A stretch of DNA of 64,000 bases from Thiothrix fructosivorans. GTDB taxonomy: Bacteria; Pseudomonadota; Gammaproteobacteria; Thiotrichales; Thiotrichaceae. The notes under the pieces were generated by a model that worked only from the letters and a program-made list of their open reading frames with translations, was not told where the DNA came from and did not search any database. Every line of letters starts with the position of its first letter. Positions within the stretch are counted from its first letter, which is position 1. Location of the stretch: NCBI RefSeq assembly GCF_017349355.1, contig NZ_JAFMPM010000008.1, positions 1,364,001 through 1,428,000 on the forward strand. Direction: 5' to 3'. This document shows, piece after piece, positions 1-64,000 of this stretch. The position numbers and the translations under genes were made by a program.

Positions 1-58
1 CATAACCCGGCAAGGGTGCAGGCGGAAGTTCCAGATCGTGCAGGACGGGCGAATTCAT
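1..58 (-). CDS. 5' end of an unidentified gene (runs off the window)
   Basis: An ATG on the minus strand at 58 opens a frame that stays open to the window edge (19 codons, beginning MNSPVLHDLE). It lies 9 bp after the amine oxidase stop on the same strand, so it is probably the next gene of the polyamine operon. The visible residues are proline- and leucine-rich and too few to assign a family. Confidence 0.4.
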   Translation of the reverse strand, partial: MNSPVLHDLELPPAPLPGY

Positions 59-67
59 GCGGCTGGC

Positions 68-1426
68 TTACCCCCGAACCTGTTCAAGTATTTGCTGGGC
101 TGCCCTCAAGCCGGATAAGTACGCGCCGTGGACGCTGCTGAAATGCTTGCGCTCGGTAGCTTCTCCGGCAAAAAACACCGTATTGCCCAGCCGTTCTGCC
201 AAATGGTCACGCATGGCAGGCGTTGAACCCACGCTATTGAAGGAATACGCGCCCCGCGCATACGGGTCAGCATTCCAGCGGGTAATCTGGTAATCCAGCG
301 GTTCAGGGATGTTATTTCCGAACAGTTTGCGCAATGTTTGCATGGCATCAGCGACGATTTGTTTGTCCGTCCACTGCTCGATGCGCTTGCCGCGCTTTGC
401 CGCATTGAAGCCTAACAGCACCGGCCAACCTGCTACCCGCGTCAGGCTAACCCATTCTGTCCATGCGCCTGCTTCGGTGGGAATGTATTCCAGCCAGTCC
501 TGATCATCCGGCCAAAAAGCGTTGGGGAATTGCAGGTAGCACTTGTTTAACGTACCCATCCCCAGTGTCGCAATGGCTTGTTGTTTGCGGGCAGGCAATG
601 GCGGCGAAAAGGCGACTTGCCCACTTTTCAACACGCCCAGCGGTAAGGTGATAACGGCGTGATCGGCTTGAAACGCACCCCGGTTGGTTTGCACCGTCAC
701 CTGTTGTTCTGACCATGTGACTGTTTTCACGACGTGTTGCAACTGCACATTCAGCCCCTTCGCCAGATGATCGACGATGACTTGGTAGCCATCAGGGAAC
801 AACGCATCATCGCCCTTGAATGCGGCGGCTGCATCATGCCAGTAGGCGGAAAGCTCATGGATGCCGCCTGCGTATTCCTGTTCCAAGGTACTGTTGAGGA
901 TGAATTGCACGAGTTGGCGTTCGCTTGCCTTCAGGCTATTCCAGCCCAGTGCTGTTTCGACAGCGGCTTGAACGGATTGATCGGTGTCGGCGGCTTGCGC
1001 GGCTTCCAACGCTTTGTCGATACGCGCTTGCCATTGTTCCAACTGGCGGTTTTCGCTGTTGTTCAGGGGTTTGCCAGCGGTGTTGTAGGTGGTGGTGTTT
1101 GCGTAACGAGTGATTAAACGTTTTGCGCCGATGCGGTCAGCCAAAGCGGATAAGGGGTTGTCTTTTGCGCCGTGAATCCACGTTGCGCCGAGGTCTACGG
1201 GCATGTGTTGCCAGCGTTTGCTCGTCCACAAACGCCCGCCCAGTCGGTCACGCGCTTCCACAACGGTTACGGAATGCCCTTGCTGGCGCAGGGTTTGTGC
1301 GGCAGTTAGACCGGCGATGCCTGCGCCGACGACGATAATGCGTTTGGCGGGGGCGGCAGACAGGGGTGCAATGGTGCTGCTTGCTAACAGACCAGCGATT
1401 AGGTGTAAGAATTTTCTTCGGCTCAT
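68..1426 (-). CDS. Exported FAD-dependent amine oxidase (polyamine/monoamine oxidase type)
   Basis: About 452 aa. The chosen start, MSRRKFLHL, directly follows the stop of the upstream gene and gives a twin-arginine-like signal (RRKFL plus a hydrophobic stretch ending in A-rich sequence). A Rossmann FAD-binding motif (VVGAGIAGLTAA) comes next, then EARDRLGGR, and near the C-terminus FFAGEATER, all typical of flavin amine oxidases. The family oxidises primary or secondary amines to aldehydes with H2O2 release. It is third in a minus-strand operon after two agmatine-deiminase-family genes, so a periplasmic polyamine-type substrate is likely. The exact substrate is inferred. Confidence 0.85.
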   Translation of the reverse strand: MSRRKFLHLIAGLLASSTIAPLSAAPAKRIIVVGAGIAGLTAAQTLRQQGHSVTVVEARDRLGGRLWTSKRWQHMPVDLGATWIHGAKDNPLSALADRIGAKRLITRYANTTTYNTAGKPLNNSENRQLEQWQARIDKALEAAQAADTDQSVQAAVETALGWNSLKASERQLVQFILNSTLEQEYAGGIHELSAYWHDAAAAFKGDDALFPDGYQVIVDHLAKGLNVQLQHVVKTVTWSEQQVTVQTNRGAFQADHAVITLPLGVLKSGQVAFSPPLPARKQQAIATLGMGTLNKCYLQFPNAFWPDDQDWLEYIPTEAGAWTEWVSLTRVAGWPVLLGFNAAKRGKRIEQWTDKQIVADAMQTLRKLFGNNIPEPLDYQITRWNADPYARGAYSFNSVGSTPAMRDHLAERLGNTVFFAGEATERKHFSSVHGAYLSGLRAAQQILEQVRG

Positions 1427-1434
1427 CGGGCTTG

Positions 1435-2529
1435 TCACCTCGGTTCTTGCTGCGTAGTGCAATGAATCCCACCGCCGCCCGCCGCTACCCCGTCGATGTT
1501 GATTTGCACAATGTCCCGGTCAGGGAACAGCTTTTGCAGGGTATCGTGGGCGGCTTTGTCCGCTTTGGCATCGCCGAATTCGGGGGCAATCACTGCGCCG
1601 TTGCACACGTAGAAATTGATGTATCCTGCGGCGAAATCGTTATTGGCGTATTGCTCACGCACGTTGGAAGGAGCTGGCATTACCGCGACTTCCAGCTTGT
1701 TGCCTTGCGCATCCGTCGCGGTTTTGAGGATGTCCAAATGGCGCTTGGTCACGGCATGGTCGAACGATTGCGGGTCGGGGTCGTAGCCCGCCACCACCAC
1801 ACCGGGGCGGGCGAAGCGGGCGTAAAAGTCGGTGTGTCCATCGGTGATGTCTTTGCCCTTGATGCCCGGTAGCCAGATGATTTTCTGCAAACCCAGCAGG
1901 CGTTTGAGTTCGGCTTCGCACGCGGCTTTGCTGACACCGGGGTTGCGGTTGGCGTTTAGCACACAGCTTTCGGTGATGATAGCTGTGCCGTGTCCGTCAA
2001 CTTCGATGCCGCCGCCTTCCAGCACCAGATCGGTTTCCAGCAATTGCACGCCTGCGGTTTTGGCAACCAGTGGGGCGACTTTGGCATCTTCATCAAAATC
2101 CTGCTTTTCGCCCCAGCCGTTAAAGTTGAAATTCACAGCTGATTTTTCGCCCTTGGTGTTGGTGACGAAGACCGCGCCTGTATCACGCATCCACAAATCA
2201 TCCAGCGATGCGACCACCAATTTGACGTTGGACGTACCCAATAGCTTTGCAGCGATGGCGTAATCTTCCTCGTGTACCAGCATGGAAACGGGTTCGTAGC
2301 GGGCAATGGTGGTGGCGATGGTGACAAGGTTGCGGCGCACTTCCGGCAGCAGTTTCTTGCCCCAGATGGCGGTCGATGCACCGAAAGCCATCCAGGTGCG
2401 GGCGTGGGGTTCGCTTTCGTCGGGCATTCGCCAGCCGTTGCCGGACGCTGCCCAGCCCATGCTTGGCGTGCCGAAAATGCTGCCTGCGGATAGCAGCAGG
2501 CTGGTGCTGAGAAAATGGCGGCGGTTCAT
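1435..2529 (-). CDS. Exported agmatine deiminase / peptidylarginine-deiminase family protein
   Basis: About 364 aa from MNRRHFLST, a start that gives a twin-arginine-like signal peptide ending near GWAAS. Agmatine deiminases convert agmatine to N-carbamoylputrescine and ammonia. Family motifs are visible: DLWMRDTGAVFV, EGGGIEVDG, DGHTDFYARF, and the catalytic Cys in GGGGIHCTTQQ near the C-terminus. It lies 23 bp after the upstream paralogue and almost touches the amine oxidase gene. Most AguA enzymes are cytoplasmic, so a Tat-like leader is unusual and suggests periplasmic agmatine use. Confidence 0.85.
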   Translation of the reverse strand: MNRRHFLSTSLLLSAGSIFGTPSMGWAASGNGWRMPDESEPHARTWMAFGASTAIWGKKLLPEVRRNLVTIATTIARYEPVSMLVHEEDYAIAAKLLGTSNVKLVVASLDDLWMRDTGAVFVTNTKGEKSAVNFNFNGWGEKQDFDEDAKVAPLVAKTAGVQLLETDLVLEGGGIEVDGHGTAIITESCVLNANRNPGVSKAACEAELKRLLGLQKIIWLPGIKGKDITDGHTDFYARFARPGVVVAGYDPDPQSFDHAVTKRHLDILKTATDAQGNKLEVAVMPAPSNVREQYANNDFAAGYINFYVCNGAVIAPEFGDAKADKAAHDTLQKLFPDRDIVQINIDGVAAGGGGIHCTTQQEPR

Positions 2530-2552
2530 GCAGCAAATCTCCACGTTATTGA

Positions 2553-3677
2553 TTAGTAAGCGGTTGGTTGTTGTTGGGTCACGCAATGTACCATGCCACC
2601 GTTGGCGTACAGGTTGCGCACGTCGATCCCTACCACCGTGCGGGTCGGGTAGAGCGACTGCAAGATGTTCCGCGCTACGGTGTCGTTCGCATCCTGATAG
2701 GCAGGCATTAGCACCACGTTGTTGCCGACATAATAATTGACGTAAGAGCCTTTGTAACCGAGGTTTTTGCCGTAAGTTGTCACCACGTTTTTGGCGGTCA
2801 GCGGCAATTTCACGATATTGTAGGGTGTGCCGTTGGCATTTTTCGCGGTGTACAGGGTGTTGATGTCCTTACTGGAAATGCTCCAGTAGTTGAGGTCGGT
2901 GGCACTCATGGTGACGAGGGTGCGTTCGTCGCCGAAGCGGGCGAAACCGTCGATGTGGGTGTCGGTGATGTCTTCCTTGCCGCCGGGTGCGCCATCCAGC
3001 CAGATAAATTTGCTGATGCCGAGGTTGTTGGACAGGGCTTGTTCCACTTGCGCTTGGGTCAGGTTGGGGTTGCGCTTGTTTTGCAACACCGAGCTTTTGG
3101 TGGCGAGTAATGTGCCCTTGCCATCGACTTCGATCGCGCCGCCTTCCAGCACCACGTTGTTGAGGTTGACGGTGGGCATGGCAAGGCTTTTGCCGACGGC
3201 AGTGGGGATGAGGTTATCTTTGCTGTAAGGCGTATCCAGCCCCCAGCCGTTGAAACCCCAGTCGGTAATCTGCAATTGTCCGCTCTGATTGCGCACGAAG
3301 ACCGGGCCATTGTCGCGTACCCACACGTCATCGGTCGGGCTGATCAGGAAGCTGACGCTGGCAAGGGGTACGCCTGCGTTCAGCAGCAGGTTCTGGATGC
3401 GGGTTTTCTCGGTGGCGTTGTAGGCGATGATGTGGACGTTTTCGCTTTGCACCAGTGCCTTGGTCATGGCTACCCATGTCGTGTCGAGGCGGTTGCGGTA
3501 GGTTGCGCCGTAGGTGTATTGGTGCGGCCATTGCAACCAAGTGCCTTCGTGGGTGGCGTTTTCTTCTGGCATGTAGCTTTGGCTGGCGGCGTAGGTGGCG
3601 GTGCTGGTCATCGTTCCCAAAACGCTCAGTGAGCAGATCAGGGTGGCAAGCAGGGTTTGGCGGATTGCGGTTTTCAT
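2553..3677 (-). CDS. Secreted agmatine deiminase / Porphyromonas-type peptidylarginine deiminase
   Basis: About 374 aa from MKTAIRQTLL, which supplies a Sec-type signal peptide (cleavage probably after TATYAAS). A longer in-frame ORF exists upstream but adds no recognisable domain. Motifs DDVWVRDNGPVF, EGGAIEVDGKG, DTHIDGFARF and the Cys of GGMVHCVTQQQ mark the guanidino-modifying fold. It is first in the three-gene minus-strand operon, with a 150-bp intergenic region to the divergent ATPase that must hold the promoter. Paralogous to the next gene but with a different export signal. Its substrate may be agmatine or protein arginine. Confidence 0.82.
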   Translation of the reverse strand: MKTAIRQTLLATLICSLSVLGTMTSTATYAASQSYMPEENATHEGTWLQWPHQYTYGATYRNRLDTTWVAMTKALVQSENVHIIAYNATEKTRIQNLLLNAGVPLASVSFLISPTDDVWVRDNGPVFVRNQSGQLQITDWGFNGWGLDTPYSKDNLIPTAVGKSLAMPTVNLNNVVLEGGAIEVDGKGTLLATKSSVLQNKRNPNLTQAQVEQALSNNLGISKFIWLDGAPGGKEDITDTHIDGFARFGDERTLVTMSATDLNYWSISSKDINTLYTAKNANGTPYNIVKLPLTAKNVVTTYGKNLGYKGSYVNYYVGNNVVLMPAYQDANDTVARNILQSLYPTRTVVGIDVRNLYANGGMVHCVTQQQPTAY

Positions 3678-3830
3678 GGTGTTGTCTCCATCGGTTGGTT
3701 GTCGATGGGGACAGATTACGGGGGAAAGCTGATATTTTGCTGACAGTGGGTTAATACACCACAACAAGACATTGGCAATTTTTAGCATTATAATACTAAA
3801 AAATCGCACGAAAGTAGGTATCACAGTAAG

Positions 3831-5021
3831 ATGATTGAGCCATTACAGCACCTTTCCAATCAAATCAGGACGCAAAAGTTGCCGGATTACCAGCGTTTCC
3901 TGTTCCGGCAAATCGACTTTTCGCAACGCTTGATCGGTATCATGGGCGCACGCGGGGCGGGGAAAACCACCTTGCTGTTGCAATACCTCAAATCCGTGGC
4001 GCGGGAAACCAAGGTGCTGTATGTGATTGCTGACCACCCTTTGGTCGGACAACACGGGCTGTTTACCATTGCTGACGAATTCCAGAAAATCGGTGGTGAA
4101 TTGCTCATCATCGACGAAATCCACAAATGCCAACATTTCGAGCGTGACCTGAAGCTGATTTTCGACAGCTATTTCAATCTCAAGGTCATTTTCACGGGTT
4201 CATCGGCAACTGCCATTGACAATGCCAAGGCGGACTTGAGCCGTCGGGCGATGCTGTACCACTTGCCGGTATTGTCATTCCGCGAATTTCTGGAATTGGA
4301 AACGGGTGAAACCTTTGAGGCGGTGACGCTGGATGCCCTGCTCCAACACCATCCGCAACTGGCGCTGGAAACCGTCAGCCGGATCAAACCCTTAGCGTAT
4401 TTGCCCGCGTATCTGGAACACGGTGCTTACCCGTTTTACCGCGAGGCGGGTTCAACCTATTTGCCGCGCTTGCTGAATGCGTCGATGCAGGTGATCGAGA
4501 CGGATATTCCCGCGCTTTACCCGATTGACTACGACAAAGTGAACGCGCTGAAAAAGCTGATGGTGATGTTGTGCCAAAGCGAGCCTTACGACATCAATGT
4601 GTCCAAGCTGTGCGGCGCAGTGGAGCTGAACCAGAAAACCCTCTACAAATACCTTGGTTTGTTACAGGCGGCGGGGTTGTTGCGCTTGTTGGGGGCGAAA
4701 TCCAGCGGGGTCAGCATTATTTCCAAGCCGGAAAAGTTGTATCTGGATAACACCAACCTGTTTGCTGTGTTTTGCAACCAGCCCAAAGCGGGGACACTGC
4801 GCGAGACGTTTTTTGCTTCGATGCTGTCTTACCACCACACGTTGAATTATCCCAAAAGTGGGGATTTTCTGGTGGATGGGCAGTATGTGTTTGAGGTTGG
4901 CGGCAAAGCCAAAACGAAGAAGCAGATTAAGGATGAAACGGCTGCGTGGGTGGTGGCGGATGGGTTGGAAATTGGGGGGGAGGGGAAGATTCCGTTGTGG
5001 TTGTTTGGGTTTTTGTATTGA
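3831..5021 (+). CDS. AAA ATPase with DUF4143 domain
   Basis: 396 aa. Walker A GARGAGKTT near residue 40, Walker B LLIIDEIH near residue 92 and a sensor-like FTGSSA place it in the AAA_14 family. The C-terminal part, with a winged-helix-like stretch (KLCGAVELNQKTLYKYLGLL) and a basic DxxxF/VEVGGKAKTKKQI segment, matches the DUF4143 architecture. These solitary ATPases are common in bacteria and archaea and have no settled function. It is monocistronic and convergent with the TPR gene. Confidence 0.85.
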   Translation: MIEPLQHLSNQIRTQKLPDYQRFLFRQIDFSQRLIGIMGARGAGKTTLLLQYLKSVARETKVLYVIADHPLVGQHGLFTIADEFQKIGGELLIIDEIHKCQHFERDLKLIFDSYFNLKVIFTGSSATAIDNAKADLSRRAMLYHLPVLSFREFLELETGETFEAVTLDALLQHHPQLALETVSRIKPLAYLPAYLEHGAYPFYREAGSTYLPRLLNASMQVIETDIPALYPIDYDKVNALKKLMVMLCQSEPYDINVSKLCGAVELNQKTLYKYLGLLQAAGLLRLLGAKSSGVSIISKPEKLYLDNTNLFAVFCNQPKAGTLRETFFASMLSYHHTLNYPKSGDFLVDGQYVFEVGGKAKTKKQIKDETAAWVVADGLEIGGEGKIPLWLFGFLY

Positions 5022-5027
5022 TTGGTA

Positions 5028-5043
5028 GCCCGCAGAAGCGGGC
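5028..5043. terminator. Hairpin between convergent genes
   Basis: GCCCGC, loop AGAA, GCGGGC: a perfect 6-bp stem between the stop of the ATPase gene and the stop of the convergent TPR gene. No T-tract follows on either strand, so termination is a guess from position only. Confidence 0.35.
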
Positions 5044-5057
5044 GATGAATGTGTGGG

Positions 5058-7202
5058 TTAGCGTTTGGCGGCTTTGGCTTGCTCGATCAATTGCAGCGTG
5101 TAGTCGTACTTTTTCCCGAATACACCGGGGGCTTGCTGGGCAAGTGGTGCAAACAGTTGGGCGGATTCTTGTAGCAGTAGCAGGGATTGATAGGGTTGAT
5201 CCCAATTCAAATATGACCAACCAAAAGCCATGAGCGTCAGCGCCACGTTGGGCTGGTACACCGCCGGGTTGTCCTTAGCTAGTTGGCGGTAGCTGCTGAG
5301 CGCCTCGGTGTAGATGGCTTCGGCTTCCTCGCGCCGCTGACTGTTAGCAGCCACCAAAAGACCAAGGTTGTTCAGCGTCCCCGCCACGGCGGGCTGGTAC
5401 ACTGCTGGGTTATCCTTGGCGAGTTGGCGGTAGCTGGAGAGCGCCTCGATATAGAGTGTTTCGGCTTCCTTGCACCGCTGACTGTCAGCAGCCATCAAGA
5501 TGCCAAGGTTGTTCAGTATCCCCGCCACGGCGGGCTGATACACTGCTAGATTGTTCTTGGCGAGTTGGCGACGGAGGGAGAGTGCCTCGGTGTAGAGAGC
5601 TTCGGCTTCCTTGCGCCGCTGGCTGTCAGCCGCCACTAATGTGCCAAGGTTGTTCAGCGTCGTCGCCACTTCGGGCTGGTACACTGCTGGGTTGTTCTTG
5701 GCGAGTTGGCGGTGGAGAGTGAGTGCCTCGGTGTAGAGAGCTTCAGCTTCCTTGCGCCGCTGGCTGTCTGCCGCCACTAATGTGCCAAGGTTGTTCAGCG
5801 TCGTCGCCACGTCGGACTGATACACTGCTGGGTTGTTCTTGGCGAGTTGGCGATGGAGAGTGAGTGCCTCGGTGTAGAGGGCTTCGGCTTCCTTGCGCCG
5901 CTGGCTGTCTGCCGCCACCAAGAGACCAAGGTTATTCAGCGTCGTCGCCACGTAAGGCTGGTACACTGCTGGGTTGTTCTTGGCGAGTTGGCGACGGAGG
6001 GTGAGTGCCTCGGTGTAGAGGGCTTCGGCTTCCTTGCGCCGCTGGCTGTCTGCCGCCACCAAGTTGCCAAGATTGCTCAGCGTCAGCGCCACGTAAGGTT
6101 GGTAAACTGCTGGGTTGTCCTTGGCGAGTTGGCGGCAGATAGTGAGAGCCTTGGTGCAGAGTGTTTCAGCCTCCTTGTGCCGCTGGCTGTCAGCTGCCAC
6201 CAATTTGCCAAGATTGCTCAGTGTCATCGCCACGTTGGGCTGGTACACCGCTGGGTTATCCTTGGCGAGTTGGCGGTGGAGAGTAAGTGCCTCGGTGTAG
6301 AGTGTTTCGGCTTCCTTGCGGCGCTGGCTGGCAGCCGCCACCAAGTTGCCAAGGTTGTTCAGAGTCCCCGCCACATAGAGCTGGTACACCGCAGGGTTAT
6401 CCTTAGCGAGTTGGCGGTAGCTGCTGAGAGCCTCGGTGTAGAGGGTTTCAGCTTCTTTGCACCGCTGGCTGTCTGCCGCCACTAAGAGACCAAGGTTGTT
6501 CAGAGTCAGCGCCACGTAGGGCTGGTGCACCGCCGAGTTGTCCTTGGCGAGTTGGCGGCAGCCGCTGAGTGCCTCGGTATAGAGGGTTTCGGCTTCGCGG
6601 TATTGGTTGCTATCCTGCAAAAACTTGGCATAGGTAAACAAACGTTCGGAGGTTCTACCAGATTTGAGTGCTTTTTCAAAATAGCCGCTGGTTTGGGCAA
6701 TGCGTTGGTCGCCCAAGCTGTAGTCAATCGCCGTCAACTGGGCTTTCAATAGCCATTCGTTGGCTTTATCCTCAAGCTGGGCGTTGGTCGTTGTCAGTTC
6801 TCCCTGTAGCCGCTGCTGCTTGTCAAGCAGAGCATCTTGCTCTTGGGTGATACTTTCCGCATCCAGCACCGCACGCGCTTGCACGTATTCGCCCGCATCA
6901 AAATGTTGCTTGGCTAACTTCAGACGCTCGGTGTTGAGAGGGATACGCTGGAAATCCTCTGCCAACTTCAGTACATCACGCTTGAAGTCTTCCATCTGTT
7001 GCAGCAATCGTGCTAACTCTTGCCGGAAGTCAGCGTCATCGGGGTATTTTTGTATGTGCCCTAACAGCTTCTGCCGCTGGCTTTCCATCGCTTGATAAGA
7101 TGCGGAATGGTAGAAGTTTTGGATAATTTGGTTATCGTTGCCAACAATGACATGACCACCATCCGTGATGATGCTACCCGTCTGGATGCCGGATACTGCC
7201 AT
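5058..7202 (-). CDS. Large TPR protein (kinesin-light-chain-like repeats) with N-terminal IVGN motif
   Basis: 714 aa. Residues 1-30 carry a glycine-rich segment with GGHVIVGNDNQI. About residues 40-190 are helical and coiled-coil-like. From about 190 there are roughly ten near-identical 47-residue units (core ALTLNNLG.LVAADSQ...EAE.LYTEAL), typical of TPR_10/TPR_12 kinesin-light-chain repeats that bind protein partners. The DNA repeats are highly similar, so unit number probably varies by recombination. Its upstream neighbour ends in a matching SVIVGNRN motif, so the two likely form one system. Similar TPR proteins occur in bacterial conflict and signalling modules. Function here is unknown. 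Confidence 0.85.
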   Translation of the reverse strand: MAVSGIQTGSIITDGGHVIVGNDNQIIQNFYHSASYQAMESQRQKLLGHIQKYPDDADFRQELARLLQQMEDFKRDVLKLAEDFQRIPLNTERLKLAKQHFDAGEYVQARAVLDAESITQEQDALLDKQQRLQGELTTTNAQLEDKANEWLLKAQLTAIDYSLGDQRIAQTSGYFEKALKSGRTSERLFTYAKFLQDSNQYREAETLYTEALSGCRQLAKDNSAVHQPYVALTLNNLGLLVAADSQRCKEAETLYTEALSSYRQLAKDNPAVYQLYVAGTLNNLGNLVAAASQRRKEAETLYTEALTLHRQLAKDNPAVYQPNVAMTLSNLGKLVAADSQRHKEAETLCTKALTICRQLAKDNPAVYQPYVALTLSNLGNLVAADSQRRKEAEALYTEALTLRRQLAKNNPAVYQPYVATTLNNLGLLVAADSQRRKEAEALYTEALTLHRQLAKNNPAVYQSDVATTLNNLGTLVAADSQRRKEAEALYTEALTLHRQLAKNNPAVYQPEVATTLNNLGTLVAADSQRRKEAEALYTEALSLRRQLAKNNLAVYQPAVAGILNNLGILMAADSQRCKEAETLYIEALSSYRQLAKDNPAVYQPAVAGTLNNLGLLVAANSQRREEAEAIYTEALSSYRQLAKDNPAVYQPNVALTLMAFGWSYLNWDQPYQSLLLLQESAQLFAPLAQQAPGVFGKKYDYTLQLIEQAKAAKR

Positions 7203-7205
7203 GTC

Positions 7206-7517
7206 TCAGCCTATACTGTTGCGATTACCAACGATCACAGAACCGCCCGTGGTCGAGATATTGCCCGTGGTAATGGTGCTAATATCGCCCGTTCCACCCA
7301 TCGCCAATTGCGTGAGACTGTCACGTAAGGCTTGGTTGGTTTCCAACATTGCCTGTAACGCAATCTCGAATTCAATTTGCTGGTTGTTGGCTGTATAGCC
7401 AGAGAGCCGCGTAAAACCTGCACCCGTCAGTGCTTTGATGCCATCGTAAGCTGCATTGCCAATCACGCCGCCAGCAATAGCACTCCACGCAAAATTGGTT
7501 AATGTCGTCAGATCCAT
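7206..7517 (-). CDS. Small protein with C-terminal SVIVGNRN motif, partner of the TPR protein
   Basis: 103 aa. The N-terminus (FAWSAIAGGVIGNAAYDGIKAL) is a hydrophobic helix with small residues that could insert in a membrane. The middle is helical (ALQAMLETNQALRDSL). The C-terminus is a threonine/glycine-rich tail ending GGSVIVGNRNSIG. The same motif occurs at the start of the downstream TPR protein, 3 bp away, so the two are co-transcribed. I do not recognise a named family. Confidence 0.65.
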   Translation of the reverse strand: MDLTTLTNFAWSAIAGGVIGNAAYDGIKALTGAGFTRLSGYTANNQQIEFEIALQAMLETNQALRDSLTQLAMGGTGDISTITTGNISTTGGSVIVGNRNSIG

Positions 7518-7717
7518 TTTAAGCCTCGTCGTAAATGTAGGATTGCCAAAGATTGTAGCAATATTTGCAGGTGCTTATAGGTTTTTTCAATGGATTGTGA
7601 TGGGCATCGGTTTGCTGAATAATTTGTAGATAAGATTTGATAGTAGGAATGAGCTGATTTTCTTTGGCTAACAACAAGTTATGGCAACCAGTGGTGAGGT
7701 ATCGGCAATAACCAGCA

Positions 7718-7972
7718 TCAGCAGGTTAACCGAAAATCAGCCAGCTCGGCTTCCAAGTCTTCGGGCGTGTAGTTGATGGTCGGAATGTCGTGTTTTTTGC
7801 ACTCTGCCATGAAGGTGTAGCGGTCAACGCCTGCCAGTTCGGTTGCAGCGCCAGCGGACAATTTTCCGGCTTGGAATAGTGCAAGGGCGGCATACAGCTT
7901 GAGAATACTGGCAATTTCCGGCTTGGTTTTATCTAGCCCGAAGTATTCGGGGATGTCCATTGTGATTTGCAT
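7718..7972 (-). CDS. UPF0175 family protein (antitoxin-like)
   Basis: 84 aa. The pattern LKLYAALALFQAGKLSAGAATELAGVDR.TFM followed by HDIPTINYTPEDLEAE is characteristic of UPF0175, a small helix-turn-helix-like family often paired with PIN-domain (DUF3368) toxins. No toxin gene is adjacent here, so it is either an orphan or a chromosomal remnant. The related antitoxin at 39216-39566 still has its toxin. Confidence 0.8.
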   Translation of the reverse strand: MQITMDIPEYFGLDKTKPEIASILKLYAALALFQAGKLSAGAATELAGVDRYTFMAECKKHDIPTINYTPEDLEAELADFRLTC

Positions 7973-8062
7973 GTCATGTATTCCTAGTGGAAAGGTGCTA
8001 TTTCCATTCTATAGCGGCAACACCGCCTTATCCACCACCCGTCGCAACACAAAGCTGAAATA

Positions 8063-9310
8063 TCACGCAAAATTCACCGTCACCCGCGCCCCACCCTCCA
8101 CCCGATTTTCCAGCCGCAACGCGCCGCCATGCAGCCGCGCCACCATATTCACAATCGCCAGCCCCAAACCCGTGCCACCTTGCGTCGGCGACAGCGCGAA
8201 ATCGGTTTCCCGTCGCGCCAGCAATTCGGCAGAAAAGCCCTTGCCCTGATCTTCAACCGTAACTTGCGCACCCGCCACCGTAACATGGATGTGCGACTGC
8301 GCGGCTGCTCCATGCTTGCGGGCATTTTCCAGCAGATTGCGCACCGCCACCGTTGCCAGTCGGGGATCGAGGTTGACCACCGTAGCAGTCGCATCCAGCG
8401 TTACCGAATCGTCGTCGGGCAGCAGGGCTTCGACCAGCAAATCCAGCCGCACGGGTTGGCGTTCCAGACTTGCCCCAGCATCCAGCCGCGCAAACAGCAG
8501 CAGGTCTTCGAGCGTGTGGGTGGCGCTGCGTAACAGGCCATCCATGCGTGTCAGGGCGAGTTGCGGGGCTTCGTCACCACGCTGGGCGGATTCGCAAATG
8601 CTGCGCAAGGCGGCAACCGGAGTACGCAATTCGTGGGCGGTAGCGGACAGGAAACGTTCGCGCTGGCGTAACGAAGCCAGCACCGGGCGCAAACTCCACG
8701 CTGTCAGCCCGACCCCGACCAGCAGACCGAGAATGCCCAGCAATGCACTTGCCCCAACAATCCGCTGCACGAATGCCTGATACGCCGCTTGCCCCGGTGT
8801 CGGGTCGGCAACGGTAATGATCATGGCTTTGGGGGTGCTGGTGTCGCCCTGATCCATAAAGGTGGGGATGGCGTGCAGGCGGTACGGCTTGCCGTCGGTA
8901 TCCTGCCCATCAAGATAAACATCTTGCCCTTGCCCCATCACGGTGGTTTGCAATTGGGTGAAATCGGTGAGGTTGAAACGCGGGTGCGCCGGGCTGAAAT
9001 GGCGGGTGGGCGGGTTGCCCGGTTCGACTACCCAGATGTCATACGGCGCATCCAGCAATTCCTTTTCCAGTCGTAAAATTTCATCGTGGAATACACCCGC
9101 TTCGTCAAACCACGTCAGGCCATACACGGTGGTGGCGTAGAGGGCAAGTTCGGTATCGAGGTCGGTTTCGCGCAATTCCGCCCGCAAGTCGATGGCGACT
9201 TTGGCAAGGATGGCAATGCCCAGCAGCCATGCCACACCCCACGCCAACAGCAGCGGGATGCCCAGCCGCAACAGCCGCGCCCGCTGGCTGGGGTCAACTT
9301 TCATGGGCAT
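8063..9310 (-). CDS. Two-component sensor histidine kinase
   Basis: 415 aa. TM1 at about residues 13-35 and TM2 at about 168-190 enclose a periplasmic sensor region. The H-box is ATAHELRTPVAALRS, the N-box NLLENARKHG, and the G-boxes VEDQGKGFSAE and GGTGLGLAIV, so phosphotransfer residues are intact. The start overlaps the response-regulator stop by 17 bp, showing translational coupling. EnvZ/QseC-like architecture. The stimulus cannot be told from the sequence. Confidence 0.92.
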   Translation of the reverse strand: MPMKVDPSQRARLLRLGIPLLLAWGVAWLLGIAILAKVAIDLRAELRETDLDTELALYATTVYGLTWFDEAGVFHDEILRLEKELLDAPYDIWVVEPGNPPTRHFSPAHPRFNLTDFTQLQTTVMGQGQDVYLDGQDTDGKPYRLHAIPTFMDQGDTSTPKAMIITVADPTPGQAAYQAFVQRIVGASALLGILGLLVGVGLTAWSLRPVLASLRQRERFLSATAHELRTPVAALRSICESAQRGDEAPQLALTRMDGLLRSATHTLEDLLLFARLDAGASLERQPVRLDLLVEALLPDDDSVTLDATATVVNLDPRLATVAVRNLLENARKHGAAAQSHIHVTVAGAQVTVEDQGKGFSAELLARRETDFALSPTQGGTGLGLAIVNMVARLHGGALRLENRVEGGARVTVNFA

Positions 9311-9965
9311 CGTCCAGCTTGTAGCCGTGACCGCGCACGGTTTTGATCAGGGCAGGTTCGCCCAGCTTGCGCCGCAGCGAGGCAATGATGGTTTCTTCGA
9401 CGTTGGAGGCGGGGCTTTCCAGCGTATCCCAGCAATATTCGAGGATGTCGTTGCGTGACACGGCGCGGCGGTTACGTACTGCCAGTAATTCCAGCACGGC
9501 GTATTCTTTGGGGCGCAAGGGGATCAGCACTCCGGCACGGCGCACTTCATGCCGCCCGCTATCCACTTCCAGATCAGCCACCCGCAGGATGGTGTCGCGT
9601 AACGGTTCGCCCCGTCGTGCCAAGACGTTGATGCGTGCCAGCAACTCATCCATTGCGAATGGTTTCACCAGATAATCGTCAGCGCCGACTTGTAAGCCTT
9701 CCACCCGGTCTTCGATGCGGTCGCGGGCGGTCAGCAGCAGGATCGGGGTGCGGTTGGCAGCATTGCGTAATGCCTGCAACAGGGTGAGGGAATCGCCGTC
9801 GGGCAACATGCGGTCAAACACGCCTACGTCGTAGTGTGCGCCGTTCAGGTAGGTGCGAATTTCGCGGAGGCTGGATACTTCGTCCACACTGTTGCCGAGG
9901 GCGCGAAGCCGTCGGGCGATGGCTTCGCGGAGTTCGGTATGGTCTTCGGCAAGCAGAATGCGCAT
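9294..9965 (-). CDS. OmpR/PhoB-family response regulator
   Basis: 223 aa. The receiver domain has the acidic pair in LLAEDHTEL, the phospho-acceptor Asp in GVFDRMLPDG, LLLTARD and the conserved Lys in DYLVKPF. The C-terminal winged helix includes SNVEETIIASLRRKLG and IKTVRGHGYKL. First gene of the pair with the histidine kinase that overlaps its 3' end. Probably a DNA-binding regulator of envelope or metal responses as in close families, but the targets are not visible. Confidence 0.93.
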   Translation of the reverse strand: MRILLAEDHTELREAIARRLRALGNSVDEVSSLREIRTYLNGAHYDVGVFDRMLPDGDSLTLLQALRNAANRTPILLLTARDRIEDRVEGLQVGADDYLVKPFAMDELLARINVLARRGEPLRDTILRVADLEVDSGRHEVRRAGVLIPLRPKEYAVLELLAVRNRRAVSRNDILEYCWDTLESPASNVEETIIASLRRKLGEPALIKTVRGHGYKLDDAHES

Positions 9966-9974
9966 GGGGGAATC

Positions 9975-10415
9975 CTATGGGGTTGCGCAGGTTTTCAACG
10001 CTGCATCCACAAACACCGCAAAATCAGGATCGTGCTGGAGTTTCACCGCTGTTTGGTATTCCTCGCCCGACAAGTAAAGCTCGTGGTAACAGACTTCTGT
10101 TGCCAACCCTTTGTGCCACTGCGGGTCATCGGGGTAAGCCGTGTAAATCTGTTCCGCGCTGTAGAGAAAATAGGTCACAAACCATTCATAGCCGGACTTC
10201 GCACTCTTGTTATCGCTGGGTTGGGCATTGGCGAAATCGGGCTTGTCGATGGCGAGTTTGAGGTATTCCTTGAAGGCTTCGCGGGCAGAGGCTTCGCGTT
10301 GGATGTTTTCCGCCGCTTTGATTTGCCAGACAGCAATCACTAATGCCAGCACGGCAACAAGAGCGGTGGCAATCGTGCTGATGTGAGAAAAATGTTGGAG
10401 GTCAAAACGGCGCAT
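9975..10415 (-). CDS. Small membrane-anchored protein of unknown function
   Basis: 146 aa. One hydrophobic segment at residues 14-30 (TIATALVAVLALVIAVW) anchors it. The remainder is soluble, helical and acidic with aromatic residues (GYEWFVTYFLYSAEQIYTAY). It lies 9 bp upstream of the response regulator on the same strand and may be co-transcribed. No family recognised. Confidence 0.6.
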   Translation of the reverse strand: MRRFDLQHFSHISTIATALVAVLALVIAVWQIKAAENIQREASAREAFKEYLKLAIDKPDFANAQPSDNKSAKSGYEWFVTYFLYSAEQIYTAYPDDPQWHKGLATEVCYHELYLSGEEYQTAVKLQHDPDFAVFVDAALKTCATP

Positions 10416-10481
10416 CAGGCATTCCAGTCAGTTGATAAAAGCAAGCGGGCGTAGCGCAGTATAACGCATCCCGCCGATGGT

Positions 10482-11441
10482 TTACGTCCCCATCCCGTGG
10501 GGTAATGGCACTGCCAATTCGGGTGCATCCACGTCCGTCAGCAGTTGGGTGTAATGGCAACCCCAGCCGCGTAGACGTTGCGCTTGCTCATTATGCAATG
10601 CCGCTGCTTGCTGGCTAAACTGTTCGCGTAAGGTAGGGTCAGCCAGATTGACACGGTGGGTAACGCCATCCAGTCCTTGCAGGTTCACGCGTCCGGCAGC
10701 GGGTAATTCGCATTCGGCAGTGTCCAGCACTTGCACTGTGAACAGCGGGTGATGATGGAGAAGTTGCAGGATATGTGCCTCACACTCTGCGTCCAGATCG
10801 GTGAAATCGCTGAGTAGATAGACGTGTGTGCCGCGTACCACAGACGCATTGATGAGCGGCAAAATACTTGCCAAGGTAGGTTCATGCGTAGTCAGTAACG
10901 GTGGGCAAGTTGCTGCGCATTGACGCACGAACTCCCATACGGCGTGGGTATCGGTTGAGGCGGGAAACCAGTGGGGTTGCGTTTCCAAGATTACGCCGGA
11001 GACTGCCCAGCTTTGTTGGGTGGCTGCGAACGCGACGAGGGCGGCAACGCGGGCGGCTTGCGCGGCTTTGAGGCGTACTTTCGTGCCGAAGCGCATGGCA
11101 TTGCGTCGATCCAGCACGATGAAAACCGCTGGGCGGCGTTCTTCGCGGAATTGCTTGACGTGTGGTTTGCCAGTGCGGGCGGTAACGCTCCAGTGGATGA
11201 AGCGCGGTTCGTCGCCGGGTTGGTAGGGGCGGCTTTCGGCGTAATCCAGCCCTGCACCGCGATAGCGCGAGGCTACGTCACCGGCTTGGCGTTGTTCCAG
11301 CAGGTTTTGCAGGGATGCATCAGCGGTGGCACTGCGGGCACGTTGATACAATGCTTGCAGTTCGGTTTCGGTGAGCAGTTGGTTATTGCCCATGGTGGCA
11401 TGACGGCGGCGTTTGCTAGTGATGTCGCTGATGTCCGACAT
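10482..11441 (-). CDS. DUF58 domain protein (MoxR-associated)
   Basis: 319 aa, or 303 aa from the internal Met at 11393. The DUF58 signature is clear: SRYRGAGLDYAESRPYQPGD, then RFIHWSVTARTGKPHVKQF and a VWA-like IVLDRRNAM. DUF58 proteins act with MoxR-type AAA ATPases in maturation or quality control of envelope and redox proteins. The MoxR gene lies upstream, separated by one unrelated-looking gene. Confidence 0.88.
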   Translation of the reverse strand: MSDISDITSKRRRHATMGNNQLLTETELQALYQRARSATADASLQNLLEQRQAGDVASRYRGAGLDYAESRPYQPGDEPRFIHWSVTARTGKPHVKQFREERRPAVFIVLDRRNAMRFGTKVRLKAAQAARVAALVAFAATQQSWAVSGVILETQPHWFPASTDTHAVWEFVRQCAATCPPLLTTHEPTLASILPLINASVVRGTHVYLLSDFTDLDAECEAHILQLLHHHPLFTVQVLDTAECELPAAGRVNLQGLDGVTHRVNLADPTLREQFSQQAAALHNEQAQRLRGWGCHYTQLLTDVDAPELAVPLPHGMGT

Positions 11442-11496
11442 TGCATCCTCCTTCGGCGATTAAAGAGAGAAAGTCTGTTATTGGCTACTTTTGGGG

Positions 11497-12642
11497 TTAG
11501 ACCAAACCCTTGCCCCGCAAGCGGCTCATAAACGCTGGACGGCGACTATACTGATTTACCAGCGCAATCAACTTAGGTTGAAATACTGGCAATGTCTGCT
11601 CGCGTTCCGCCAGTTCGCGCAAGTCACTCAAATGGCGAGCCGCTTGTTCATAACTTGTGGCATTGCCTTCACTAATCAGATTGTCAATCTCGTGCCATAC
11701 ACGATTTTCCCGCTGCTTCAGTTCATCAAGGTATTGCTGACGTTTTTGTGCATCGGCTTGGCGTTTTGCTTCGGCTTTGATAGCGGCTTGACGCTGGGTT
11801 TCGCGATCAGCCGCCTCCTTACACGCACCATAAGTGGTTTGCATATCAACAAAGCGGCGGAGAGGCGATTGAGGTTGGGTTGTTCCCGTTTGTGTTGGAG
11901 TCTGAAACAGGGTTTGCAACCGCTTGTTTAGGTGCATAGCGAGGTTGGGTTCATGACGACACAATCGCACCAGAAAATCGTTTTTTTCTGCATCGGGGAG
12001 TTGCGTTACCCATGCTTCTGGCTGAAACGCAGTCTGCTGGAGCGGCAGGCTATTGTCAGCAGCAACGTTGATCATGATTTCATCCACTCCAAACAATGCC
12101 GCAAAGCGTTGCTGGGCGTGAGAAAGTTCAGCCAATCCAGCCGGAACGACGGGTTCAAGCGTTTCATCATCTGCCTCTTTTTCTGCTGCTTTTAGCCATG
12201 CCAAATACAACACGCGGAAATCCCCCTGCAAGAGTTCATCCCGCAACGACAGCATTTCGTCTAATAATCCCTCACCTTCCATCCAGTCGCCATCAGGTTC
12301 TTCTTCGCTAAAATGCAGGTCGATGATGACGTATTCACCGTGTTGGTGATGGTCTATTTCGTCGGAAATAAAATAATCGCGAACCTCCGACACGTTAAAC
12401 AATGCCTTGGGCAGCCGGAACATTAACCGCTGCGCTCCCCAATTGGTGACATACAACATCATGTCAAAGGTTTCACGCATGAGCTGGGTCACATTGCCCC
12501 GAAAATCACCGTAGTGGTAAACGAATTCGGCACGTTGTGAACTCACCTGCGCACGGCTAGACAAACTGGCAACGCTTGCCTTTTGTGCGACGGTTAACGA
12601 CTGGTCAATCGCTCGAAAATCATAATATTGGTATTCACTCAT
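11497..12642 (-). CDS. Conserved hypothetical protein between MoxR and DUF58 genes
   Basis: 381 aa, soluble. The N-terminal half (YQYYDFRAID, SSRAQVSS, YGDFRGN, LYVTNWGAQRLMFRLP) resembles a conserved proteobacterial hypothetical family I recall from motif pattern only. About residues 265-330 are an Arg/Glu/Gln-rich coiled coil (QRQAAIKAEAKRQADAQKRQ). Position within the MoxR-DUF58 cluster suggests a client or accessory role, which is inference. Confidence 0.7.
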   Translation of the reverse strand: MSEYQYYDFRAIDQSLTVAQKASVASLSSRAQVSSQRAEFVYHYGDFRGNVTQLMRETFDMMLYVTNWGAQRLMFRLPKALFNVSEVRDYFISDEIDHHQHGEYVIIDLHFSEEEPDGDWMEGEGLLDEMLSLRDELLQGDFRVLYLAWLKAAEKEADDETLEPVVPAGLAELSHAQQRFAALFGVDEIMINVAADNSLPLQQTAFQPEAWVTQLPDAEKNDFLVRLCRHEPNLAMHLNKRLQTLFQTPTQTGTTQPQSPLRRFVDMQTTYGACKEAADRETQRQAAIKAEAKRQADAQKRQQYLDELKQRENRVWHEIDNLISEGNATSYEQAARHLSDLRELAEREQTLPVFQPKLIALVNQYSRRPAFMSRLRGKGLV

Positions 12643-12685
12643 GCACTTACTCCTTGTTATTTGACTATACCACTACGCGAAACCC

Positions 12686-13648
12686 TCACGGAATCGCCAC
12701 GCCCGCCAACACCTTCCGCACCACCGCATTCGCATCCACACCCGCAGCCCGTGCCGCATACCCCAACACCAACCTATGACGCAATACATCCGGCGCAATG
12801 TCGATGATGTCATCCGGCACAACATACTCACGCCCACGCAAATACGCCAAGGCACTGCTGGCTCGCAACAACGCAATCGACGCACGCGGCGATGCCCCGA
12901 CCTGCAAATAATCTGCCCACGCTGCATCAAACTGCCCCAAATTGCGGGTAGCCCCGACCAGCGCAACAATGTATCTCTCCAGTTCCGGCGCAACGTGCAC
13001 TTCGGCAACTTCCCGCCGTGCCTGCAATACCTGTTGCGGGTGCAAGGGCGAATGCAGCACGGGTTTATCCGCACCGTAATGCCGTGCCCGGTCGCGTTGC
13101 AGGATCAGCAATTCGTCGTCAGATGTTGGGTATTGCAGCACGACATGCAGCAAAAAGCGGTCGAGTTGCGCTTCGGGCAAGGGGTACGTGCCGCTTTGTT
13201 CCAGCGGGTTTTGTGTTGCCATCACGATGAACAGTTCGGGCAAGGGGCGGGTCACGCCGCCGACGGTAATCTGGTGTTCCTGCATGGCTTCGAGCAGCGC
13301 GGATTGCACTTTGGGCGGAGCGCGGTTGATCTCATCCGCCAGTACGATTTCGTGGAATAACGGTCCCGCGATAAAGCGGAACGTGCCGTGTTGCGGCTCA
13401 AAAATATCCGTGCCGGTCAAATCCCCCGGCATCAAATCCGGCGTGAACTGGATGCGTTGGAAACTGGCGTGGACTCCGCTTGCCAACGTGGTGACAGCGG
13501 TGGTTTTCGCCAGACCGGGCAGACTTTCCAGCAGGATATGCCCGCCCGTGAGCAGTGCAATCATTAGGCGGTCGAGTAAGGCGGATTGCCCTACGATCAC
13601 TTGTTCGAGGTGGGAACGTAGTTGCAGAAACTCGCGTTGTGTTTGCAC
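12686..13648 (-). CDS. MoxR-family AAA+ ATPase
   Basis: 320 aa. Walker A is LLESLPGLAKTT, Walker B VLADEINRAPPKVQSALLEAMQE, and the sensor region FIVMATQNPLEQSGTYPLPEAQLDRF is diagnostic of MoxR proteins. They act as chaperone-like ATPases with DUF58/VWA partners. It sits just after the MFS gene (2-bp gap) and before the unknown gene and DUF58. Confidence 0.93.
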   Translation of the reverse strand: MQTQREFLQLRSHLEQVIVGQSALLDRLMIALLTGGHILLESLPGLAKTTAVTTLASGVHASFQRIQFTPDLMPGDLTGTDIFEPQHGTFRFIAGPLFHEIVLADEINRAPPKVQSALLEAMQEHQITVGGVTRPLPELFIVMATQNPLEQSGTYPLPEAQLDRFLLHVVLQYPTSDDELLILQRDRARHYGADKPVLHSPLHPQQVLQARREVAEVHVAPELERYIVALVGATRNLGQFDAAWADYLQVGASPRASIALLRASSALAYLRGREYVVPDDIIDIAPDVLRHRLVLGYAARAAGVDANAVVRKVLAGVAIP

Positions 13649-13650
13649 GG

Positions 13651-14871
13651 TTACTCCTTATTAAATGTCAGCGCAACCCACGCGCCGGAGAGCAACATTG
13701 CTACCCCGACCAGCCAGAAGGTTACGTCCAAGCCTTGCGTCCATTGCGCCAGCAAGCCCATACTCAGCGCACCGACGGCGTAGCCGAAGTCACGCCAGAA
13801 ACGGTATACGCCGAGCAATGTGCTGCGTTGCGCGGGTGGGCTGACATCGGCGACTGCTGCGCCTAGCGTGGGGTAGAGCATCGCCATGCCGAAACCGATT
13901 AGCCCTGCTTCCAGCGTCCACAGCCAAACGGTGTGGGTGAGTACCAGCAGCAATACGCCGATGCCGCACAGCCACATGCCACCGACAATCAGCGGCTTGC
14001 GCCCGAAACGGTCAGAAGCCGAACCCGTGATAAGCTGGCTTGCACCCCACACCAACGCGTAAACACCGATGATGGAACTGCCCTGCACTAGCGTCAGGTT
14101 CTGCGATACGAACCACACGGGTAGAATGATCCAGACCAGTGCATCAGTAAATTTTTCCACCAATCCAGCCTGATTCAAAGCCAACAGATTGCGGTTTTGC
14201 CAACTCGCGTACCAAAAGGCTTGCCCTAATGATGGTGCGGGCGCGGGTTTTATTCCCTGAATATGCGCCAAAGCCCACGGACGGGTTTCTTTGATCACCA
14301 GAACCGCCAATAGCAAGCCCAGCACAATCACTGTTGTGCCAAATAGAAACAAGCCCAGCCGTGCGCCATACACCTCCACCAACCATGCAGTAACAACACC
14401 CGCCAAGGCAACGGCAGCGTAGCCGGAAAACTCGTTCATACCATTGACCAGCCCTTTCTGGTTCAGATTGGTCATGTCGAGTTTACTGTTCAACGTCATC
14501 GACCAGCACAAGCCTTGGTTAATGCCAAGCAAAGCGGTGGCGGCGACGACCCAACCCCAATTCGGCGCGTAAAGCAGCAGCAACGGAATCGGCAACGCAG
14601 CAATCCATCCCGCCACCAACACGCGCTTGCGCCCGAAACGGTCGGAAAACCGCCCTGCAAACAGGTTCATCACGGATTTGACTGCGCCGAAAACCACCAC
14701 GAAGGTCGTTAGCAAAAAGAACTGTTGCCCGCCCAACCCGAATTCGGTTTCCGCCAAACCGGGGACAACGGTGCGGGTCATGCCGATGGTCAAACCGACC
14801 AGAAACACTTGCAGGAGCTGGTGCAAGATTTGCGCGAGATTGGCGTGGATACCGTGCTGAAGCTGAGGCAT
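13651..14871 (-). CDS. MFS transporter
   Basis: About 406 aa from the Met at 14871. Twelve hydrophobic segments are expected. The MFS loop motif appears twice (AGRFSDRFGRKRVLVAG and GSASDRFGRKPLIVGG), one per half. The gene is divergent from the ArsR-rhodanese regulator, with a palindromic operator between them, so it is probably part of that regulon. A sulfur compound is a possible substrate by context only. Confidence 0.88.
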   Translation of the reverse strand: MPQLQHGIHANLAQILHQLLQVFLVGLTIGMTRTVVPGLAETEFGLGGQQFFLLTTFVVVFGAVKSVMNLFAGRFSDRFGRKRVLVAGWIAALPIPLLLLYAPNWGWVVAATALLGINQGLCWSMTLNSKLDMTNLNQKGLVNGMNEFSGYAAVALAGVVTAWLVEVYGARLGLFLFGTTVIVLGLLLAVLVIKETRPWALAHIQGIKPAPAPSLGQAFWYASWQNRNLLALNQAGLVEKFTDALVWIILPVWFVSQNLTLVQGSSIIGVYALVWGASQLITGSASDRFGRKPLIVGGMWLCGIGVLLLVLTHTVWLWTLEAGLIGFGMAMLYPTLGAAVADVSPPAQRSTLLGVYRFWRDFGYAVGALSMGLLAQWTQGLDVTFWLVGVAMLLSGAWVALTFNKE

Positions 14872-14922
14872 GGAAAAAACCTGTGGTAGAAACACTTGCA
14901 GGATACGCATTGCCATGCAATC

Positions 14923-14942
14923 ATTCAAGTTATCAATTGAAT
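14923..14942. promoter_or_regulatory. Palindromic operator, ArsR/SmtB type
   Basis: ATTCAA, 8-nt spacer, TTGAAT: a perfect 6-bp inverted repeat in the divergent MFS/regulator intergenic region, 12 bp before the regulator start. Size and AT-rich palindrome fit ArsR-family operators. The assignment to the adjacent regulator is inferred. Confidence 0.55.
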
Positions 14943-14954
14943 GAGAAATCCCTG

Positions 14955-15617
14955 ATGTCATCCCCCGGTTTCAAACAGCACGTTAACGCCCAATTTGCCC
15001 TGATTGCGCAAGCACTTGCCTCCCCGCAACGCTTGGAAATCCTCGACTACCTCGCGCAAACCGAGCGCAGCGTGGAGGAACTCAGCCAGCTTGCTAACCT
15101 CACGGTAGCCAATACCTCGCGGCATTTGCAAACCCTCAAACAAGCCGCGTTGGTGAATGTACGCCCCGACGGCAAACGCCGTTGCTACCGCCTTGCAGGA
15201 GGTGACGTGGTGCAACTGATTGCCAGCTTGCGACGCACGGCGGAATTGCATCTGGCAGAAGTGGAACGGCTTGCCCACATCTACCTGACCGACAAACAAG
15301 CGATGGAAGCCATTAGCGCGGAAGAATTGCTGACCCGCATTCAACGCGATGAAGTCACCGTGCTGGATGTACGCCCACAAGCCGAATATGCCGCCGGACA
15401 TATCCCCGGCGCGATTCACCTGCTGCCGGAAGAAGTCGCCGAACGCTTGCACGAACTCGATGACAGCAAAACCATCGTTGCGTATTGCCGTGGGCCGTAT
15501 TGCGTGTATTCCTACCAAATGGTGCAAGCCTTGCGTGGGCATGGCATTAACGCCGTGCGCCTTGTCGATGGTCTGCCCGAATGGAAAGCCGCTGGATTAC
15601 CTGTTCAAACTGTTTAG
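14955..15617 (+). CDS. ArsR/SmtB regulator fused to a rhodanese domain
   Basis: About 220 aa from MSSPGFKQH. Residues 1-95 form a winged helix (ALASPQRLEILDYLAQ, LTVANTSRHLQTLKQAALV). Residues 115-220 are a rhodanese domain with active-site loop CRGPYC. Such fusions sense sulfide or persulfide, or deliver sulfane sulfur, and control sulfur-oxidation genes. It is followed after 11 bp by a persulfide-dioxygenase-like hydrolase, which supports a sulfane-sulfur response. A palindrome upstream is a likely autoregulatory site. Confidence 0.87.
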   Translation: MSSPGFKQHVNAQFALIAQALASPQRLEILDYLAQTERSVEELSQLANLTVANTSRHLQTLKQAALVNVRPDGKRRCYRLAGGDVVQLIASLRRTAELHLAEVERLAHIYLTDKQAMEAISAEELLTRIQRDEVTVLDVRPQAEYAAGHIPGAIHLLPEEVAERLHELDDSKTIVAYCRGPYCVYSYQMVQALRGHGINAVRLVDGLPEWKAAGLPVQTV

Positions 15618-15628
15618 GAGGATTACCC

Positions 15629-16360
15629 ATGTTTTTCTTGCAACGTGCCGCACCCTCGAACCCTTCCTCGCTCGCTTATTTGTTAGGCTGTGGCGGCAAA
15701 GGTCATGCCATTGCCGTCGATGTTCATGCCGAAGACGTGGAGTGGTTTTTGCAGCAAGCCGCGCAACAGGCGGTGAAAATTGATTACGTGATCGACACGC
15801 ACATCCACGCCGACCACGTATCCGGCGGGCGTGAGTTGGCGCAACGTTGCGGCGGTGAATATTGCTTGCACGAAAGTTCTACACCGCAATTTGCGTTTAC
15901 CGCGCTTAAGGATGGGCAAGTGTTGACCATCGGCAATGTCACGGCACAAGTGCTGCATACACCGGGGCATACGGCGGATAGCATTTGCCTGCTGGTATCG
16001 GATGTGCGTCGCAGTGCTGAACCGTGGTTTTTGTTGAGTGGGCATACGCTGTTTGTGGGCAGTGCGGGGCGACCGGATTTGCGCGGTGAAGAAGAGCGTA
16101 TGGGCGGTTTGCTGCACGATTCGCTGTTCAACAAGCTGCTGACCTTGCCGGATCACGTTGAAATTTTTCCCGGTGCGCAAGCGGGTAGTGTGTGTGGGGC
16201 GGGGATTTCGGGCAAACCGTCTTCTACCATTGCGTTTGAAAAGCGGTTTAATACTACGTTGCTAGCGGATAAGGGCGAATTTGTGGAGGCAATTCTGGCA
16301 AATCTACCGCTACAACCCGAAGGTATGGCAGAAATTATTCGACAAAATGTGATGGTATAA
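15629..16360 (+). CDS. Metallo-beta-lactamase-fold hydrolase, persulfide dioxygenase/glyoxalase II-like
   Basis: 243 aa from the ATG at 15629, preceded by AGGAGG. The metal motif THIHADHVSGG is intact, with further ligands in HTPGHTADS and the SGHTLFVGSAGRPDL segment typical of ETHE1-like persulfide dioxygenases. These oxidise glutathione persulfide to sulfite. Co-transcribed with the ArsR-rhodanese gene. Confidence 0.85.
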   Translation: MFFLQRAAPSNPSSLAYLLGCGGKGHAIAVDVHAEDVEWFLQQAAQQAVKIDYVIDTHIHADHVSGGRELAQRCGGEYCLHESSTPQFAFTALKDGQVLTIGNVTAQVLHTPGHTADSICLLVSDVRRSAEPWFLLSGHTLFVGSAGRPDLRGEEERMGGLLHDSLFNKLLTLPDHVEIFPGAQAGSVCGAGISGKPSSTIAFEKRFNTTLLADKGEFVEAILANLPLQPEGMAEIIRQNVMV

Positions 16361-16442
16361 TTTTTCTTCTAGCAATTTCGCGGTATAACGCCTCTTGCAC
16401 CACAATTGCAAATAAATTAATCGAAACCGTTAGGATTACACC

Positions 16443-17375
16443 ATGTTCAAAAAATTCTCATCAGGACTCATCGGCTTGCTGCTATTAGCCGCACCGTTCG
16501 CTCATGCTTTTGAACCCACCACTCAAAAAGTCACCGACAACGTGTACGCCATCATCGGCGAACTCGACCAACGCAGTGCCGACAACCAAGGTTTGAACAA
16601 CACCATCGGCTTTATTATCACCACTGACGGGGTAGTGTTGGTCGGCAGTGGCGCAACCGCAGGCAGCGCGAAAATGCTCGAAGCCGCTGTCAAAAAAGTC
16701 ACTGATAAACCCATCAAGCAGGTTATGAACATCGGTGTACAAGATCATCACTGGATGGGTAATAGCCATTTCCTCGCGCAAAAAATCCCGGTCAGTGCCT
16801 TAGCCAAAACCGTAGCCAGCCAGCACGAACAAGAACCGATGAACCGGATGCGCCTTGCCAGCGCGATTGGCGGCAAGCCCGAAGATTTGAAGGTGGAATA
16901 CGCCAGTGAAACCTTCGATAGCGACGAAAAAGACCTAACGATTGGTGGCGTGGAAATGTCACTACGCTACCTCGGCGATGCGCATTTCCCCGGCGATGCG
17001 GTGCTGTGGTTGCCTAAGGAAAAGTTGGTGTTCACGGGTGACATGGTGTTCAACGAGCGGATGCTGGGCGTATTGCCGGAGATTACCAAGATCAAAAACT
17101 GGCAAACGACCTTCAAGAAAATGGTGGAACTCAAACCCGAACATGTCATTGCAGGGCATGGTACACCCAGCAATTTGGCTACCGCGCAGAAAAATACTGG
17201 CGATTACCTCGATTGGCTGGTAATGGAAATCGGCAAGTCGCTAGAGGAGATGGAGGATTTGGGCGATGCGGTTAAACGCTTGTCAGCGGATGATAAGTTT
17301 AGCTTCCTGAAGCTTTCTAAAGACTTGCATGGGCGCAATGTGCATCAAACTTATTTGCAGCTAGAGGCGGAGTAA
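16443..17375 (+). CDS. Exported MBL-fold protein with altered metal motif
   Basis: 310 aa with a Sec signal peptide (LLLLAAPFAHAF). The overall MBL fold is visible (GFIITTDGVVLVGSGAT, YLGDAHFPGDAVLWLP, VFTGDMVFNER, VIAGHGTP), but the usual THxHxDH is replaced by NIGVQDHHWMGN, so the first two metal His are missing. I recall a related periplasmic family with a TGGQDH variant in sulfur and quinoprotein contexts, so this may be a family feature rather than damage. Follows the persulfide dioxygenase gene. Confidence 0.78.
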   Translation: MFKKFSSGLIGLLLLAAPFAHAFEPTTQKVTDNVYAIIGELDQRSADNQGLNNTIGFIITTDGVVLVGSGATAGSAKMLEAAVKKVTDKPIKQVMNIGVQDHHWMGNSHFLAQKIPVSALAKTVASQHEQEPMNRMRLASAIGGKPEDLKVEYASETFDSDEKDLTIGGVEMSLRYLGDAHFPGDAVLWLPKEKLVFTGDMVFNERMLGVLPEITKIKNWQTTFKKMVELKPEHVIAGHGTPSNLATAQKNTGDYLDWLVMEIGKSLEEMEDLGDAVKRLSADDKFSFLKLSKDLHGRNVHQTYLQLEAE

Positions 17376-17419
17376 CGCGTGGGTGCGGATGGCCTTGCAC
17401 CACCCGCCCCCGTTTTAAT

Positions 17420-17788
17420 TTATCGACACAATACGTCAGTACGGGTGCTTTCCACGATTGCCCCCGCTTCCGTGATAATGTCTTCCGGCACATTCAAATC
17501 GCGCAAGGCTTTGACCAGATTTTCCACGGTGGCATCGAAATGCACATCAGAAAGCCCCATGTGATCGACCATGTGCTGGTGAGCGGAACGCATATCCTTA
17601 CCCGCATAACCGCCGTCCGCGCCCAACGCAAAGGAAATGAAATCCTTCTGGTGTTGGCGTTGCTTTTCCATATTGATATTCGCGAAAAAGTGTTTGACGC
17701 GATCATCTGTCAGCATGTATTCGTAAAAACGATCAACCGCTGCATCCACTGCGGCTTTACCACCAATACGCTTAAAAACATCTCTCAT
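17420..17788 (-). CDS. glbN: Group I truncated haemoglobin
   Basis: 122 aa, normal size for trHbN. The pattern IGGKAAVDAAVDRFYEYMLTD, FFANINMEKQRQHQKDFISFALG, then GGYAGKDMRSAHQHM with the proximal His in the AHQHM region, is diagnostic. Group I globins bind O2 and NO and often detoxify NO. The gene overlaps the upstream TehA-family gene by 4 bp, so the two are coupled. Confidence 0.9.
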   Translation of the reverse strand: MRDVFKRIGGKAAVDAAVDRFYEYMLTDDRVKHFFANINMEKQRQHQKDFISFALGADGGYAGKDMRSAHQHMVDHMGLSDVHFDATVENLVKALRDLNVPEDIITEAGAIVESTRTDVLCR

Positions 17789-18834
17789 TGTGAGCTTTCC
17801 TTGTGACTAAAAAACATGAATAAAACTAACCCCAGCAATACCAAACACCACACAGCAAACCCCATCCACACGATCAGCAGTGAAATCCACTGCAACGGTG
17901 GAAACTCCGCCGCCAAACCCAGCCGGAAACTGGCAACCGCATACATCCCCAGCGGAAACACCATGCTCCACATCGCAGGCTCGTAGCGTAACGGGTAACG
18001 CTTCACCCCGTGTTTCCATACCCCAAAAATCACCAGCATCGGAATCCACCAAGTTGCCCATGACCACAACAGCATTGCCACACCGTCAATAAATGGGTGC
18101 AAGGCTTGTAAAAAACTCAGGGTCGTTGAGGTTTGCAATAACACCGTTCCGGCATTCACGCCTGCCGCCGCTGCGCCCATAATGACCCACAACAAGGGCG
18201 AAGTGTCTTCCGGCTGAAATCGCTGGAAGAAAATCCGGTAGCAAAATAAGGTGACAAAAATTCCGTACAATACCAGCCCCAGCAGCCACAGCAAATGCAC
18301 TTCTACCAGCATGTAATCGGTGTAAATGCCCAAATCCGGCGCAACCATCACCCCTAGCAATACCAGCGATTGCGTGGCAATAATCGAGGTCAACCAGTCA
18401 CCATGCACCACATTCACGGTATGCGGATGCGTCAAAAATGTCAGCACGCTAAAACTCAGGTACAACAACAACGACCACACCACAAAGGCAAACGCCCAAC
18501 ACACCAACGCCAATTGCGGATAGCTGTGTTGATGCAGCAAAATCCCCACCACATTGGTCGATACCACCAAGGTAAAAAACGCAAATACCCGCCGGATATT
18601 CAACAGGTCGATTTTCACCGCTTGCGGGAAACGCCATAAACGCCACGCACTCAAGCCCAGCATCACCACCCACGCCAGCAATGCGGCGGCGAATAAACTC
18701 TCAGCCAGCACATTCTGCCCGATCATATCGAAGGCAATGCTCAAAATGCCGCTCGCCATTGCTACCGCAAAATAGCCGGGCGGCAAGCCTTCCAGCCAGC
18801 GCAGCGTGTTATCGTTTGAAATGGATTGCGTCAA
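17785..18834 (-). CDS. TehA/SLAC1-family (TDT) transporter
   Basis: 349 aa and highly hydrophobic with about ten TM segments. The opening GLPPGYFAVAMASGILSIA and later PAMWSMVFPLGMYAVASFRL are typical of the tellurite-resistance/dicarboxylate (TDT) family. In sulfur oxidisers relatives export sulfite or carry anions, so sulfite is a reasonable guess. Divergent from a LysR regulator and followed by a truncated haemoglobin gene. Confidence 0.85.
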   Translation of the reverse strand: MTQSISNDNTLRWLEGLPPGYFAVAMASGILSIAFDMIGQNVLAESLFAAALLAWVVMLGLSAWRLWRFPQAVKIDLLNIRRVFAFFTLVVSTNVVGILLHQHSYPQLALVCWAFAFVVWSLLLYLSFSVLTFLTHPHTVNVVHGDWLTSIIATQSLVLLGVMVAPDLGIYTDYMLVEVHLLWLLGLVLYGIFVTLFCYRIFFQRFQPEDTSPLLWVIMGAAAAGVNAGTVLLQTSTTLSFLQALHPFIDGVAMLLWSWATWWIPMLVIFGVWKHGVKRYPLRYEPAMWSMVFPLGMYAVASFRLGLAAEFPPLQWISLLIVWMGFAVWCLVLLGLVLFMFFSHKESSQ

Positions 18835-18906
18835 AGCTTGTACCTACTTTTCCCACTAAAGCATTAAGGTTTTAAAGCATAGCGATAAGCCTTAACCCTT
18901 ACATAA

Positions 18907-18931
18907 CGATATTTTTTGCTGTCTAATATCG
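18907..18931. promoter_or_regulatory. Inverted repeat in the tehA/lysR divergent region
   Basis: CGATATT and AATATCG arms (7 bp, perfect) separated by 11 nt, 26 bp before the LysR start. Spacing and location fit a LysR-type operator controlling both divergent genes. Not tested. Confidence 0.45.
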
Positions 18932-18956
18932 GAATCGTCGATATAAAGATTGGAAC

Positions 18957-19814
18957 ATGGATACCGAACAAGCCCGTACTTTCCTCGCGATTGCTGCCCA
19001 CGGTAGTTTTATTGCCGCTGCCAGCCAGCTACACCTCACGCAATCCACCGTGAGTGCGCGGATTCAACGGCTGGAGGAAACCTTGAATGCGCGGCTGTTC
19101 GTGCGCAATCGCTCCGGCGCGAGCCTGACACCCGCAGGGCGGCGTTTTCTGGAATACGCCAAACGGCTGGTATTCACCGCAGAACAGGCGATTCACGACG
19201 TGGGTTCATCCAGCCGTTACCGCGCCACACTGCGTGTCGGTGGGCGCATTGCGTTGTGGGAAGGTTTTTTGCCGCAATGGGTCGGGTGGATGCGCCTCAC
19301 CAATCCCGATGTGGCGATGCGCACGGAAATCGGCTTTGAAGATGACCTGATGCGCCGCTTGATTGAAGGCACGCTCGACATGGGTTTGATGTACACACCC
19401 AGCCATCAGCCGGGGTTAATCGTTGAACATTTGTTTGACGAACGCCTGATTCTGGTCAGCAGCCGCCCCGATGTTCACGAACCGGGGTCGGGTTATGTCC
19501 ATGTCGATTGGGGCGCAAGTTTTCATGCGCAACACCGCCAAAGTTTCCCGCAAATGGAAACCCCAGCGTTGGTGGCAAATATTGGCTGGCTGGCAATCCA
19601 ACTGGTGCTGGCGAATGGTGGTTGCTGTTTTTTGCCGGTGCGATTGGCACAGCCGTTTTTGACGACGGGGCAATTGTTTCCGGTATTGGGTGCGCCGGAA
19701 TACGACCATCCGGCGTACATGGTTTACCCGCAAAAAGCCGAGAGCATGGTGTTGGAACAGGCGGTGCAGGGCTTGCGAGAAGTGGCGAAGCAGCAAGGGG
19801 CATGGCAATCTTGA
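18957..19814 (+). CDS. LysR-family transcriptional regulator
   Basis: 285 aa. The N-terminal winged helix has the standard pattern TFLAIAAHGSFIAAASQLHLTQSTVSARIQRLEE. The effector domain follows (LRVGGRIALWEGFLPQW). Divergent from the TehA-type transporter, which is the likely target. Confidence 0.92.
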   Translation: MDTEQARTFLAIAAHGSFIAAASQLHLTQSTVSARIQRLEETLNARLFVRNRSGASLTPAGRRFLEYAKRLVFTAEQAIHDVGSSSRYRATLRVGGRIALWEGFLPQWVGWMRLTNPDVAMRTEIGFEDDLMRRLIEGTLDMGLMYTPSHQPGLIVEHLFDERLILVSSRPDVHEPGSGYVHVDWGASFHAQHRQSFPQMETPALVANIGWLAIQLVLANGGCCFLPVRLAQPFLTTGQLFPVLGAPEYDHPAYMVYPQKAESMVLEQAVQGLREVAKQQGAWQS

Positions 19815-19824
19815 ATAAGTGCGG

Positions 19825-20155
19825 CTAAATATGGCTGATTATGCGTTGAAACAGTATTTCTAAAGGCTGCAAATCACCCAAATAACCGGCAATGTTGGCT
19901 TGATTTACTGATGTCAACCGTTCGCAACGTTCCCGCCCACGGGTAAATGTCTTGAAATAAGTAATGGTGGATGCCACACAAGGCTGATAAATCAAAGACT
20001 GAAAAATCGGGTTCAAACAACGCCGCTCTGGATTCGGTCAAGGCTTTTTCGATCTCGGCAAGTTCTTCTGCGTCACGGATATTGAGCTTATTGATTAAAA
20101 CCGTGCTGTTTGGGTAGCAAGCCGGATCATGTGCAACACCGTACTTATCCTGCAT
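19825..20155 (-). pseudogene. Decayed Fic-family gene
   Basis: The first frame (from 20155) shows a Fic N-terminal region (NKLNIRDAEELAEIEKALTESR, HHYLFQDIYPWAGTLRTVDISK) and stops early at 19874. A second frame continues (QANIAGYLGDLQPLEILFQ) to 19825. The catalytic HxFxxGNGR core is absent, so there is both a frameshift and an internal deletion. Preceded by a small YhfG-like gene, the usual partner of Fic proteins, so a former Fic toxin-antitoxin pair. Confidence 0.75.
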
Positions 20156-20324
20156 AGCGAGCAGTAATGCGTTCGATTCGTTGCAGAATTTGCTGGCGAG
20201 TCAGTGTATCAAAGTTGATTTCCTTGTCAGGTACGACTTTAAACCCTTCCAAACGCAAGCTGGCACGGTAATTGCTGTTGCGGTGCATTTGGAAATAGCG
20301 CAGTTTTTGTTCATTAGTTAGCAT
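20145..20324 (-). CDS. YhfG-like small protein (Fic antitoxin family)
   Basis: 59 aa, from the ATG at 20324 to the stop at 20145-20147. MLTNEQKLRYFQMHRN followed by NYRASLRLEGF matches the YhfG pattern of small proteins that precede fic genes. Its stop overlaps the start of the decayed Fic gene by 11 bp. Confidence 0.7.
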   Translation of the reverse strand: MLTNEQKLRYFQMHRNSNYRASLRLEGFKVVPDKEINFDTLTRQQILQRIERITARYAG

Positions 20325-20375
20325 GATGTCACCTGTTTTTTGCCTGGAAACACCGTCATTTTAGCATGATCATAA

Positions 20376-21080
20376 TCAAGAAACTGCTTCCTCATACGTT
20401 TTGCCATCGCGAATATGATACAGCCGCTTAAAGGTCGGAATGATCTTCTCATCATGCGTGACCACAATAATCGCCGTTTGGTGCTGTTGCGCCATGTCGT
20501 TGAGGATTTTTACCACCGCCAATGCCCGTTCGCCATCCAGCGGCGCAGTGGGTTCGTCGGCAAGAATCACTGGCGGATTATTTGCCAATGCCCGTGCAAT
20601 CGACACGCGCTGTTGTTCACCACCGGAAAGCAGTGCCGGATTGGATTTGGCGCGATGGGCTACGTCGAGGGCTTCGAGTAATTCTAACGCACGACGGCGG
20701 GCTTCTTTGTTGGATTTCCCTGCCAGCATCGGCAACAGTGCCACATTGTCGGTCACGTCCAGAAACGGGATCAGGTATGGGGCTTGGAACACAAAACCAA
20801 TCCGGTCGCGGCGTAAGGTGCGCAAGTCTTTCACCTTCCACACCTCATCGAAAATGGCTTCCCCACCCAAAAACATCTGCCCTGCGGTCGGGTCAATGAC
20901 CGCACCCAGACATTTCAGCAAGGTGCTTTTGCCCGAACCGCTGGGGCCAACCAGCCCGACGACTTCGCCGGGGGCAATGCGCATATCCACGCCCTTGAGC
21001 GCGTCCACCGCCGTGTCGCCGCTGCCGTAGCGTTTGCATAAGCCGCGCAGTTCAATCGCCGGAGTGGTGTTATCTGCCAT
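20376..21080 (-). CDS. ABC transporter ATPase (MacB/LolD/DevA type)
   Basis: 234 aa. Walker A is GPSGSGKSTLLK, the Q-loop FVFQAPYLIPF, the signature LSGGEQQRVSIARALA and Walker B VILADEPTAPLDG, all intact. Third gene of an MFP-permease-ATPase operon, with 2 bp to the permease. This layout is typical of tripartite exporters (DevBCA/MacAB). Confidence 0.93.
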   Translation of the reverse strand: MADNTTPAIELRGLCKRYGSGDTAVDALKGVDMRIAPGEVVGLVGPSGSGKSTLLKCLGAVIDPTAGQMFLGGEAIFDEVWKVKDLRTLRRDRIGFVFQAPYLIPFLDVTDNVALLPMLAGKSNKEARRRALELLEALDVAHRAKSNPALLSGGEQQRVSIARALANNPPVILADEPTAPLDGERALAVVKILNDMAQQHQTAIIVVTHDEKIIPTFKRLYHIRDGKTYEEAVS

Positions 21081-21082
21081 GT

Positions 21083-22276
21083 TCAGCCTCCTATGGCTTC
21101 AGCGGGATCAACTTTTAACGCGGCGCGAATCGCCATGACACTCGCCAGCGTACACACCACCACGATCACCAGCAGCCCTAGCACAGCATCCAGCGGTAAT
21201 AGCAAGACGTATTTGGGGAAAACAGGTGCCCACAAGGTCGCCACCGTTTTGCCGATAATGAAACCCACCAGCCCCAAGCCGAGGGATTCCTGCAAAATCA
21301 TCCACGAAATCGTACTGTTGCGCGTGCCGATCAGCTTTAACACCGCAATTTCGCGGATTTTGCCCAGCGTCATGGTGTAGATGATGAACGACACAATCGC
21401 GGTGCTGACAATGGTAAGAATGACGAGAAACAAGCCGATTTGCTTGGCGGACGTGGCAATCAGTTTTTTCACCGAAATCTCTTCCATGTCGGCGTAGGTG
21501 TAGGCTTGCAAGTGTTTCCAGCGTTGGATGTCTGCCGCCAATTGCGCCGCATCCCACCTCGCTCGCACTTGCACCAGCACAGCATTGACGTTGTGGCTGG
21601 TGGTTTGGCTCATCTGCACCGCTTCCAGCAAACCCGGCACATTCGGGCGGTTGAAAGCGGGGTTGGCAGCGGTACGTTCACGCCCGCTCACAATCGCGTC
21701 GTTGTTTTTTTGGAATTGTGCCGCTTGCGCATCCGCCAGTGGGATAAATACCATCGGGTCGCCGCCGGATGACACGGTGCGCTGGCTCAAGCCGACAATG
21801 GTGTATTCGTTGCGGCGAATGCGGATTTTTTCGCCCAGTTTGAAACCGGCTTTCACATCCGCCACGGCTTCGTAGTGCGAACGGGTAACGTGCCGTCCGG
21901 CAATCAGCGACGGCGGCGCACCCGGTTGCCCCGACTCGAAACCGACTACCATGACGCGGGTATCCTTGCCCTGATGCTGCACCTGCATGGTGAAATAGGT
22001 GACATTGGCGGCTTGTTGCACCCCTGGCATTCCCAGAATGCTGCGGTACACATCGTCGGGCAGGCTGGACGATTCGGCATACGGCCCTTGGGTGTCTTTT
22101 TGCACCACCCACACATCCGCCTGACTGTTGCGCAATAACACCTGCGCGTCATCCACCATGCCACGAAAAATCCCCGCCATCGACAGCGTGACCCCAATCA
22201 GCAAACCCAAGCCAATGCCGGTGAGGACGTATTTTGACCACGAATGCGCAATGTCACGGGCGGCAAGGCTGATCAT
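21083..22276 (-). CDS. FtsX/MacB-type ABC permease
   Basis: 397 aa. One N-terminal TM (YVLTGIGLGLLIGVTLSMAG), a large periplasmic domain of about 220 residues, and three C-terminal TMs (from LFLVILTIVSTAIVSFIIY to VVVCTLASVMAI). This is the FtsX/MacB topology used for lipoprotein, lipid or peptide export. Overlaps the upstream membrane fusion gene by 4 bp. Confidence 0.9.
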   Translation of the reverse strand: MISLAARDIAHSWSKYVLTGIGLGLLIGVTLSMAGIFRGMVDDAQVLLRNSQADVWVVQKDTQGPYAESSSLPDDVYRSILGMPGVQQAANVTYFTMQVQHQGKDTRVMVVGFESGQPGAPPSLIAGRHVTRSHYEAVADVKAGFKLGEKIRIRRNEYTIVGLSQRTVSSGGDPMVFIPLADAQAAQFQKNNDAIVSGRERTAANPAFNRPNVPGLLEAVQMSQTTSHNVNAVLVQVRARWDAAQLAADIQRWKHLQAYTYADMEEISVKKLIATSAKQIGLFLVILTIVSTAIVSFIIYTMTLGKIREIAVLKLIGTRNSTISWMILQESLGLGLVGFIIGKTVATLWAPVFPKYVLLLPLDAVLGLLVIVVVCTLASVMAIRAALKVDPAEAIGG

Positions 22277-23406
22277 AATTGCGCTACTACCTTGATTTTG
22301 CTGTCGGCACGGAGGGCTTTGCTGGTGTAGACCACGATCGTGTCATCCGCCTGCAAGCCGCTGAGGATTTCTACCTGACCGTCGAGCGAATGGATGCCGG
22401 TTTGTACGGGGGTGAATTGCAGGCTGTTGTCAGGGTTGAGTTTCCATACGCCGGATTGCCCCGCCTGTTGCTGAATGGCGGCGTTGGGAATCACCAGCGC
22501 GGCGGCTTTTTGTCCGGTTTGCAGGGTGACTTCCGCCAGTTCGCCAGAGGATAACGCGGCGGGAACAGGGGTGAACGCGATGCCAACGATGCGTTCTTCG
22601 GTGACGCTATCGCTTAACGGTTCAATGCGTACCAGCTTGCCGGGTAAGGCTTGTTGCGGGGCAGAACGCAGGGTGATACTTGCCGTTTGACCCGCTTGTA
22701 AACCCAAGGCAAGGCTTTGGTCGATGCGGGCTTTGACCCAGTAGCTTTGCGGGTCAGCGAGGGTGAGAACTGCCTGACCCGCAACCAGCGTTGTGCCCGG
22801 TTCGGCATCGCGGCTGGTGATCATGCCTGCCACGGGCGCGGTCAGGGTGAGGTTGGCTTGTTGTTGGCGCAAGGCTTGCTGTTCGGCTTGCAGGCGTTGC
22901 TGTTCCTTTTTGGCGACAGCGGCGGCGGCATGGCTGGCTTCCACTGCGGCTTGGGTAACAGCTAAATCTTGCTGGCGGGCATCGCTGCTGCTTGGGCTGA
23001 CGAGGGCTTTGGCGGCAAGGCTTTGCTGCCGCTGGGCTTCGTGCTGGGCAAGGGTGAAACGGGCGTTCGCTTCCTTGGTTTGCGCGTTGGCACTGGCGAT
23101 GCTGGCAGTGGCGCGTTCGGCGGCTAAACCAGCGGCTTGAATGCGGGAATCGAGGTCAACCGCATCCATGATTGCCAAGGTTTGCCCCGCTTGCACGCTG
23201 TCACCGACATCGACCAACACTTGCTGGACGCGCCCCGCAGCCGTGGGACCGATGCGGTAGTTGTAACGCGCTTCCACCGTGCCAATGCCAAACACGCTGG
23301 CACTGATGGCCTGCTTTGTCACCGTCGCTACGCTGATGCGGGGTTCATCACCGACCGGACGGGTGAGGAAACCTATGAACAGCAACGGCGGGCATGGTTG
23401 TCCCAT
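22273..23406 (-). CDS. HlyD/MacA-type membrane fusion protein
   Basis: 377 aa. A barrel-sandwich half-motif (GRVQQVLVDVGDSVQAGQTLAIMDAVDL) is followed by a long Ala/Gln-rich coiled coil of about 95 residues, then a second lipoyl half (APVAGMITSRDAEPGTTLVAGQ) and a beta-barrel. It starts the three-gene exporter operon. No outer-membrane channel gene is adjacent, so a shared TolC is assumed. Confidence 0.9.
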   Translation of the reverse strand: MGQPCPPLLFIGFLTRPVGDEPRISVATVTKQAISASVFGIGTVEARYNYRIGPTAAGRVQQVLVDVGDSVQAGQTLAIMDAVDLDSRIQAAGLAAERATASIASANAQTKEANARFTLAQHEAQRQQSLAAKALVSPSSSDARQQDLAVTQAAVEASHAAAAVAKKEQQRLQAEQQALRQQQANLTLTAPVAGMITSRDAEPGTTLVAGQAVLTLADPQSYWVKARIDQSLALGLQAGQTASITLRSAPQQALPGKLVRIEPLSDSVTEERIVGIAFTPVPAALSSGELAEVTLQTGQKAAALVIPNAAIQQQAGQSGVWKLNPDNSLQFTPVQTGIHSLDGQVEILSGLQADDTIVVYTSKALRADSKIKVVAQL

Positions 23407-23706
23407 CAGGGCGGTGATCCTGTTTGGTGATTGCGCCGGGAGGCTGGGTATGATCTTAAACCTGTGAATGTTTAGAAAATCCCTTGCTCAGGCCTTACGC
23501 TGTTTGGGAAAGGAATTATCTGAACGTCTATAGACAATGGGGAGCACCTTAATATGGCTTCTCAGGTTTGGCATAGCACATGATTATTCAGCCTCACCCT
23601 TTAGAGCTTCTCTCATCTTTGTGATATATCTCAAGTTAATCCAAACCCAACCCATAAGCCTATTTTATTTTAAGAGCAAATAGGATTCAATAGATGTGTA
23701 CTCCGT

Positions 23707-23901
23707 GGGTGTGAACAAAAGTGTGGTTTTTCCTCTACGGCTTCGCCGTTACCCCTCACCCCAGCTCCTCTCCCTCAAGGGGGGAGGGGCTCATAGCCTG
23801 ATTTTCTTGCTCCACCTCGCCCCTTGAGGGAGAGGAGCTGGGGGGGGGTGGGGAATATCGGAGTGCAATAACTGAACAAAACCACACTTTTGTTCACACC
23901 C
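23707..23901. mobile_element. 195-bp MITE-like element with perfect terminal inverted repeats
   Basis: Ends 23707-23730 and 23878-23901 are perfect 24-bp inverted repeats (outer bases GGGTGTGAAC). They are bounded by a 9-bp direct repeat GTACTCCGT at 23698-23706 and 23902-23910, which looks like a target-site duplication. The interior holds a long GC-rich palindrome (about 23752-23842). It has no coding capacity. The rest of 23407-23932 shows no gene. Confidence 0.85.
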
Positions 23902-23932
23902 GTACTCCGTTAGCTATGTGAGGGGGCTTGTC

Positions 23933-26900
23933 ATGAGAACATCATTTTTTGAAAAAGCGGGCATATTTTTAGTATTTATAGTTATCAGTATATTGCTACA
24001 AAAAACTGCACTGTCTAATATGTCGGAAAATGTCTCGTTTGCGCCAGTCAATCCTGACTTTACTGCATACCAAGCAGCTAAGTTCGTGGGAAAAATCCAA
24101 GAATTTCCAAGCATTTCCACTAATGGGCATACACTAGGTTATATTCCTCCACCCGTAGCTTTGCCACCGCAAAAAGCTACAACATCTCAGAGTATCTTAA
24201 AAGTACCTTCATTTCCATCAAGTTACGATCTCCGTTTATTTCAGAAACTTCCCCCAGTCCGAAACCAAGACCAGTGTGGTGACTGTTGGGCTCATGCAGC
24301 CTATGCATCACTGGAAGGTGGGTTGGCAGTAGCTGAGTCTCGAAATTTCTCTGAAGCTCATCTCAATGATTCCCACGGCTTTAGTCATGCTTGGTGCAAC
24401 GGGGGGAACGATAATATGGCGGTCGCTTATTTGGCTAGGTGGTCTGGGCCGGGACAAGACGCAGCTTATCCACACCCAATTAGTGGTGCTAAAATAATAA
24501 TTCCTGAGGAGAAACACGTACAAAACGTGGACTTTCTTCCTGACAGGTCTGGCTATTTAGATAATGATGCTATCAAAGATGCACTAATGAATACAGGGCC
24601 TGTAACAATGAGCTATTATGTAGGCGAAGAAGAAACGTATTATAACGCTACTGCTCATACTTGGTATAACCCTACATCATCCCATGCACCGAACCATGCC
24701 GTTGCTATTGTCGGGTGGAATGATACTATTTCCCGTAATACTTTTCCTATCACTCCTCCCGGCGATGGGGCATTCATCGTCCGTAATAGTTGGGGGATAG
24801 ACTGGGGAGAAAATGGATATTTTTACTTATCTTATTATGATGCCACAATGCATCCTGGAGCGGCATTCAATAATGCGGAACCAACCGGGAACTTCTCCCA
24901 CGTCTATGAGTACGACCCTTTGGGCTGGACAAACAGCAGTGGCTTCAATAGTGATACAGCTTGGTTCTCGAACATCTTTAGTGCTGAGAGTTACAACGGT
25001 GCTGATACTGCCATTGAAGGTGTAAGCTTTTATACGCAAGTACCGAACAGTACCTATAACTTGATGATTTACAATAATGTATCTTCTGGCAATCCCAGAA
25101 GTGGTACGATGATGGTTAATCTTACTGGCACGATTGTCAAGCCTGGCTATCATACCGTCCATATTACTTCCACTCCACTTATTACGCCCGGAAGATTATT
25201 TTCAATAGTTGTTAAATTAAAAACACCTGATTATTTATATCCTATCCCAATAGAGTCTTCGATTAGCAGTTATAGTGAAAAGGCAACTGCATCAACAGGA
25301 CAGAGTTTTGTTAGCAAAGATGGTAAGGTTTGGACTGATTTTGGAAAAACAAAATCCGCCAATGTCTGCTTGAAGGCATTGGCGCGAAATGGGCTAACAC
25401 CAGATATATTTTCTTTTCGTGATCAAACAAGTGTTGATCTATCTACTTATATTTATTCTGATCAAATTGTTATTGAGGGTGTTATTTATCCTGCTGAGAT
25501 TAGTATTACAGGTGGAGAGTATAAAATTGATGCAGGGAGCTATACAGCCGCACCGGGGGTTATTAATAATGGTCAAAAACTCATATTGCGTCATCTGTCT
25601 GCAAATACTCCCAATACGGCTAAACACACAGTAGTGACGATTTGGGGAGTACATGATACTTTTAGTAGCCTCACTGGCTCATTCTTCCCGTTTTTAAAGG
25701 TCTCTAAACTTGGTATGGGCAGCGGTACAGTGACCAGCTCCCCCACTGGGATCGACTGCGGATCGACCTGCAGTTCATATTATCATATCGGTCAAACAGT
25801 GACACTGACGGCCTCGCCCTCCCCCGGTTTTTTGTTTGCTGGTTGGGGCGGTGCTTGTAGTGGCAGTGCGCTAACCTGCACACTATCTGGTATAAGGGTA
25901 TTTGGGGAAACATCGGTCTCAGCAACTTTTGTCCCTATTTGTCCTGTGTCCAACATATCCCTGTGGCAAACGGTTAATAATTCATGGGATTCAGGATGTA
26001 CTTCTGCCCACAGGGGGAGTGCTTATTATGCGAGGTATTATAGTTTCACTGTCCCATCAAGCCAGACAGTGACTATTGACCTTATGTCTAGTACACAAGA
26101 TGCGTACCTGTATCTTCTGGTCGGTGACAACAGAAATGGCAGTATTGTTGCCTCCAATGACGATCATTCGGCAATAGGTAGTTGGAACTCGCGTATCAAC
26201 ATGACGTTGCCTGCTGGAACATATACGGCAGAAGCTACAACTCATCAAGGAGGTCAGACCGGGGAATTCTTGCTTATGGTTACAGGTGGTGGTGACCATA
26301 CTTTGACCGTTAGCCGGACTGGCGCAGGTAACGGTATAGTCCGCAGCTCACCCAGTGGGATCATCTGCTACCAAATCTGTAGCGGGTCCTACGTCTCAGG
26401 CGCAAATGTAACATTGACAGCTACAGCAGACTCCGATTCTGCATTTGGGGGATGGGGTGGGGCTTGTAGTGGCACTGCACCGACCTGCACCGTCTCCATG
26501 ACAGAGGCAAAAGCGGTAACGGCAACTTTTTATAGATCAGTTACCTGTACGGAATCCGATATGTCGATAGGGGAGACTGTCAGCGGGTTATGGGATTGGG
26601 ACTGTAAGTCTGTTCACTATTGGAGGGAAGGCGGTCTTGCGCAGTACTACAAGTTCACTGTCCCATCACGCCAATTAGTAACTATTGACCTGGTTAGTCC
26701 AAAACAACTAGGACAAACAAGATCACCATATCCGTACATCTACCTCCTGTCTGGCGACAGTCGATATGGACAGGTTATTGCCACTAATGATGATTATTAC
26801 TACGGTATTGACCACTCACATATCGAGATGGTGCTGGATGCTGGAACATATACTGTCGAGGCTGCCACTCAATCCGGTGTAGAGGCAGACTTTTCACTTA

Positions 26901-28369
26901 CCGTGGCACGTGGCGATACTCTGGCTGTCACCAAGCTTGGTACAGGAAACGGGAATGTGACGAGTTTACCCATGGGGTTATATTGTGGGTTAAGATGTAG
27001 TGCCTCCTATATATCGGGTACGAGCGTGGTACTGACAGCGAATGCCTCCTCTGGTTCCACGTTTGCAGGATGGAGTGGAGCTTGTAGCGGAACAGCGTCG
27101 ACCTGCACAGTATCCGTAACAACAGCGAAGTCAGTGACCGCCACCTTTAACCTTCAGACTTATGCTTTGTCAGTGAGCAAGTCTGGTAAGGGCGGTGGTA
27201 CAGTGACCAGTACACCTATCGGCATCAATTGCGGGACTGATTGCACCGAACCTTATACCATCGGCACAAATGTTACGCTGACTGCGATACCCAATGTCGG
27301 AACTCGCTTCACAGGCTGGGCAGGCGCATGTTCCGGCACAGCATCCACCTGTACTGTCAGCATGAAAGCCTCCAAGTCCGTAACTGCGACGTTTGATAAG
27401 GTTTATACCCTAACGGTAGCAAGTAACGGCACTGTGACCAGTACGCCTACGGGCATTAACTGTGGGACTGATTGCACCGAACCTTATACCATCGGCACAA
27501 ATGTTACGCTGACTGCGATATCCAATGCCGGAACCCGCTTCACAGGCTGGTCAGGCGCATGTTCCGGCACAAAACCAACCTGCACCGTTAGCATGACAGC
27601 CTCCAAATCTGTGACTGCCACCTTCAAACCGGTCTATACCCTGACGGTTAGCAAAACGGGCGCAGGTTCAGGCACTGTGGGCAGTTCGCCTGCGGGCATC
27701 AGTTGCGGCGAGGATTGCATGGAAGATTACATTGGCGGAACCCGTGTCAAGCTCACAGCCACTGTAAAGACTGGCTCTAAATTCATAGGCTGGTCAGGCG
27801 CGTGTGCAGGCATCACTACCATGTCTTGTACGGTAGCCATGTCTGAGGCGAAAACTGTTGGTGCAAATTTTAATATTATCACTTTCCCATTAATCATGGT
27901 GAACAGTGGCAACGGCACTGTGATCAGTACGCCTACGGGCATTAACTGTGGGACTGATTGCACCGAGCCTTATGCCACTGGCACAAAGGTCACACTGACT
28001 GCGACACCCAACGTCGGAACCCGCTTCACAGGCTGGTCAGGCGCATGTTCCGGCACAAAACCAACCTGCACCGTTAGCATGACAGCCTCCAAATCTGTGA
28101 CTGCCACCTTCAAACCGGTCTATACCCTGACGGTTAGCAAAACGGGCGCAGGTTCAGGCACTGTGGGCAGTTCGCCTGCGGGCATCAGTTGCGGCGAGGA
28201 TTGCATGGAAGATTACATTGGCGGAACCCGTGTCAAGCTCACAGCCACTGTAAAGACTGGCTCTAAATTCATAGGCTGGTCAGGCGCGTGTGCAGGCATC
28301 ACTACCATGTCTTGTACGGTAGCCATGTCTGAGGCGAAAACTGTTGGTGCAAATTTTGTAACTCATTGA
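23933..28369 (+). CDS. Secreted papain-family cysteine protease with repeat domains
   Basis: 1478 aa from the ATG at 23933. A signal peptide or anchor covers residues 8-25. The protease domain has the catalytic Cys in QDQCGDCWAH, His in PNHAVAIVGWND and Asn in VRNSWGIDWGENGYF (C1A papain family). After it come two pre-peptidase-like beta domains (YYSFTVPSSQ..., YYKFTVPSRQ...) and about eight InlB/Flg_new-type repeats of the form GTVTSTPTGINCG...F.GW.GACSGT...CTVSM...KSVTATF with paired Cys. The repeat region suggests cell-surface display or adhesion. DNA is visibly more AT-rich than the neighbours. Confidence 0.87.
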   Translation: MRTSFFEKAGIFLVFIVISILLQKTALSNMSENVSFAPVNPDFTAYQAAKFVGKIQEFPSISTNGHTLGYIPPPVALPPQKATTSQSILKVPSFPSSYDLRLFQKLPPVRNQDQCGDCWAHAAYASLEGGLAVAESRNFSEAHLNDSHGFSHAWCNGGNDNMAVAYLARWSGPGQDAAYPHPISGAKIIIPEEKHVQNVDFLPDRSGYLDNDAIKDALMNTGPVTMSYYVGEEETYYNATAHTWYNPTSSHAPNHAVAIVGWNDTISRNTFPITPPGDGAFIVRNSWGIDWGENGYFYLSYYDATMHPGAAFNNAEPTGNFSHVYEYDPLGWTNSSGFNSDTAWFSNIFSAESYNGADTAIEGVSFYTQVPNSTYNLMIYNNVSSGNPRSGTMMVNLTGTIVKPGYHTVHITSTPLITPGRLFSIVVKLKTPDYLYPIPIESSISSYSEKATASTGQSFVSKDGKVWTDFGKTKSANVCLKALARNGLTPDIFSFRDQTSVDLSTYIYSDQIVIEGVIYPAEISITGGEYKIDAGSYTAAPGVINNGQKLILRHLSANTPNTAKHTVVTIWGVHDTFSSLTGSFFPFLKVSKLGMGSGTVTSSPTGIDCGSTCSSYYHIGQTVTLTASPSPGFLFAGWGGACSGSALTCTLSGIRVFGETSVSATFVPICPVSNISLWQTVNNSWDSGCTSAHRGSAYYARYYSFTVPSSQTVTIDLMSSTQDAYLYLLVGDNRNGSIVASNDDHSAIGSWNSRINMTLPAGTYTAEATTHQGGQTGEFLLMVTGGGDHTLTVSRTGAGNGIVRSSPSGIICYQICSGSYVSGANVTLTATADSDSAFGGWGGACSGTAPTCTVSMTEAKAVTATFYRSVTCTESDMSIGETVSGLWDWDCKSVHYWREGGLAQYYKFTVPSRQLVTIDLVSPKQLGQTRSPYPYIYLLSGDSRYGQVIATNDDYYYGIDHSHIEMVLDAGTYTVEAATQSGVEADFSLTVARGDTLAVTKLGTGNGNVTSLPMGLYCGLRCSASYISGTSVVLTANASSGSTFAGWSGACSGTASTCTVSVTTAKSVTATFNLQTYALSVSKSGKGGGTVTSTPIGINCGTDCTEPYTIGTNVTLTAIPNVGTRFTGWAGACSGTASTCTVSMKASKSVTATFDKVYTLTVASNGTVTSTPTGINCGTDCTEPYTIGTNVTLTAISNAGTRFTGWSGACSGTKPTCTVSMTASKSVTATFKPVYTLTVSKTGAGSGTVGSSPAGISCGEDCMEDYIGGTRVKLTATVKTGSKFIGWSGACAGITTMSCTVAMSEAKTVGANFNIITFPLIMVNSGNGTVISTPTGINCGTDCTEPYATGTKVTLTATPNVGTRFTGWSGACSGTKPTCTVSMTASKSVTATFKPVYTLTVSKTGAGSGTVGSSPAGISCGEDCMEDYIGGTRVKLTATVKTGSKFIGWSGACAGITTMSCTVAMSEAKTVGANFVTH
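27529..28357 (+). repeat. Two perfect 343-bp direct repeats inside the protease gene
   Basis: 27529-27871 and 28015-28357 read identical by eye and are offset by 486 bp, encoding the same pair of repeat modules. Other repeats in the gene are diverged, so this is a recent duplication or gene conversion. It could allow loss or gain of modules. Confidence 0.85.
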
Positions 28370-28445
28370 TAGGTAAGCGGGTGTGACCGGAAGTGATGCA
28401 TGGTCTAATATCAGGTAAATTTTCCCATCAAAACGAGTCCCTCTA

Positions 28446-28689
28446 TGTTAGACAAGCCAACGGGTGACGACTTGAAACGCGCCGATGAAGCAGAACGGCA
28501 GATAATCGAAACCCTGCGCCAACTGGGACACAATGCGCTGTCCGGTTTGGCACAACAGCATTAAGAAGCGGCCGCCGACCAAGGCCAACAGGCGGCGGGT
28601 TGGCGTTCTATGGGTCAAGAAAACTCTACTGGCATAGCACCTACGGATTGATTGAAGTAAACGAACGGCTGTTTCGTCAGGGTTCGTGC
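28446..28689 (+). pseudogene. Transposase remnant
   Basis: A 39-codon frame (MLDKPTGDDLKRADEAERQI...) ends at 28564. Later in another frame YWHSTYGLIEVNERLFRQG reads like an internal piece of an ISKra4-like transposase. It is cut off exactly where the island repeat begins. Family assignment is tentative. The rest of 28370-29286 holds only the island repeat and att site. Confidence 0.45.
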
Positions 28690-30545
28690 CTAAACGTTAG
28701 AAAGTTGGAAAGTTAGACTTATTATTCAATCTAGGTATTTGTTAGCGGATGTCAATGCTTCGCCGCTTTTTTCCACAAGTCGCATGGCTACATTCCGTTA
28801 ACTGAAGGAGTCAATGTCATTGGGGAAAAGGTGTTCAACGGTTTAGGAGTATGAAGATTTGCTGTATTGATGCGAAGTAGCAACCAGTACTGGCAAGTAG
28901 GGGGAAGATGAAGGCATACTGCCTACTGAGGTTCAAAACCTTTTAGGTGGCACAGTAGGCAAAACGGTAGCACGGATTTTTTAATGTCAGTTCGGATGTC
29001 GTGGATAGTTCTGCTAACCAACTGATTTAATTGGTGCCCGGAGCCGGACTCGAACCGGCACGCTGTTACCAGCGAGAGATTTTAAGAGTGAGAGATCAAC
29101 AGACTCATTTTACCGAAACGCGACCCCGCAACCCTTGCGTTTAGCGACTCAGAAAGCCGCGCAAGCCCTCGCACCCCCTCAGAACCTTACTATCAACCAT
29201 GACCCCGCTATCAGGGCAAACATGACCCCGTAGCGGGGCATCTGCTACCATCAAAACCGCCAATATGACACCGGATGGGGTAGGGGATGACCAAGAAACT
29301 AAACTTCAACAAGGCAGTGCTCGAAGCACTCGAACTGCCCACCGTTGGGCGGTTGTATGTGTACGACACCAAAGTCGACGGATTGCTGCTGATGCTCACC
29401 AAAGCGGGAACGCGTTCCTTTCAAATCAGAAAATTCCTGAATGGCAAGGCGGCGCGGGTAACGTTGGGCGGATTCCCCCACATGACCGTGGTACAGGCGC
29501 GGGAAAGAGCACTCAGGGAATTGTCCCTGATAGCAACCACCCGCCAGACCAGCACGCAGCAGAAAGCAGAGATCCGCCAATACGACAGCCTGACACTGGG
29601 AAAAGCCTTTCAGGACTACCTCAAATCGCACAAGAATCTAAAGACATCGACCGTCAGCGACTACGAACGCGCCGTGCGTGTCGGTTTCCCTGACTGGCAA
29701 GAACTGCCCCTGACAAAAATCACGCGGGATATGGTCGAAGCACGCCACCGCGAACGCAGCGACCAATCAGCGGCACGGGCAAACAATGAAATGCGCGTGC
29801 TGAGGTGCATCTTCAACTATGCTGCTGAGGAATATTTTGATGCAGCGGGTAAACCGATCATCACCGCCAACCCCGTCAAGCGACTCTCACACAGCCGCGC
29901 ATGGAATAGGGTAGAGCGCAGACAGACCATTATCAAAAATGACGAACTGCCCAACTGGTTTGCAGCCGTTGACACCCTGCCCGAATGGTACGGCGGCGCG
30001 TTGGCAAGCAAAGCACGCACCTATTTTCTGTTGACCCTTTTCAGCGGCTACCGTCGCAGCGAGTCGGGCAACCTGTTGTGGGAAAATGTCGACCTGAAAA
30101 ACAATACCATCCGCATCGAAGACACCAAAAACCACCACAACCACGTGTTACCCCTCACCACCTTCACACGCGAATTGCTCACCCAGTGGCAAGCGTGGAC
30201 AGGGCAGGGCAGCGGCTTAGTATTCCGTGCCACGGACAACACCTCACCGCTTTTCAGTGTGGAGGAAGTCATCAAAGCCATTCGCACCCGCACCGGCATT
30301 CAGTGGACAATGCACGACCTGAGACGCACCTTCACCACCACGGCGGAAAATAACGGTGTACAGGGCTACACCCTCAAACGCTTGATCAATCACAAAACCG
30401 GCGCGGCGGATGTAACAGGCGGCTACATTGTTACCGACCTCGAAAGCCTCCGTGAACCCATGCAAATCATCACCGATAGGCTACTCACCCTCACATCGGC
30501 TAAACTCACCCCATCCAAGACCGCAGCAGCGGCAATCAATACCTG
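28689..30545 (+). repeat. Island-end direct repeat, copy 1
   Basis: From CCTAAACGTTAG onward this stretch matches 62229-64000 almost base for base, covering about 340 bp of non-coding DNA, the tRNA-Leu 3' fragment and the whole integrase gene. The second copy runs off the window, so the true length of the match is at least 1.77 kb. Small differences (an insertion near 62512, scattered substitutions before and after the att) show the copies are not newly made. Confidence 0.9.
29032..29087 (-). other. Displaced tRNA-Leu 3' end, attachment site
   Basis: On the minus strand this reads TTAAAATCTCTCGCTGG, a T-arm with GGTTCGAGTCC and a terminal CACCA. It is the half of a class II tRNA-Leu (UAA) from the anticodon to CCA. 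The 5' half is absent, so it is not a functional tRNA. Position just before an integrase marks it as att of an integrative island. Confidence 0.8.
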
Positions 30546-30546
30546 A
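29287..30546 (+). CDS. Tyrosine-recombinase integrase of the genomic island
   Basis: 419 aa. An N-terminal arm-binding domain of the P4-integrase type (GRLYVYDTKVDGLLLMLTKAG, RVTLGGFPHMTV) precedes the catalytic domain. Catalytic residues are visible: Arg in FSGYRRSESGNLLW, HDLRRTF (HxxR), and a late GGYIVTD with the likely nucleophile Tyr. It lies 200 bp from the att site and is likely active. A nearly identical copy starts at 62839. Confidence 0.92.
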   Translation: MTKKLNFNKAVLEALELPTVGRLYVYDTKVDGLLLMLTKAGTRSFQIRKFLNGKAARVTLGGFPHMTVVQARERALRELSLIATTRQTSTQQKAEIRQYDSLTLGKAFQDYLKSHKNLKTSTVSDYERAVRVGFPDWQELPLTKITRDMVEARHRERSDQSAARANNEMRVLRCIFNYAAEEYFDAAGKPIITANPVKRLSHSRAWNRVERRQTIIKNDELPNWFAAVDTLPEWYGGALASKARTYFLLTLFSGYRRSESGNLLWENVDLKNNTIRIEDTKNHHNHVLPLTTFTRELLTQWQAWTGQGSGLVFRATDNTSPLFSVEEVIKAIRTRTGIQWTMHDLRRTFTTTAENNGVQGYTLKRLINHKTGAADVTGGYIVTDLESLREPMQIITDRLLTLTSAKLTPSKTAAAAINT

Positions 30547-30562
30547 CACAGGAAGTTTGGAC

Positions 30563-31099
30563 ATGACCGACACCCCCAAGAAAACCCTAAGCATCACCCG
30601 CAAGCCTGCCGACACTGGCGCGGTAAATTCTCCATCTGGCACAATCCAGCGCACGGGCAAGCGCATTATCCGCCGTGAAGACCTGCCACAAGTGCAGCGC
30701 GTGCCACCACCCAAACCCAAAGCACCCAGCAACAAAACCAAACCCAAAAAGCCACCGCGCAAACCTGCCCCAAAAAAGCAGGTAACACCGCCATCCGATC
30801 TGCGAATGCAGGAACTCGACGCACGCCTCAACGGTTTTCGTGTTTGGGTGATGTATCAACCGCTCTCCGTTGGCATCGAAAAGGAGATTTTCCGGCTGAT
30901 CAATGATGAATCGTTTTCCGCATCCAAGCGCGTCGTACAGAAAGTGCTGAGGATGCACACCCACCACGGGCTATACCTGCAAGCCATCCAGCACGGTGGT
31001 GCTCGCTACACACTGGACGGCGTAGAGCAGGGCGACGTGACCGAGTACCAACGCCAGTACGCAACCGAAACCCTCACCAAACGACTACAAGGAAAGTAA
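30563..31099 (+). CDS. ProQ/FinO-domain RNA chaperone-like protein
   Basis: 178 aa from the ATG at 30563. A basic, Pro/Lys-rich disordered tail covers residues 30-80 (KPKAPSNKTKPKKPPRK). The C-terminal region has the FinO/ProQ pattern PLSVGIEKEIFRLIN, VVQKVLRMHTHHGLYLQAI and ARYTLDG. Such proteins bind structured RNAs. It is immediately downstream of the integrase, as is common on mobile elements. Confidence 0.8.
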   Translation: MTDTPKKTLSITRKPADTGAVNSPSGTIQRTGKRIIRREDLPQVQRVPPPKPKAPSNKTKPKKPPRKPAPKKQVTPPSDLRMQELDARLNGFRVWVMYQPLSVGIEKEIFRLINDESFSASKRVVQKVLRMHTHHGLYLQAIQHGGARYTLDGVEQGDVTEYQRQYATETLTKRLQGK

Positions 31100-31100
31100 A

Positions 31101-31361
31101 ATGGAATGGCATAGTCAACGATTCAATAAGCGCGTGATACTCACCCACCATGCTGATGAGCGCATCGAAGCGCGGCGTATCAGCCAGAGCGAAATGGAAA
31201 CGCTAGTGGAGCAGGGCGAACTACTCTATAAAGATTCAGAACATCTATGGATATTCAAGGCGTTGGAAGGCAGAACCGATAATTTGATATGCGCGGCGGC
31301 AATAGAGCGCAATGCGCTAATCATCAAAACCGTGATGACTAACTGGGAGAAAACACCATGA
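31101..31361 (+). CDS. DUF4258 protein (putative toxin)
   Basis: 86 aa. ILTHHADERIEARRISQSEMETLVEQGE is the core of DUF4258, a BrnT/RelE-like small family found beside DUF2283 genes. It follows the ProQ-like gene by 1 bp and overlaps the next gene by 4 bp. Likely toxin of a toxin-antitoxin pair, inferred from family and pairing. Confidence 0.75.
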   Translation: MEWHSQRFNKRVILTHHADERIEARRISQSEMETLVEQGELLYKDSEHLWIFKALEGRTDNLICAAAIERNALIIKTVMTNWEKTP

Positions 31362-31555
31362 AAGCAATTTACCATCAAGATGACGATATTCTCGTCCTGC
31401 GATTCAGCGACGAACTGCCAGCGCGGGAAGTGTCACAAGGCTGGAATGTGAATATCAGCTACACCGCACGCGGCGATATTGTCGAAATCGTGGTACTGGA
31501 AGCCAAAGAATCAGGTCTGTATCCAGTGTTCACAGAATACCAACAAGCCGCTTGA
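31358..31555 (+). CDS. DUF2283 protein (putative antitoxin)
   Basis: 65 aa. YHQDDDILVLRFSDE.PAREVSQGWNVNISYTARGDIVEIVVLEA is the DUF2283 pattern. Start overlaps the DUF4258 stop (ATGA), indicating coupled translation. Confidence 0.78.
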   Translation: MKAIYHQDDDILVLRFSDELPAREVSQGWNVNISYTARGDIVEIVVLEAKESGLYPVFTEYQQAA

Positions 31556-31781
31556 GCGTACAGCATGAAAAAACACTATAGACTTTAGCGGCGGGGTACG
31601 TATCGCAGCTATCAAAGCCAGTAAAGGGTTTGAAGCAGCTACCACAAAACCCACCCAAACTTCTCCAATCTTTGTCATTTTGGAGAAGTTGTAAGGCACA
31701 GACTACCGTTCATCTGTCGATAGCAACATCAAAAACACCCACCCCTAGACACAAAACCTGCTGTATTGCATCCTATCCCTC

Positions 31782-32954
31782 ATGATTATCAGCCACAAAA
31801 TCCGCCTAGACCCCAACAATAAACAAGCCACGTACTTGGCGAAAGCCGCAGGTACAGCTCGGTTTGCTTACAACTGGGCGTTGGCGGAATGGCAAACCCA
31901 ATACGCCGCGAGGAAAGACGACAATACCCAGCCCAAACCCAATCAAATGAGCTTGCGCCGCCAATTGAACGCCATCAAGCGTGAACAATTCCCGTGGATG
32001 CTCGAAGTCACCAAAAACGCTCCACAAATGGCGATTATCCAACTGGGGCAAGCGTTCAACAACTTTTTTGCCGGACGTGCCCAGTACCCGCAGTTCAAAA
32101 AGAAAGGCAAGAGCCGTGACAGTTTCACCCTCACCAACGATCAATTTTCGCTTGATGCTTCCCGCATCCGCATTCCCAACCTTGGGTTAGTACGGATGCG
32201 GGAAACGTTACGCTTTTTCGGCAAAATTCTTTCTGCCACGATTTCCCGCACCGCTGACCAGTGGTTCGCCAGCATCACCGTGGATACGGATCAAAATTCG
32301 CTCCCGCCTGCCGAAAACCAAAGCACGGTGGGGGTGGATTTGGGCGTATCCGCACTGGCAACGCTGTCAACGGGGGAAAAAGTGGTCGGGGCGAAGCCGC
32401 ATAAAGCCTTGCTTTCACGCCTAAAACGGCTGTCCCGCAGCCTGTCGCGCAAGGTCAAAGGCAGTGCCAACCGCCACAAAGCAAAACAGAAGTTGGCAAA
32501 GCTTCACGCCAAGATAGCCAACATCCGTCAAGACAGTTTGCACCAACTCACTACGGATTTAACCCGCCGTTTCCACACCATCGGCATTGAAGACTTGAAC
32601 GTATCGGGCATGGTGAAAAATCGCCATTTATCCCGTGCCATCAGTGATATGGGGTTTTTCGAGTTTCGCCGTCAACTGGCATACAAGGCGGGAATGCGGG
32701 GTGCGGTGGTCGTGGTGGCTGATCGGTTTTTTGCCTCCAGCAAGACTTGTTCTGCCCCCGACTGTGGGCATAAAGTGGACAAATTACCACTATCGGTACG
32801 CGAATGGACTTGCCCCGTTTGTGGCGCAGTTCATGACCGTGACGTAAACGCTGCCAAGAATTTGCAAGAGTATGCTTCGGCTACGCTCAGCAACCACGCC
32901 GTGAGTTCCACGGTGTCTGCCTGTGGAGGGTGCGACCTGATGCCTCTTAAGTGA
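31782..32954 (+). CDS. tnpB: TnpB (RNA-guided nuclease, IS200/IS605 type), split by a group II intron
   Basis: The reading frame before the intron gives 383 aa, and the frame then runs 7 codons into the intron and stops. RuvC-like catalytic residues are present: D in VGVDLGVSALA, E in GIEDLNVSGM, D in HDRDVNAAKN, with a zinc ribbon (CSAPDCGH...CPVCGA). Splicing of 32930-35304 would join Gly383 to 27 more codons (EGAGLERKPKTK...) ending at 35389, matching the C-terminus of the uninterrupted paralogue at 52872-54080. No TnpA is adjacent. Confidence 0.9.
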   Translation: MIISHKIRLDPNNKQATYLAKAAGTARFAYNWALAEWQTQYAARKDDNTQPKPNQMSLRRQLNAIKREQFPWMLEVTKNAPQMAIIQLGQAFNNFFAGRAQYPQFKKKGKSRDSFTLTNDQFSLDASRIRIPNLGLVRMRETLRFFGKILSATISRTADQWFASITVDTDQNSLPPAENQSTVGVDLGVSALATLSTGEKVVGAKPHKALLSRLKRLSRSLSRKVKGSANRHKAKQKLAKLHAKIANIRQDSLHQLTTDLTRRFHTIGIEDLNVSGMVKNRHLSRAISDMGFFEFRRQLAYKAGMRGAVVVVADRFFASSKTCSAPDCGHKVDKLPLSVREWTCPVCGAVHDRDVNAAKNLQEYASATLSNHAVSSTVSACGGCDLMPLK

Positions 32955-33531
32955 TTGTTTCATTTGTCAAAAGCAAAAGAGAAACCTGGTGTTTCGCCAC
33001 CAGTAGCCTACTGACCCATGCGGTGCTGGTAACGGTGCGGTGTGAAGCGGTCAGGACAAAGTAACCTGCCATAAGGCGGCGTAGGTTTCGTGAGGAAACA
33101 CGCTATCTGTAAGCATCAATGCGGATGGGAGCTAGGCTTGATGGTATGACTAACGAAAGTGAACTGCTGATAAACATCGTAAAGCAGAACGAGCTAAAGA
33201 TGCTGACAAGCTTGAGCCAAAAGGCAAATGGCTGGTTAATCCCCTCCTCCATGGGATTACGCGGACACAACAGCCATCGGTGAACAGGCAGGGTCTACCC
33301 CATCATTGTCACTCAAGTGGAACAGGATAAGCCCGTATCCCCGCCAGCAATGGCAAGCCGACCGTAAGGGAAGCCGATGGGAATGCGGGTATGGGATGCC
33401 AGAAAAAGCGAATGCCACTCTGTAATGGGGTGGACAGGGGTTGAAACATCACCCTGCCCAAAAGGGTGCAGACTTCTGGCGGGTCTCTCTTTGCAGGAGA
33501 GTTTGTAGGACTTTTACAGGAGGTTGGACAA

Positions 33532-35219
33532 ATGAACGAAGCGCAAGCCAAGTGTGCCACCCCCGATGGCGTGGTGGATTGGCACGGAATTGACCGGGCA
33601 AAAGCACATCAGGCCACCCAAAAGCTGCAAGTGCGTATTGCAAAGGCAATCCGGGAAGGGAAGCACCGCAAGGCAAAATCCTTGCAATGGCTACTGACCC
33701 ACTCGTTTTACGCCAAATGCATGGCGGTCAAACGTGTCACGGAAAACAGCGGCAAAAAGACTGCCGGGGTGGACAATGAAACTTGGGACACTCCACCGGC
33801 CAAAGCCAAAGCAATAGTGGGTCTCAAACGCAGGGGCTACAAGCCCCAGCCACTGAGACGGGTATATATTCCCAAAGCAAACGGCAAGCAACGCCCGTTA
33901 GGCATCCCGACGATGAAAGACAGGGCTATGCAAGCACTTCACTTGCTTGCCCTTGAACCCATCTCGGAAACCACAGCCGACCCGAACTCATACGGGTTCA
34001 GGCCAAAACGGGGTTGCAAGGACGCAGCGGAACAGATATTCATCAGCATGGCGCAAAAAACGCAGGCAAAGTGGGTATTGGAGGCAGACATCGCCGGGTG
34101 CTTTGATAACATTAGCCATGAATGGTTGCTCGCCAACATCCCTACGGATCGGCGATACTCAGGAAATGGCTGAAGGCAGGGTTCGTGTGGAAAGGGGTGC
34201 GCTCCGATACGGAAGCAGGCACTCCACAGGGCGGTATCATATCCCCCGTACTGGCAAACATGGCACTGGACGGATTGGCGGGTAAACTGGCTAAGCCTTC
34301 CCAAAAATCACTGGACGTGGCAGGGCGACCAAGGTCAATTATATCCGATATGCCGATGACTTCATCATCACGGGCACAAGCCCGGAAGTGCTGGAAGAAG
34401 CCAAACCATCACTGAACGGTTTCTGGAGGCAAGGGGACTAATCCTCTCACCGGAAAAGACCAAGGTGGTGAACATCTCAGAAGGTTTCGACTTTCTGGGC
34501 TGGAATTTCCGCAAGTTACAACGGGAAGATGATGATCAAACCTGCCAAGAAGAACGTTTAAAAAACTTCTTGGCAGGCATCAGGCAACTGATAGACAGTA
34601 ATAAGACCGCCACACAGGAAAAACCTGATCCGCCTCCTCAACCCCAAAATACGGGGATGGACGGAGTACCACAAAAACCAAGTGGCAAAGGAAACATTTT
34701 CCGATGTTGATCATGCCATCTGGAAAAAGCTATGGAAATGGGCAAGACGGGCGACACCCCACAAACCCAAAATGTGGGTCAAGGCTAGTATTGGCCTCAC
34801 CACAATGGGTGTAACTGGACGTTTAGGGTAAAGGTGCTGGACAGGAAAGGGAATGGGGTGTGGCTTGACCTGTTCAAGGCATCCTCTGTTCCCATTGTCC
34901 GGCATGTCAAGATTAAGGCAGATGCGAACCCCTATGACCCGGCGCAGGAAGAATACTTTGAGGAGCGGTTTCAACGCCACTTCAAGGAGGAAGCCCACGG
35001 CGCTAGGATCAAATACCTCTGGCACTCACAGGACGGCAAGTGTACCGCTTGTGGGCAAACCTGACCAAGCAAACAGGGTGGCACGTCCACCATGTTATAT
35101 GGCGGGTAAAAGGGGGTACGGATGACTCGCGGAACTTGGTCTTAATGCACCCGGACTGTCACCGACAATTACACAGCCGTGTAAACCGTGGGTTGCCGAC
35201 CACCCTGAAAAGTGGCTGA
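33532..35219 (+). pseudogene. Group II intron-encoded protein (RT-maturase-HNH), frameshifted
   Basis: Starts MNEAQAKC with AGGAGG upstream. Frame one carries RT segments up to motif A (LEADIAGCFDNISHEWLL) near 34130. Motif B (GTPQGGIISPVLAN) is in a second frame, RYADDF (about 34345) in a third, and a later shift leads to FDFLGWNFRK. The C-terminal HNH signature (HPDCHRQLH) ends at 35219. At least three frameshifts make it inactive unless sequencing errors explain them. Confidence 0.85.
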
Positions 35220-35229
35220 AGAGAGGCTT

Positions 35230-35263
35230 GAGCCGTATGTGGTGAAAATCACAAGTACGGTTC
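35230..35263 (+). ncRNA. Group II intron domain V
   Basis: 34-nt hairpin: GAGCCGTATG pairs with GTACGGTTC around a GTGAAAATCAC inner stem with GAAA-type loop. This is the conserved catalytic domain, 41 bp before the 3' splice site, with a short domain VI in between. Confidence 0.85.
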
Positions 35264-35304
35264 TTAGGGGAGGATGGTGCAGTAATGTACTGTTCTTACC
35301 CGAC

Positions 35305-35389
35305 GGAAGGCGCTGGTCTTGAGCGCAAGCCGAAGACGAAACCAGCCCCAATGAAGCAGGAATTTAACCGCAAACTTGACCTTGGTTAA
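35305..35389 (+). other. Second exon of the split tnpB
   Basis: Completes the Gly codon and adds 27 codons to TAA at 35387-35389. The same stretch contains arms GCTGGTCTT and AAGAC...ACCAGC that could fold as the guide-RNA scaffold expected at a TnpB 3' end. The intron therefore separates the nuclease frame from this segment. Confidence 0.7.
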
Positions 35390-35932
35390 GTTTGCATAAG
35401 TTTAAAAGAACGGAAAGCGAGTATCCACAAGCGCAAGGTGCTCGTGTCACACCCTAGCGGTTTATCACGCAGTGGATTGATTAACGAAAAACATTATGAA
35501 AATATTAAATATATACAAGAACATAGGCGCATTTCCTGAGAAATTAAATCAATGACTATGAGAAGGCGTAGGTGGTAAGGCTCGCACTCCTCCTAACCTG
35601 CCGGGTTTTTGCAATTTTTTTATCTATTGCGTAGATTCGGCATATTCTAAGTGCTGTAATCACCGGTATAAGGCGATATTTCTTGAGCGCCAGGGCGTGT
35701 TATTCAAAAAACAAAAGCCTTAAAACGGCACGTAGTGTGTTATTGAGCTATGTGCGAACCCGCATTTTTAGCAAATTGACAAGAAAAACAAAACAACAAG
35801 AATTAACAAGCACAACAAACGAAACAAACCACACATTTATTAGAAAATATTTCTATTTCACAATATTGAAAATAAATCATTAGTGTGTTTTATTGGTGTT
35901 CTTATTCCTATATGACATATACGGGTTTTAAA
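35390..35932. other. Non-coding stretch after the tnpB element
   Basis: It holds the likely right end of the TnpB element (about 35400-35490), then AT-rich DNA. A 66-codon TTG-started frame at 35683 has low-complexity composition and no start signal, so I do not call it. No other feature is seen. Confidence 0.4.
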
Positions 35933-36328
35933 ATGTTTGAAGTCATCACCGGGTCAGAATCAGCAGAATCGACCATCACCACGCACACACAGCAGCGCGT
36001 TCAAGACGTTTTCAGCAAAGCAAAGCAGCTAAGGGCGAACAAGGCAGAACTCACCGCCATTGAACGCCAGAAACGCGAGGAAAATCCTATTGTTCTCGCA
36101 AGTGGTCGGGTAAGACTCGGAACTTTCAAGATACCGGGCATGGATGCTATCTCAAAAGAATATGAGGAAAACATACAGTCCTTAAAGTTTGATGATCTGG
36201 GCGAATGCAAAGATCATCTCGCCGCGATAAAAGAAGGAAAAACCGAATTAGAAAACCTGCTATTTGATCTTGCCCAGCAACTCAAACCACAGATGCAAGC
36301 TGTTCCGGTTATAGTATATCTGTTTTAA
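35933..36328 (+). CDS. Hypothetical protein running into an orphan CRISPR repeat
   Basis: 131 aa from MFEVITGSE. Mostly charged and helical (QRVQDVFSKAKQLRANKAELTAIERQKREE), no TM segment, no family recognised. Its stop codon lies 5-7 bases inside the first repeat of the mini CRISPR, so the natural C-terminus may be lost. Confidence 0.5.
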   Translation: MFEVITGSESAESTITTHTQQRVQDVFSKAKQLRANKAELTAIERQKREENPIVLASGRVRLGTFKIPGMDAISKEYEENIQSLKFDDLGECKDHLAAIKEGKTELENLLFDLAQQLKPQMQAVPVIVYLF

Positions 36329-36427
36329 CGCCTTCTCAAACAGGCTGCCATTCAAACTCAACTAAAAACTGACTATACTAACTGGTTAAACGTTTTAACG
36401 CCTTCTCAAACAGGCTGCCATTCAAAC
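36322..36427 (-). CRISPR. Orphan two-repeat CRISPR, related to array 2
   Basis: Two identical 36-bp repeats (36322-36357, 36392-36427), each beginning GTTTTAACGCCTTCTC, flank one 34-bp spacer. Against the reverse complement of the array 2 repeat, 29 of 36 bases agree by eye, so orientation is probably minus. No cas gene touches it. Confidence 0.8.
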
Positions 36428-36652
36428 GGCGGATGCCGAAAATTTCCCTTTGGTTACAATGACTTGGGAGGCAATTTTTTCTATATCAAAAGGGATAGAT
36501 CGCGTTAGCCCGACAAGACCATGAAAACTGTAGGGGATTGTGCGCATTGGGTACAGTTTTCTCCTCTTTTGCGGTGAAAAATCATGCAAATCTACGCTCG
36601 CTGCACGTGTTTGTATAGTAACACCTCCAGCACCTAGGGATACAGTGCTCAA
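36422..36652 (-). CDS. Short hypothetical frame ending in the mini CRISPR
   Basis: 76 aa, starting 11 bp after the membrane-protein gene on the same strand and ending inside the second orphan repeat. Sequence (MSTVSLGAGGVTIQTRAAS...) is unrecognised and may be the truncated start of a longer gene. Confidence 0.3.
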   Translation of the reverse strand: MSTVSLGAGGVTIQTRAASVDLHDFSPQKRRKLYPMRTIPYSFHGLVGLTRSIPFDIEKIASQVIVTKGKFSASAV

Positions 36653-36663
36653 ACCAACAAGGC

Positions 36664-38460
36664 TTATGGTTTAGGTCGTTTTATCCATGCCCAGCTAATG
36701 AGGGCTACCAAAGGTAAGGCTACCAGCAGCGTCATTCCCCCTTCATGGAGGTGTTTTGCCCCCCACTGCCAGAGTGAGAGTGACGGTGTATTAAAGTCTT
36801 TAACCATATCGTTTAAGACAGGTAGTACAGCCAGATACAATGCCCCCAAGGCAAAGGCAGCACCCCAATGTGTCAGTTTGGTGCTCAATTGGCTGAGCGC
36901 GTTGCTTAAATCGCTGCTGTGGGCTTCGCGTTGAGCGTTCAGGTATTCATCCGTGCGGCTGATTTTTTCCTTGATGCGCTCGTAATGTACCTGCAAGTTC
37001 AACCCCTGCTGTTGGAGGCGGAAAATCTCTTTGCCCTGCATTTGGTCGGTCAGTTCCGGGAACCAATACTGGTTGGTAAAGCGAATGAATGCTTCGAGTT
37101 GCTCCTTGATAAGCTTGATTTTGTCTTGATCCTTCAGCAGTGTCAGGGTGGTCTCTATCATTTTGTGGTCGTAATGACGTAACGATGCCTGATAGAACAA
37201 TGCTTGTACCAACATGCGGTTATACAGGTGTGGAATATGGCAGGTAGCGATACTTCGGCGGAAAAACCCACCATTTGAAACGTAGGCATTCACCCTGTCG
37301 GTGTAGAAATAGTTACTGCCAACGGCTTTCCACAAATCGAAGCATTTCCCTTGCAGATAACGGTCGGTTACTTCAGCAGTGTAGGGATAATCTTCTACCC
37401 AGCAATCAGCAACCCGGTCAGTGAAGCCTGCCAATGTATTGATCTTATGCAGGGTTTCGTCAGTGTGTTGTTTGCCTGCCAACCCGTAAGCCACGCTAAT
37501 AAACATACGGTCGTCATAGAGGGCAATATTCTGTTTTAACCAAGTTTCCAACGCCGCTGCTTGCGGTTTGAAGAATTGTTGGAGCAAAAAAATAATGATG
37601 GGAGACAGGTCTTTACCCGGATGCTCCGGCATTTCCAGCTTTTTCATGGATTCATCAAAAGCGGTTTTCAATGTTTCGCCGGTCACGGAATTCAGGCACA
37701 GTTTGGCTATCTTGCTCTCATCCCCCTGTTCGGTGAAACTGCGGTAGAGCTGCCGCCCCAAGCGGGAAAAGCGTAACCACGCTTCCAGTTGTAATTTTGG
37801 ATAGACATCACGATCAGGGTCATAGGGGCTGACATCTGCCAGCTTTTGTATGCTGCCTGCAAACAGGCTCACAGTCGCATCAGCTTCTTTATCCAATTCC
37901 CATGCAGGTTTTCGTTCCTCTACGGGTATTTGTTTTTCTGCCTCTGCCAGTTCGTTTCTTTTTTGTTTAACCCGCTCTTGTAGTGGTGGCAAGACTTCTG
38001 GTGTGACGGTGAATGCCAGCACATAAATACCATTGAAATACCGGAACAGTTGCACCGATTGGAAGAGGGCAGTTTGTTGTGTCAGCGGGGTTACATCTTT
38101 GTCACCATCTGCTTTGTGCAGTGTCATGCGCCAGGGCTGAATAACCTCTTGGGGCAAATACCATTCACGCATTGGCGTCAGGGTTTGCGGCGAATGCTCA
38201 GTATCTTCAGTGCCACGATCAAACAAGATATTACGCAGAATGGGGGTGAAAAAGTGAAATGCCTGTGCGTCACACTCGCTCGATGCACTGCCCGCCGGAT
38301 AAGTTTTACGGGTGGCTTCTGGCTTGAACTCGTCGGGTAAGCCGATCAGCGGCAAGAAAAACGTGCAGTGGTAATGATCCAGCAGCAGGGTTTTGAGTTC
38401 ATCGTTGGAAGGTGCAGACATAAGAGGCATCCGATAGCGGCAAAAGTGGGATAATGCCAC
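36664..38460 (-). CDS. Large soluble protein with two C-terminal TM helices
   Basis: 598 aa from a GTG at 38460, or 585 aa from an ATG at 38421. Residues 1-480 are soluble. About 485-530 form a helical stalk (YERIKEKISRTDEYLNAQREAHSSDLSNALSQLS) leading into two hydrophobic segments near 530-550 and 572-592. This stalk-plus-hairpin layout recalls CorA-like channels, but no GMN motif is present. It lies between the orphan CRISPR and array 1 and could be a membrane effector of the type III system. That is inference from topology and position. No named family recognised. Confidence 0.6.
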   Translation of the reverse strand: MALSHFCRYRMPLMSAPSNDELKTLLLDHYHCTFFLPLIGLPDEFKPEATRKTYPAGSASSECDAQAFHFFTPILRNILFDRGTEDTEHSPQTLTPMREWYLPQEVIQPWRMTLHKADGDKDVTPLTQQTALFQSVQLFRYFNGIYVLAFTVTPEVLPPLQERVKQKRNELAEAEKQIPVEERKPAWELDKEADATVSLFAGSIQKLADVSPYDPDRDVYPKLQLEAWLRFSRLGRQLYRSFTEQGDESKIAKLCLNSVTGETLKTAFDESMKKLEMPEHPGKDLSPIIIFLLQQFFKPQAAALETWLKQNIALYDDRMFISVAYGLAGKQHTDETLHKINTLAGFTDRVADCWVEDYPYTAEVTDRYLQGKCFDLWKAVGSNYFYTDRVNAYVSNGGFFRRSIATCHIPHLYNRMLVQALFYQASLRHYDHKMIETTLTLLKDQDKIKLIKEQLEAFIRFTNQYWFPELTDQMQGKEIFRLQQQGLNLQVHYERIKEKISRTDEYLNAQREAHSSDLSNALSQLSTKLTHWGAAFALGALYLAVLPVLNDMVKDFNTPSLSLWQWGAKHLHEGGMTLLVALPLVALISWAWIKRPKP

Positions 38461-38567
38461 ATCCCACTTGACTAATCACTGCTCTGTTTTTTCATCAGTC
38501 CTGAACGACGAAACCCCTCACGGGGAGGGGCTTCGCCTTCGGTATCGTTTGTCAGATACCCAGTATT

Positions 38568-38726
38568 TTATCCATTTCGGCGGCTGATTGCCGCATCTCT
38601 TTCTTCAAGGATGCGATCTCTGACGGTTTGAGACGGTTTGTAATTGGAAAGATAACGCGCCTCGCTTTCCGTGAGCGCATCAAAACCATAACCCGTTGCT
38701 TCCCTGAAATCATTTTCAATATCACC
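38568..38726 (-). pseudogene. Small gene remnant
   Basis: A 52-codon open frame (GDIENDFREATGYGFDALTESEARYL...) with no ATG and a TAG immediately upstream. Codon pattern looks protein-like. Probably the tail of a lost gene, perhaps antitoxin-like. Confidence 0.3.
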
Positions 38727-38737
38727 CTATTGATGAA

Positions 38738-39244
38738 TCACTCTCCCGCCATTGCTGCCAATTGTTCACGCAAGGCGGCTGACAAACGATAACCACAGCG
38801 AAACAAGGCATCCAGCTCCGCCCTGACATTGCCGATGTGTCCGCGCCGCTTTGCTGTGACTAGAACGATACCTGTGCCGATGATGCGCACGCCTTTTTGT
38901 TGCGCAATCACTCTGCCGCGTTGTTCGTCAATCAATAACAAATCGGCGGGAAGGTGTAGCGCAAGGGCAATGGCTTCGGCTTCACCGGGGTCTAAACGCT
39001 CTTTTAATTCGCTGACTTCAGCGGCTGGAATGGCAGCATAATCGACGGTTTCTAGCCAACCTTCCATTAGGGCTTGCTGAAGTTCAGCACCGCCCGGACG
39101 CAAACTCCCCGCCTGCAATTCAGCATAAACAGCGGGGGGTATCAGAATGTGTTGGTAGAGGTTTTTTAGCAGTGCCAGCCTGCCAATCTTGGCTAACCCT
39201 ATCAATGGGCTGGCATCAGCTATGATCACAGGCAGCAAGCGCAT
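38738..39244 (-). CDS. DUF3368 PIN-like toxin
   Basis: 168 aa from MRLLPVIIADASP. The PIN-like acidic residues are in ADASPLIGL, LDPGEAEAIALAL and LLLIDEQRGR, a pattern shared by DUF3368 ribonuclease-like toxins. The start overlaps the antitoxin gene, so it is coupled. PIN domains cleave RNA. The specific target is unknown. Confidence 0.8.
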   Translation of the reverse strand: MRLLPVIIADASPLIGLAKIGRLALLKNLYQHILIPPAVYAELQAGSLRPGGAELQQALMEGWLETVDYAAIPAAEVSELKERLDPGEAEAIALALHLPADLLLIDEQRGRVIAQQKGVRIIGTGIVLVTAKRRGHIGNVRAELDALFRCGYRLSAALREQLAAMAGE

Positions 39245-39566
39245 TCTCCAATTCGCGTTCGAGTTCTTCGGGTGGGTAGTCCACGGCATCAATGCCGCTT
39301 GCGCCGAGCAGTTCGATGAAGGATGACAAATTCATGTCTGCTAGCTTTGCTGCTTGTGCCAGTGTCAATTGGCGAGATTGCACCATGTGCAGGGCGATGA
39401 CGCGGTGAATGCCGTGTTGTAGCAGGTGGGCATCAAACGGAATCGCTAAGATGGAGGGTTTGCCGTGCTTGGTGATAATGCTGATATTGCCGTCGGTGGC
39501 GTGTTTGAGCAGTTCGCCGGAACGGTTACGCAAATCACGCGCTGTGTAGACTTCGACAGTTTGCAT
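39216..39566 (-). CDS. Phd/UPF0175 composite antitoxin
   Basis: 116 aa. The N-terminal half (YTARDLRNRSGELLKHATDG..SIITKHGKPSILAIP) is Phd/YefM-like DNA-binding sequence. The C-terminal half (LAQAAKLADMNLSSFIELLGASGI) is UPF0175-like. Partner of the DUF3368 toxin that follows. A chromosomal UPF0175 relative is at 7718. Confidence 0.8.
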   Translation of the reverse strand: MQTVEVYTARDLRNRSGELLKHATDGNISIITKHGKPSILAIPFDAHLLQHGIHRVIALHMVQSRQLTLAQAAKLADMNLSSFIELLGASGIDAVDYPPEELERELENALAACDHS

Positions 39567-39652
39567 CGTAACACCTCTCGGTTGGTTGTGTGCACATAGT
39601 GTAGCACTTTTTATCGGTATGGGTATCTACACCAGTTGCGGCTTCGCCGTTT

Positions 39653-39781
39653 CCCCCCATCCCCGACCCTTCCCCCGCAAGGGGTGAAGGGAGCAAGAGG
39701 AAACCCCTGTGCGTTGTTAAGTGAAAAACGACACTTCTTAGCCCCTTCACCCCTTGCGGGGGAAGGGGTTGAGGATGGGGG
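39653..39781. repeat. Long GC-rich inverted repeat
   Basis: Arms of about 39 bp (39653-39691 and 39741-39781, containing CCCCGCAAGGGGTGAAGG) pair with few mismatches. Composition resembles the interior palindrome of the 23.7-kb MITE, and a similar CTTCGCC stretch is nearby at 38531. It precedes the distal end of array 1 and has no coding role. Confidence 0.65.
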
Positions 39782-39807
39782 AGAGGTTCGGAGTGAAGAA
39801 GGTGACG

Positions 39808-41364
39808 GTCTCACAGCCTAAACGGCATCCCGCCCCTGCAACTGATTAGTAAACTCAGTGAGGCAGATGAAGTAATGCGTCTCACAGCCTAAACGGCATC
39901 CCGCCCCTGCAACAATTCTGACACGTTCAAGGGCAAGCAAACGCAAATGTCTCACAGCCTAAACGGCATCCCGCCCCTGCAACGTGTTTTTCAATATTTT
40001 GCACTGGAGGTGCATATGTCTCACAGCCTAAACGGCATCCCGCCCCTGCAACTCTTGGTTCAAGAGGTTTTTGTAGAGAAGGCGTCTTACAGCCTAAACG
40101 GCATCCCGCCCCTGCAACGAACCCAGAGTGCGTGAAGGAAAACGGTAACTAGTCTCACAGCCTAAACGGCATCCCGCCCCTGCAACAACTCGGCGTGCAA
40201 TCCACTGGCGCTGGCGTAGTGGTCTCACAGCCTAAACGGCATCCCGCCCCTGCAACAAAGCGTGGCGCACTTCGGAAACTGTGCGGTTGGTCTCACAGCC
40301 TAAACGGCATCCCGCCCCTGCAACTCAAATGGTTCGTTTGAATGGAAATTTTCTTACAGTCTCACAGCCTAAACGGCATCCCGCCCCTGCAACCCAACCG
40401 GGTTCGTCGCTTAATCCCATTCAGTACAAGTCTCACAGCCTAAACGGCATCCCGCTCCTGCAACGGATTTTTTTATGATCGATCGCAAGGAGTTTTACAA
40501 GTCTCACAGCCTAAACGGCATCCCGCCCCTGCAACACCAGCCACCAAAAACACACGCCATGCCCGGGGTCTCACAGCCTAAACGGCATACCGCCCCTGCA
40601 ACCCGGTGAGGTTTACAGTTGCAATCAGTATTTGGGTCTCGCAGCCTAAACGGCATCCCGCTCCTGCAACAATATCGCAGGCAGCAATACTCTGTCTGGC
40701 AACGTAGCGTCTCACAGCCTAAACGGCCTCCCGCCCCTGCAACTCGGTGCAGTCGTGCGGCTATCAATGCGGATGTTGTCTCACAGCCTAAACGGCCTCC
40801 CGCCCCTGCAACATTGAAGCCGGAAAATTGAGTGGTGCCATTCATCGGTCTCACAGCCTAAACGGCATCCCGCCCCTGCAACAGAACTGCTATGACTGAT
40901 GCATATAAACCTGGTGTCTCACAGCCTAAACGGCATCCCGCCCCTGCAACCCCGGTTCGCGTTGTTCGTCTTTCCGCGCCTGCGTCTCACAGCCTAAACG
41001 GCATCCCGCCCCTGCAACTACGAAAAATGGTACAGCTATCATCTAGTTCAAGTCTCACAGCCTAAACGGCATCCCGCCCCTGCAACCAGAAGCACCTTTG
41101 TTAGGTCGCCTTATATGGGACAATGTCTCACAGCCTAAACGGCATCCCGCCCCTGCAACGCATACCCACGAACTAAAGAAGCTTTTGAGTCGTCTCACAG
41201 CCTAAACGGCATCCCGCCCCTGCAACGGTGATAGCTGTAAAAGTAGCCCCGAAACTGATTCGTCTCACAGCCTAAACGGCATCCCGCCCCTGCAACGGAT
41301 TGCAAACACGTCGCCAATGGTGATATGTTGTCTCACAGCCTAAACGGCATCCCGCCCCTGCAAC
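39808..41364 (-). CRISPR. CRISPR array 1 (23 repeats of 35 bp, 22 spacers)
   Basis: Repeats read GTCTCACAGCCTAAACG...CCCTGCAAC on the plus strand. Spacers are 31-38 bp and all different. Variant repeats cluster at 40084, 40430, 40568, 40636, 40709 and 40778. I place transcription on the minus strand because the reverse repeat ends in TGTGAGAC like the GTTAAGAC end of array 2, because the cas operon lies upstream on that strand, and because plus-strand spacers read as sense coding sequence. The leader would then be at 41365-41578. Confidence 0.95.
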
Positions 41365-41578
41365 AGCACCCCATTTTCCACCAATAGAATCAATGCCTTG
41401 GACGGCGATTTGGTGAACCTCAGCGGTACGGACAGAAAAGCGGTTAAACAGCATTCATTTTCACTCGTTGCAAATGCTCAAGTCATTGATCACAAAGGGT
41501 TGGTGAATCGTTTATGATTAGCGCATTACGCCACCACCAACCCCCTCACGTTACAGGAGCGGGAACAAAATTATACCA
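41365..41578 (-). promoter_or_regulatory. Probable leader of array 1
   Basis: 214 bp between the last cas stop codon and the first repeat in the inferred direction of transcription. Contains AT-rich blocks (AACAAAATTATACC near 41578, TCGTTTATGATTAG near 41515) and no cas2. Leader identity is inferred from position. Confidence 0.5.
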
Positions 41579-44227
41579 TCACCGCGCCCGAAACGCATGA
41601 AAAGCCTCACCCTTCGTCACAAACCCCTTCAACGACAACGCCTGCGCCCGCAACTGATCCAACCAACTCTTCGCCGCATCATCCCCCCGCGCCGTCAGCT
41701 TGTTCTCCCAACCCTGCATCAACAACGCCAAAAACTTACGCCGCGCCGCATCGCTAATCAAACACGCCCGCTCCGGCGTATACCGAAAATCAGTCGCCAC
41801 AATCTCCCCCCGTGCCACCATCGACAACGCGCTACGCTCCACCAAATGCCGGAACGGTTCCATCAAATCCGACGCCAACACCGCATGACGCCCACGCGGC
41901 TGATGGTAAAACCCCTGCCAAGGCAACAACCCCACCGTATGCACCACACTCTCCGTCAAGCTATACAACTGCGTATACCCCAACGACAACAACACATTAA
42001 ACGGGTCACGCGGCGGGCGACGATTCCGCCCCTCAAACCGAAAATCCACAGGCAACACACTCGCAATCCGCGCAAAATACTCCCGCGTACTGCTCCCCTC
42101 ATACCCCAGCAAACTCGCCAACGAATCCACCTTCGGCAACTTACGCAACGCCCCATTAATCACCGGCAAATCCTCCGCCAACTGCCGATGCCGCAAGGTC
42201 TCCTTCATGTGGATCAACCGCGCCTGCACCACCTCTTTGGCACACGCCAACACCTTCGCCTCATCCTGAAACGCCAGAATCTGCTGCACCCACAAACTCT
42301 GATGCTGGCTATTACGGTTATGCGTAATACACCCCTTATAATTCCCCTTACCACTCGCCAAATGGATCGGAATATCCTCATCCAACGCCGTGTGCATTGC
42401 CTGCGTCGTCACCTGATGATTCCCCAGCAGCAACACCATCTCGATACTGTTCCAGGGCAATTGCATCAGCAACTCATCCTTACGGTAAACGTGCAACTGC
42501 CCATTGGAAGTCGTCAGCACCGCCGGATCGCCCGTGACGGTCACAAAGCTCCCGGTACGTTCGCGTTGCCCGACTTCATGAATAATCACACCTGACGCTT
42601 GCTCCGCAGGGGCTGCCGCCGAACGCTGGTGCTCGACATCATCCCGCATCAGTTCCGCCAACAACGGGCTGAGTGGCGACCCCAACGGCAAACCCCGCGT
42701 CCGCGCTACGGATTCACCCGCACACACCACCTCCGCCCGCAACCAGCCAAGAATCGCCGCCACCACCGGATCGTTGTGGTAAACCGCCACCAATCGCCCG
42801 CGCAACCGTTCCAGATCAATGCTGCCGAAAAAGTCCTGAATATCGCCCTCATACACCCAACGATAGCCCTCCGCCCACGCCTGACGAATCGCCTGACCCG
42901 GATCGGTATCTCGCCCCTCACGCTGTGCCGCCAACAAAGCCCCCAAGGTATGCGCCAACACCTGCTGCACCGCCCGCTGCAACACCCGATCATACGTCGG
43001 CGCAACCGCCAACAAATGCATCCCGCCACTGGTTTTCGGCAACCAATAACCCTGTGCTACCGGTGGCTGATACGTGCCGTGCAACACCCGCTCCAAATCC
43101 GCCTGCAACTGCTCCAACGGCAACTCACTGCTGGGAATAGCTTCCTCAGCATCCGCGTCTATACTTACCGCATCATCGTCTTCATCGTCCGGCAAATACC
43201 ACCGCGCCACTTCCGGCTCATCCACCAAACCATCGGGGATGTCTTGCCCCGCCTGCACATACGCCCACGCCTGACTCAGGTTCTCCTCGGTTTGCGCCAA
43301 CATCAGCAAGGAACTCGCCGGAAACACCCGCCGGTAACTTTGCCCACCTTCCGCATCCACCAGCAGGTAACGACCCCACCCAAACGTGGTGCGCTGCCCC
43401 ATGCCAAGGTATTGCCCCAGCACCAACAATTCCCACCACCCTAACGCCAGATTAGCAGGCAAGTGCAAGCTCAGGTGCCCACTCACCCCGCCCATGCTTT
43501 GGTACTGATGGTCAGCCCCGCGATAACCCGCTTCCAACCAGAACAGATGCGCAGCGCTGATCTCCACCGGCGGCGCTGTCGTCAACGGCATGGTTTGGGT
43601 TTCCCCGCGCCGCCGCAACAAATCCGCCACCGCCGTATGCACCCGGCTACACAACAACGCCCCGCTCAAGTCGGGCGCATCACGCACATACCGCGCTTCA
43701 CCTTTGGCCTTGACGCCTTCCGCCTCACGCTGCTGCTTATCCTTGAGCAACAGGGCAGGGGAGAGCCATTGCCATTGCACCTGCTGCTTGCCTTCCCACA
43801 ACGCCACTTCGGCTTGCAAGGCATCGACATCATAACAACACGCCTCCGCCAGACTGCTTACCGGGTTGCCGGTGAACATATCTTGCACCGCCTCCAGCCG
43901 CCAATTGTCCGCAAACGGCAAACCCTCGCCCTGTTTCGGCGCACTCTGCGGCAAACCCGCCAAGCCCGCCAGCAGCGCATCCAGCAACGCCTCACTCCCC
44001 GCCAGCCCCAGCAACAAGAAGCGGTAATGCTCACCCGCCCGGTAACTGACCCGCCCACTTTCCGGCGTATCAATGCGGATAAGCTGGTCATACTGATCAG
44101 GTGAACCCGCCAGAAAACGCAAAAACGCGGTCAACGCAGGCTGATGAAAAAACGCCAGCCGCGCCGTCGCAGTACAGCGCAAGGTAATCACCAAACCGCG
44201 CAGCGGCAACAGGGTGTGTAGACTCAT
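41579..44227 (-). CDS. cas1: Cas6-RT-Cas1 fusion with truncated RT domain
   Basis: 882 aa. Residues 1-290 are a Cas6 RAMP (C-terminal GQRTTFGWGRY). Residues 385-530 are RT-like, with motif A D462 (EGDIQDFF) and motif B 511-521 (RGLPLGSPLSP). Residues 555-882 are Cas1 with catalytic E710 (GYEGSSTREYF), H775 (GFYHQ) and D787 (ASDLMEPF). Only about 33 residues separate motif B from Cas1, so the YxDD motif C, thumb and D/E motifs are absent. The frame is intact. Known Cas6-RT-Cas1 proteins acquire spacers from RNA. This one should keep Cas1 integrase function but lack polymerase unless RT is supplied elsewhere. Last gene of the operon, 11 bp after the RAMP gene. Confidence 0.9.
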   Translation of the reverse strand: MSLHTLLPLRGLVITLRCTATARLAFFHQPALTAFLRFLAGSPDQYDQLIRIDTPESGRVSYRAGEHYRFLLLGLAGSEALLDALLAGLAGLPQSAPKQGEGLPFADNWRLEAVQDMFTGNPVSSLAEACCYDVDALQAEVALWEGKQQVQWQWLSPALLLKDKQQREAEGVKAKGEARYVRDAPDLSGALLCSRVHTAVADLLRRRGETQTMPLTTAPPVEISAAHLFWLEAGYRGADHQYQSMGGVSGHLSLHLPANLALGWWELLVLGQYLGMGQRTTFGWGRYLLVDAEGGQSYRRVFPASSLLMLAQTEENLSQAWAYVQAGQDIPDGLVDEPEVARWYLPDDEDDDAVSIDADAEEAIPSSELPLEQLQADLERVLHGTYQPPVAQGYWLPKTSGGMHLLAVAPTYDRVLQRAVQQVLAHTLGALLAAQREGRDTDPGQAIRQAWAEGYRWVYEGDIQDFFGSIDLERLRGRLVAVYHNDPVVAAILGWLRAEVVCAGESVARTRGLPLGSPLSPLLAELMRDDVEHQRSAAAPAEQASGVIIHEVGQRERTGSFVTVTGDPAVLTTSNGQLHVYRKDELLMQLPWNSIEMVLLLGNHQVTTQAMHTALDEDIPIHLASGKGNYKGCITHNRNSQHQSLWVQQILAFQDEAKVLACAKEVVQARLIHMKETLRHRQLAEDLPVINGALRKLPKVDSLASLLGYEGSSTREYFARIASVLPVDFRFEGRNRRPPRDPFNVLLSLGYTQLYSLTESVVHTVGLLPWQGFYHQPRGRHAVLASDLMEPFRHLVERSALSMVARGEIVATDFRYTPERACLISDAARRKFLALLMQGWENKLTARGDDAAKSWLDQLRAQALSLKGFVTKGEAFHAFRAR

Positions 44228-44238
44228 AGCATGACCAC

Positions 44239-46173
44239 CTAACTTGCGAGTGTTGGCAACCGCTTACCGGGGGCAACACTCTCTAAAGCCTGATGAATAG
44301 CCCGTTGGTTGCGGCTGTCATTTTTGCCAAACCACTTAAACCCTTCGCCTTCGCTATACGCCTCTTGTCCCTTGTTTGAGTCAAATGGGTAACACACTGG
44401 AATATGTGCCGGTACATTGCTGGGATTGGCAAGCCAGCGCAATTCTTTTAATGCTTTGGCATTTACAAGGCTGATGTCAGGCTGTTTTGACCATGTTTGA
44501 TAACGCCCACCCTGCAAACCTAGACGTGAATAACGCTGCTGGCGATTAATCGTTTCCACATCAGCTTCAAGTTGCACATGCCCAAGACCCAAGGGCTTGC
44601 CTAGACCCAGCCGATGCACAAAGGTACTACTTGCTTCTGCGGGTTGTAACGCGGTCAACAACAAACCCAGTTCTGCTTCACTCAAATTTTCAAAGTGGAC
44701 ATAAAAACGCAATTCCACTTGAGCAGGAATAGGTTGGCAGCGCAGGTGCATGTGAGGACGGTAATCTTTATCCCCTGTTTCCCGTTGTGTTTCCCAGTCA
44801 TTGCGTGGTAACTCAAAGAGTGAACGGGGGTGTGGCAGATACTGCTTACGTCCGTTAGGCGTGTCACTACCCAAATCAAGGTCGGTTTTGGCAACATACC
44901 GCCCATGACCACTGAAATACAGGGCAGGCGATGGCGGTTTGGGAGAGTTGAGGATTTTTAAGATAACCGCATCTTGCAACTCAATCGGCTGGGTAACAAT
45001 GGCATCGGTAAAACGTACCCGTGATGCCAGATTACGCGCACCGCCGCGTTTCTTTTCATCCGGTTGGTCTTCCACAACGCCAAACAAGGCTTCGGCTGGG
45101 GTGAGGGCATCCCGCTCAGCATTCCAGGGTAGACTGTTGATCCCCGCCGTTTTCTTGAATGCCCCATGCAGATCACTGGGTATGGCCTTGCGCCAGATGG
45201 AGGAGTAGCTGATTTCTATCACTTCACCATTGGTTTCTCGGTAATACAACAAGTCGCCATCCAATACCAAAGGCTTGTCATCCTTGACTTCCCAGCCACG
45301 CGGCTGGTTAGCATAACCTTTGGGTAACATTTGCTCGGATTTGGTTGCACGATCTTTGGGATCTTTAATCGTGGCGTATAGTGTGCGCAGAATCGTTTCC
45401 AACACTGTTACCACATTGGACTTGATGGGTAACAGTTTGCCATCATCAATCTTGCCATCCCACGGCAGGTAATATTCACGCCGTTTGCCCAGTTGTTTGT
45501 TTTCACCGCGTATGTAGTAAATACCTGCTGCGTGCGAACCATAGCTATGGGATTGGCTATTGTGATGACGCTGATAGCAAGCCTGTTTTTTCAGAAATTG
45601 GGTTTCTTTCTGCCAGCGTTGGCGGCATTCCGCATTATCGCCTTTATCCAGATAATCACCGACTGGGATAGCTTTGTTGTCTTCATCTGCCAATGGGTAA
45701 ATGGCAAAATGACCATCAGCTTGTTTGCATAGCAAGCCAAGCTTTTTCAGGGGAGCATCTTCAATGCCCGCATTTTCAGCTTGTGCGGCTTTCCTGACCG
45801 AGTATTCCCCATTTTCCGCTTGTATCAGCACCCGCAAGCTGGATTGGCTGATGGTTTCGGCGATATTACCTACCATCCCTCGCAGACTGTTGCCGGGAAT
45901 CGCTGGATTACCATCACGGTCACGGTAGGGTGTGACACTGCCCGGAACTCCCTTGTCTTTATTACTCGCCTGTTGTTCAGCACCCACCACCAGCGGACTG
46001 AGTGTTTTCAGTGTGCAGGTGATACGCCCAGACAACCCATCCTTATGCCAGTAATCGTGACGGATGAAACGGTTTTCGACCCGTTCCAACCCATCCAGTG
46101 TTTTCCACTCATCGGTTTTGGTTTTACGGGTGTCGACCCGGATAAACTGATAAGGGTGATGGAATTCTGTCAT
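44239..46173 (-). CDS. Cas7-type RAMP with insertion (TIGR03986-like)
   Basis: 644 aa from MTEFHHPYQF, whose ATG overlaps the preceding stop. The Cas7 motif AIPGNSLRGMVGNIAE sits near residue 100. A long central insertion of about 250 residues separates it from C-terminal RAMP strands and a Gly-rich loop (RLGLGKPLGLGHVQLE). The size and motif order match TIGR03986, a RAMP found in RT-containing type III loci, and the Cas7-insertion subunit of III-D variants. Role: backbone subunit on crRNA. Confidence 0.8.
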   Translation of the reverse strand: MTEFHHPYQFIRVDTRKTKTDEWKTLDGLERVENRFIRHDYWHKDGLSGRITCTLKTLSPLVVGAEQQASNKDKGVPGSVTPYRDRDGNPAIPGNSLRGMVGNIAETISQSSLRVLIQAENGEYSVRKAAQAENAGIEDAPLKKLGLLCKQADGHFAIYPLADEDNKAIPVGDYLDKGDNAECRQRWQKETQFLKKQACYQRHHNSQSHSYGSHAAGIYYIRGENKQLGKRREYYLPWDGKIDDGKLLPIKSNVVTVLETILRTLYATIKDPKDRATKSEQMLPKGYANQPRGWEVKDDKPLVLDGDLLYYRETNGEVIEISYSSIWRKAIPSDLHGAFKKTAGINSLPWNAERDALTPAEALFGVVEDQPDEKKRGGARNLASRVRFTDAIVTQPIELQDAVILKILNSPKPPSPALYFSGHGRYVAKTDLDLGSDTPNGRKQYLPHPRSLFELPRNDWETQRETGDKDYRPHMHLRCQPIPAQVELRFYVHFENLSEAELGLLLTALQPAEASSTFVHRLGLGKPLGLGHVQLEADVETINRQQRYSRLGLQGGRYQTWSKQPDISLVNAKALKELRWLANPSNVPAHIPVCYPFDSNKGQEAYSEGEGFKWFGKNDSRNQRAIHQALESVAPGKRLPTLAS

Positions 46174-47594
46174 GCTGCTTGCTCCTGTGTCATCACGCCC
46201 AATTGTTGCAACAACTCGTTTTCCCATTGCTGCAAGGTCTCATCGTCTAGCTTTGTCAGCCAAGCATTCCAGCCGCCGTGTTCAGATACCAACCGTACCC
46301 GCCCATAGCCCTTGCTTTTGCCCCAGCCCAGCACTAAATCACCTTCTTGTGCATCCCGCCATGCAAACAGTAATAGCAACTGCATCCAGCCGGTTAGCTT
46401 GTCTTTGCGGTAAGCGATGCGCCCGCTGAACATTTCCCTGACCCACAATGCCCTGACTTTATACAAAGCTGAATCTTTGACCCCACCTGTGAAACGATCA
46501 ACCGCATTGAAGGTTTGCCAGTGTTTATCATCTTCGGTAAACGCTACTGTCGCATCGTAAAAACGCACATGCCCTTCACCATCAGTGCTGCCAAACAGTT
46601 GTTTAAGCAATACGTCTACGTCTTCTGCTTTCTTACTGCTGGTATCTTGCGCCAGCGTGAGCAGAATGCGGCGACAATGCGCACGGAACCAGCCTTTGAG
46701 GGTAGAGCCGGGAACAAGTGCTTGCTTGCCCCGCACCATGAAAGCATGGTTGGGCAGGCGTTTCCTGTCTTCCGCATCATCCGTGGAATACTTCTTGAGT
46801 ACATCTGAGTCATGTGGGTTGTTAATCAGTATCGGCGACTCAGGCTGCAAGCCAAAGGTTTCCTCTACCCATTCGCCACTGCGAATACCCGTTACCGTTA
46901 GAGTCGCAAGGTTATCCAGTGGAATGGGTTTGAAGCTGCTAGTGAGTGGTGTAGCATTTGGTCTGCCAACCCAAGAACAGAAATCAACCTCACTCAGCCC
47001 CAGCACACTAACGGATTTCCAGCGCAGGCAACCCTGACCACTGCTTTTGCCTTTGCCTAATTGTCCACTAGGTTGTTCGCCAAAGGATTGCAACGCGAGC
47101 AGCAGCGTAGCAATGTCTTGCTCCGTGATTGGGGTGCGTTGGTTGCCTTCCAGCATGATTTCTACGTCAAACACACTGCCAACCGGAACAGCTTCGTGAG
47201 TGGCAAGGTGGTGGCGTTTAGCTGTGCCGCTGACAGCATCAATACTGGTTCGACTGATCTTTGCCCTGTCTCCACCTGATGTTTTGAGTCGGGCATCATA
47301 TACCCGCACAACGCCTGCTTGCCCTTGTGCAATAGCATCGCTTGCTTGCCGTGCATCTCCAAACAAGAAAGCACGGGTATTGTCGTCCACACTCAGGCTG
47401 CGCAAATAACCACGCAGTGTTGAAGCAGGGATATAAGGTTTTTTGTCTACATCCAGTAACAACGTATTGAATGAAAAGATTTCTTCCTTGTCTGTGGGAG
47501 TAGCACGGGTATATGTAGCCTCATCCCCCGTACCAATGTGCAGTTCTGAACAGGTAGTGAGGGTTCCGCTAAGGGTTACACGACGATAGCTCAT
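46170..47594 (-). CDS. Double Cas7 (Csm3-like) subunit
   Basis: 474 aa with two successive Csm3-like RAMP modules. Each has a PxIP.STL(R/K)G motif (YIPASTLRGYLR near 55, LVPGSTLKGWFR near 295) and an IDxxxG motif (SIDAVSGTA at 119, AVDRFTGGV at 366). Gly-rich loops end each half (GKGKSSGQG, GWGKSKGYGRV). Two fused Cas7 units match the Cas7-2x subunit of III-D variants, where Asp residues cut target RNA. Overlaps both neighbours by 4 bp. Confidence 0.85.
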   Translation of the reverse strand: MSYRRVTLSGTLTTCSELHIGTGDEATYTRATPTDKEEIFSFNTLLLDVDKKPYIPASTLRGYLRSLSVDDNTRAFLFGDARQASDAIAQGQAGVVRVYDARLKTSGGDRAKISRTSIDAVSGTAKRHHLATHEAVPVGSVFDVEIMLEGNQRTPITEQDIATLLLALQSFGEQPSGQLGKGKSSGQGCLRWKSVSVLGLSEVDFCSWVGRPNATPLTSSFKPIPLDNLATLTVTGIRSGEWVEETFGLQPESPILINNPHDSDVLKKYSTDDAEDRKRLPNHAFMVRGKQALVPGSTLKGWFRAHCRRILLTLAQDTSSKKAEDVDVLLKQLFGSTDGEGHVRFYDATVAFTEDDKHWQTFNAVDRFTGGVKDSALYKVRALWVREMFSGRIAYRKDKLTGWMQLLLLFAWRDAQEGDLVLGWGKSKGYGRVRLVSEHGGWNAWLTKLDDETLQQWENELLQQLGVMTQEQAA

Positions 47595-49399
47595 GCGTTG
47601 TCACCTCCGTTTTGCAATGGGCGTTCTGTTTGAGCAGACCAGTTGACACAAATTTCCCCGAAACCGTGTTCAGGTAGATAGGGGGTATCTTTCCACGTTA
47701 CAGGCTGATCCTTTGCTTCTGTATGGGTAGGTAAACCTGTCCGCATCCATTGTTGAAGTTTCTCCAGACCTGCATTGGTTTCCACGGTTAGGACAAACAC
47801 ACTTCCGGCAACCGTCAACCATTCCGGGGCATAAGCATCCCGATTCTGGAAATGTCGGTGCTGATAGGCTCCACCCCGGCGTTTTTGTTGAGCAAAATGG
47901 CGTTGTAAGCTCAAGCCATTCCCTGCAACGTTTTCCCAATAAGCCGCATACAAGGAATGCAGGATACTGTCTGATTGCGTTCCATCTCTCCATTGATTCG
48001 CCAACACCTGTTCGAGATGTGCAGGCAACAAAAGGGCATCACTCATCAGTGTGACTATTGCTGTCTCACCGACTTGTGGTGTTGCTCCATGTGGTGTGGC
48101 AAATGCTTGCGGGTAAACGTCCACTTGTGCATAAGCTTTGGTTTTGCCTATACCGTCCAACCCTTGTTGCAAGCAAGCCACCAAGTTTTTCAGCACTTGC
48201 GGGCGGCGTTCATCAGCAACCAAGCTCAAATCAACATTGCCGTACCAAGCAAAATCATGCGGGTCAACACACTCCACACTAAATAGGCGACCTTCTTCAG
48301 CCGTACCACTGTCACGGGAAATTTCTGTCCTAACCAGTAGCAAACGTTCAGGGCTGGCTAGGCTGAGACCACAGTCTTCGCTTGCCTTACTCCATTGCGC
48401 ATCTTTCCAGTCTGGTTGGAAAGCAGGGATGTCTTGCCAGAGAAAATGTTGCGGGTTATCCAAACCCGACATATCCACCAGCTTATCTTGATAAAACGCA
48501 AGGCTCAACGGTAGCGGTGGTTGACGTGTTGCGGTTTTGGCAGGCAGGGCATGGCTAAAGACCAGTTGGTCAAAGCACAAAGCATCCTCTCGCGCTTGTT
48601 CGCTGGCATATTGGTTAGCGATGACCGCTTTGATCACATTGCCACTGATGAAATCGTCAGACACGACCCGGTTGCTGTCCGGTGTGCGCGGTTTACCAAT
48701 ACAGAAGGGGCGATCCAAGTGAAGGCTGATACCGAAGCGAACAGTATTTGCCGGTAATGAGAGGGGCGTTTTCTTTCCAGTCGCAGTCATTGATGCTGGT
48801 TTGAGTTCGGCTTTCAATAACCGACCATAACCAATACCTTTCAGACTTCCCATTGCCGGGATAAAGCTAAGCGTTTTGTTAATCCATTTCTCGAATCGTT
48901 GGCGTTCTTCCGGATCTTTGAACGTGGCGCGTAATTTTCCGCTAAATACGGGTTTAGTTCCTGTGGGGAAACAATCTTCAATCGTCTGCAACGCACCCGA
49001 TTCGACACTTCCCTGTTCACCCAATTGAATACGGGTGCGATGCCCACCTTGAAAATCCTTGTCTTGCAACAGCCAGAACAGATCAAAACGAACATTACCC
49101 CGCTGTGGTTCCATGTTGCTTTCACTGGATGCTTGCCCAAACCAGTCCAAACTGGCATTGAGCAGAGACTGACTTTTGTTCTCTGGCAAGGCTTCGACAA
49201 GCTGCCCCAAATAATCGCGGATATTTCCCCGAACCAGACTGCCATTGATAGCGGGTTGTTCACGGTAACGCTGCATAGCCGTGTCCACGCCAAGCCTGAG
49301 CGTACCAGACTGTTGTGACAGCAATGGCCCGGCAAATGTCAGGCGTAATTCGTACACAATGTTTTGGACAGGGTTTGTCTTGGGTTTTTTATTACTCAT
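47591..49399 (-). CDS. Cas7-Cas5-like fusion (Csx10-like C-terminus)
   Basis: 602 aa. Residues 1-210 are a RAMP with a Gly-rich GSLKGIGYGRLL. Residues 220-600 form a second RAMP with GLDGIGKTKAY and a C-terminal stretch (RRGGAYQHRHF ... GSVFVL) that recalls Csx10/Cas5 of type III-D. This domain pair resembles the Cas7-5-11 subunit of III-D variants, although I cannot see a Cas11 part. Translationally coupled to Cas10 and the double Cas7. Confidence 0.75.
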   Translation of the reverse strand: MSNKKPKTNPVQNIVYELRLTFAGPLLSQQSGTLRLGVDTAMQRYREQPAINGSLVRGNIRDYLGQLVEALPENKSQSLLNASLDWFGQASSESNMEPQRGNVRFDLFWLLQDKDFQGGHRTRIQLGEQGSVESGALQTIEDCFPTGTKPVFSGKLRATFKDPEERQRFEKWINKTLSFIPAMGSLKGIGYGRLLKAELKPASMTATGKKTPLSLPANTVRFGISLHLDRPFCIGKPRTPDSNRVVSDDFISGNVIKAVIANQYASEQAREDALCFDQLVFSHALPAKTATRQPPLPLSLAFYQDKLVDMSGLDNPQHFLWQDIPAFQPDWKDAQWSKASEDCGLSLASPERLLLVRTEISRDSGTAEEGRLFSVECVDPHDFAWYGNVDLSLVADERRPQVLKNLVACLQQGLDGIGKTKAYAQVDVYPQAFATPHGATPQVGETAIVTLMSDALLLPAHLEQVLANQWRDGTQSDSILHSLYAAYWENVAGNGLSLQRHFAQQKRRGGAYQHRHFQNRDAYAPEWLTVAGSVFVLTVETNAGLEKLQQWMRTGLPTHTEAKDQPVTWKDTPYLPEHGFGEICVNWSAQTERPLQNGGDNA

Positions 49400-51042
49400 G
49401 GCTTAGCCCCCTTGGCAGGTATTAGGTAGTCCCACAATTCCAATAAATGTAACCAGCACCAAGCGCGTTCTTTCGCCTCATCCATGTCCAAGGCAAACAA
49501 CTGTTCAATCATGACAGGAAGCTCTTGCTCGACGGTTGTCCTGTTTGCACCGTCCAAGGTACGCAGCATCTGGAACTCTGCCTGTTCCTGAAGACTGGCT
49601 TCTTGGATGGTTTCTTGCGTGGCATCACATAAGCCATTCCAATCCAGCGTTCCCTGTGGTTCGTTACTATTAAACGTGTCAACGATGCGGTAAAGCTGGC
49701 GAATCGGTAACATGCCATCCCCCAATAAACGGTGCAAACTGGCTTCGGCTACCTGCCAATTTGGAGCGGATGGGTGTCCTGCTGGGCGTGATTGCTGGAG
49801 AGCCGTACCGTAGCGCTTTCCAAAATAAGCATCCAGATCGTCACGGGTCGGGTAATCAACCGATTCCAGCACCAGATAATCCCAGCCATCTTTGTCCCGC
49901 CCGTACTTGTCCTTTACCCGTTCTGCCAATTTGCGGGCAAGGTTTTGGATAATACGTATCGGGGTTTTCGCTTTGCAGAATACAATTCCCGCTGCATGGG
50001 TGAATTGCTCTTGCTGCTGGTCATCCAGCTCCCATAAACGGGTATGTGTAAAGAACTGTTGCAAAAAGCTGGTTCCTAACCATGCGGGTAAGACAAACAG
50101 CATTTCATCGCCGCCCCAGAGTAATGTTTCCAGACGAATTGCGGGAAAGTTGCCACCACCGTCTTCTTCATCTTCACTGAAACGTGTCACTGCATCGGGT
50201 AATTTGCCGTCCAGCATTTTGGTTATGATGTCCTCCAAGAACTGGTTGCGCCAAGTCTGGATACAATCATCAAAGGCTTGCTGTGCGGCAATACCATCCT
50301 GTCCCGCACCAATCGCTTTTTGTAGGTAGCTGTCTTGACGTTTGCCGAAGCCATTCCCATCAATATAGATGACAGCCATTTTGCCATTGAGATTGCCGTA
50401 GGCTGGGTTTTCACAGAGTGTTTCAATATCAGGCACAAAACGGTACTTCGCCAGCCTGTTTTGCAAGTCATCGCTCAATCCATTGAGGTAATAACTCTGT
50501 TTCTGCTGCCGCCCGTATTCACGGCGTTGGAAAACGGACAGGGATAAGTGGCGTTTGGGCTTATCCAGCGTCGCTTGGACTTTGCGTTGTGTACGGTTAG
50601 CCGCAATACGGATACCTTCCAGTTCGCATGGCTCATCCCGGCTGGTGTGTTTGCCTTCAAATACATCAGGGGTAAGTGTCAAAGCGCGTAACTGGCGGAA
50701 ATGCAATTGCGCCCATAGCTGCCGTTTGGCTTGCAAGATGTCCCCAGCTTGACAATGTTCCACCAGAAAAGTCAGGTGGCGAAACTGCGGATGTGTCCGC
50801 AAGCTCTGCGTCACAGCTTCGGCAATACCCTCGATAGCTTTCGTTGAAGCCATTTTCAGGCAGAATAAGCCGGACGATGCCCCCGTGGAAACCGCTTCCA
50901 GATCAGCCGCAAACTCTTTTTGGATATGCGTGACCGCATCCTTATACAAAAAGCTGCTGCCACGAATCACACTGAGTTGGTCAGTGTCGTAGATATTGGC
51001 GTAAAGGTTGACCCCTTCCACCAACAGAAAATGATGCCCCAT
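49396..51042 (-). CDS. cas10: HD-less Cas10 with GGDE palm
   Basis: 548 aa, short for Cas10. Residues 1-100 look like a first palm-like domain (ANIYDTDQLSVIRGSSFL). Residues 222-325 are the catalytic palm, with YIDGNGFG (D228) and LLWGGDEMLFVLP (G310-E313). Canonical Cas10 has GGDD; here it is GGDE, with both acidic positions kept. No N-terminal HD nuclease is present. C-terminal 430-548 is helical. It likely makes cyclic or nucleotide-adduct second messengers on target binding. The neighbouring SLATT gene is the candidate responder. Confidence 0.82.
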   Translation of the reverse strand: MGHHFLLVEGVNLYANIYDTDQLSVIRGSSFLYKDAVTHIQKEFAADLEAVSTGASSGLFCLKMASTKAIEGIAEAVTQSLRTHPQFRHLTFLVEHCQAGDILQAKRQLWAQLHFRQLRALTLTPDVFEGKHTSRDEPCELEGIRIAANRTQRKVQATLDKPKRHLSLSVFQRREYGRQQKQSYYLNGLSDDLQNRLAKYRFVPDIETLCENPAYGNLNGKMAVIYIDGNGFGKRQDSYLQKAIGAGQDGIAAQQAFDDCIQTWRNQFLEDIITKMLDGKLPDAVTRFSEDEEDGGGNFPAIRLETLLWGGDEMLFVLPAWLGTSFLQQFFTHTRLWELDDQQQEQFTHAAGIVFCKAKTPIRIIQNLARKLAERVKDKYGRDKDGWDYLVLESVDYPTRDDLDAYFGKRYGTALQQSRPAGHPSAPNWQVAEASLHRLLGDGMLPIRQLYRIVDTFNSNEPQGTLDWNGLCDATQETIQEASLQEQAEFQMLRTLDGANRTTVEQELPVMIEQLFALDMDEAKERAWCWLHLLELWDYLIPAKGAKP

Positions 51043-51059
51043 AACGTTATCCTTACCGT

Positions 51060-51575
51060 TTATTGATCGACCGCGTGCCGATGTCGCCCTTCTTCAATGT
51101 CCTTACGTGCCAGTTCATACGCTTTACGCGGGATCACTGGCGCGGTTTGGTTCAGTTCGTCCTTTTTGACCGATAGCTCCAGCAAACGCTTTTTCAGTGC
51201 CTGCATGTCTTGCTCGGTGGTGCTGACCAGTTCGATTTCCCGGAAAATCCGCGCCGCGTTGCGCAAACTCAGGAACTGGTCGCCGTAAGATTTGTGGGTG
51301 GAAGCGTGGTCAGACGGCTTTAAAAAAGTCAGCGTTGCGGTCAGTACCGTGCCAATGGTAGCCAGAATGCCTGCCCAGAAAGCCTGATCGGCAAACGCTG
51401 TAGCACCCGCCAGTGCTGTGACCACCGCAGCGGGCAACCCCAATACCAGATTCCAGCTTTTCCAGTCTTCCGCTGCATTGAAATGCCCTTTGCAGGAATA
51501 GGTGCTGTCTTCCTCAATGCGTTGAATTTCCTGCACCATGTTGGGCAGTAATTCCCCCGTTTCAGCTTGTGGCAT
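51060..51575 (-). CDS. SLATT-domain two-TM membrane protein
   Basis: 171 aa from MPQAETGELL, chosen because it begins 10 bp after the cas6 stop and after a G-rich site. A helical N-terminus (EIQRIEEDSTYSCKGHFNAAEDWKSWN) leads to two TM helices (LVLGLPAAVVTALAGATAF and WAGILATIGTVLTATLTFL), then HKSYGDQFLSLRNAARIFREIEL and a charged helix. This is the SLATT pattern: small 2-TM proteins that act as pore-forming effectors in nucleotide-signalled immunity. It lies inside the operon between cas6 and cas10, 17 bp before cas10. Use as the effector of this type III system is inferred. Confidence 0.82.
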   Translation of the reverse strand: MPQAETGELLPNMVQEIQRIEEDSTYSCKGHFNAAEDWKSWNLVLGLPAAVVTALAGATAFADQAFWAGILATIGTVLTATLTFLKPSDHASTHKSYGDQFLSLRNAARIFREIELVSTTEQDMQALKKRLLELSVKKDELNQTAPVIPRKAYELARKDIEEGRHRHAVDQ

Positions 51576-51585
51576 GTAGCCCCCG

Positions 51586-52524
51586 TTATGTTTCCAGTAA
51601 AACCCGTTGTAACTCGTATCGCCCCAACCCCATATTGGTGCTCTTGCCCGTGTGCAACCATTGTCCAAGGTATAAGTATGGCCAAAAGTCAGCCAAGTTC
51701 CCGCCTTGTAGAAAAATATCGCCCAACCAGCCTTTCACCGGCTGTTCACGCTGTTGGCGCGAGGAATAACGCTGCCAGCCCCCTGACCAAACATTGGCTT
51801 TGTGGCGGATGTGGGCGGACTGATGTTTGAGTTCGCCAAAGTCCGCTTCCAGTGGTGAATTGGTGTAAAACTGGTGCAATAAGGAAACGCGCCGCACTAC
51901 ACCCATCAAAAAGCGTTCCACCGCAAAGCCCTCACCGTGGTCACCCATATTGGTTGGGGTAATGAAATGAATGCGGGCAGAAGTGGCGGGTTCGGGTATG
52001 GTGGGTGGTTCAAGCGGTGCAGCACGGAAGAAAATATCATCGGCGTAAATCACGCTGGCATTGCCACACACCGGCAATTGCACCACTTCTTGCAAAGCTG
52101 CCCGCCCATAGCCTTTGCCCAAACCGCCTTGCCCCGCCAATTGCATGGCTTCAATGATTGGGCGCACGTAATGGTTAGCGTGTGCCACCAACAACAGCTT
52201 GACGGAAAACCAGTCGCCGGGGTTGAGCCGCCGCGCTTGCTGGCGTTGCACCCGAAACACATACGGCACGGGAAAGGTAGAAATGGTTTTTAGAATACCG
52301 GCATCTTCACGCACTTCTGGCATTTGTGGCTCGAAAATCCGTGCATACAAACAATCATCCGTATGGACTTCTTGCCCGCAACAATGCAGGTGACGTAATG
52401 CATGACCAAATGCTCCGCGCCATAATGAGCCGGTAAATTCAGGGAAATCAATAGCATCCACTGCCCGAAACAAGAAGCGGTATTCAGCGAATGTTAGTCT
52501 GGAAGGGGAGGTTTCAACAGACAC
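51586..52524 (-). CDS. cas6: Stand-alone Cas6 crRNA endonuclease
   Basis: 312 aa. The C-terminal half carries the Cas6 signature WLGDIFLQGGNLADFWPYLYLGQWLHTGKSTNMGLGRY in broken form: Gly-rich loop HTGKSTNMGLGRY and the domain's HIRHKANVWSGGW segment. An N-terminal GSLWRGAFGHALR matches PF10040-type Cas6. First gene of the operon. A second Cas6 module is in the Cas6-RT-Cas1 fusion, so the two may serve the two different repeats in the island. Confidence 0.87.
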   Translation of the reverse strand: MSVETSPSRLTFAEYRFLFRAVDAIDFPEFTGSLWRGAFGHALRHLHCCGQEVHTDDCLYARIFEPQMPEVREDAGILKTISTFPVPYVFRVQRQQARRLNPGDWFSVKLLLVAHANHYVRPIIEAMQLAGQGGLGKGYGRAALQEVVQLPVCGNASVIYADDIFFRAAPLEPPTIPEPATSARIHFITPTNMGDHGEGFAVERFLMGVVRRVSLLHQFYTNSPLEADFGELKHQSAHIRHKANVWSGGWQRYSSRQQREQPVKGWLGDIFLQGGNLADFWPYLYLGQWLHTGKSTNMGLGRYELQRVLLET

Positions 52525-52871
52525 AAGTACAAGCCCAAAAAAAGATTTATGGGAGTGTAACTTATCTGGGCTGATGAATAAAGCAGCGACTTGTTGATGC
52601 CGAGCAGCGGATGTCGGTGTTTCTGGTTCATCGGTGTTGAATCCGAGGGCGGAACGGCTGTTTCATGTGGATAGCAAAGCGGTGATGGCATTGCTGGAGT
52701 TGTGGCTGAAACAAGGGGTTTGAACAGTTATCATAAAATCCACCTAAAACTACTTAAATATTGTTATTTTAAATAGTTTTCAACGTGAGGAGTTACCATT
52801 CATCGGTGATACCTAACGGTAAAAACACTTGCCACTAGACAAACATCCCGCTGCATCGCATCCTATCACGC
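52525..52871. other. Gap upstream of the cas operon
   Basis: 347 bp. It should contain the cas operon promoter on the minus strand. On the plus strand 52640-52723 reads NPRAERLFHVDSKAVMALLE...KQGV then TGA, the tail of a lost gene. From about 52800 it shares spaced blocks with the upstream flank of the first tnpB, so it holds the left end of the TnpB element. Confidence 0.45.
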
Positions 52872-54080
52872 ATGATCATCAGCCACAAAATCCGCCTTGA
52901 CCCCAACAACAAGCAAGCCACGTACTTGGCGAAAGCCGCCGGTACAGCGCGGTTTGCTTACAACTGGGCATTGGCAGAATGGCAAATCCAATACGCCACA
53001 TGGAAAGACGATAACAGCCAACCGAAACCCAACCAAATGAGCTTGCGCCGTCAATTAAACGCCATTAAACGCGAACAATTCCCGTGGATGCTGGAAGTCA
53101 CCAAAAACGCCCCGCAAATGGCGATCATCCAACTCGGTGCAGCTTTCAAGAACTTCTTTGCCGGACGTGCGAAATATCCGCAATTCAAAAAGAAAGGCAA
53201 AAGCCGCGACAGTTTCACCCTCACCAACGACCAGTTTGCCCTCGACGCTTGCCGCATCCGCATTCCCAACCTTGGGTTAGTACGGATGCGGGAAACGTTA
53301 CGCTTTTCCGGCAAAATCCTCTCTGCCACGATCTCCCGCACCGCTGACCAGTGGTTCGCCAGCATCACCGTGGATACGGATCAAACTCACCTCCCGCCTG
53401 CCGAAAACCAAGGCACGGTGGGGGTGGATTTGGGCGTATCCGCACTGGCAACCCTATCAACGTGGGAAAAAGTCGCAGGGGCGAAACCGCATAAAGCCTT
53501 ACTTTCCCGCCTGCAACGGCTCTCGCGCAGCCTGTCCCGCAAGGTCAAAGGCAGTGCCAACCGCCATAAAGCCAAAGTGAAACTGGCAAAACTTCACGCA
53601 CGTATTGCCAACATCCGCCAAGACAGTTTGCACCAGTTCACCACGGATTTGACCCGTCGCTTCCATACCATCGGCATTGAAGATTTGAATGTATCGGGTA
53701 TGGTGAAAAACCGTCATTTATCCCGTGCTATCAGTGATATGGGCTTTTTCGAGTTTCGCCGCCAACTGGAATACAAGGCAGAAATGCGCGGCGCGGTGGT
53801 CGTGGTGGCTAATCGGTTTTTTGCCTCCAGCAAAACCTGTTCTGCTGCTGGCTGTGGACACAAAGTGGACAAACTGCCGTTATCAGTACGTGAATGGACT
53901 TGCCCTGTTTGCGGCGCAGTCCATGATCGTGACGTAAACGCAGCTAAGAATTTAGAAGAATACGCCGTGAGTTACACGGGGTCTGCCTGTGGAGGGGAAG
54001 GCGCTGGTCTTGGGCGAAAGCCGAAGACGAAACCAGCCCCCGTGAAGCAGGAATTCAACACCATGACTACTTTTAATTAG
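52872..54080 (+). CDS. tnpB: TnpB (uninterrupted paralogue)
   Basis: 402 aa, about 93% alike by eye to the split copy at 31782. Catalytic D/E/D (GVDLGVSALA, GIEDLNVSGM, HDRDVNAAKN) and zinc ribbon are intact. The codons after GSACGG continue as EGAGLGRKPKTK, which fixes the intron borders in the other copy. Lies between the cas operon and an RT fragment and probably inserted there. No TnpA. Confidence 0.9.
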   Translation: MIISHKIRLDPNNKQATYLAKAAGTARFAYNWALAEWQIQYATWKDDNSQPKPNQMSLRRQLNAIKREQFPWMLEVTKNAPQMAIIQLGAAFKNFFAGRAKYPQFKKKGKSRDSFTLTNDQFALDACRIRIPNLGLVRMRETLRFSGKILSATISRTADQWFASITVDTDQTHLPPAENQGTVGVDLGVSALATLSTWEKVAGAKPHKALLSRLQRLSRSLSRKVKGSANRHKAKVKLAKLHARIANIRQDSLHQFTTDLTRRFHTIGIEDLNVSGMVKNRHLSRAISDMGFFEFRRQLEYKAEMRGAVVVVANRFFASSKTCSAAGCGHKVDKLPLSVREWTCPVCGAVHDRDVNAAKNLEEYAVSYTGSACGGEGAGLGRKPKTKPAPVKQEFNTMTTFN

Positions 54081-54092
54081 TTATAGGTAGAT

Positions 54093-54425
54093 TTGGGTAG
54101 GTTTGAAATAACGGCGCATCACACCAGCTTGCTGGGGAGTGATCGGGGTATTTCACAAGGGGCGATATTGTCGCCGCTGATGTGTAATTTGTACCTGCAT
54201 GATTTTGACATTGCACTGGAAAAGGCTAATATACCGTTTGTGAGGTATGCGGATGATTTTTTGCTGTTTACCTCCAGTAAAGTACAGGCAGAACAGGCAC
54301 TGGATTATGTGCGCAGCCTGTTGAAGAAGCTGGATTTGGAATTGAAAGATGAGAAAACCCGTGTGGTGCGTTCCAGCCCTGAAGTCGTGTTCCTTGGAGA
54401 GCGACTTCCTGTGCCGAAACGCTGA
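54093..54425 (+). pseudogene. C-terminal half of a reverse transcriptase (RT-Cas1/intron-like)
   Basis: 110 codons from a TTG. It has motif B (RGISQGAILSPL), motif C (VRYADDFLLF) and the following helix (EQALDYVRSLLKKLDLEL, EKTRVV) ending FLGERL. Motif A and fingers are missing upstream, where tnpB intervenes. The LYLHDFD...YADDFLLFTSS pattern resembles the RT of RT-Cas1 proteins. Probably the relic of a second adaptation gene that once served array 2. Confidence 0.75.
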
Positions 54426-54537
54426 AAAGCCCTACTGTTTTTATGGTCTTGTGAGGCTAAACGCAACTTACCTTTTTCATGGGGTCGCGAACACCTTCCA
54501 ACACACTGAATTCAAAAGGAAATTTTCAAACCTCAGG
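54426..54537 (+). promoter_or_regulatory. Possible leader of array 2
   Basis: 112 bp between the RT relic and the first repeat, AT-rich at its 3' end (CAAAAGGAAATTTTCAAAC). The array's degenerate repeat is at the opposite end, so the leader should be here. It may be shortened by the rearrangement that broke the RT gene. Confidence 0.45.
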
Positions 54538-57064
54538 GTTTAAGCGGTAGCCTGATTTAGAAGGCGTTAAGACTGTTTCTGCCCATCTTTTGCCCAATGA
54601 TGTCCGCGTTTAAGCGGTAGCCTGATTTAGAAGGCGTTAAGACAATATTCTGGCCAACAATAGTGGCATTCCATTTTTGTTTAAGCGGTAGCCTGATTTA
54701 GAAGGCGTTAAGACAATATTCTGGCCAACAATAGTGGCATTCCATTTTTGTTTAAGCGGTAGCCTGATTTAGAAGGCGTTAAGACGATGGTAACCAGCAT
54801 GCAAACGTTGGAGGGGGAGTTTAAGCGGTAGCCTGATTTAGAAGGCGTTAAGACGCGGCTGGTGGTTCTTCAGCAAAAGCTACACCAGGTTTAAGCGGTA
54901 GCCTGATTTAGAAGGCGTTAAGACTGGAATGTATTAGTCCAGTCCGCAGAATCCGCGGGTTTAAGCGGTAGCCTGATTTAGAAGGCGTTAAGACAGAACA
55001 TTCTGCAAATGCGGAAAAACTCATAGCTGTTTAAGCGGTAGCCTGATTTAGAAGGCGTTAAGACGGGGAATTTCGCAGTATTAGTCCAATCTGCCCCGTT
55101 TAAGCGGTAGCCTGATTTAGAAGGCGTTAAGACCAGCAAAAGCTGCAGTAGAAGTTAAAGTCAACGGTTTAAGCGGTAGCCTGATTTAGAAGGCGTTAAG
55201 ACTAGACCAGCAGACAGAAGTATGGACGCGGACAGGGTTTAAGCGGTAGCCTGATTTAGAAGGCGTTAAGACAAAATAGTCTCAACCGTTCCATCAATAG
55301 GTTGAGTTTAAGCGGTAGCCTGATTTAGAAGGCGTTAAGACCCAGCCAGTTTGGCTGATTTCTCTTCAGGTTTTTGTTTAAGCGGTAGCCTGATTTAGAA
55401 GGCGTTAAGACTCACGCGCCAGAACATCATCGCCTTCTAATTTGGTTTAAGCGGTAGCCTGATTTAGAAGGCGTTAAGACAAAACACTTTTTTTGTTCAT
55501 GACAATACTACCTTGTTTAAGCGGTAGCCTGATTTAGAAGGCGTTAAGACATCCAGACAGGACACTTCATCCTGTGTGTAGATCGTTTAAGCGGTAGCCT
55601 GATTTAGAAGGCGTTAAGACATATAAGGGTATTTTTTCATGAATTCTATCAGTTTAAGCGGTAGCCTGATTTAGAAGGCGTTAAGACAATTTCTTTCAGC
55701 TCTGGTTTTAACTTCAGAGCTGTTTAAGCGGTAGCCTGATTTAGAAGGCGTTAAGACTGCCCATTGCTGAGCATAAGCGACTGCCTTATTTGTTTAAGCG
55801 GTAGCCTGATTTAGAAGGCGTTAAGACAGAGAAATTGTCTCGTAGATAAGATCCTACGAGGTTTAAGCGGTAGCCTGATTTAGAAGGCGTTAAGACGCCT
55901 AACGGCATTACCATATATGCCGGATTTGCTGTTTAAGCGGTAGCCTGATTTAGAAGGCGTTAAGACAGAGAAATTGTCTCGTAGATAAGATCCTACGAGG
56001 TTTAAGCGGTAGCCTGATTTAGAAGGCGTTAAGACGCCTAACGGCATTACCATATATGCCGGATTTGCTGTTTAAGCGGTAGCCTGATTTAGAAGGCGTT
56101 AAGACGTTTACATTCTAGCCTTCCCCACTGGGGTTGGGCTGTTTAAGCGGTAGCCTGATTTAGAAGGCGTTAAGACCGGGTTCATCGGCTTGCCATTTGA
56201 AGCGGCTTGGTTTAAGCGGTAGCCTGATTTAGAAGGCGTTAAGACCACTACTATTTTGTATTAACTTACCTGTTGCGTTTAAGCGGTAGCCTGATTTAGA
56301 AGGCGTTAAGACTACAGTATAATCTGTATACAGCACTCCCCAAGGTTTAAGCGGTAGCCTGATTTAGAAGGCGTTAAGACTACAGTATAATCTGTATACA
56401 GCACTCCCCAAGGTTTAAGCGGTAGCCTGATTTAGAAGGCGTTAAGACGATGGAAAATAGTGCTACTACTAAGAGTAGCACTAGTTTAAGCGGTAGCCTG
56501 ATTTAGAAGGCGTTAAGACCCTAGTATGATTATCTTTTTCATACTTTGCTAATGTTTAAGCGGTAGCCTGATTTAGAAGGCGTTAAGACCCATTACGAAC
56601 GGAACCGGACAGTTCGAGAGATGGTTTAAGCGGTAGCCTGATTTAGAAGGCGTTAAGACACAGCAATACTCATACTAAAAAACCCCATATGGTTTAAGCG
56701 GTAGCCTGATTTAGAAGGCGTTAAGACAAGTTCCGATGGAACCTCTGGGGCTGCAGCAAAGGTTTAAGCGGTAGCCTGATTTAGAAGGCGTTAAGACAGC
56801 ACGCAATGGCTAGGCCTCTCAACCAGGTTTCCGTTTAAGCGGTAGCCTGATTTAGAAGGCGTTAAGACGCCCTCCTGGGGCATTTTGTTTTAAAAATTTT
56901 ACGTTTAAGCGGTAGCCTGATTTAGAAGGCGTTAAGACCTACCTTTTACGGTCACATAGTCAGTTTGGATTTGTTTAAGCGGTAGCCTGATTTAGAAGGC
57001 GTTAAGACGGACAATACCACCTGGAATAAATGGATTATTTGTTTAAGCGGTAGCCTGATTTAGA

Positions 57065-58704
57065 GTAACTGAACAGTCCCCCCTTACCCAAACGCACTAA
57101 ATTTGCGACACTCCCCCGATGACCCAACAACTGAAAGACCACAGCCTCAAACAGCTTAACAGCCAGTACCTTGCCAAGCTCACGCCGGAGGAACTGCTGC
57201 ACCTGTCGACCAAGTTGTTGCATGACCTGAAAGAAGCGCGGGAACAGATCAACCAAAACTCCAACAACTCCTCCAAACCACCCAGCAGCGGTTTCCCGTG
57301 GGAAACGTCACCCAAAACGGTGGCTTTGCCCGAAACAGAAGGGGTGGGTGCAGCCAGAGGAAAGCCAACCCCGGAACCAGAAGCTGTGGCGGGCACAAAG
57401 CCAGCCCAACCAGCCAAACGCAAAGCGGGTAAACAACCCGGCGCACCGGGTTATGGTCGGGTATGGCATCCGCCCATCAATGCAGACGAACACCATTACC
57501 CCAGCCGATGTGAAGCCTGTGGCAGGTCCCTGGATGCGGCTGTCTCCCGTATTTATACCGCCTATGACAGTGTGGACATCCAGTTTGGCACGGATGGGAA
57601 CCCCGGACTGACCGTCATCACCACCCGCCACCACCTTCACGATAGCGTATGCACCTGCGGTCATGTGAGCCGCCATATCCCGCATCGCCAAGCTCCCGAC
57701 CCGTTATACCCGGAGGTTGATGTGGGCGAGTGGCGGCTGATTGGGGGCAATCTGGCGGCACTTATTGTCCACCTACGGCTGCGCTCACGCTTGTCACTGC
57801 GTGGCACACAAGAACTGTTGCGGGAGGTGTTGGGCATTCCCCTAAGTGTCGGGGTGTTGCAGCAATGTTTTGAGGAAGCAGCCGCGAGTGCTTCTCCATT
57901 GGAAGATGCCTTGGTGGAAGGGCTGTTGGCAGAAGCCACCGCTGACGGCGGGGTGCTGTATATTGATGAAACCTCTTGGAAAGAGCGTGGCGAAGCCCTG
58001 TGGCTATGGACATTCGTCACCACCCTCAGCGTTTGTTTCTACGTAGGGCAGCGCACCATTGAAATGCTCGACAACGTGATTAGCCCCCACTTTGGGGGCT
58101 GGCTGATGAGTGATGGCTATGCCGCTTACCGCCACCACCCCAAACGCTTGCGTTGCTGGGCGCACCTGATCCGCAAAGCCCGTGGGCTGGCAGAATCACT
58201 GGACAAAGACGGGCGGACGTTTGGCAACTTCACCCTCGCTTGGCTGAGGGTATTACAGGACGACATTTACGCTTGGCGGGCAGCAGGCGGCACGGTGGGG
58301 ACGCAAACCGACGTGATCCGTCAACGCCATCAGGCAAAACTCCTGGAATTCAGGGCATTATGCTTGATCCATGCCGTATCTGCCCATGACAAGACGGCGG
58401 CACTGGCGAAAGAGTTCATCAATGATTGGGATGCCATTTTCCGAATCCTTGACCACCCGTGGCTTCCCTTGACCAATAATGAGGCTGAGCGGGCGTTGCG
58501 CCATTGGGTGATCCTGCGCAAAACCAACCATGGCACAAAGAGTGCTACGGGGAGCCGTGCGTTTGCCATGCTGGCCAGCATCATCGGTACTTGCCGCAAA
58601 CGTGGACAGTCTGCCTTGGCTTATCTTGCCAGTGTTATTACCGCTGCCCGCGCTGGCTTTGCCCTGCCCGCTTTACCGCAAGGGGTGGGGATGTGATCAA
58701 TTAC
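57065..58704 (+). mobile_element. IS66-family insertion sequence inside a CRISPR repeat
   Basis: 1640 bp. Ends are GTAACTGAACA and, inverted, GTAATTGATCA. An 8-bp target duplication GATTTAGA is at 57057-57064 and 58705-58712, splitting the repeat that starts at 57041. One ORF, no accessory tnpA/tnpB, as in ISBst12-like members. Confidence 0.93.
57119..58696 (+). CDS. IS66-family transposase
   Basis: 525 aa. N-terminal coiled coil and linker (EQINQNSNNSSKPPSSG), zinc-finger-like CEACGR...CTCG, then the DDE core with YIDETSWKE, LMSDGYAAYRHH and CWAHLIRKARG, and C-terminal LTNNEAERALRHWVILRK. All are diagnostic of IS66 transposases. It fills almost the whole element and appears intact. Confidence 0.93.
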   Translation: MTQQLKDHSLKQLNSQYLAKLTPEELLHLSTKLLHDLKEAREQINQNSNNSSKPPSSGFPWETSPKTVALPETEGVGAARGKPTPEPEAVAGTKPAQPAKRKAGKQPGAPGYGRVWHPPINADEHHYPSRCEACGRSLDAAVSRIYTAYDSVDIQFGTDGNPGLTVITTRHHLHDSVCTCGHVSRHIPHRQAPDPLYPEVDVGEWRLIGGNLAALIVHLRLRSRLSLRGTQELLREVLGIPLSVGVLQQCFEEAAASASPLEDALVEGLLAEATADGGVLYIDETSWKERGEALWLWTFVTTLSVCFYVGQRTIEMLDNVISPHFGGWLMSDGYAAYRHHPKRLRCWAHLIRKARGLAESLDKDGRTFGNFTLAWLRVLQDDIYAWRAAGGTVGTQTDVIRQRHQAKLLEFRALCLIHAVSAHDKTAALAKEFINDWDAIFRILDHPWLPLTNNEAERALRHWVILRKTNHGTKSATGSRAFAMLASIIGTCRKRGQSALAYLASVITAARAGFALPALPQGVGM

Positions 58705-60692
58705 GATTTAGAAGGCGTTAAGACGCATTTGCTGCCTCTTGAATCTCGTCAGGTGCGGTTTAAGCGGTAGCCTGATTTAGAAGGCGTTAAGACGCAGCTT
58801 TTTCGTCTTTCCCACACCAAAAATCGGGTTTAAGCGGTAGCCTGATTTAGAAGGCGTTAAGACACATTGGAATGAATGGTACAATTCCATGGGGTGGTTT
58901 AAGCGGTAGCCTGATTTAGAAGGCGTTAAGACGCTAAAGCTCGCGCTTTATCTACAATTTCTTTTGTTTAAGCGGTAGCCTGATTTAGAAGGCGTTAAGA
59001 CCCACACCTCCTTGTGGTTTTTGAAAACCGGTTTGTTTAAGCGGTAGCCTGATTTAGAAGGCGTTAAGACGCTACAGTGGAAGCAAGAGGCAGACCTGCA
59101 ACCGGTTTAAGCGGTAGCCTGATTTAGAAGGCGTTAAGACCATTTTTCAAGTCTTCATCTGAGATGCTGTACGTTTAAGCGGTAGCCTGATTTAGAAGGC
59201 GTTAAGACGTAATTGCCCCGTCTTTTTCCGTGGTCCCCTCAGGTTTAAGCGGTAGCCTGATTTAGAAGGCGTTAAGACTTTCGATTTGAGTAGGAGCTGG
59301 GGGAGCAAGGGTTTAAGCGGTAGCCTGATTTAGAAGGCGTTAAGACAGCGATCTACCTGCTCCGCAGGAGGTATAGGTGCCGGTTTAAGCGGTAGCCTGA
59401 TTTAGAAGGCGTTAAGACGCAGAAAATGAAATATCATACACTCCGTCAGCCGTTTAAGCGGTAGCCTGATTTAGAAGGCGTTAAGACAGGGTTAGAAGGG
59501 GGGGGTTATTTTTTTGGAGCCGGTTTAAGCGGTAGCCTGATTTAGAAGGCGTTAAGACATAGGACTTTTGTTTTTTACACACCATTATTTGGTTTAAGCG
59601 GTAGCCTGATTTAGAAGGCGTTAAGACATAGGACTTTTGTTTTTTACACACCATTATTTGGTTTAAGCGGTAGCCTGATTTAGAAGGCGTTAAGACATAG
59701 GACTTTTGTTTTTTACACACCATTATTTGGTTTAAGCGGTAGCCTGATTTAGAAGGCGTTAAGACTAATTATTATGGTTAATATGCCAATTACTTTTCGT
59801 TTAAGCGGTAGCCTGATTTAGAAGGCGTTAAGACGCTGATTTTTCTTCTGCTTTTTGGTTTTTTTTGTTTAAGCGGTAGCCTGATTTAGAAGGCGTTAAG
59901 ACAGCTTGGCCTAACGGCATTACCATATATGCTGGTTGGTTTAAGCGGTAGCCTGATTTAGAAGGCGTTAAGACTTCATGTCGTTACTCCTTTTTGAGGT
60001 TGAAAAAAGTTTAAGCGGTAGCCTGATTTAGAAGGCGTTAAGACACATACAGCGGTCTGCTAACGCAGAACCAGAAAGTTTAAGCGGTAGCCTGATTTAG
60101 AAGGCGTTAAGACTATTACTACCGAGACTCCAGAGGGAGGCATAAAGTTTAAGCGGTAGCCTGATTTAGAAGGCGTTAAGACCCATTTGACTTTCTCCTG
60201 TCGTTCAGTCATTGTTTAAGCGGTAGCCTGATTTAGAAGGCGTTAAGACGTCCTTGAAAAGATTGTCTCTTTAACCCCATCAGTTTAAGCGGTAGCCTGA
60301 TTTAGAAGGCGTTAAGACGTTGAATTGCCCGGCAGAAGCCGACCAGAGAGTTGTTTAAGCGGTAGCCTGATTTAGAAGGCGTTAAGACTTTCGTTTTGCT
60401 CAGCAACTTCTTCAACTGCCGTTTAAGCGGTAGCCTGATTTAGAAGGCGTTAAGACTTTGCATGGATTACCCCTTCTTGTTAAAAAAAGTTTAAGCGGTA
60501 GCCTGATTTAGAAGGCGTTAAGACCAATAATGATTGAGATTATTCCCAATAACATTATGGTTTAAGCGGTAGCCTGATTTAGAAGAGTATCGTCTTGAGG
60601 TTCTGGCTGGGGGGATGCTTCGGAATATGTAGGCTTGCAAGTTATTGTCCTTCGCTGTATTTTGATGTTTTCAGCCTGTCGTTCTGTGCCAA

Positions 60693-61016
60693 ATGAACAA
60701 GCAAACCCTTATCGAACAACGCATTTATCGGCTGCATCAGCGGGTCATCGAAAAATTGCAAGCTGACCCAGAGCAGGTGGTGGGTATCGCCCGCGCCAAT
60801 TTGCAGCGTTACCGCGCCAACAATGGTAATTGGCAGGCTTACACGGATTGGGAGCAAAAGCTTTCCTTACCCGTGACAGACATCATCAACATTCTGGATT
60901 CCCACGACGAAAGCGCAGTGCTGGCACGTTCAAACTCCCCCTTTGCCGGATGCCTTTCTGCCCATGAACGCTGGGAAATCCTACGCGAATTCAAGAACAC
61001 CTATGAAACGTTATGA
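60693..61016 (+). CDS. Hypothetical partner of the DUF6036-like gene
   Basis: 107 aa, soluble and helical (EQRIYRLHQRVIEKLQADPEQVVGIARANL, LSAHERWEILREFKN). It overlaps the start of the following nucleotidyltransferase-like gene by 14 bp. This small-gene/large-gene pairing resembles a toxin-antitoxin module, with this as the antitoxin candidate. No family name is certain. Confidence 0.6.
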   Translation: MNKQTLIEQRIYRLHQRVIEKLQADPEQVVGIARANLQRYRANNGNWQAYTDWEQKLSLPVTDIINILDSHDESAVLARSNSPFAGCLSAHERWEILREFKNTYETL

Positions 61017-61523
61017 AATCGAACACTTGATCAGAGCAGCGGGTGCAATCACACAGAGCAATGAAATCATTGTCATTGGCAGCCAGTCGATTCTTGGCAG
61101 CTACCCAGAAGCCCCGGATGCCCTTTTGCAATCACGCGAAGCAGATTTGATCCCTGTCCAGTACCCTGAGCGTACCGACCTGATTGACGGCGTGCTGGGT
61201 GAATTATCTCCGTTTGATGAAACATTTGGGTACTACGCTGACGGTGTTGACAAAACCACCGCCATACTCCCCGAAGGCTGGGAAAGTCGTCTGATCAGGA
61301 TTGCTAACACGAATACCAATAATGTTGTCGGCTTGTTTCTGGAGCCACATGATCTGATGGTCAGCAAACTTTATGCTGGGCGGGAAAAGACATGGACTTT
61401 GTGGCGACAGCCATTCGTAGCGGTATTGTGGATGCCAATCTGATCAGGGAGCGGATAAACAAGGTGTCTGGTCAAGACGCTATGCGCGATACCGTGCAGG
61501 CAAGGCTTGAACGGCTTCTTTAA
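61003..61523 (+). pseudogene. DUF6036-like nucleotidyltransferase gene with frameshift
   Basis: Frame one (MKRYEIEHLIRAAGAITQSNEIIVIGSQSILGSYPE) has the GSQ-type NTase start and runs through PHDLMVSKLYAGREK. The next frame then continues naturally (DMDFVATAIRSGIVDANLIRERI) to the stop at 61523. One base change near 61380-61392 explains the break. Without it the protein would be about 173 aa. Confidence 0.75.
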
Positions 61524-61960
61524 GGCGTTAGCTTGCTGATAATAATCGGTGTGATGTGTGGCGGGAATTTGATCCGGTCATCATTGGTAACAAAATAGGT
61601 GCAGCCGCTGGTGAGTGCCGTGATCAAATGGATGGTATCCGGCAATTTGTTTTTGAAAAATGCCCGCAGTTGCGCAGCATCCTTGAGGATTTGACGTGAC
61701 ACCGGAATGACCAGCAAAGCCTCAGACGGGCTGATGTGCTGCTCATATTGCATCTGTGACCCGACATCCTGCTTCTCGAACGGTTTGACCAAACACTCCG
61801 CCAAAGTCAGCTCACTGGTGACACTGGTACTGTCGGTTGCTGCAATCACTTCAAACAACGCTGTCACCTGCCCGACAAATTCGGGGTGTGCTTCCAGCGC
61901 GTAAATGAACGCATTGGCATCCAGATAGAAAATGCCCTTGCTGATGCTGCTCAGTTCCAT
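61520..61960 (-). CDS. VapC-like PIN toxin
   Basis: 146 aa. PIN acidic residues: YLDANAFIYALE, TSELTLAECLVKP, LPDTIHLITAL and FVTNDDRIKF. Start overlaps the VapB-like gene by 10 bp. PIN toxins are ribonucleases. Converges with the frameshifted DUF6036-like gene. Confidence 0.87.
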   Translation of the reverse strand: MELSSISKGIFYLDANAFIYALEAHPEFVGQVTALFEVIAATDSTSVTSELTLAECLVKPFEKQDVGSQMQYEQHISPSEALLVIPVSRQILKDAAQLRAFFKNKLPDTIHLITALTSGCTYFVTNDDRIKFPPHITPIIISKLTP

Positions 61961-62229
61961 TCATCCCTCAGCTTGCGGATAAAGTTATCGGCATCCTGTG
62001 CAGATTTGTACAGGTTGCTGCCCTTGTTCGCCCCAATCATTGCCAACAAGGGGCTGCGGGGTTGCACCGCCGGACGTTGGCTCACCGCTTGGGGAACTAG
62101 CACCAGCAAGCCATCCTGTTCCCGCACTTCCAACATATCGCCTTCGTGCAGGTTAAGGCGTTTGCGTAGGGCGGCGGGAATCGTCACCTGGTATTTGTGT
62201 TTCACCTGAACATAAGTCACGGGCATCAC
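61951..62229 (-). CDS. AbrB/SpoVT-type antitoxin (VapB-like)
   Basis: 92 aa. YVQVKHKYQVTIPAALRKRLNLHEGDMLEV is the swapped-hairpin AbrB fold used by VapB antitoxins for DNA binding and autoregulation. The tail binds the PIN partner. Its start lies at the very edge of the second island repeat. Confidence 0.87.
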   Translation of the reverse strand: MMPVTYVQVKHKYQVTIPAALRKRLNLHEGDMLEVREQDGLLVLVPQAVSQRPAVQPRSPLLAMIGANKGSNLYKSAQDADNFIRKLRDEWN

Positions 62230-62584
62230 CTAAACGTTAGAAAGTTGGAAAGTCAGACTTAGGCGTCCAGTCTAGGTATTTGTTAGCGGATGTCAATGCT
62301 TCGCAGATTTTTTCCACAAGTCGCATGGGCTACATTCCGTTAACTGAAGGAGTCAATGTCATTGGGGAAAAGGTGTTCAACGGTTTAGGAGTATGAAGAT
62401 TTGCTGTATTGATGCGAGGTAGCAACCAGTACTGGCAAGTAGGGGGAAGATGAAGGCATACTGCCTACTGAGGTTCAAAACCTTTTAGGTGGCACAGTAG
62501 GCAAAACGGTAGCATATTGGTAGCACGGATTTTTTAATGTCAGTTCGGATGTCGTGGATAGTTTCGCTAACCAACTGATTTAAT

Positions 62585-62640
62585 TGGTGCCCGGAGCCGG
62601 ACTCGAACCGGCACGCTGTTACCAGCGAGAGATTTTAAGA
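62585..62640 (-). other. Second displaced tRNA-Leu 3' end, attachment site
   Basis: Identical to the fragment at 29032, 33,553 bp away. Direct repeats of a tRNA 3' end of this kind are the product of tRNA-targeted site-specific integration. Confidence 0.8.
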
Positions 62641-62838
62641 GTGAGAGATCAACAGACTCATTTTACCGAAACGCGACCCCGCAACCCTTGCGTTTAGCGA
62701 CTCAGAAAGCCGCGCAAACCCTCGCACCCCCTCAGAACCCTACTATCAGCCATGACCCCGCTATCAGGGCAAACATGACCCCGTAGCGGGGCATCTGCTA
62801 CCATCAAAACCGCCAACATGACACTGGACGGGGGAGGG

Positions 62839-64000
62839 ATGACCAAGAAGCTAAACTTCAACAAGGCAGTGCTCGAAGCACTCGAACTGCCCACCGTCGG
62901 GCGGCTGTACGTGTACGACACCAAAGTCGACGGACTGCTGCTGATGCTCACCAAAGCGGGAACGCGTTCCTTTCAAATCAGAAAATTCCTGAATGGCAAG
63001 GCGGCGCGGGTAACGTTGGGCGGATTCCCCCACATGACCGTGGTACAGGCGCGGGAAAGAGCACTCAGGGAATTGTCCCTGATAGCAACCACCCGCCAGA
63101 CCAGCACGCAGCAGAAAGCAGAGATCCGCCAATACGACAGCCTGACACTGGGAAAAGCCTTTCAGGACTACCTCAAATCGCACAAGAATCTAAAGACATC
63201 GACCGTCAGCGACTACGAACGCGCCGTGCGTGTCGGTTTCCCTGACTGGCAAGAACTGCCCCTGACAAAAATCACGCGGGATATGGTCGAAGCACGCCAC
63301 CGCGAACGCAGCGACCAATCAGCGGCACGGGCAAACAATGAAATGCGCGTGCTGAGGTGCATCTTCAACTATGCTGCTGAGGAATATTTTGATGCAGCGG
63401 GTAAACCGATCATCACCGCCAACCCCGTCAAGCGACTCTCACACAGCCGCGCATGGAATAGGGTAGAGCGCAGACAGACCATTATCAAAAATGACGAACT
63501 GCCCAACTGGTTTGCAGCCGTTGACACCCTGCCCGAATGGTACGGCGGCGCGTTGGCAAGCAAAGCACGCACCTATTTTCTGTTGACCCTTTTCAGCGGC
63601 TACCGTCGCAGCGAGTCGGGCAACCTGTTGTGGGAAAATGTCGACCTGAAAAACAATACCATCCGCATCGAAGACACCAAAAACCACCACAACCACGTGT
63701 TACCCCTCACCACCTTCACACGCGAATTGCTCACCCAGTGGCAAGCGTGGACAGGGCAGGGCAGCGGCTTAGTATTCCGTGCCACGGACAACACCTCACC
63801 GCTTTTCAGTGTGGAGGAAGTCATCAAAGCCATTCGCACCCGCACCGGCATTCAGTGGACAATGCACGACCTGAGACGCACCTTCACCACCACGGCGGAA
63901 AATAACGGTGTGCAGGGTTACACCCTCAAACGCTTGATCAACCACAAAACCGGTGCGGCGGATGTGACCGGCGGCTACATTGTTACCGACCTCGAAAGCC
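62839..64000 (+). CDS. Tyrosine-recombinase integrase, second copy (partial)
   Basis: Begins MTKKLNFNKAVLEALELPTV like the 29287 copy and runs 387 codons to the window edge with only a few silent-looking base changes. The Arg and HDLRRTF motifs are included. The last visible codons encode GGYIVTDLES. The gene should close about 95 bp beyond the window if collinear. Confidence 0.92.
   Translation, partial: MTKKLNFNKAVLEALELPTVGRLYVYDTKVDGLLLMLTKAGTRSFQIRKFLNGKAARVTLGGFPHMTVVQARERALRELSLIATTRQTSTQQKAEIRQYDSLTLGKAFQDYLKSHKNLKTSTVSDYERAVRVGFPDWQELPLTKITRDMVEARHRERSDQSAARANNEMRVLRCIFNYAAEEYFDAAGKPIITANPVKRLSHSRAWNRVERRQTIIKNDELPNWFAAVDTLPEWYGGALASKARTYFLLTLFSGYRRSESGNLLWENVDLKNNTIRIEDTKNHHNHVLPLTTFTRELLTQWQAWTGQGSGLVFRATDNTSPLFSVEEVIKAIRTRTGIQWTMHDLRRTFTTTAENNGVQGYTLKRLINHKTGAADVTGGYIVTDLES

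Follow-up and report, generated by a model that had tools for sequence, protein, structure and literature searches.

A Cas6-RT-Cas1 fusion of Thiothrix fructosivorans with a palm-less reverse transcriptase, probably inactivated in two stages

Cas6-RT-Cas1 proteins are thought to exist for taking spacers from RNA. What such a protein may still do once the catalytic half of its reverse transcriptase (RT) is gone is the question raised by a gene in the window, that is, the whole stretch of 64,000 nucleotides analysed here (Thiothrix fructosivorans, contig NZ_JAFMPM010000008.1, positions 1,364,001 to 1,428,000). The gene and its parts are the following:

41579..44227, minus strand: cas6-RT(stub)-cas1 fusion gene, 882 amino acids, an open reading frame without stops, with Pfam and PDB matches
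43328..44227, minus strand: Cas6 domain, residues 1-300, H28 and R37 retained
42623..43117, minus strand: RT stub, residues 371-535, matching RVT_1 positions 2-140 of 205
42842..42844, minus strand: Asp462 of motif A, retained according to alignments
42665..42694, minus strand: motif B GLPLGSPLSP, residues 512-521, in which 40 of 40 other aligned rows have Q at the fourth position
42542..42652, minus strand: junction linker, residues 526-562, in place of the motif C, motif D, RT-helix and linker of the relatives
41582..42541, minus strand: Cas1 domain, residues 563-882, active site E710, H775 and D787

The N-terminal Cas6 domain typical of these fusions is present, recognised by its match to 6dd5, while the Pfam Cas6 model alone stayed below its cut-off. 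At the other end, the Cas_Cas1 profile covers residues 563-835 nearly whole (2-280 of 283), the E, H and D of the active site are in place, and 54 of 55 conserved columns of Cas1 are retained. The RVT_1 profile covers residues 397-534 only. What remains of the RT is the N-helix, the fingers, degenerate motifs 1 and 2, motif A, and motif B with the change Q515L; 6 of 33 conserved columns are altered (one deleted position set aside), a single one of the three catalytic Asp of the full fingers-palm domain is left, and motif C, with its YxDD or FxDD, is absent. In comparison with the Cas6-RT-Cas1 of Thiomicrospira (7kft/7kfu), query residues 367-533 correspond to chain residues 356-529 and query residues 552-837 to chain residues 647-942, leaving 18 query residues opposite 117 skipped chain residues (530-646). 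Both the FADD motif and the RT-helix, with its K574, lie in this skipped segment (residue names as in PMC8102632). The net shortening amounts to 90 residues against the nearest relative found, a protein of the same genus (G048, 972 amino acids), and to 111 against that of Thiothrix sp. HKST-UBA238 (G043, 993 amino acids).

The initial annotation had described an in-frame loss of the YxDD half of the RT, with motif A (D462), motif B and Cas1 residues E710, H775 and D787 left in place. Alignments located all of these where it had put them (motif B at 512-521), and both the uninterrupted frame, on the minus strand that it had left unstated, and the end of the RVT_1 match at position 140 of 205 agree with its account. 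A hidden alternative motif C at residues 525-560 was rejected as a candidate, none being visible in the alignment of that segment. In the AlphaFold2 model of the window protein, made with 29 homologues, Cas6 and Cas1 mostly score about 90, as do the finger helices, while the finger strands (391-410) reach 70-73 and pLDDT drops below 50 at 437-465 (motifs 2 and A) and at 536-558. The model of the intact HKST-UBA238 homologue, made with the identical homologue set, gave 79-80 for the finger strands, 94 for the motif A strand and 87-91 for the motif C hairpin. In the region of residues 385-600, where the annotation had proposed a structural check, a palm sheet is not predicted to form in the window protein. 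The fold search (VIA-align) covered mainly residues 557-882 and Cas6. As judged from its sequence, the stub is almost certainly dead as an enzyme, and the claimed loss of RT function is supported by the absence of motif C and by lesions in motifs 1, 2 and B.

How exceptional this loss is was assessed through an alignment-based scan of genome contigs, which returned 46 loci from Gammaproteobacteria, some Zetaproteobacteria and a single Desulfobulbus MAG; 38 of these loci were Cas6-RT-Cas1 genes or parts of such genes. When 47 rows were aligned jointly, YxDD or FxDD stood at motif C in 40 (FTDD in one of these), a count in which intact RTs are favoured and RT-dead proteins under-sampled because the scan patterns consisted of RT motif A and the region after motif B. 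The remaining seven are G048 with TQDK, the window protein with none, and G038, G053 and three gene pieces without the motif region. Duplicates of G043, G015 and G031 (L063, L065 and L076) were dropped before counting and the weak RT-only matches L101-L108 were excluded; the two pieces of L097 and the three of L100 counted as separate rows. The conserved positions counted for the helix after motif 1 and for motifs A, B and C refer to 38 functional rows, from which G053, L090, L096, L097_2172, L100_7332 and L100_7802 were also excluded.

Meanwhile, the Cas6 part of the window protein, used as sole query against 275 genomes of the class (completeness at least 80), gave 14 matches besides the window. 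The six with E below 1e-10, to which the classification applies, comprised three proteins with YADD or FADD, two palm-less stubs and one fragment of 125 amino acids. Within the order, 7 of 63 genomes hold a strong match to this Cas6: G043, G015 and G031 (YADD/FADD), G048 (TQDK), the window genome, G038, whose gene terminates within the RT, and G053, whose gene is a Cas6 without RT or Cas1. A second protein with the junction of the window protein plus a Cas1 was not found among the homologues searched, and genome and viral scans with P0001 alone returned no relatives. Trees place the window protein by common ancestry with the Cas6-RT-Cas1 group; it is sister to G048 in the Cas6 (98/86), RT (100/100) and Cas1 (100/99) trees, with G043 near.

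This sister protein bears directly on the order of events. Its Cas1 is 94% identical to that of the window and it is full length, with 3 of 23 conserved columns after motif B altered, including the second Asp of motif C. Both proteins share a motif 1 change of R to H (R404H; R in 39 of 39 other rows), the loss of the motif 2 signature HGYRxGRS together with five residues, and Q515L. The stem branch leading to the pair has a length of 0.72 changes per site in the RT tree; the corresponding values are 0.06 for Cas6 (0.15 when the branch of 0.09 shared with G053 is included) and 0.21 for Cas1. These common lesions and the long RT stem suggest that RT function was most likely lost before the window and G048 lineages split. 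The initial annotation had offered a recent inactivating deletion, which is not supported, since the full-length sister already carries TQDK and both have the lesions in motifs 1, 2 and B. Four positions just before the junction (L528R, F531V, D532E and D534Q) are altered in the window but unchanged in G048, where some 45 nucleotides of the junction linker also lack a convincing match; both observations argue against a very fresh deletion. The excision is not clean, and the simple collapse of a repeat was rejected for that reason. From the sequences, the RT most likely died first by small changes and was shortened afterwards.

The fusion gene stands in a CRISPR locus with the following features:

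36664..38460, minus strand: CorA-like gene beyond the array (PADLOC CorA, E 1.6e-66)
39808..41364, minus strand: CRISPR array, 23 repeats of 35 nucleotides and 22 spacers
41365..41578, minus strand: leader between cas1 and the first repeat, its last 150 nucleotides 93% identical to G048
44228..44238, minus strand: slot of the G048 cas2, here 11 nucleotides separating the stop of the RAMP gene from the start of cas6
44239..46227, minus strand: TIGR03986 type III RAMP gene (NCBIfam E 2.7e-75, above cut-off)
46170..47594, minus strand: RAMP gene (Csm3/Cas7 III-D like)
47591..49399, minus strand: RAMP gene (Csm4/Csm3 III-D like)
49396..51042, minus strand: Cas10 (PADLOC Cas10, E 9.4e-27)
51060..51668, minus strand: SLATT 2TM effector-like gene (NCBIfam SLATT_4, E 3.5e-38)
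51586..52524, minus strand: separate Cas6 (Pfam E 1e-12; also PADLOC)

With Cas10, Csm3/Cas7 III-D RAMPs and TIGR03986, the locus has the composition of a type III-D CRISPR-Cas system, the subtype resting on PADLOC names since NCBIfam states type III only for TIGR03986. The array is the sole one with its repeat in the genome (up to 3 mismatches allowed). Its repeat is identical to that of G048 and none of its 22 spacers recurs among the 29 of G048, which indicates that the spacer content was replaced after the two lineages parted. Spacer lengths (mean 34.2, sd 1.8) equal those of G048 (34.1, sd 1.6) and give no sign of an altered acquisition mode. Two leader-proximal spacers, searched as partial exact patterns, had no match in IMG/VR viral contigs, and the only match of the array in a phage search was a non-significant 26 bases at 96% in a transposase A gene of Pseudomonas phages (E 0.5). 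A free-standing RT further along (52598-54425) is cut by an IS605 OrfB/TnpB-type gene (Pfam); its half with YADD (54087-54425) matches residues 180-282 of the copy in G048 at 86% identity. This half was considered as a palm acting in trans and rejected, since it is only the C-terminal part of another RT, one that stands free, and lacks motif A.

The missing piece of this locus is cas2. The gene lies directly upstream of the fusion gene in G048, G043 and G031, and G053 has it as an in-frame fusion with Cas6. In the window the upstream slot is only 11 nucleotides long (positions 44242/44243 correspond to 11798/12076 of L049), and no Cas2 was found within 2.5 kb downstream of the fusion. A downstream Cas2 match was seen in 32 of 44 rows checked, five of the remainder ending with the contig; among the 39 rows with room to look, the seven without one are the window, G048, G043 (744 nucleotides searchable), L064 (480 nucleotides), L081, L094 and L098. 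Elsewhere in the window genome there are four Cas2 matches, which resemble the Cas2 of G048 at 29-43% identity over short stretches and at E 0.005 or worse, the best of them at 29% and E 0.005.

The selection acting on what is left was estimated from the window-G048 pair. The dN/dS was 0.13 for Cas6 (0.087-0.185), 0.21 for the RT stub (95% CI 0.122-0.333) and 0.074 for Cas1 (0.042-0.116), and both stub and Cas1 are thus constrained between the two genomes; these values average over time, and the constraint cannot be dated wholly after the deletions. With G043 as outgroup, Cas1 accumulated 4 amino-acid and 21 silent changes in the window lineage and 6 and 25 in G048, Cas6 accumulated 13 and 18 against 12 and 29, and the RT stub 7 and 7 on each side. 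In the five closest functional pairs with both parts measured, the RT is held more tightly than Cas6 (e.g. 0.085 vs 0.236 and 0.086 vs 0.137). A truncated pair whose genes end after FADD (L094-L098) displays the reverse pattern, with 0.36 for the RT and 0.23 for Cas6. Row G031 was skipped in this set for a start-codon mismatch. The stub looks relaxed yet not free, and Cas1 looks fully constrained. Synonymous divergence between window and G048 is a mosaic, 0.5-1.2 over Cas6-RT and 0.19-0.31 over Cas1 residues 641-840, a sign of recombination that blurs the timing. Identity to G048 is 95-97% for Cas10 and the three RAMP genes (synonymous divergence 0.13-0.19, dN/dS 0.11-0.14) but drops to 84% for the SLATT gene and 58% for the CorA gene, a much stronger divergence.

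We consider it probable that this Cas6-RT-Cas1 belongs to the adaptation and maturation machinery of a type III-D-like system and that its RT was inactivated in two stages. The first would have taken place in the ancestor shared with G048, with point changes and one small deletion hitting RT motifs 1, 2 and B; the second, confined to the window lineage, would have removed motif C, motif D and the RT-helix in frame and eliminated the upstream cas2. What remains would be a Cas6 domain for crRNA maturation, a stub of RT fingers serving as its structural annex, and a Cas1 with an intact active site. The protein most likely still functions as Cas6, its Cas1 would integrate at best DNA, with the help of a Cas2 supplied in trans, and the protein would no longer acquire spacers from RNA. 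Constraint on the remainder may well have persisted after the deletions.

The proposed annex has a parallel in another gammaproteobacterial family. All four genomes searched of family f50 (G245, G111, G336 and G337) carry a frame of 553-592 amino acids made of Cas6 and an RT stub; motif A, YxDD and Cas1 are all absent. The gene lies near efp and beside an EAL-domain gene in G245 and G111, its neighbours in G245 including recA, alaS and an aspartokinase-like gene; in G336 an EAL-domain gene stands just upstream, and in G337 the gene lies at a contig end. No CRISPR-like direct repeats were found in the 19-kb stretches of G245 or G111, and no other cas genes were noticed there among the open reading frames listed, only some of which were scanned. 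Of 11 conserved positions in the helix that follows motif 1, 10 are retained by the window, by G048, by G038 and by each of the four orphan stubs, and motif C keeps none of 10 in the window or the orphans. Orphan pairs measurable on both parts gave a stub dN/dS of 0.08 and 0.14 against 0.10 and 0.14 for Cas6, the value of 0.08 coming with a dS of 2.5, near saturation, and four of the six pairs being saturated on one or both parts. Relative to G245, the orphan stubs are 35-36% identical and their Cas6 parts 60-62%, meaning that the stub also drifts.

These observations support, without proving, a role of the RT fingers for Cas6, which tightly adjoins the RT in the Thiomicrospira structure (PMC8102632). 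The initial annotation had suggested a minimised RT with a structural role; the stub dN/dS of 0.21 and the independent orphan stubs speak for the structural part, while no homologue with the same junction and a Cas1 has come up for it. Palm-less RT fingers might be a recurrent, selected, non-catalytic "pseudo-RT" that supports Cas6 and arose at least twice, an idea we put forward only tentatively; its origins would possibly lie once in the window lineage, between Cas6 and Cas1, and once in an orphan gene outside CRISPR loci in the other family. The stub of the window, with 10 of 13 conserved positions in motif A (0 of 13 in the four orphans) and 13 of 15 in motif B, is less eroded than theirs and may simply be younger.

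An unlikely explanation, in our judgement, is plain decay, in which adaptation was lost and the stub and Cas1 are carried along by a protein maintained for its Cas6 or not maintained at all. Such decay fits the stub being looser than Cas6 in this pair, unlike in the five functional pairs, a caveat to the structural annex. The separate Cas6 of the locus (51586-52524) means that the Cas6 of the fusion may be dispensable, a further reservation about the two-stage reading, and so is the absence of cas2 beside a sound Cas1, which a very recent loss of adaptation would also fit. Decay itself is favoured by the loss of both cas2 and the RT palm, by the likewise broken free-standing RT, and by the presence in the order of G038, ending inside its RT, and G053, with Cas2-Cas6 only. 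Against decay, however, stand 882 codons without frameshift or stop, the low dN/dS of Cas1 (0.07) and of the RT stub, and the close identity and constraint of the RAMP and Cas10 genes.

Rather doubtful is a DNA-only integrase, also raised by the initial annotation, in which the Cas1 of the fusion inserts DNA spacers with the Cas2 of another module, its active site freed by removal of the RT-helix. The idea is chemically possible, as an RT-deleted Marinomonas RT-Cas1 acquires DNA spacers and integrates faster (PMC11014452). In Thiomicrospira, the Cas1a site is presumed to be blocked by the RT-helix, and the RT and RT-helix mutants (D540A and K574A) lowered RNA ligation by more than 80% and DNA ligation by only 20-33% (PMC8102632). 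The retained catalytic residues and strong constraint of Cas1, the array turnover under a conserved leader and repeat, and the four Cas2 matches elsewhere in the genome would all suit such an integrase. With cas2 gone from the locus, which the annotation had not noticed, it requires a Cas2 in trans, and the published description of the Cas1-Cas2 complex as indispensable to adaptation in every system tested (PMC9048733) weakens the reading. The other Cas2s of the genome are poor matches to that of G048, the spacers may predate the losses, and the searched parts of the leader-proximal spacers have no exact match in IMG/VR. Finally, it is hardly credible that an error of assembly or sequencing removed a YxDD segment, and a slip at the junction appears unlikely, given the unmatched 45 nucleotides, the altered positions beside the junction that are not altered in G048, the upstream RT lesions common to that one-contig genome, and a window genome assembled in 8 contigs.

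Two-stage inactivation, if correct, makes this locus what is apparently a natural, stepwise RT-deletion experiment, in which G048 represents the full-length intermediate and should be catalytically dead. The window, G048 and the orphan stubs let one ask what the RT does for Cas6 and Cas1 besides polymerisation, and the window also whether Cas1 works without its own Cas2. Among titles and the opening lines of abstracts of the papers listed, we found no description of a natural palm-less Cas6-RT-Cas1. A literature search under Thiothrix returned no paper, and a word search in PMC5513706 met neither Thiothrix or YADD nor any wording of catalysis, inactivation, truncation or degeneration. Streptomyces RTs with WGDD in place of YADD were set aside as only distantly related (PMC6013744).

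One of the closest known systems is the Cas6-RT-Cas1 of Thiothrix sp. HKST-UBA238, 60-61% identical over the full protein, which has YADD, a full motif 2, PQG and a cas2 directly upstream, all of them missing from the window. The Thiomicrospira Cas6-RT-Cas1-Cas2 (7KFT/7KFU, PMC8102632) likewise has FADD, the RT-helix with K574 and an adjacent cas2, and the window has none of these. That such a fusion can lose a domain is shown by one record in a note to Table 1 of Toro 2017 (PMC5541045), a Cas6-RT fusion without a recognisable Cas1; the window protein instead lacks the RT palm and keeps Cas1. Comparable too is the engineered RT-deletion form of the Marinomonas mediterranea Cas6-RT-Cas1 (6DD5), which has no RT catalysis and retains Cas6 and Cas1 as the window protein does (PMC11014452). 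In the window, however, the loss is natural, probably staged, and partial, with the fingers kept, and it is accompanied by the absence of cas2.

The CRISPR region lies between two 1.77 kb direct repeats (window 28689-30448 and 62229-64000) that are 97.6% identical, an arrangement resembling that of an integrated island. Additional arrays with a 36-nt repeat, which contain duplicated repeat-spacer units, occupy 54537-57008 and 58757-60585 and are split by an IS66-family transposase gene (57119-58696). Further features of the window are as follows.

29287-30546: phage-integrase-family gene, carried by the direct repeats
36664-38460: CorA-like gene, flanking the type III-D-like locus
51060-51668: SLATT gene, flanking the same locus
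within 52598-54425: short N-terminal remnants of a broken free-standing RT
52872-54080: IS605 OrfB/TnpB gene, inside that RT
54087-54425: YADD half of that RT

The CorA-like and SLATT genes are possible membrane effectors. Both diverge from their counterparts in the closest relative found (G048) far more than do the effector genes between them.

The broken RT (52598-54425) is a second RT of CRISPR type, and its counterpart in G048 is whole and adjoins a cas1. Elsewhere in the window's own genome (G000:C6:1359324-1361749), an unbroken RT with FADD is accompanied by one Cas1 and two Cas2 matches, near a 6-copy array of a different repeat. A group II intron RT-like ORF (window 33466-34173) matches the RT profile over its first half only.

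Cas6 is also found in other fusions. In Candidatus Parabeggiatoa sp. HSG14, Cas6, RT and Cas2 are fused in frame (L093:3027-5084, 686 aa); the RT displays FADD, and a Cas1 domain is absent. In a genome of the window's genus (G053), Cas2 is fused in frame to Cas6, and the gene includes neither an RT nor a Cas1 (L055:6644-7990). In one other gammaproteobacterial family, all four genomes searched encoded Cas6 fused to an RT stub that lacks motif A, YxDD and Cas1:

L153:8613-10259: orphan Cas6-RT stub, genome G245
L154:9367-11043: orphan Cas6-RT stub, genome G111
L159:7893-9668: orphan Cas6-RT stub, genome G336
L160:3383-5047: orphan Cas6-RT stub, genome G337

No CRISPR-like repeats were detected in the two long stretches inspected around these genes (G245 and G111), and an EAL-domain gene adjoins the stub in three of the four genomes. 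These orphan stubs have the look of domesticated genes.
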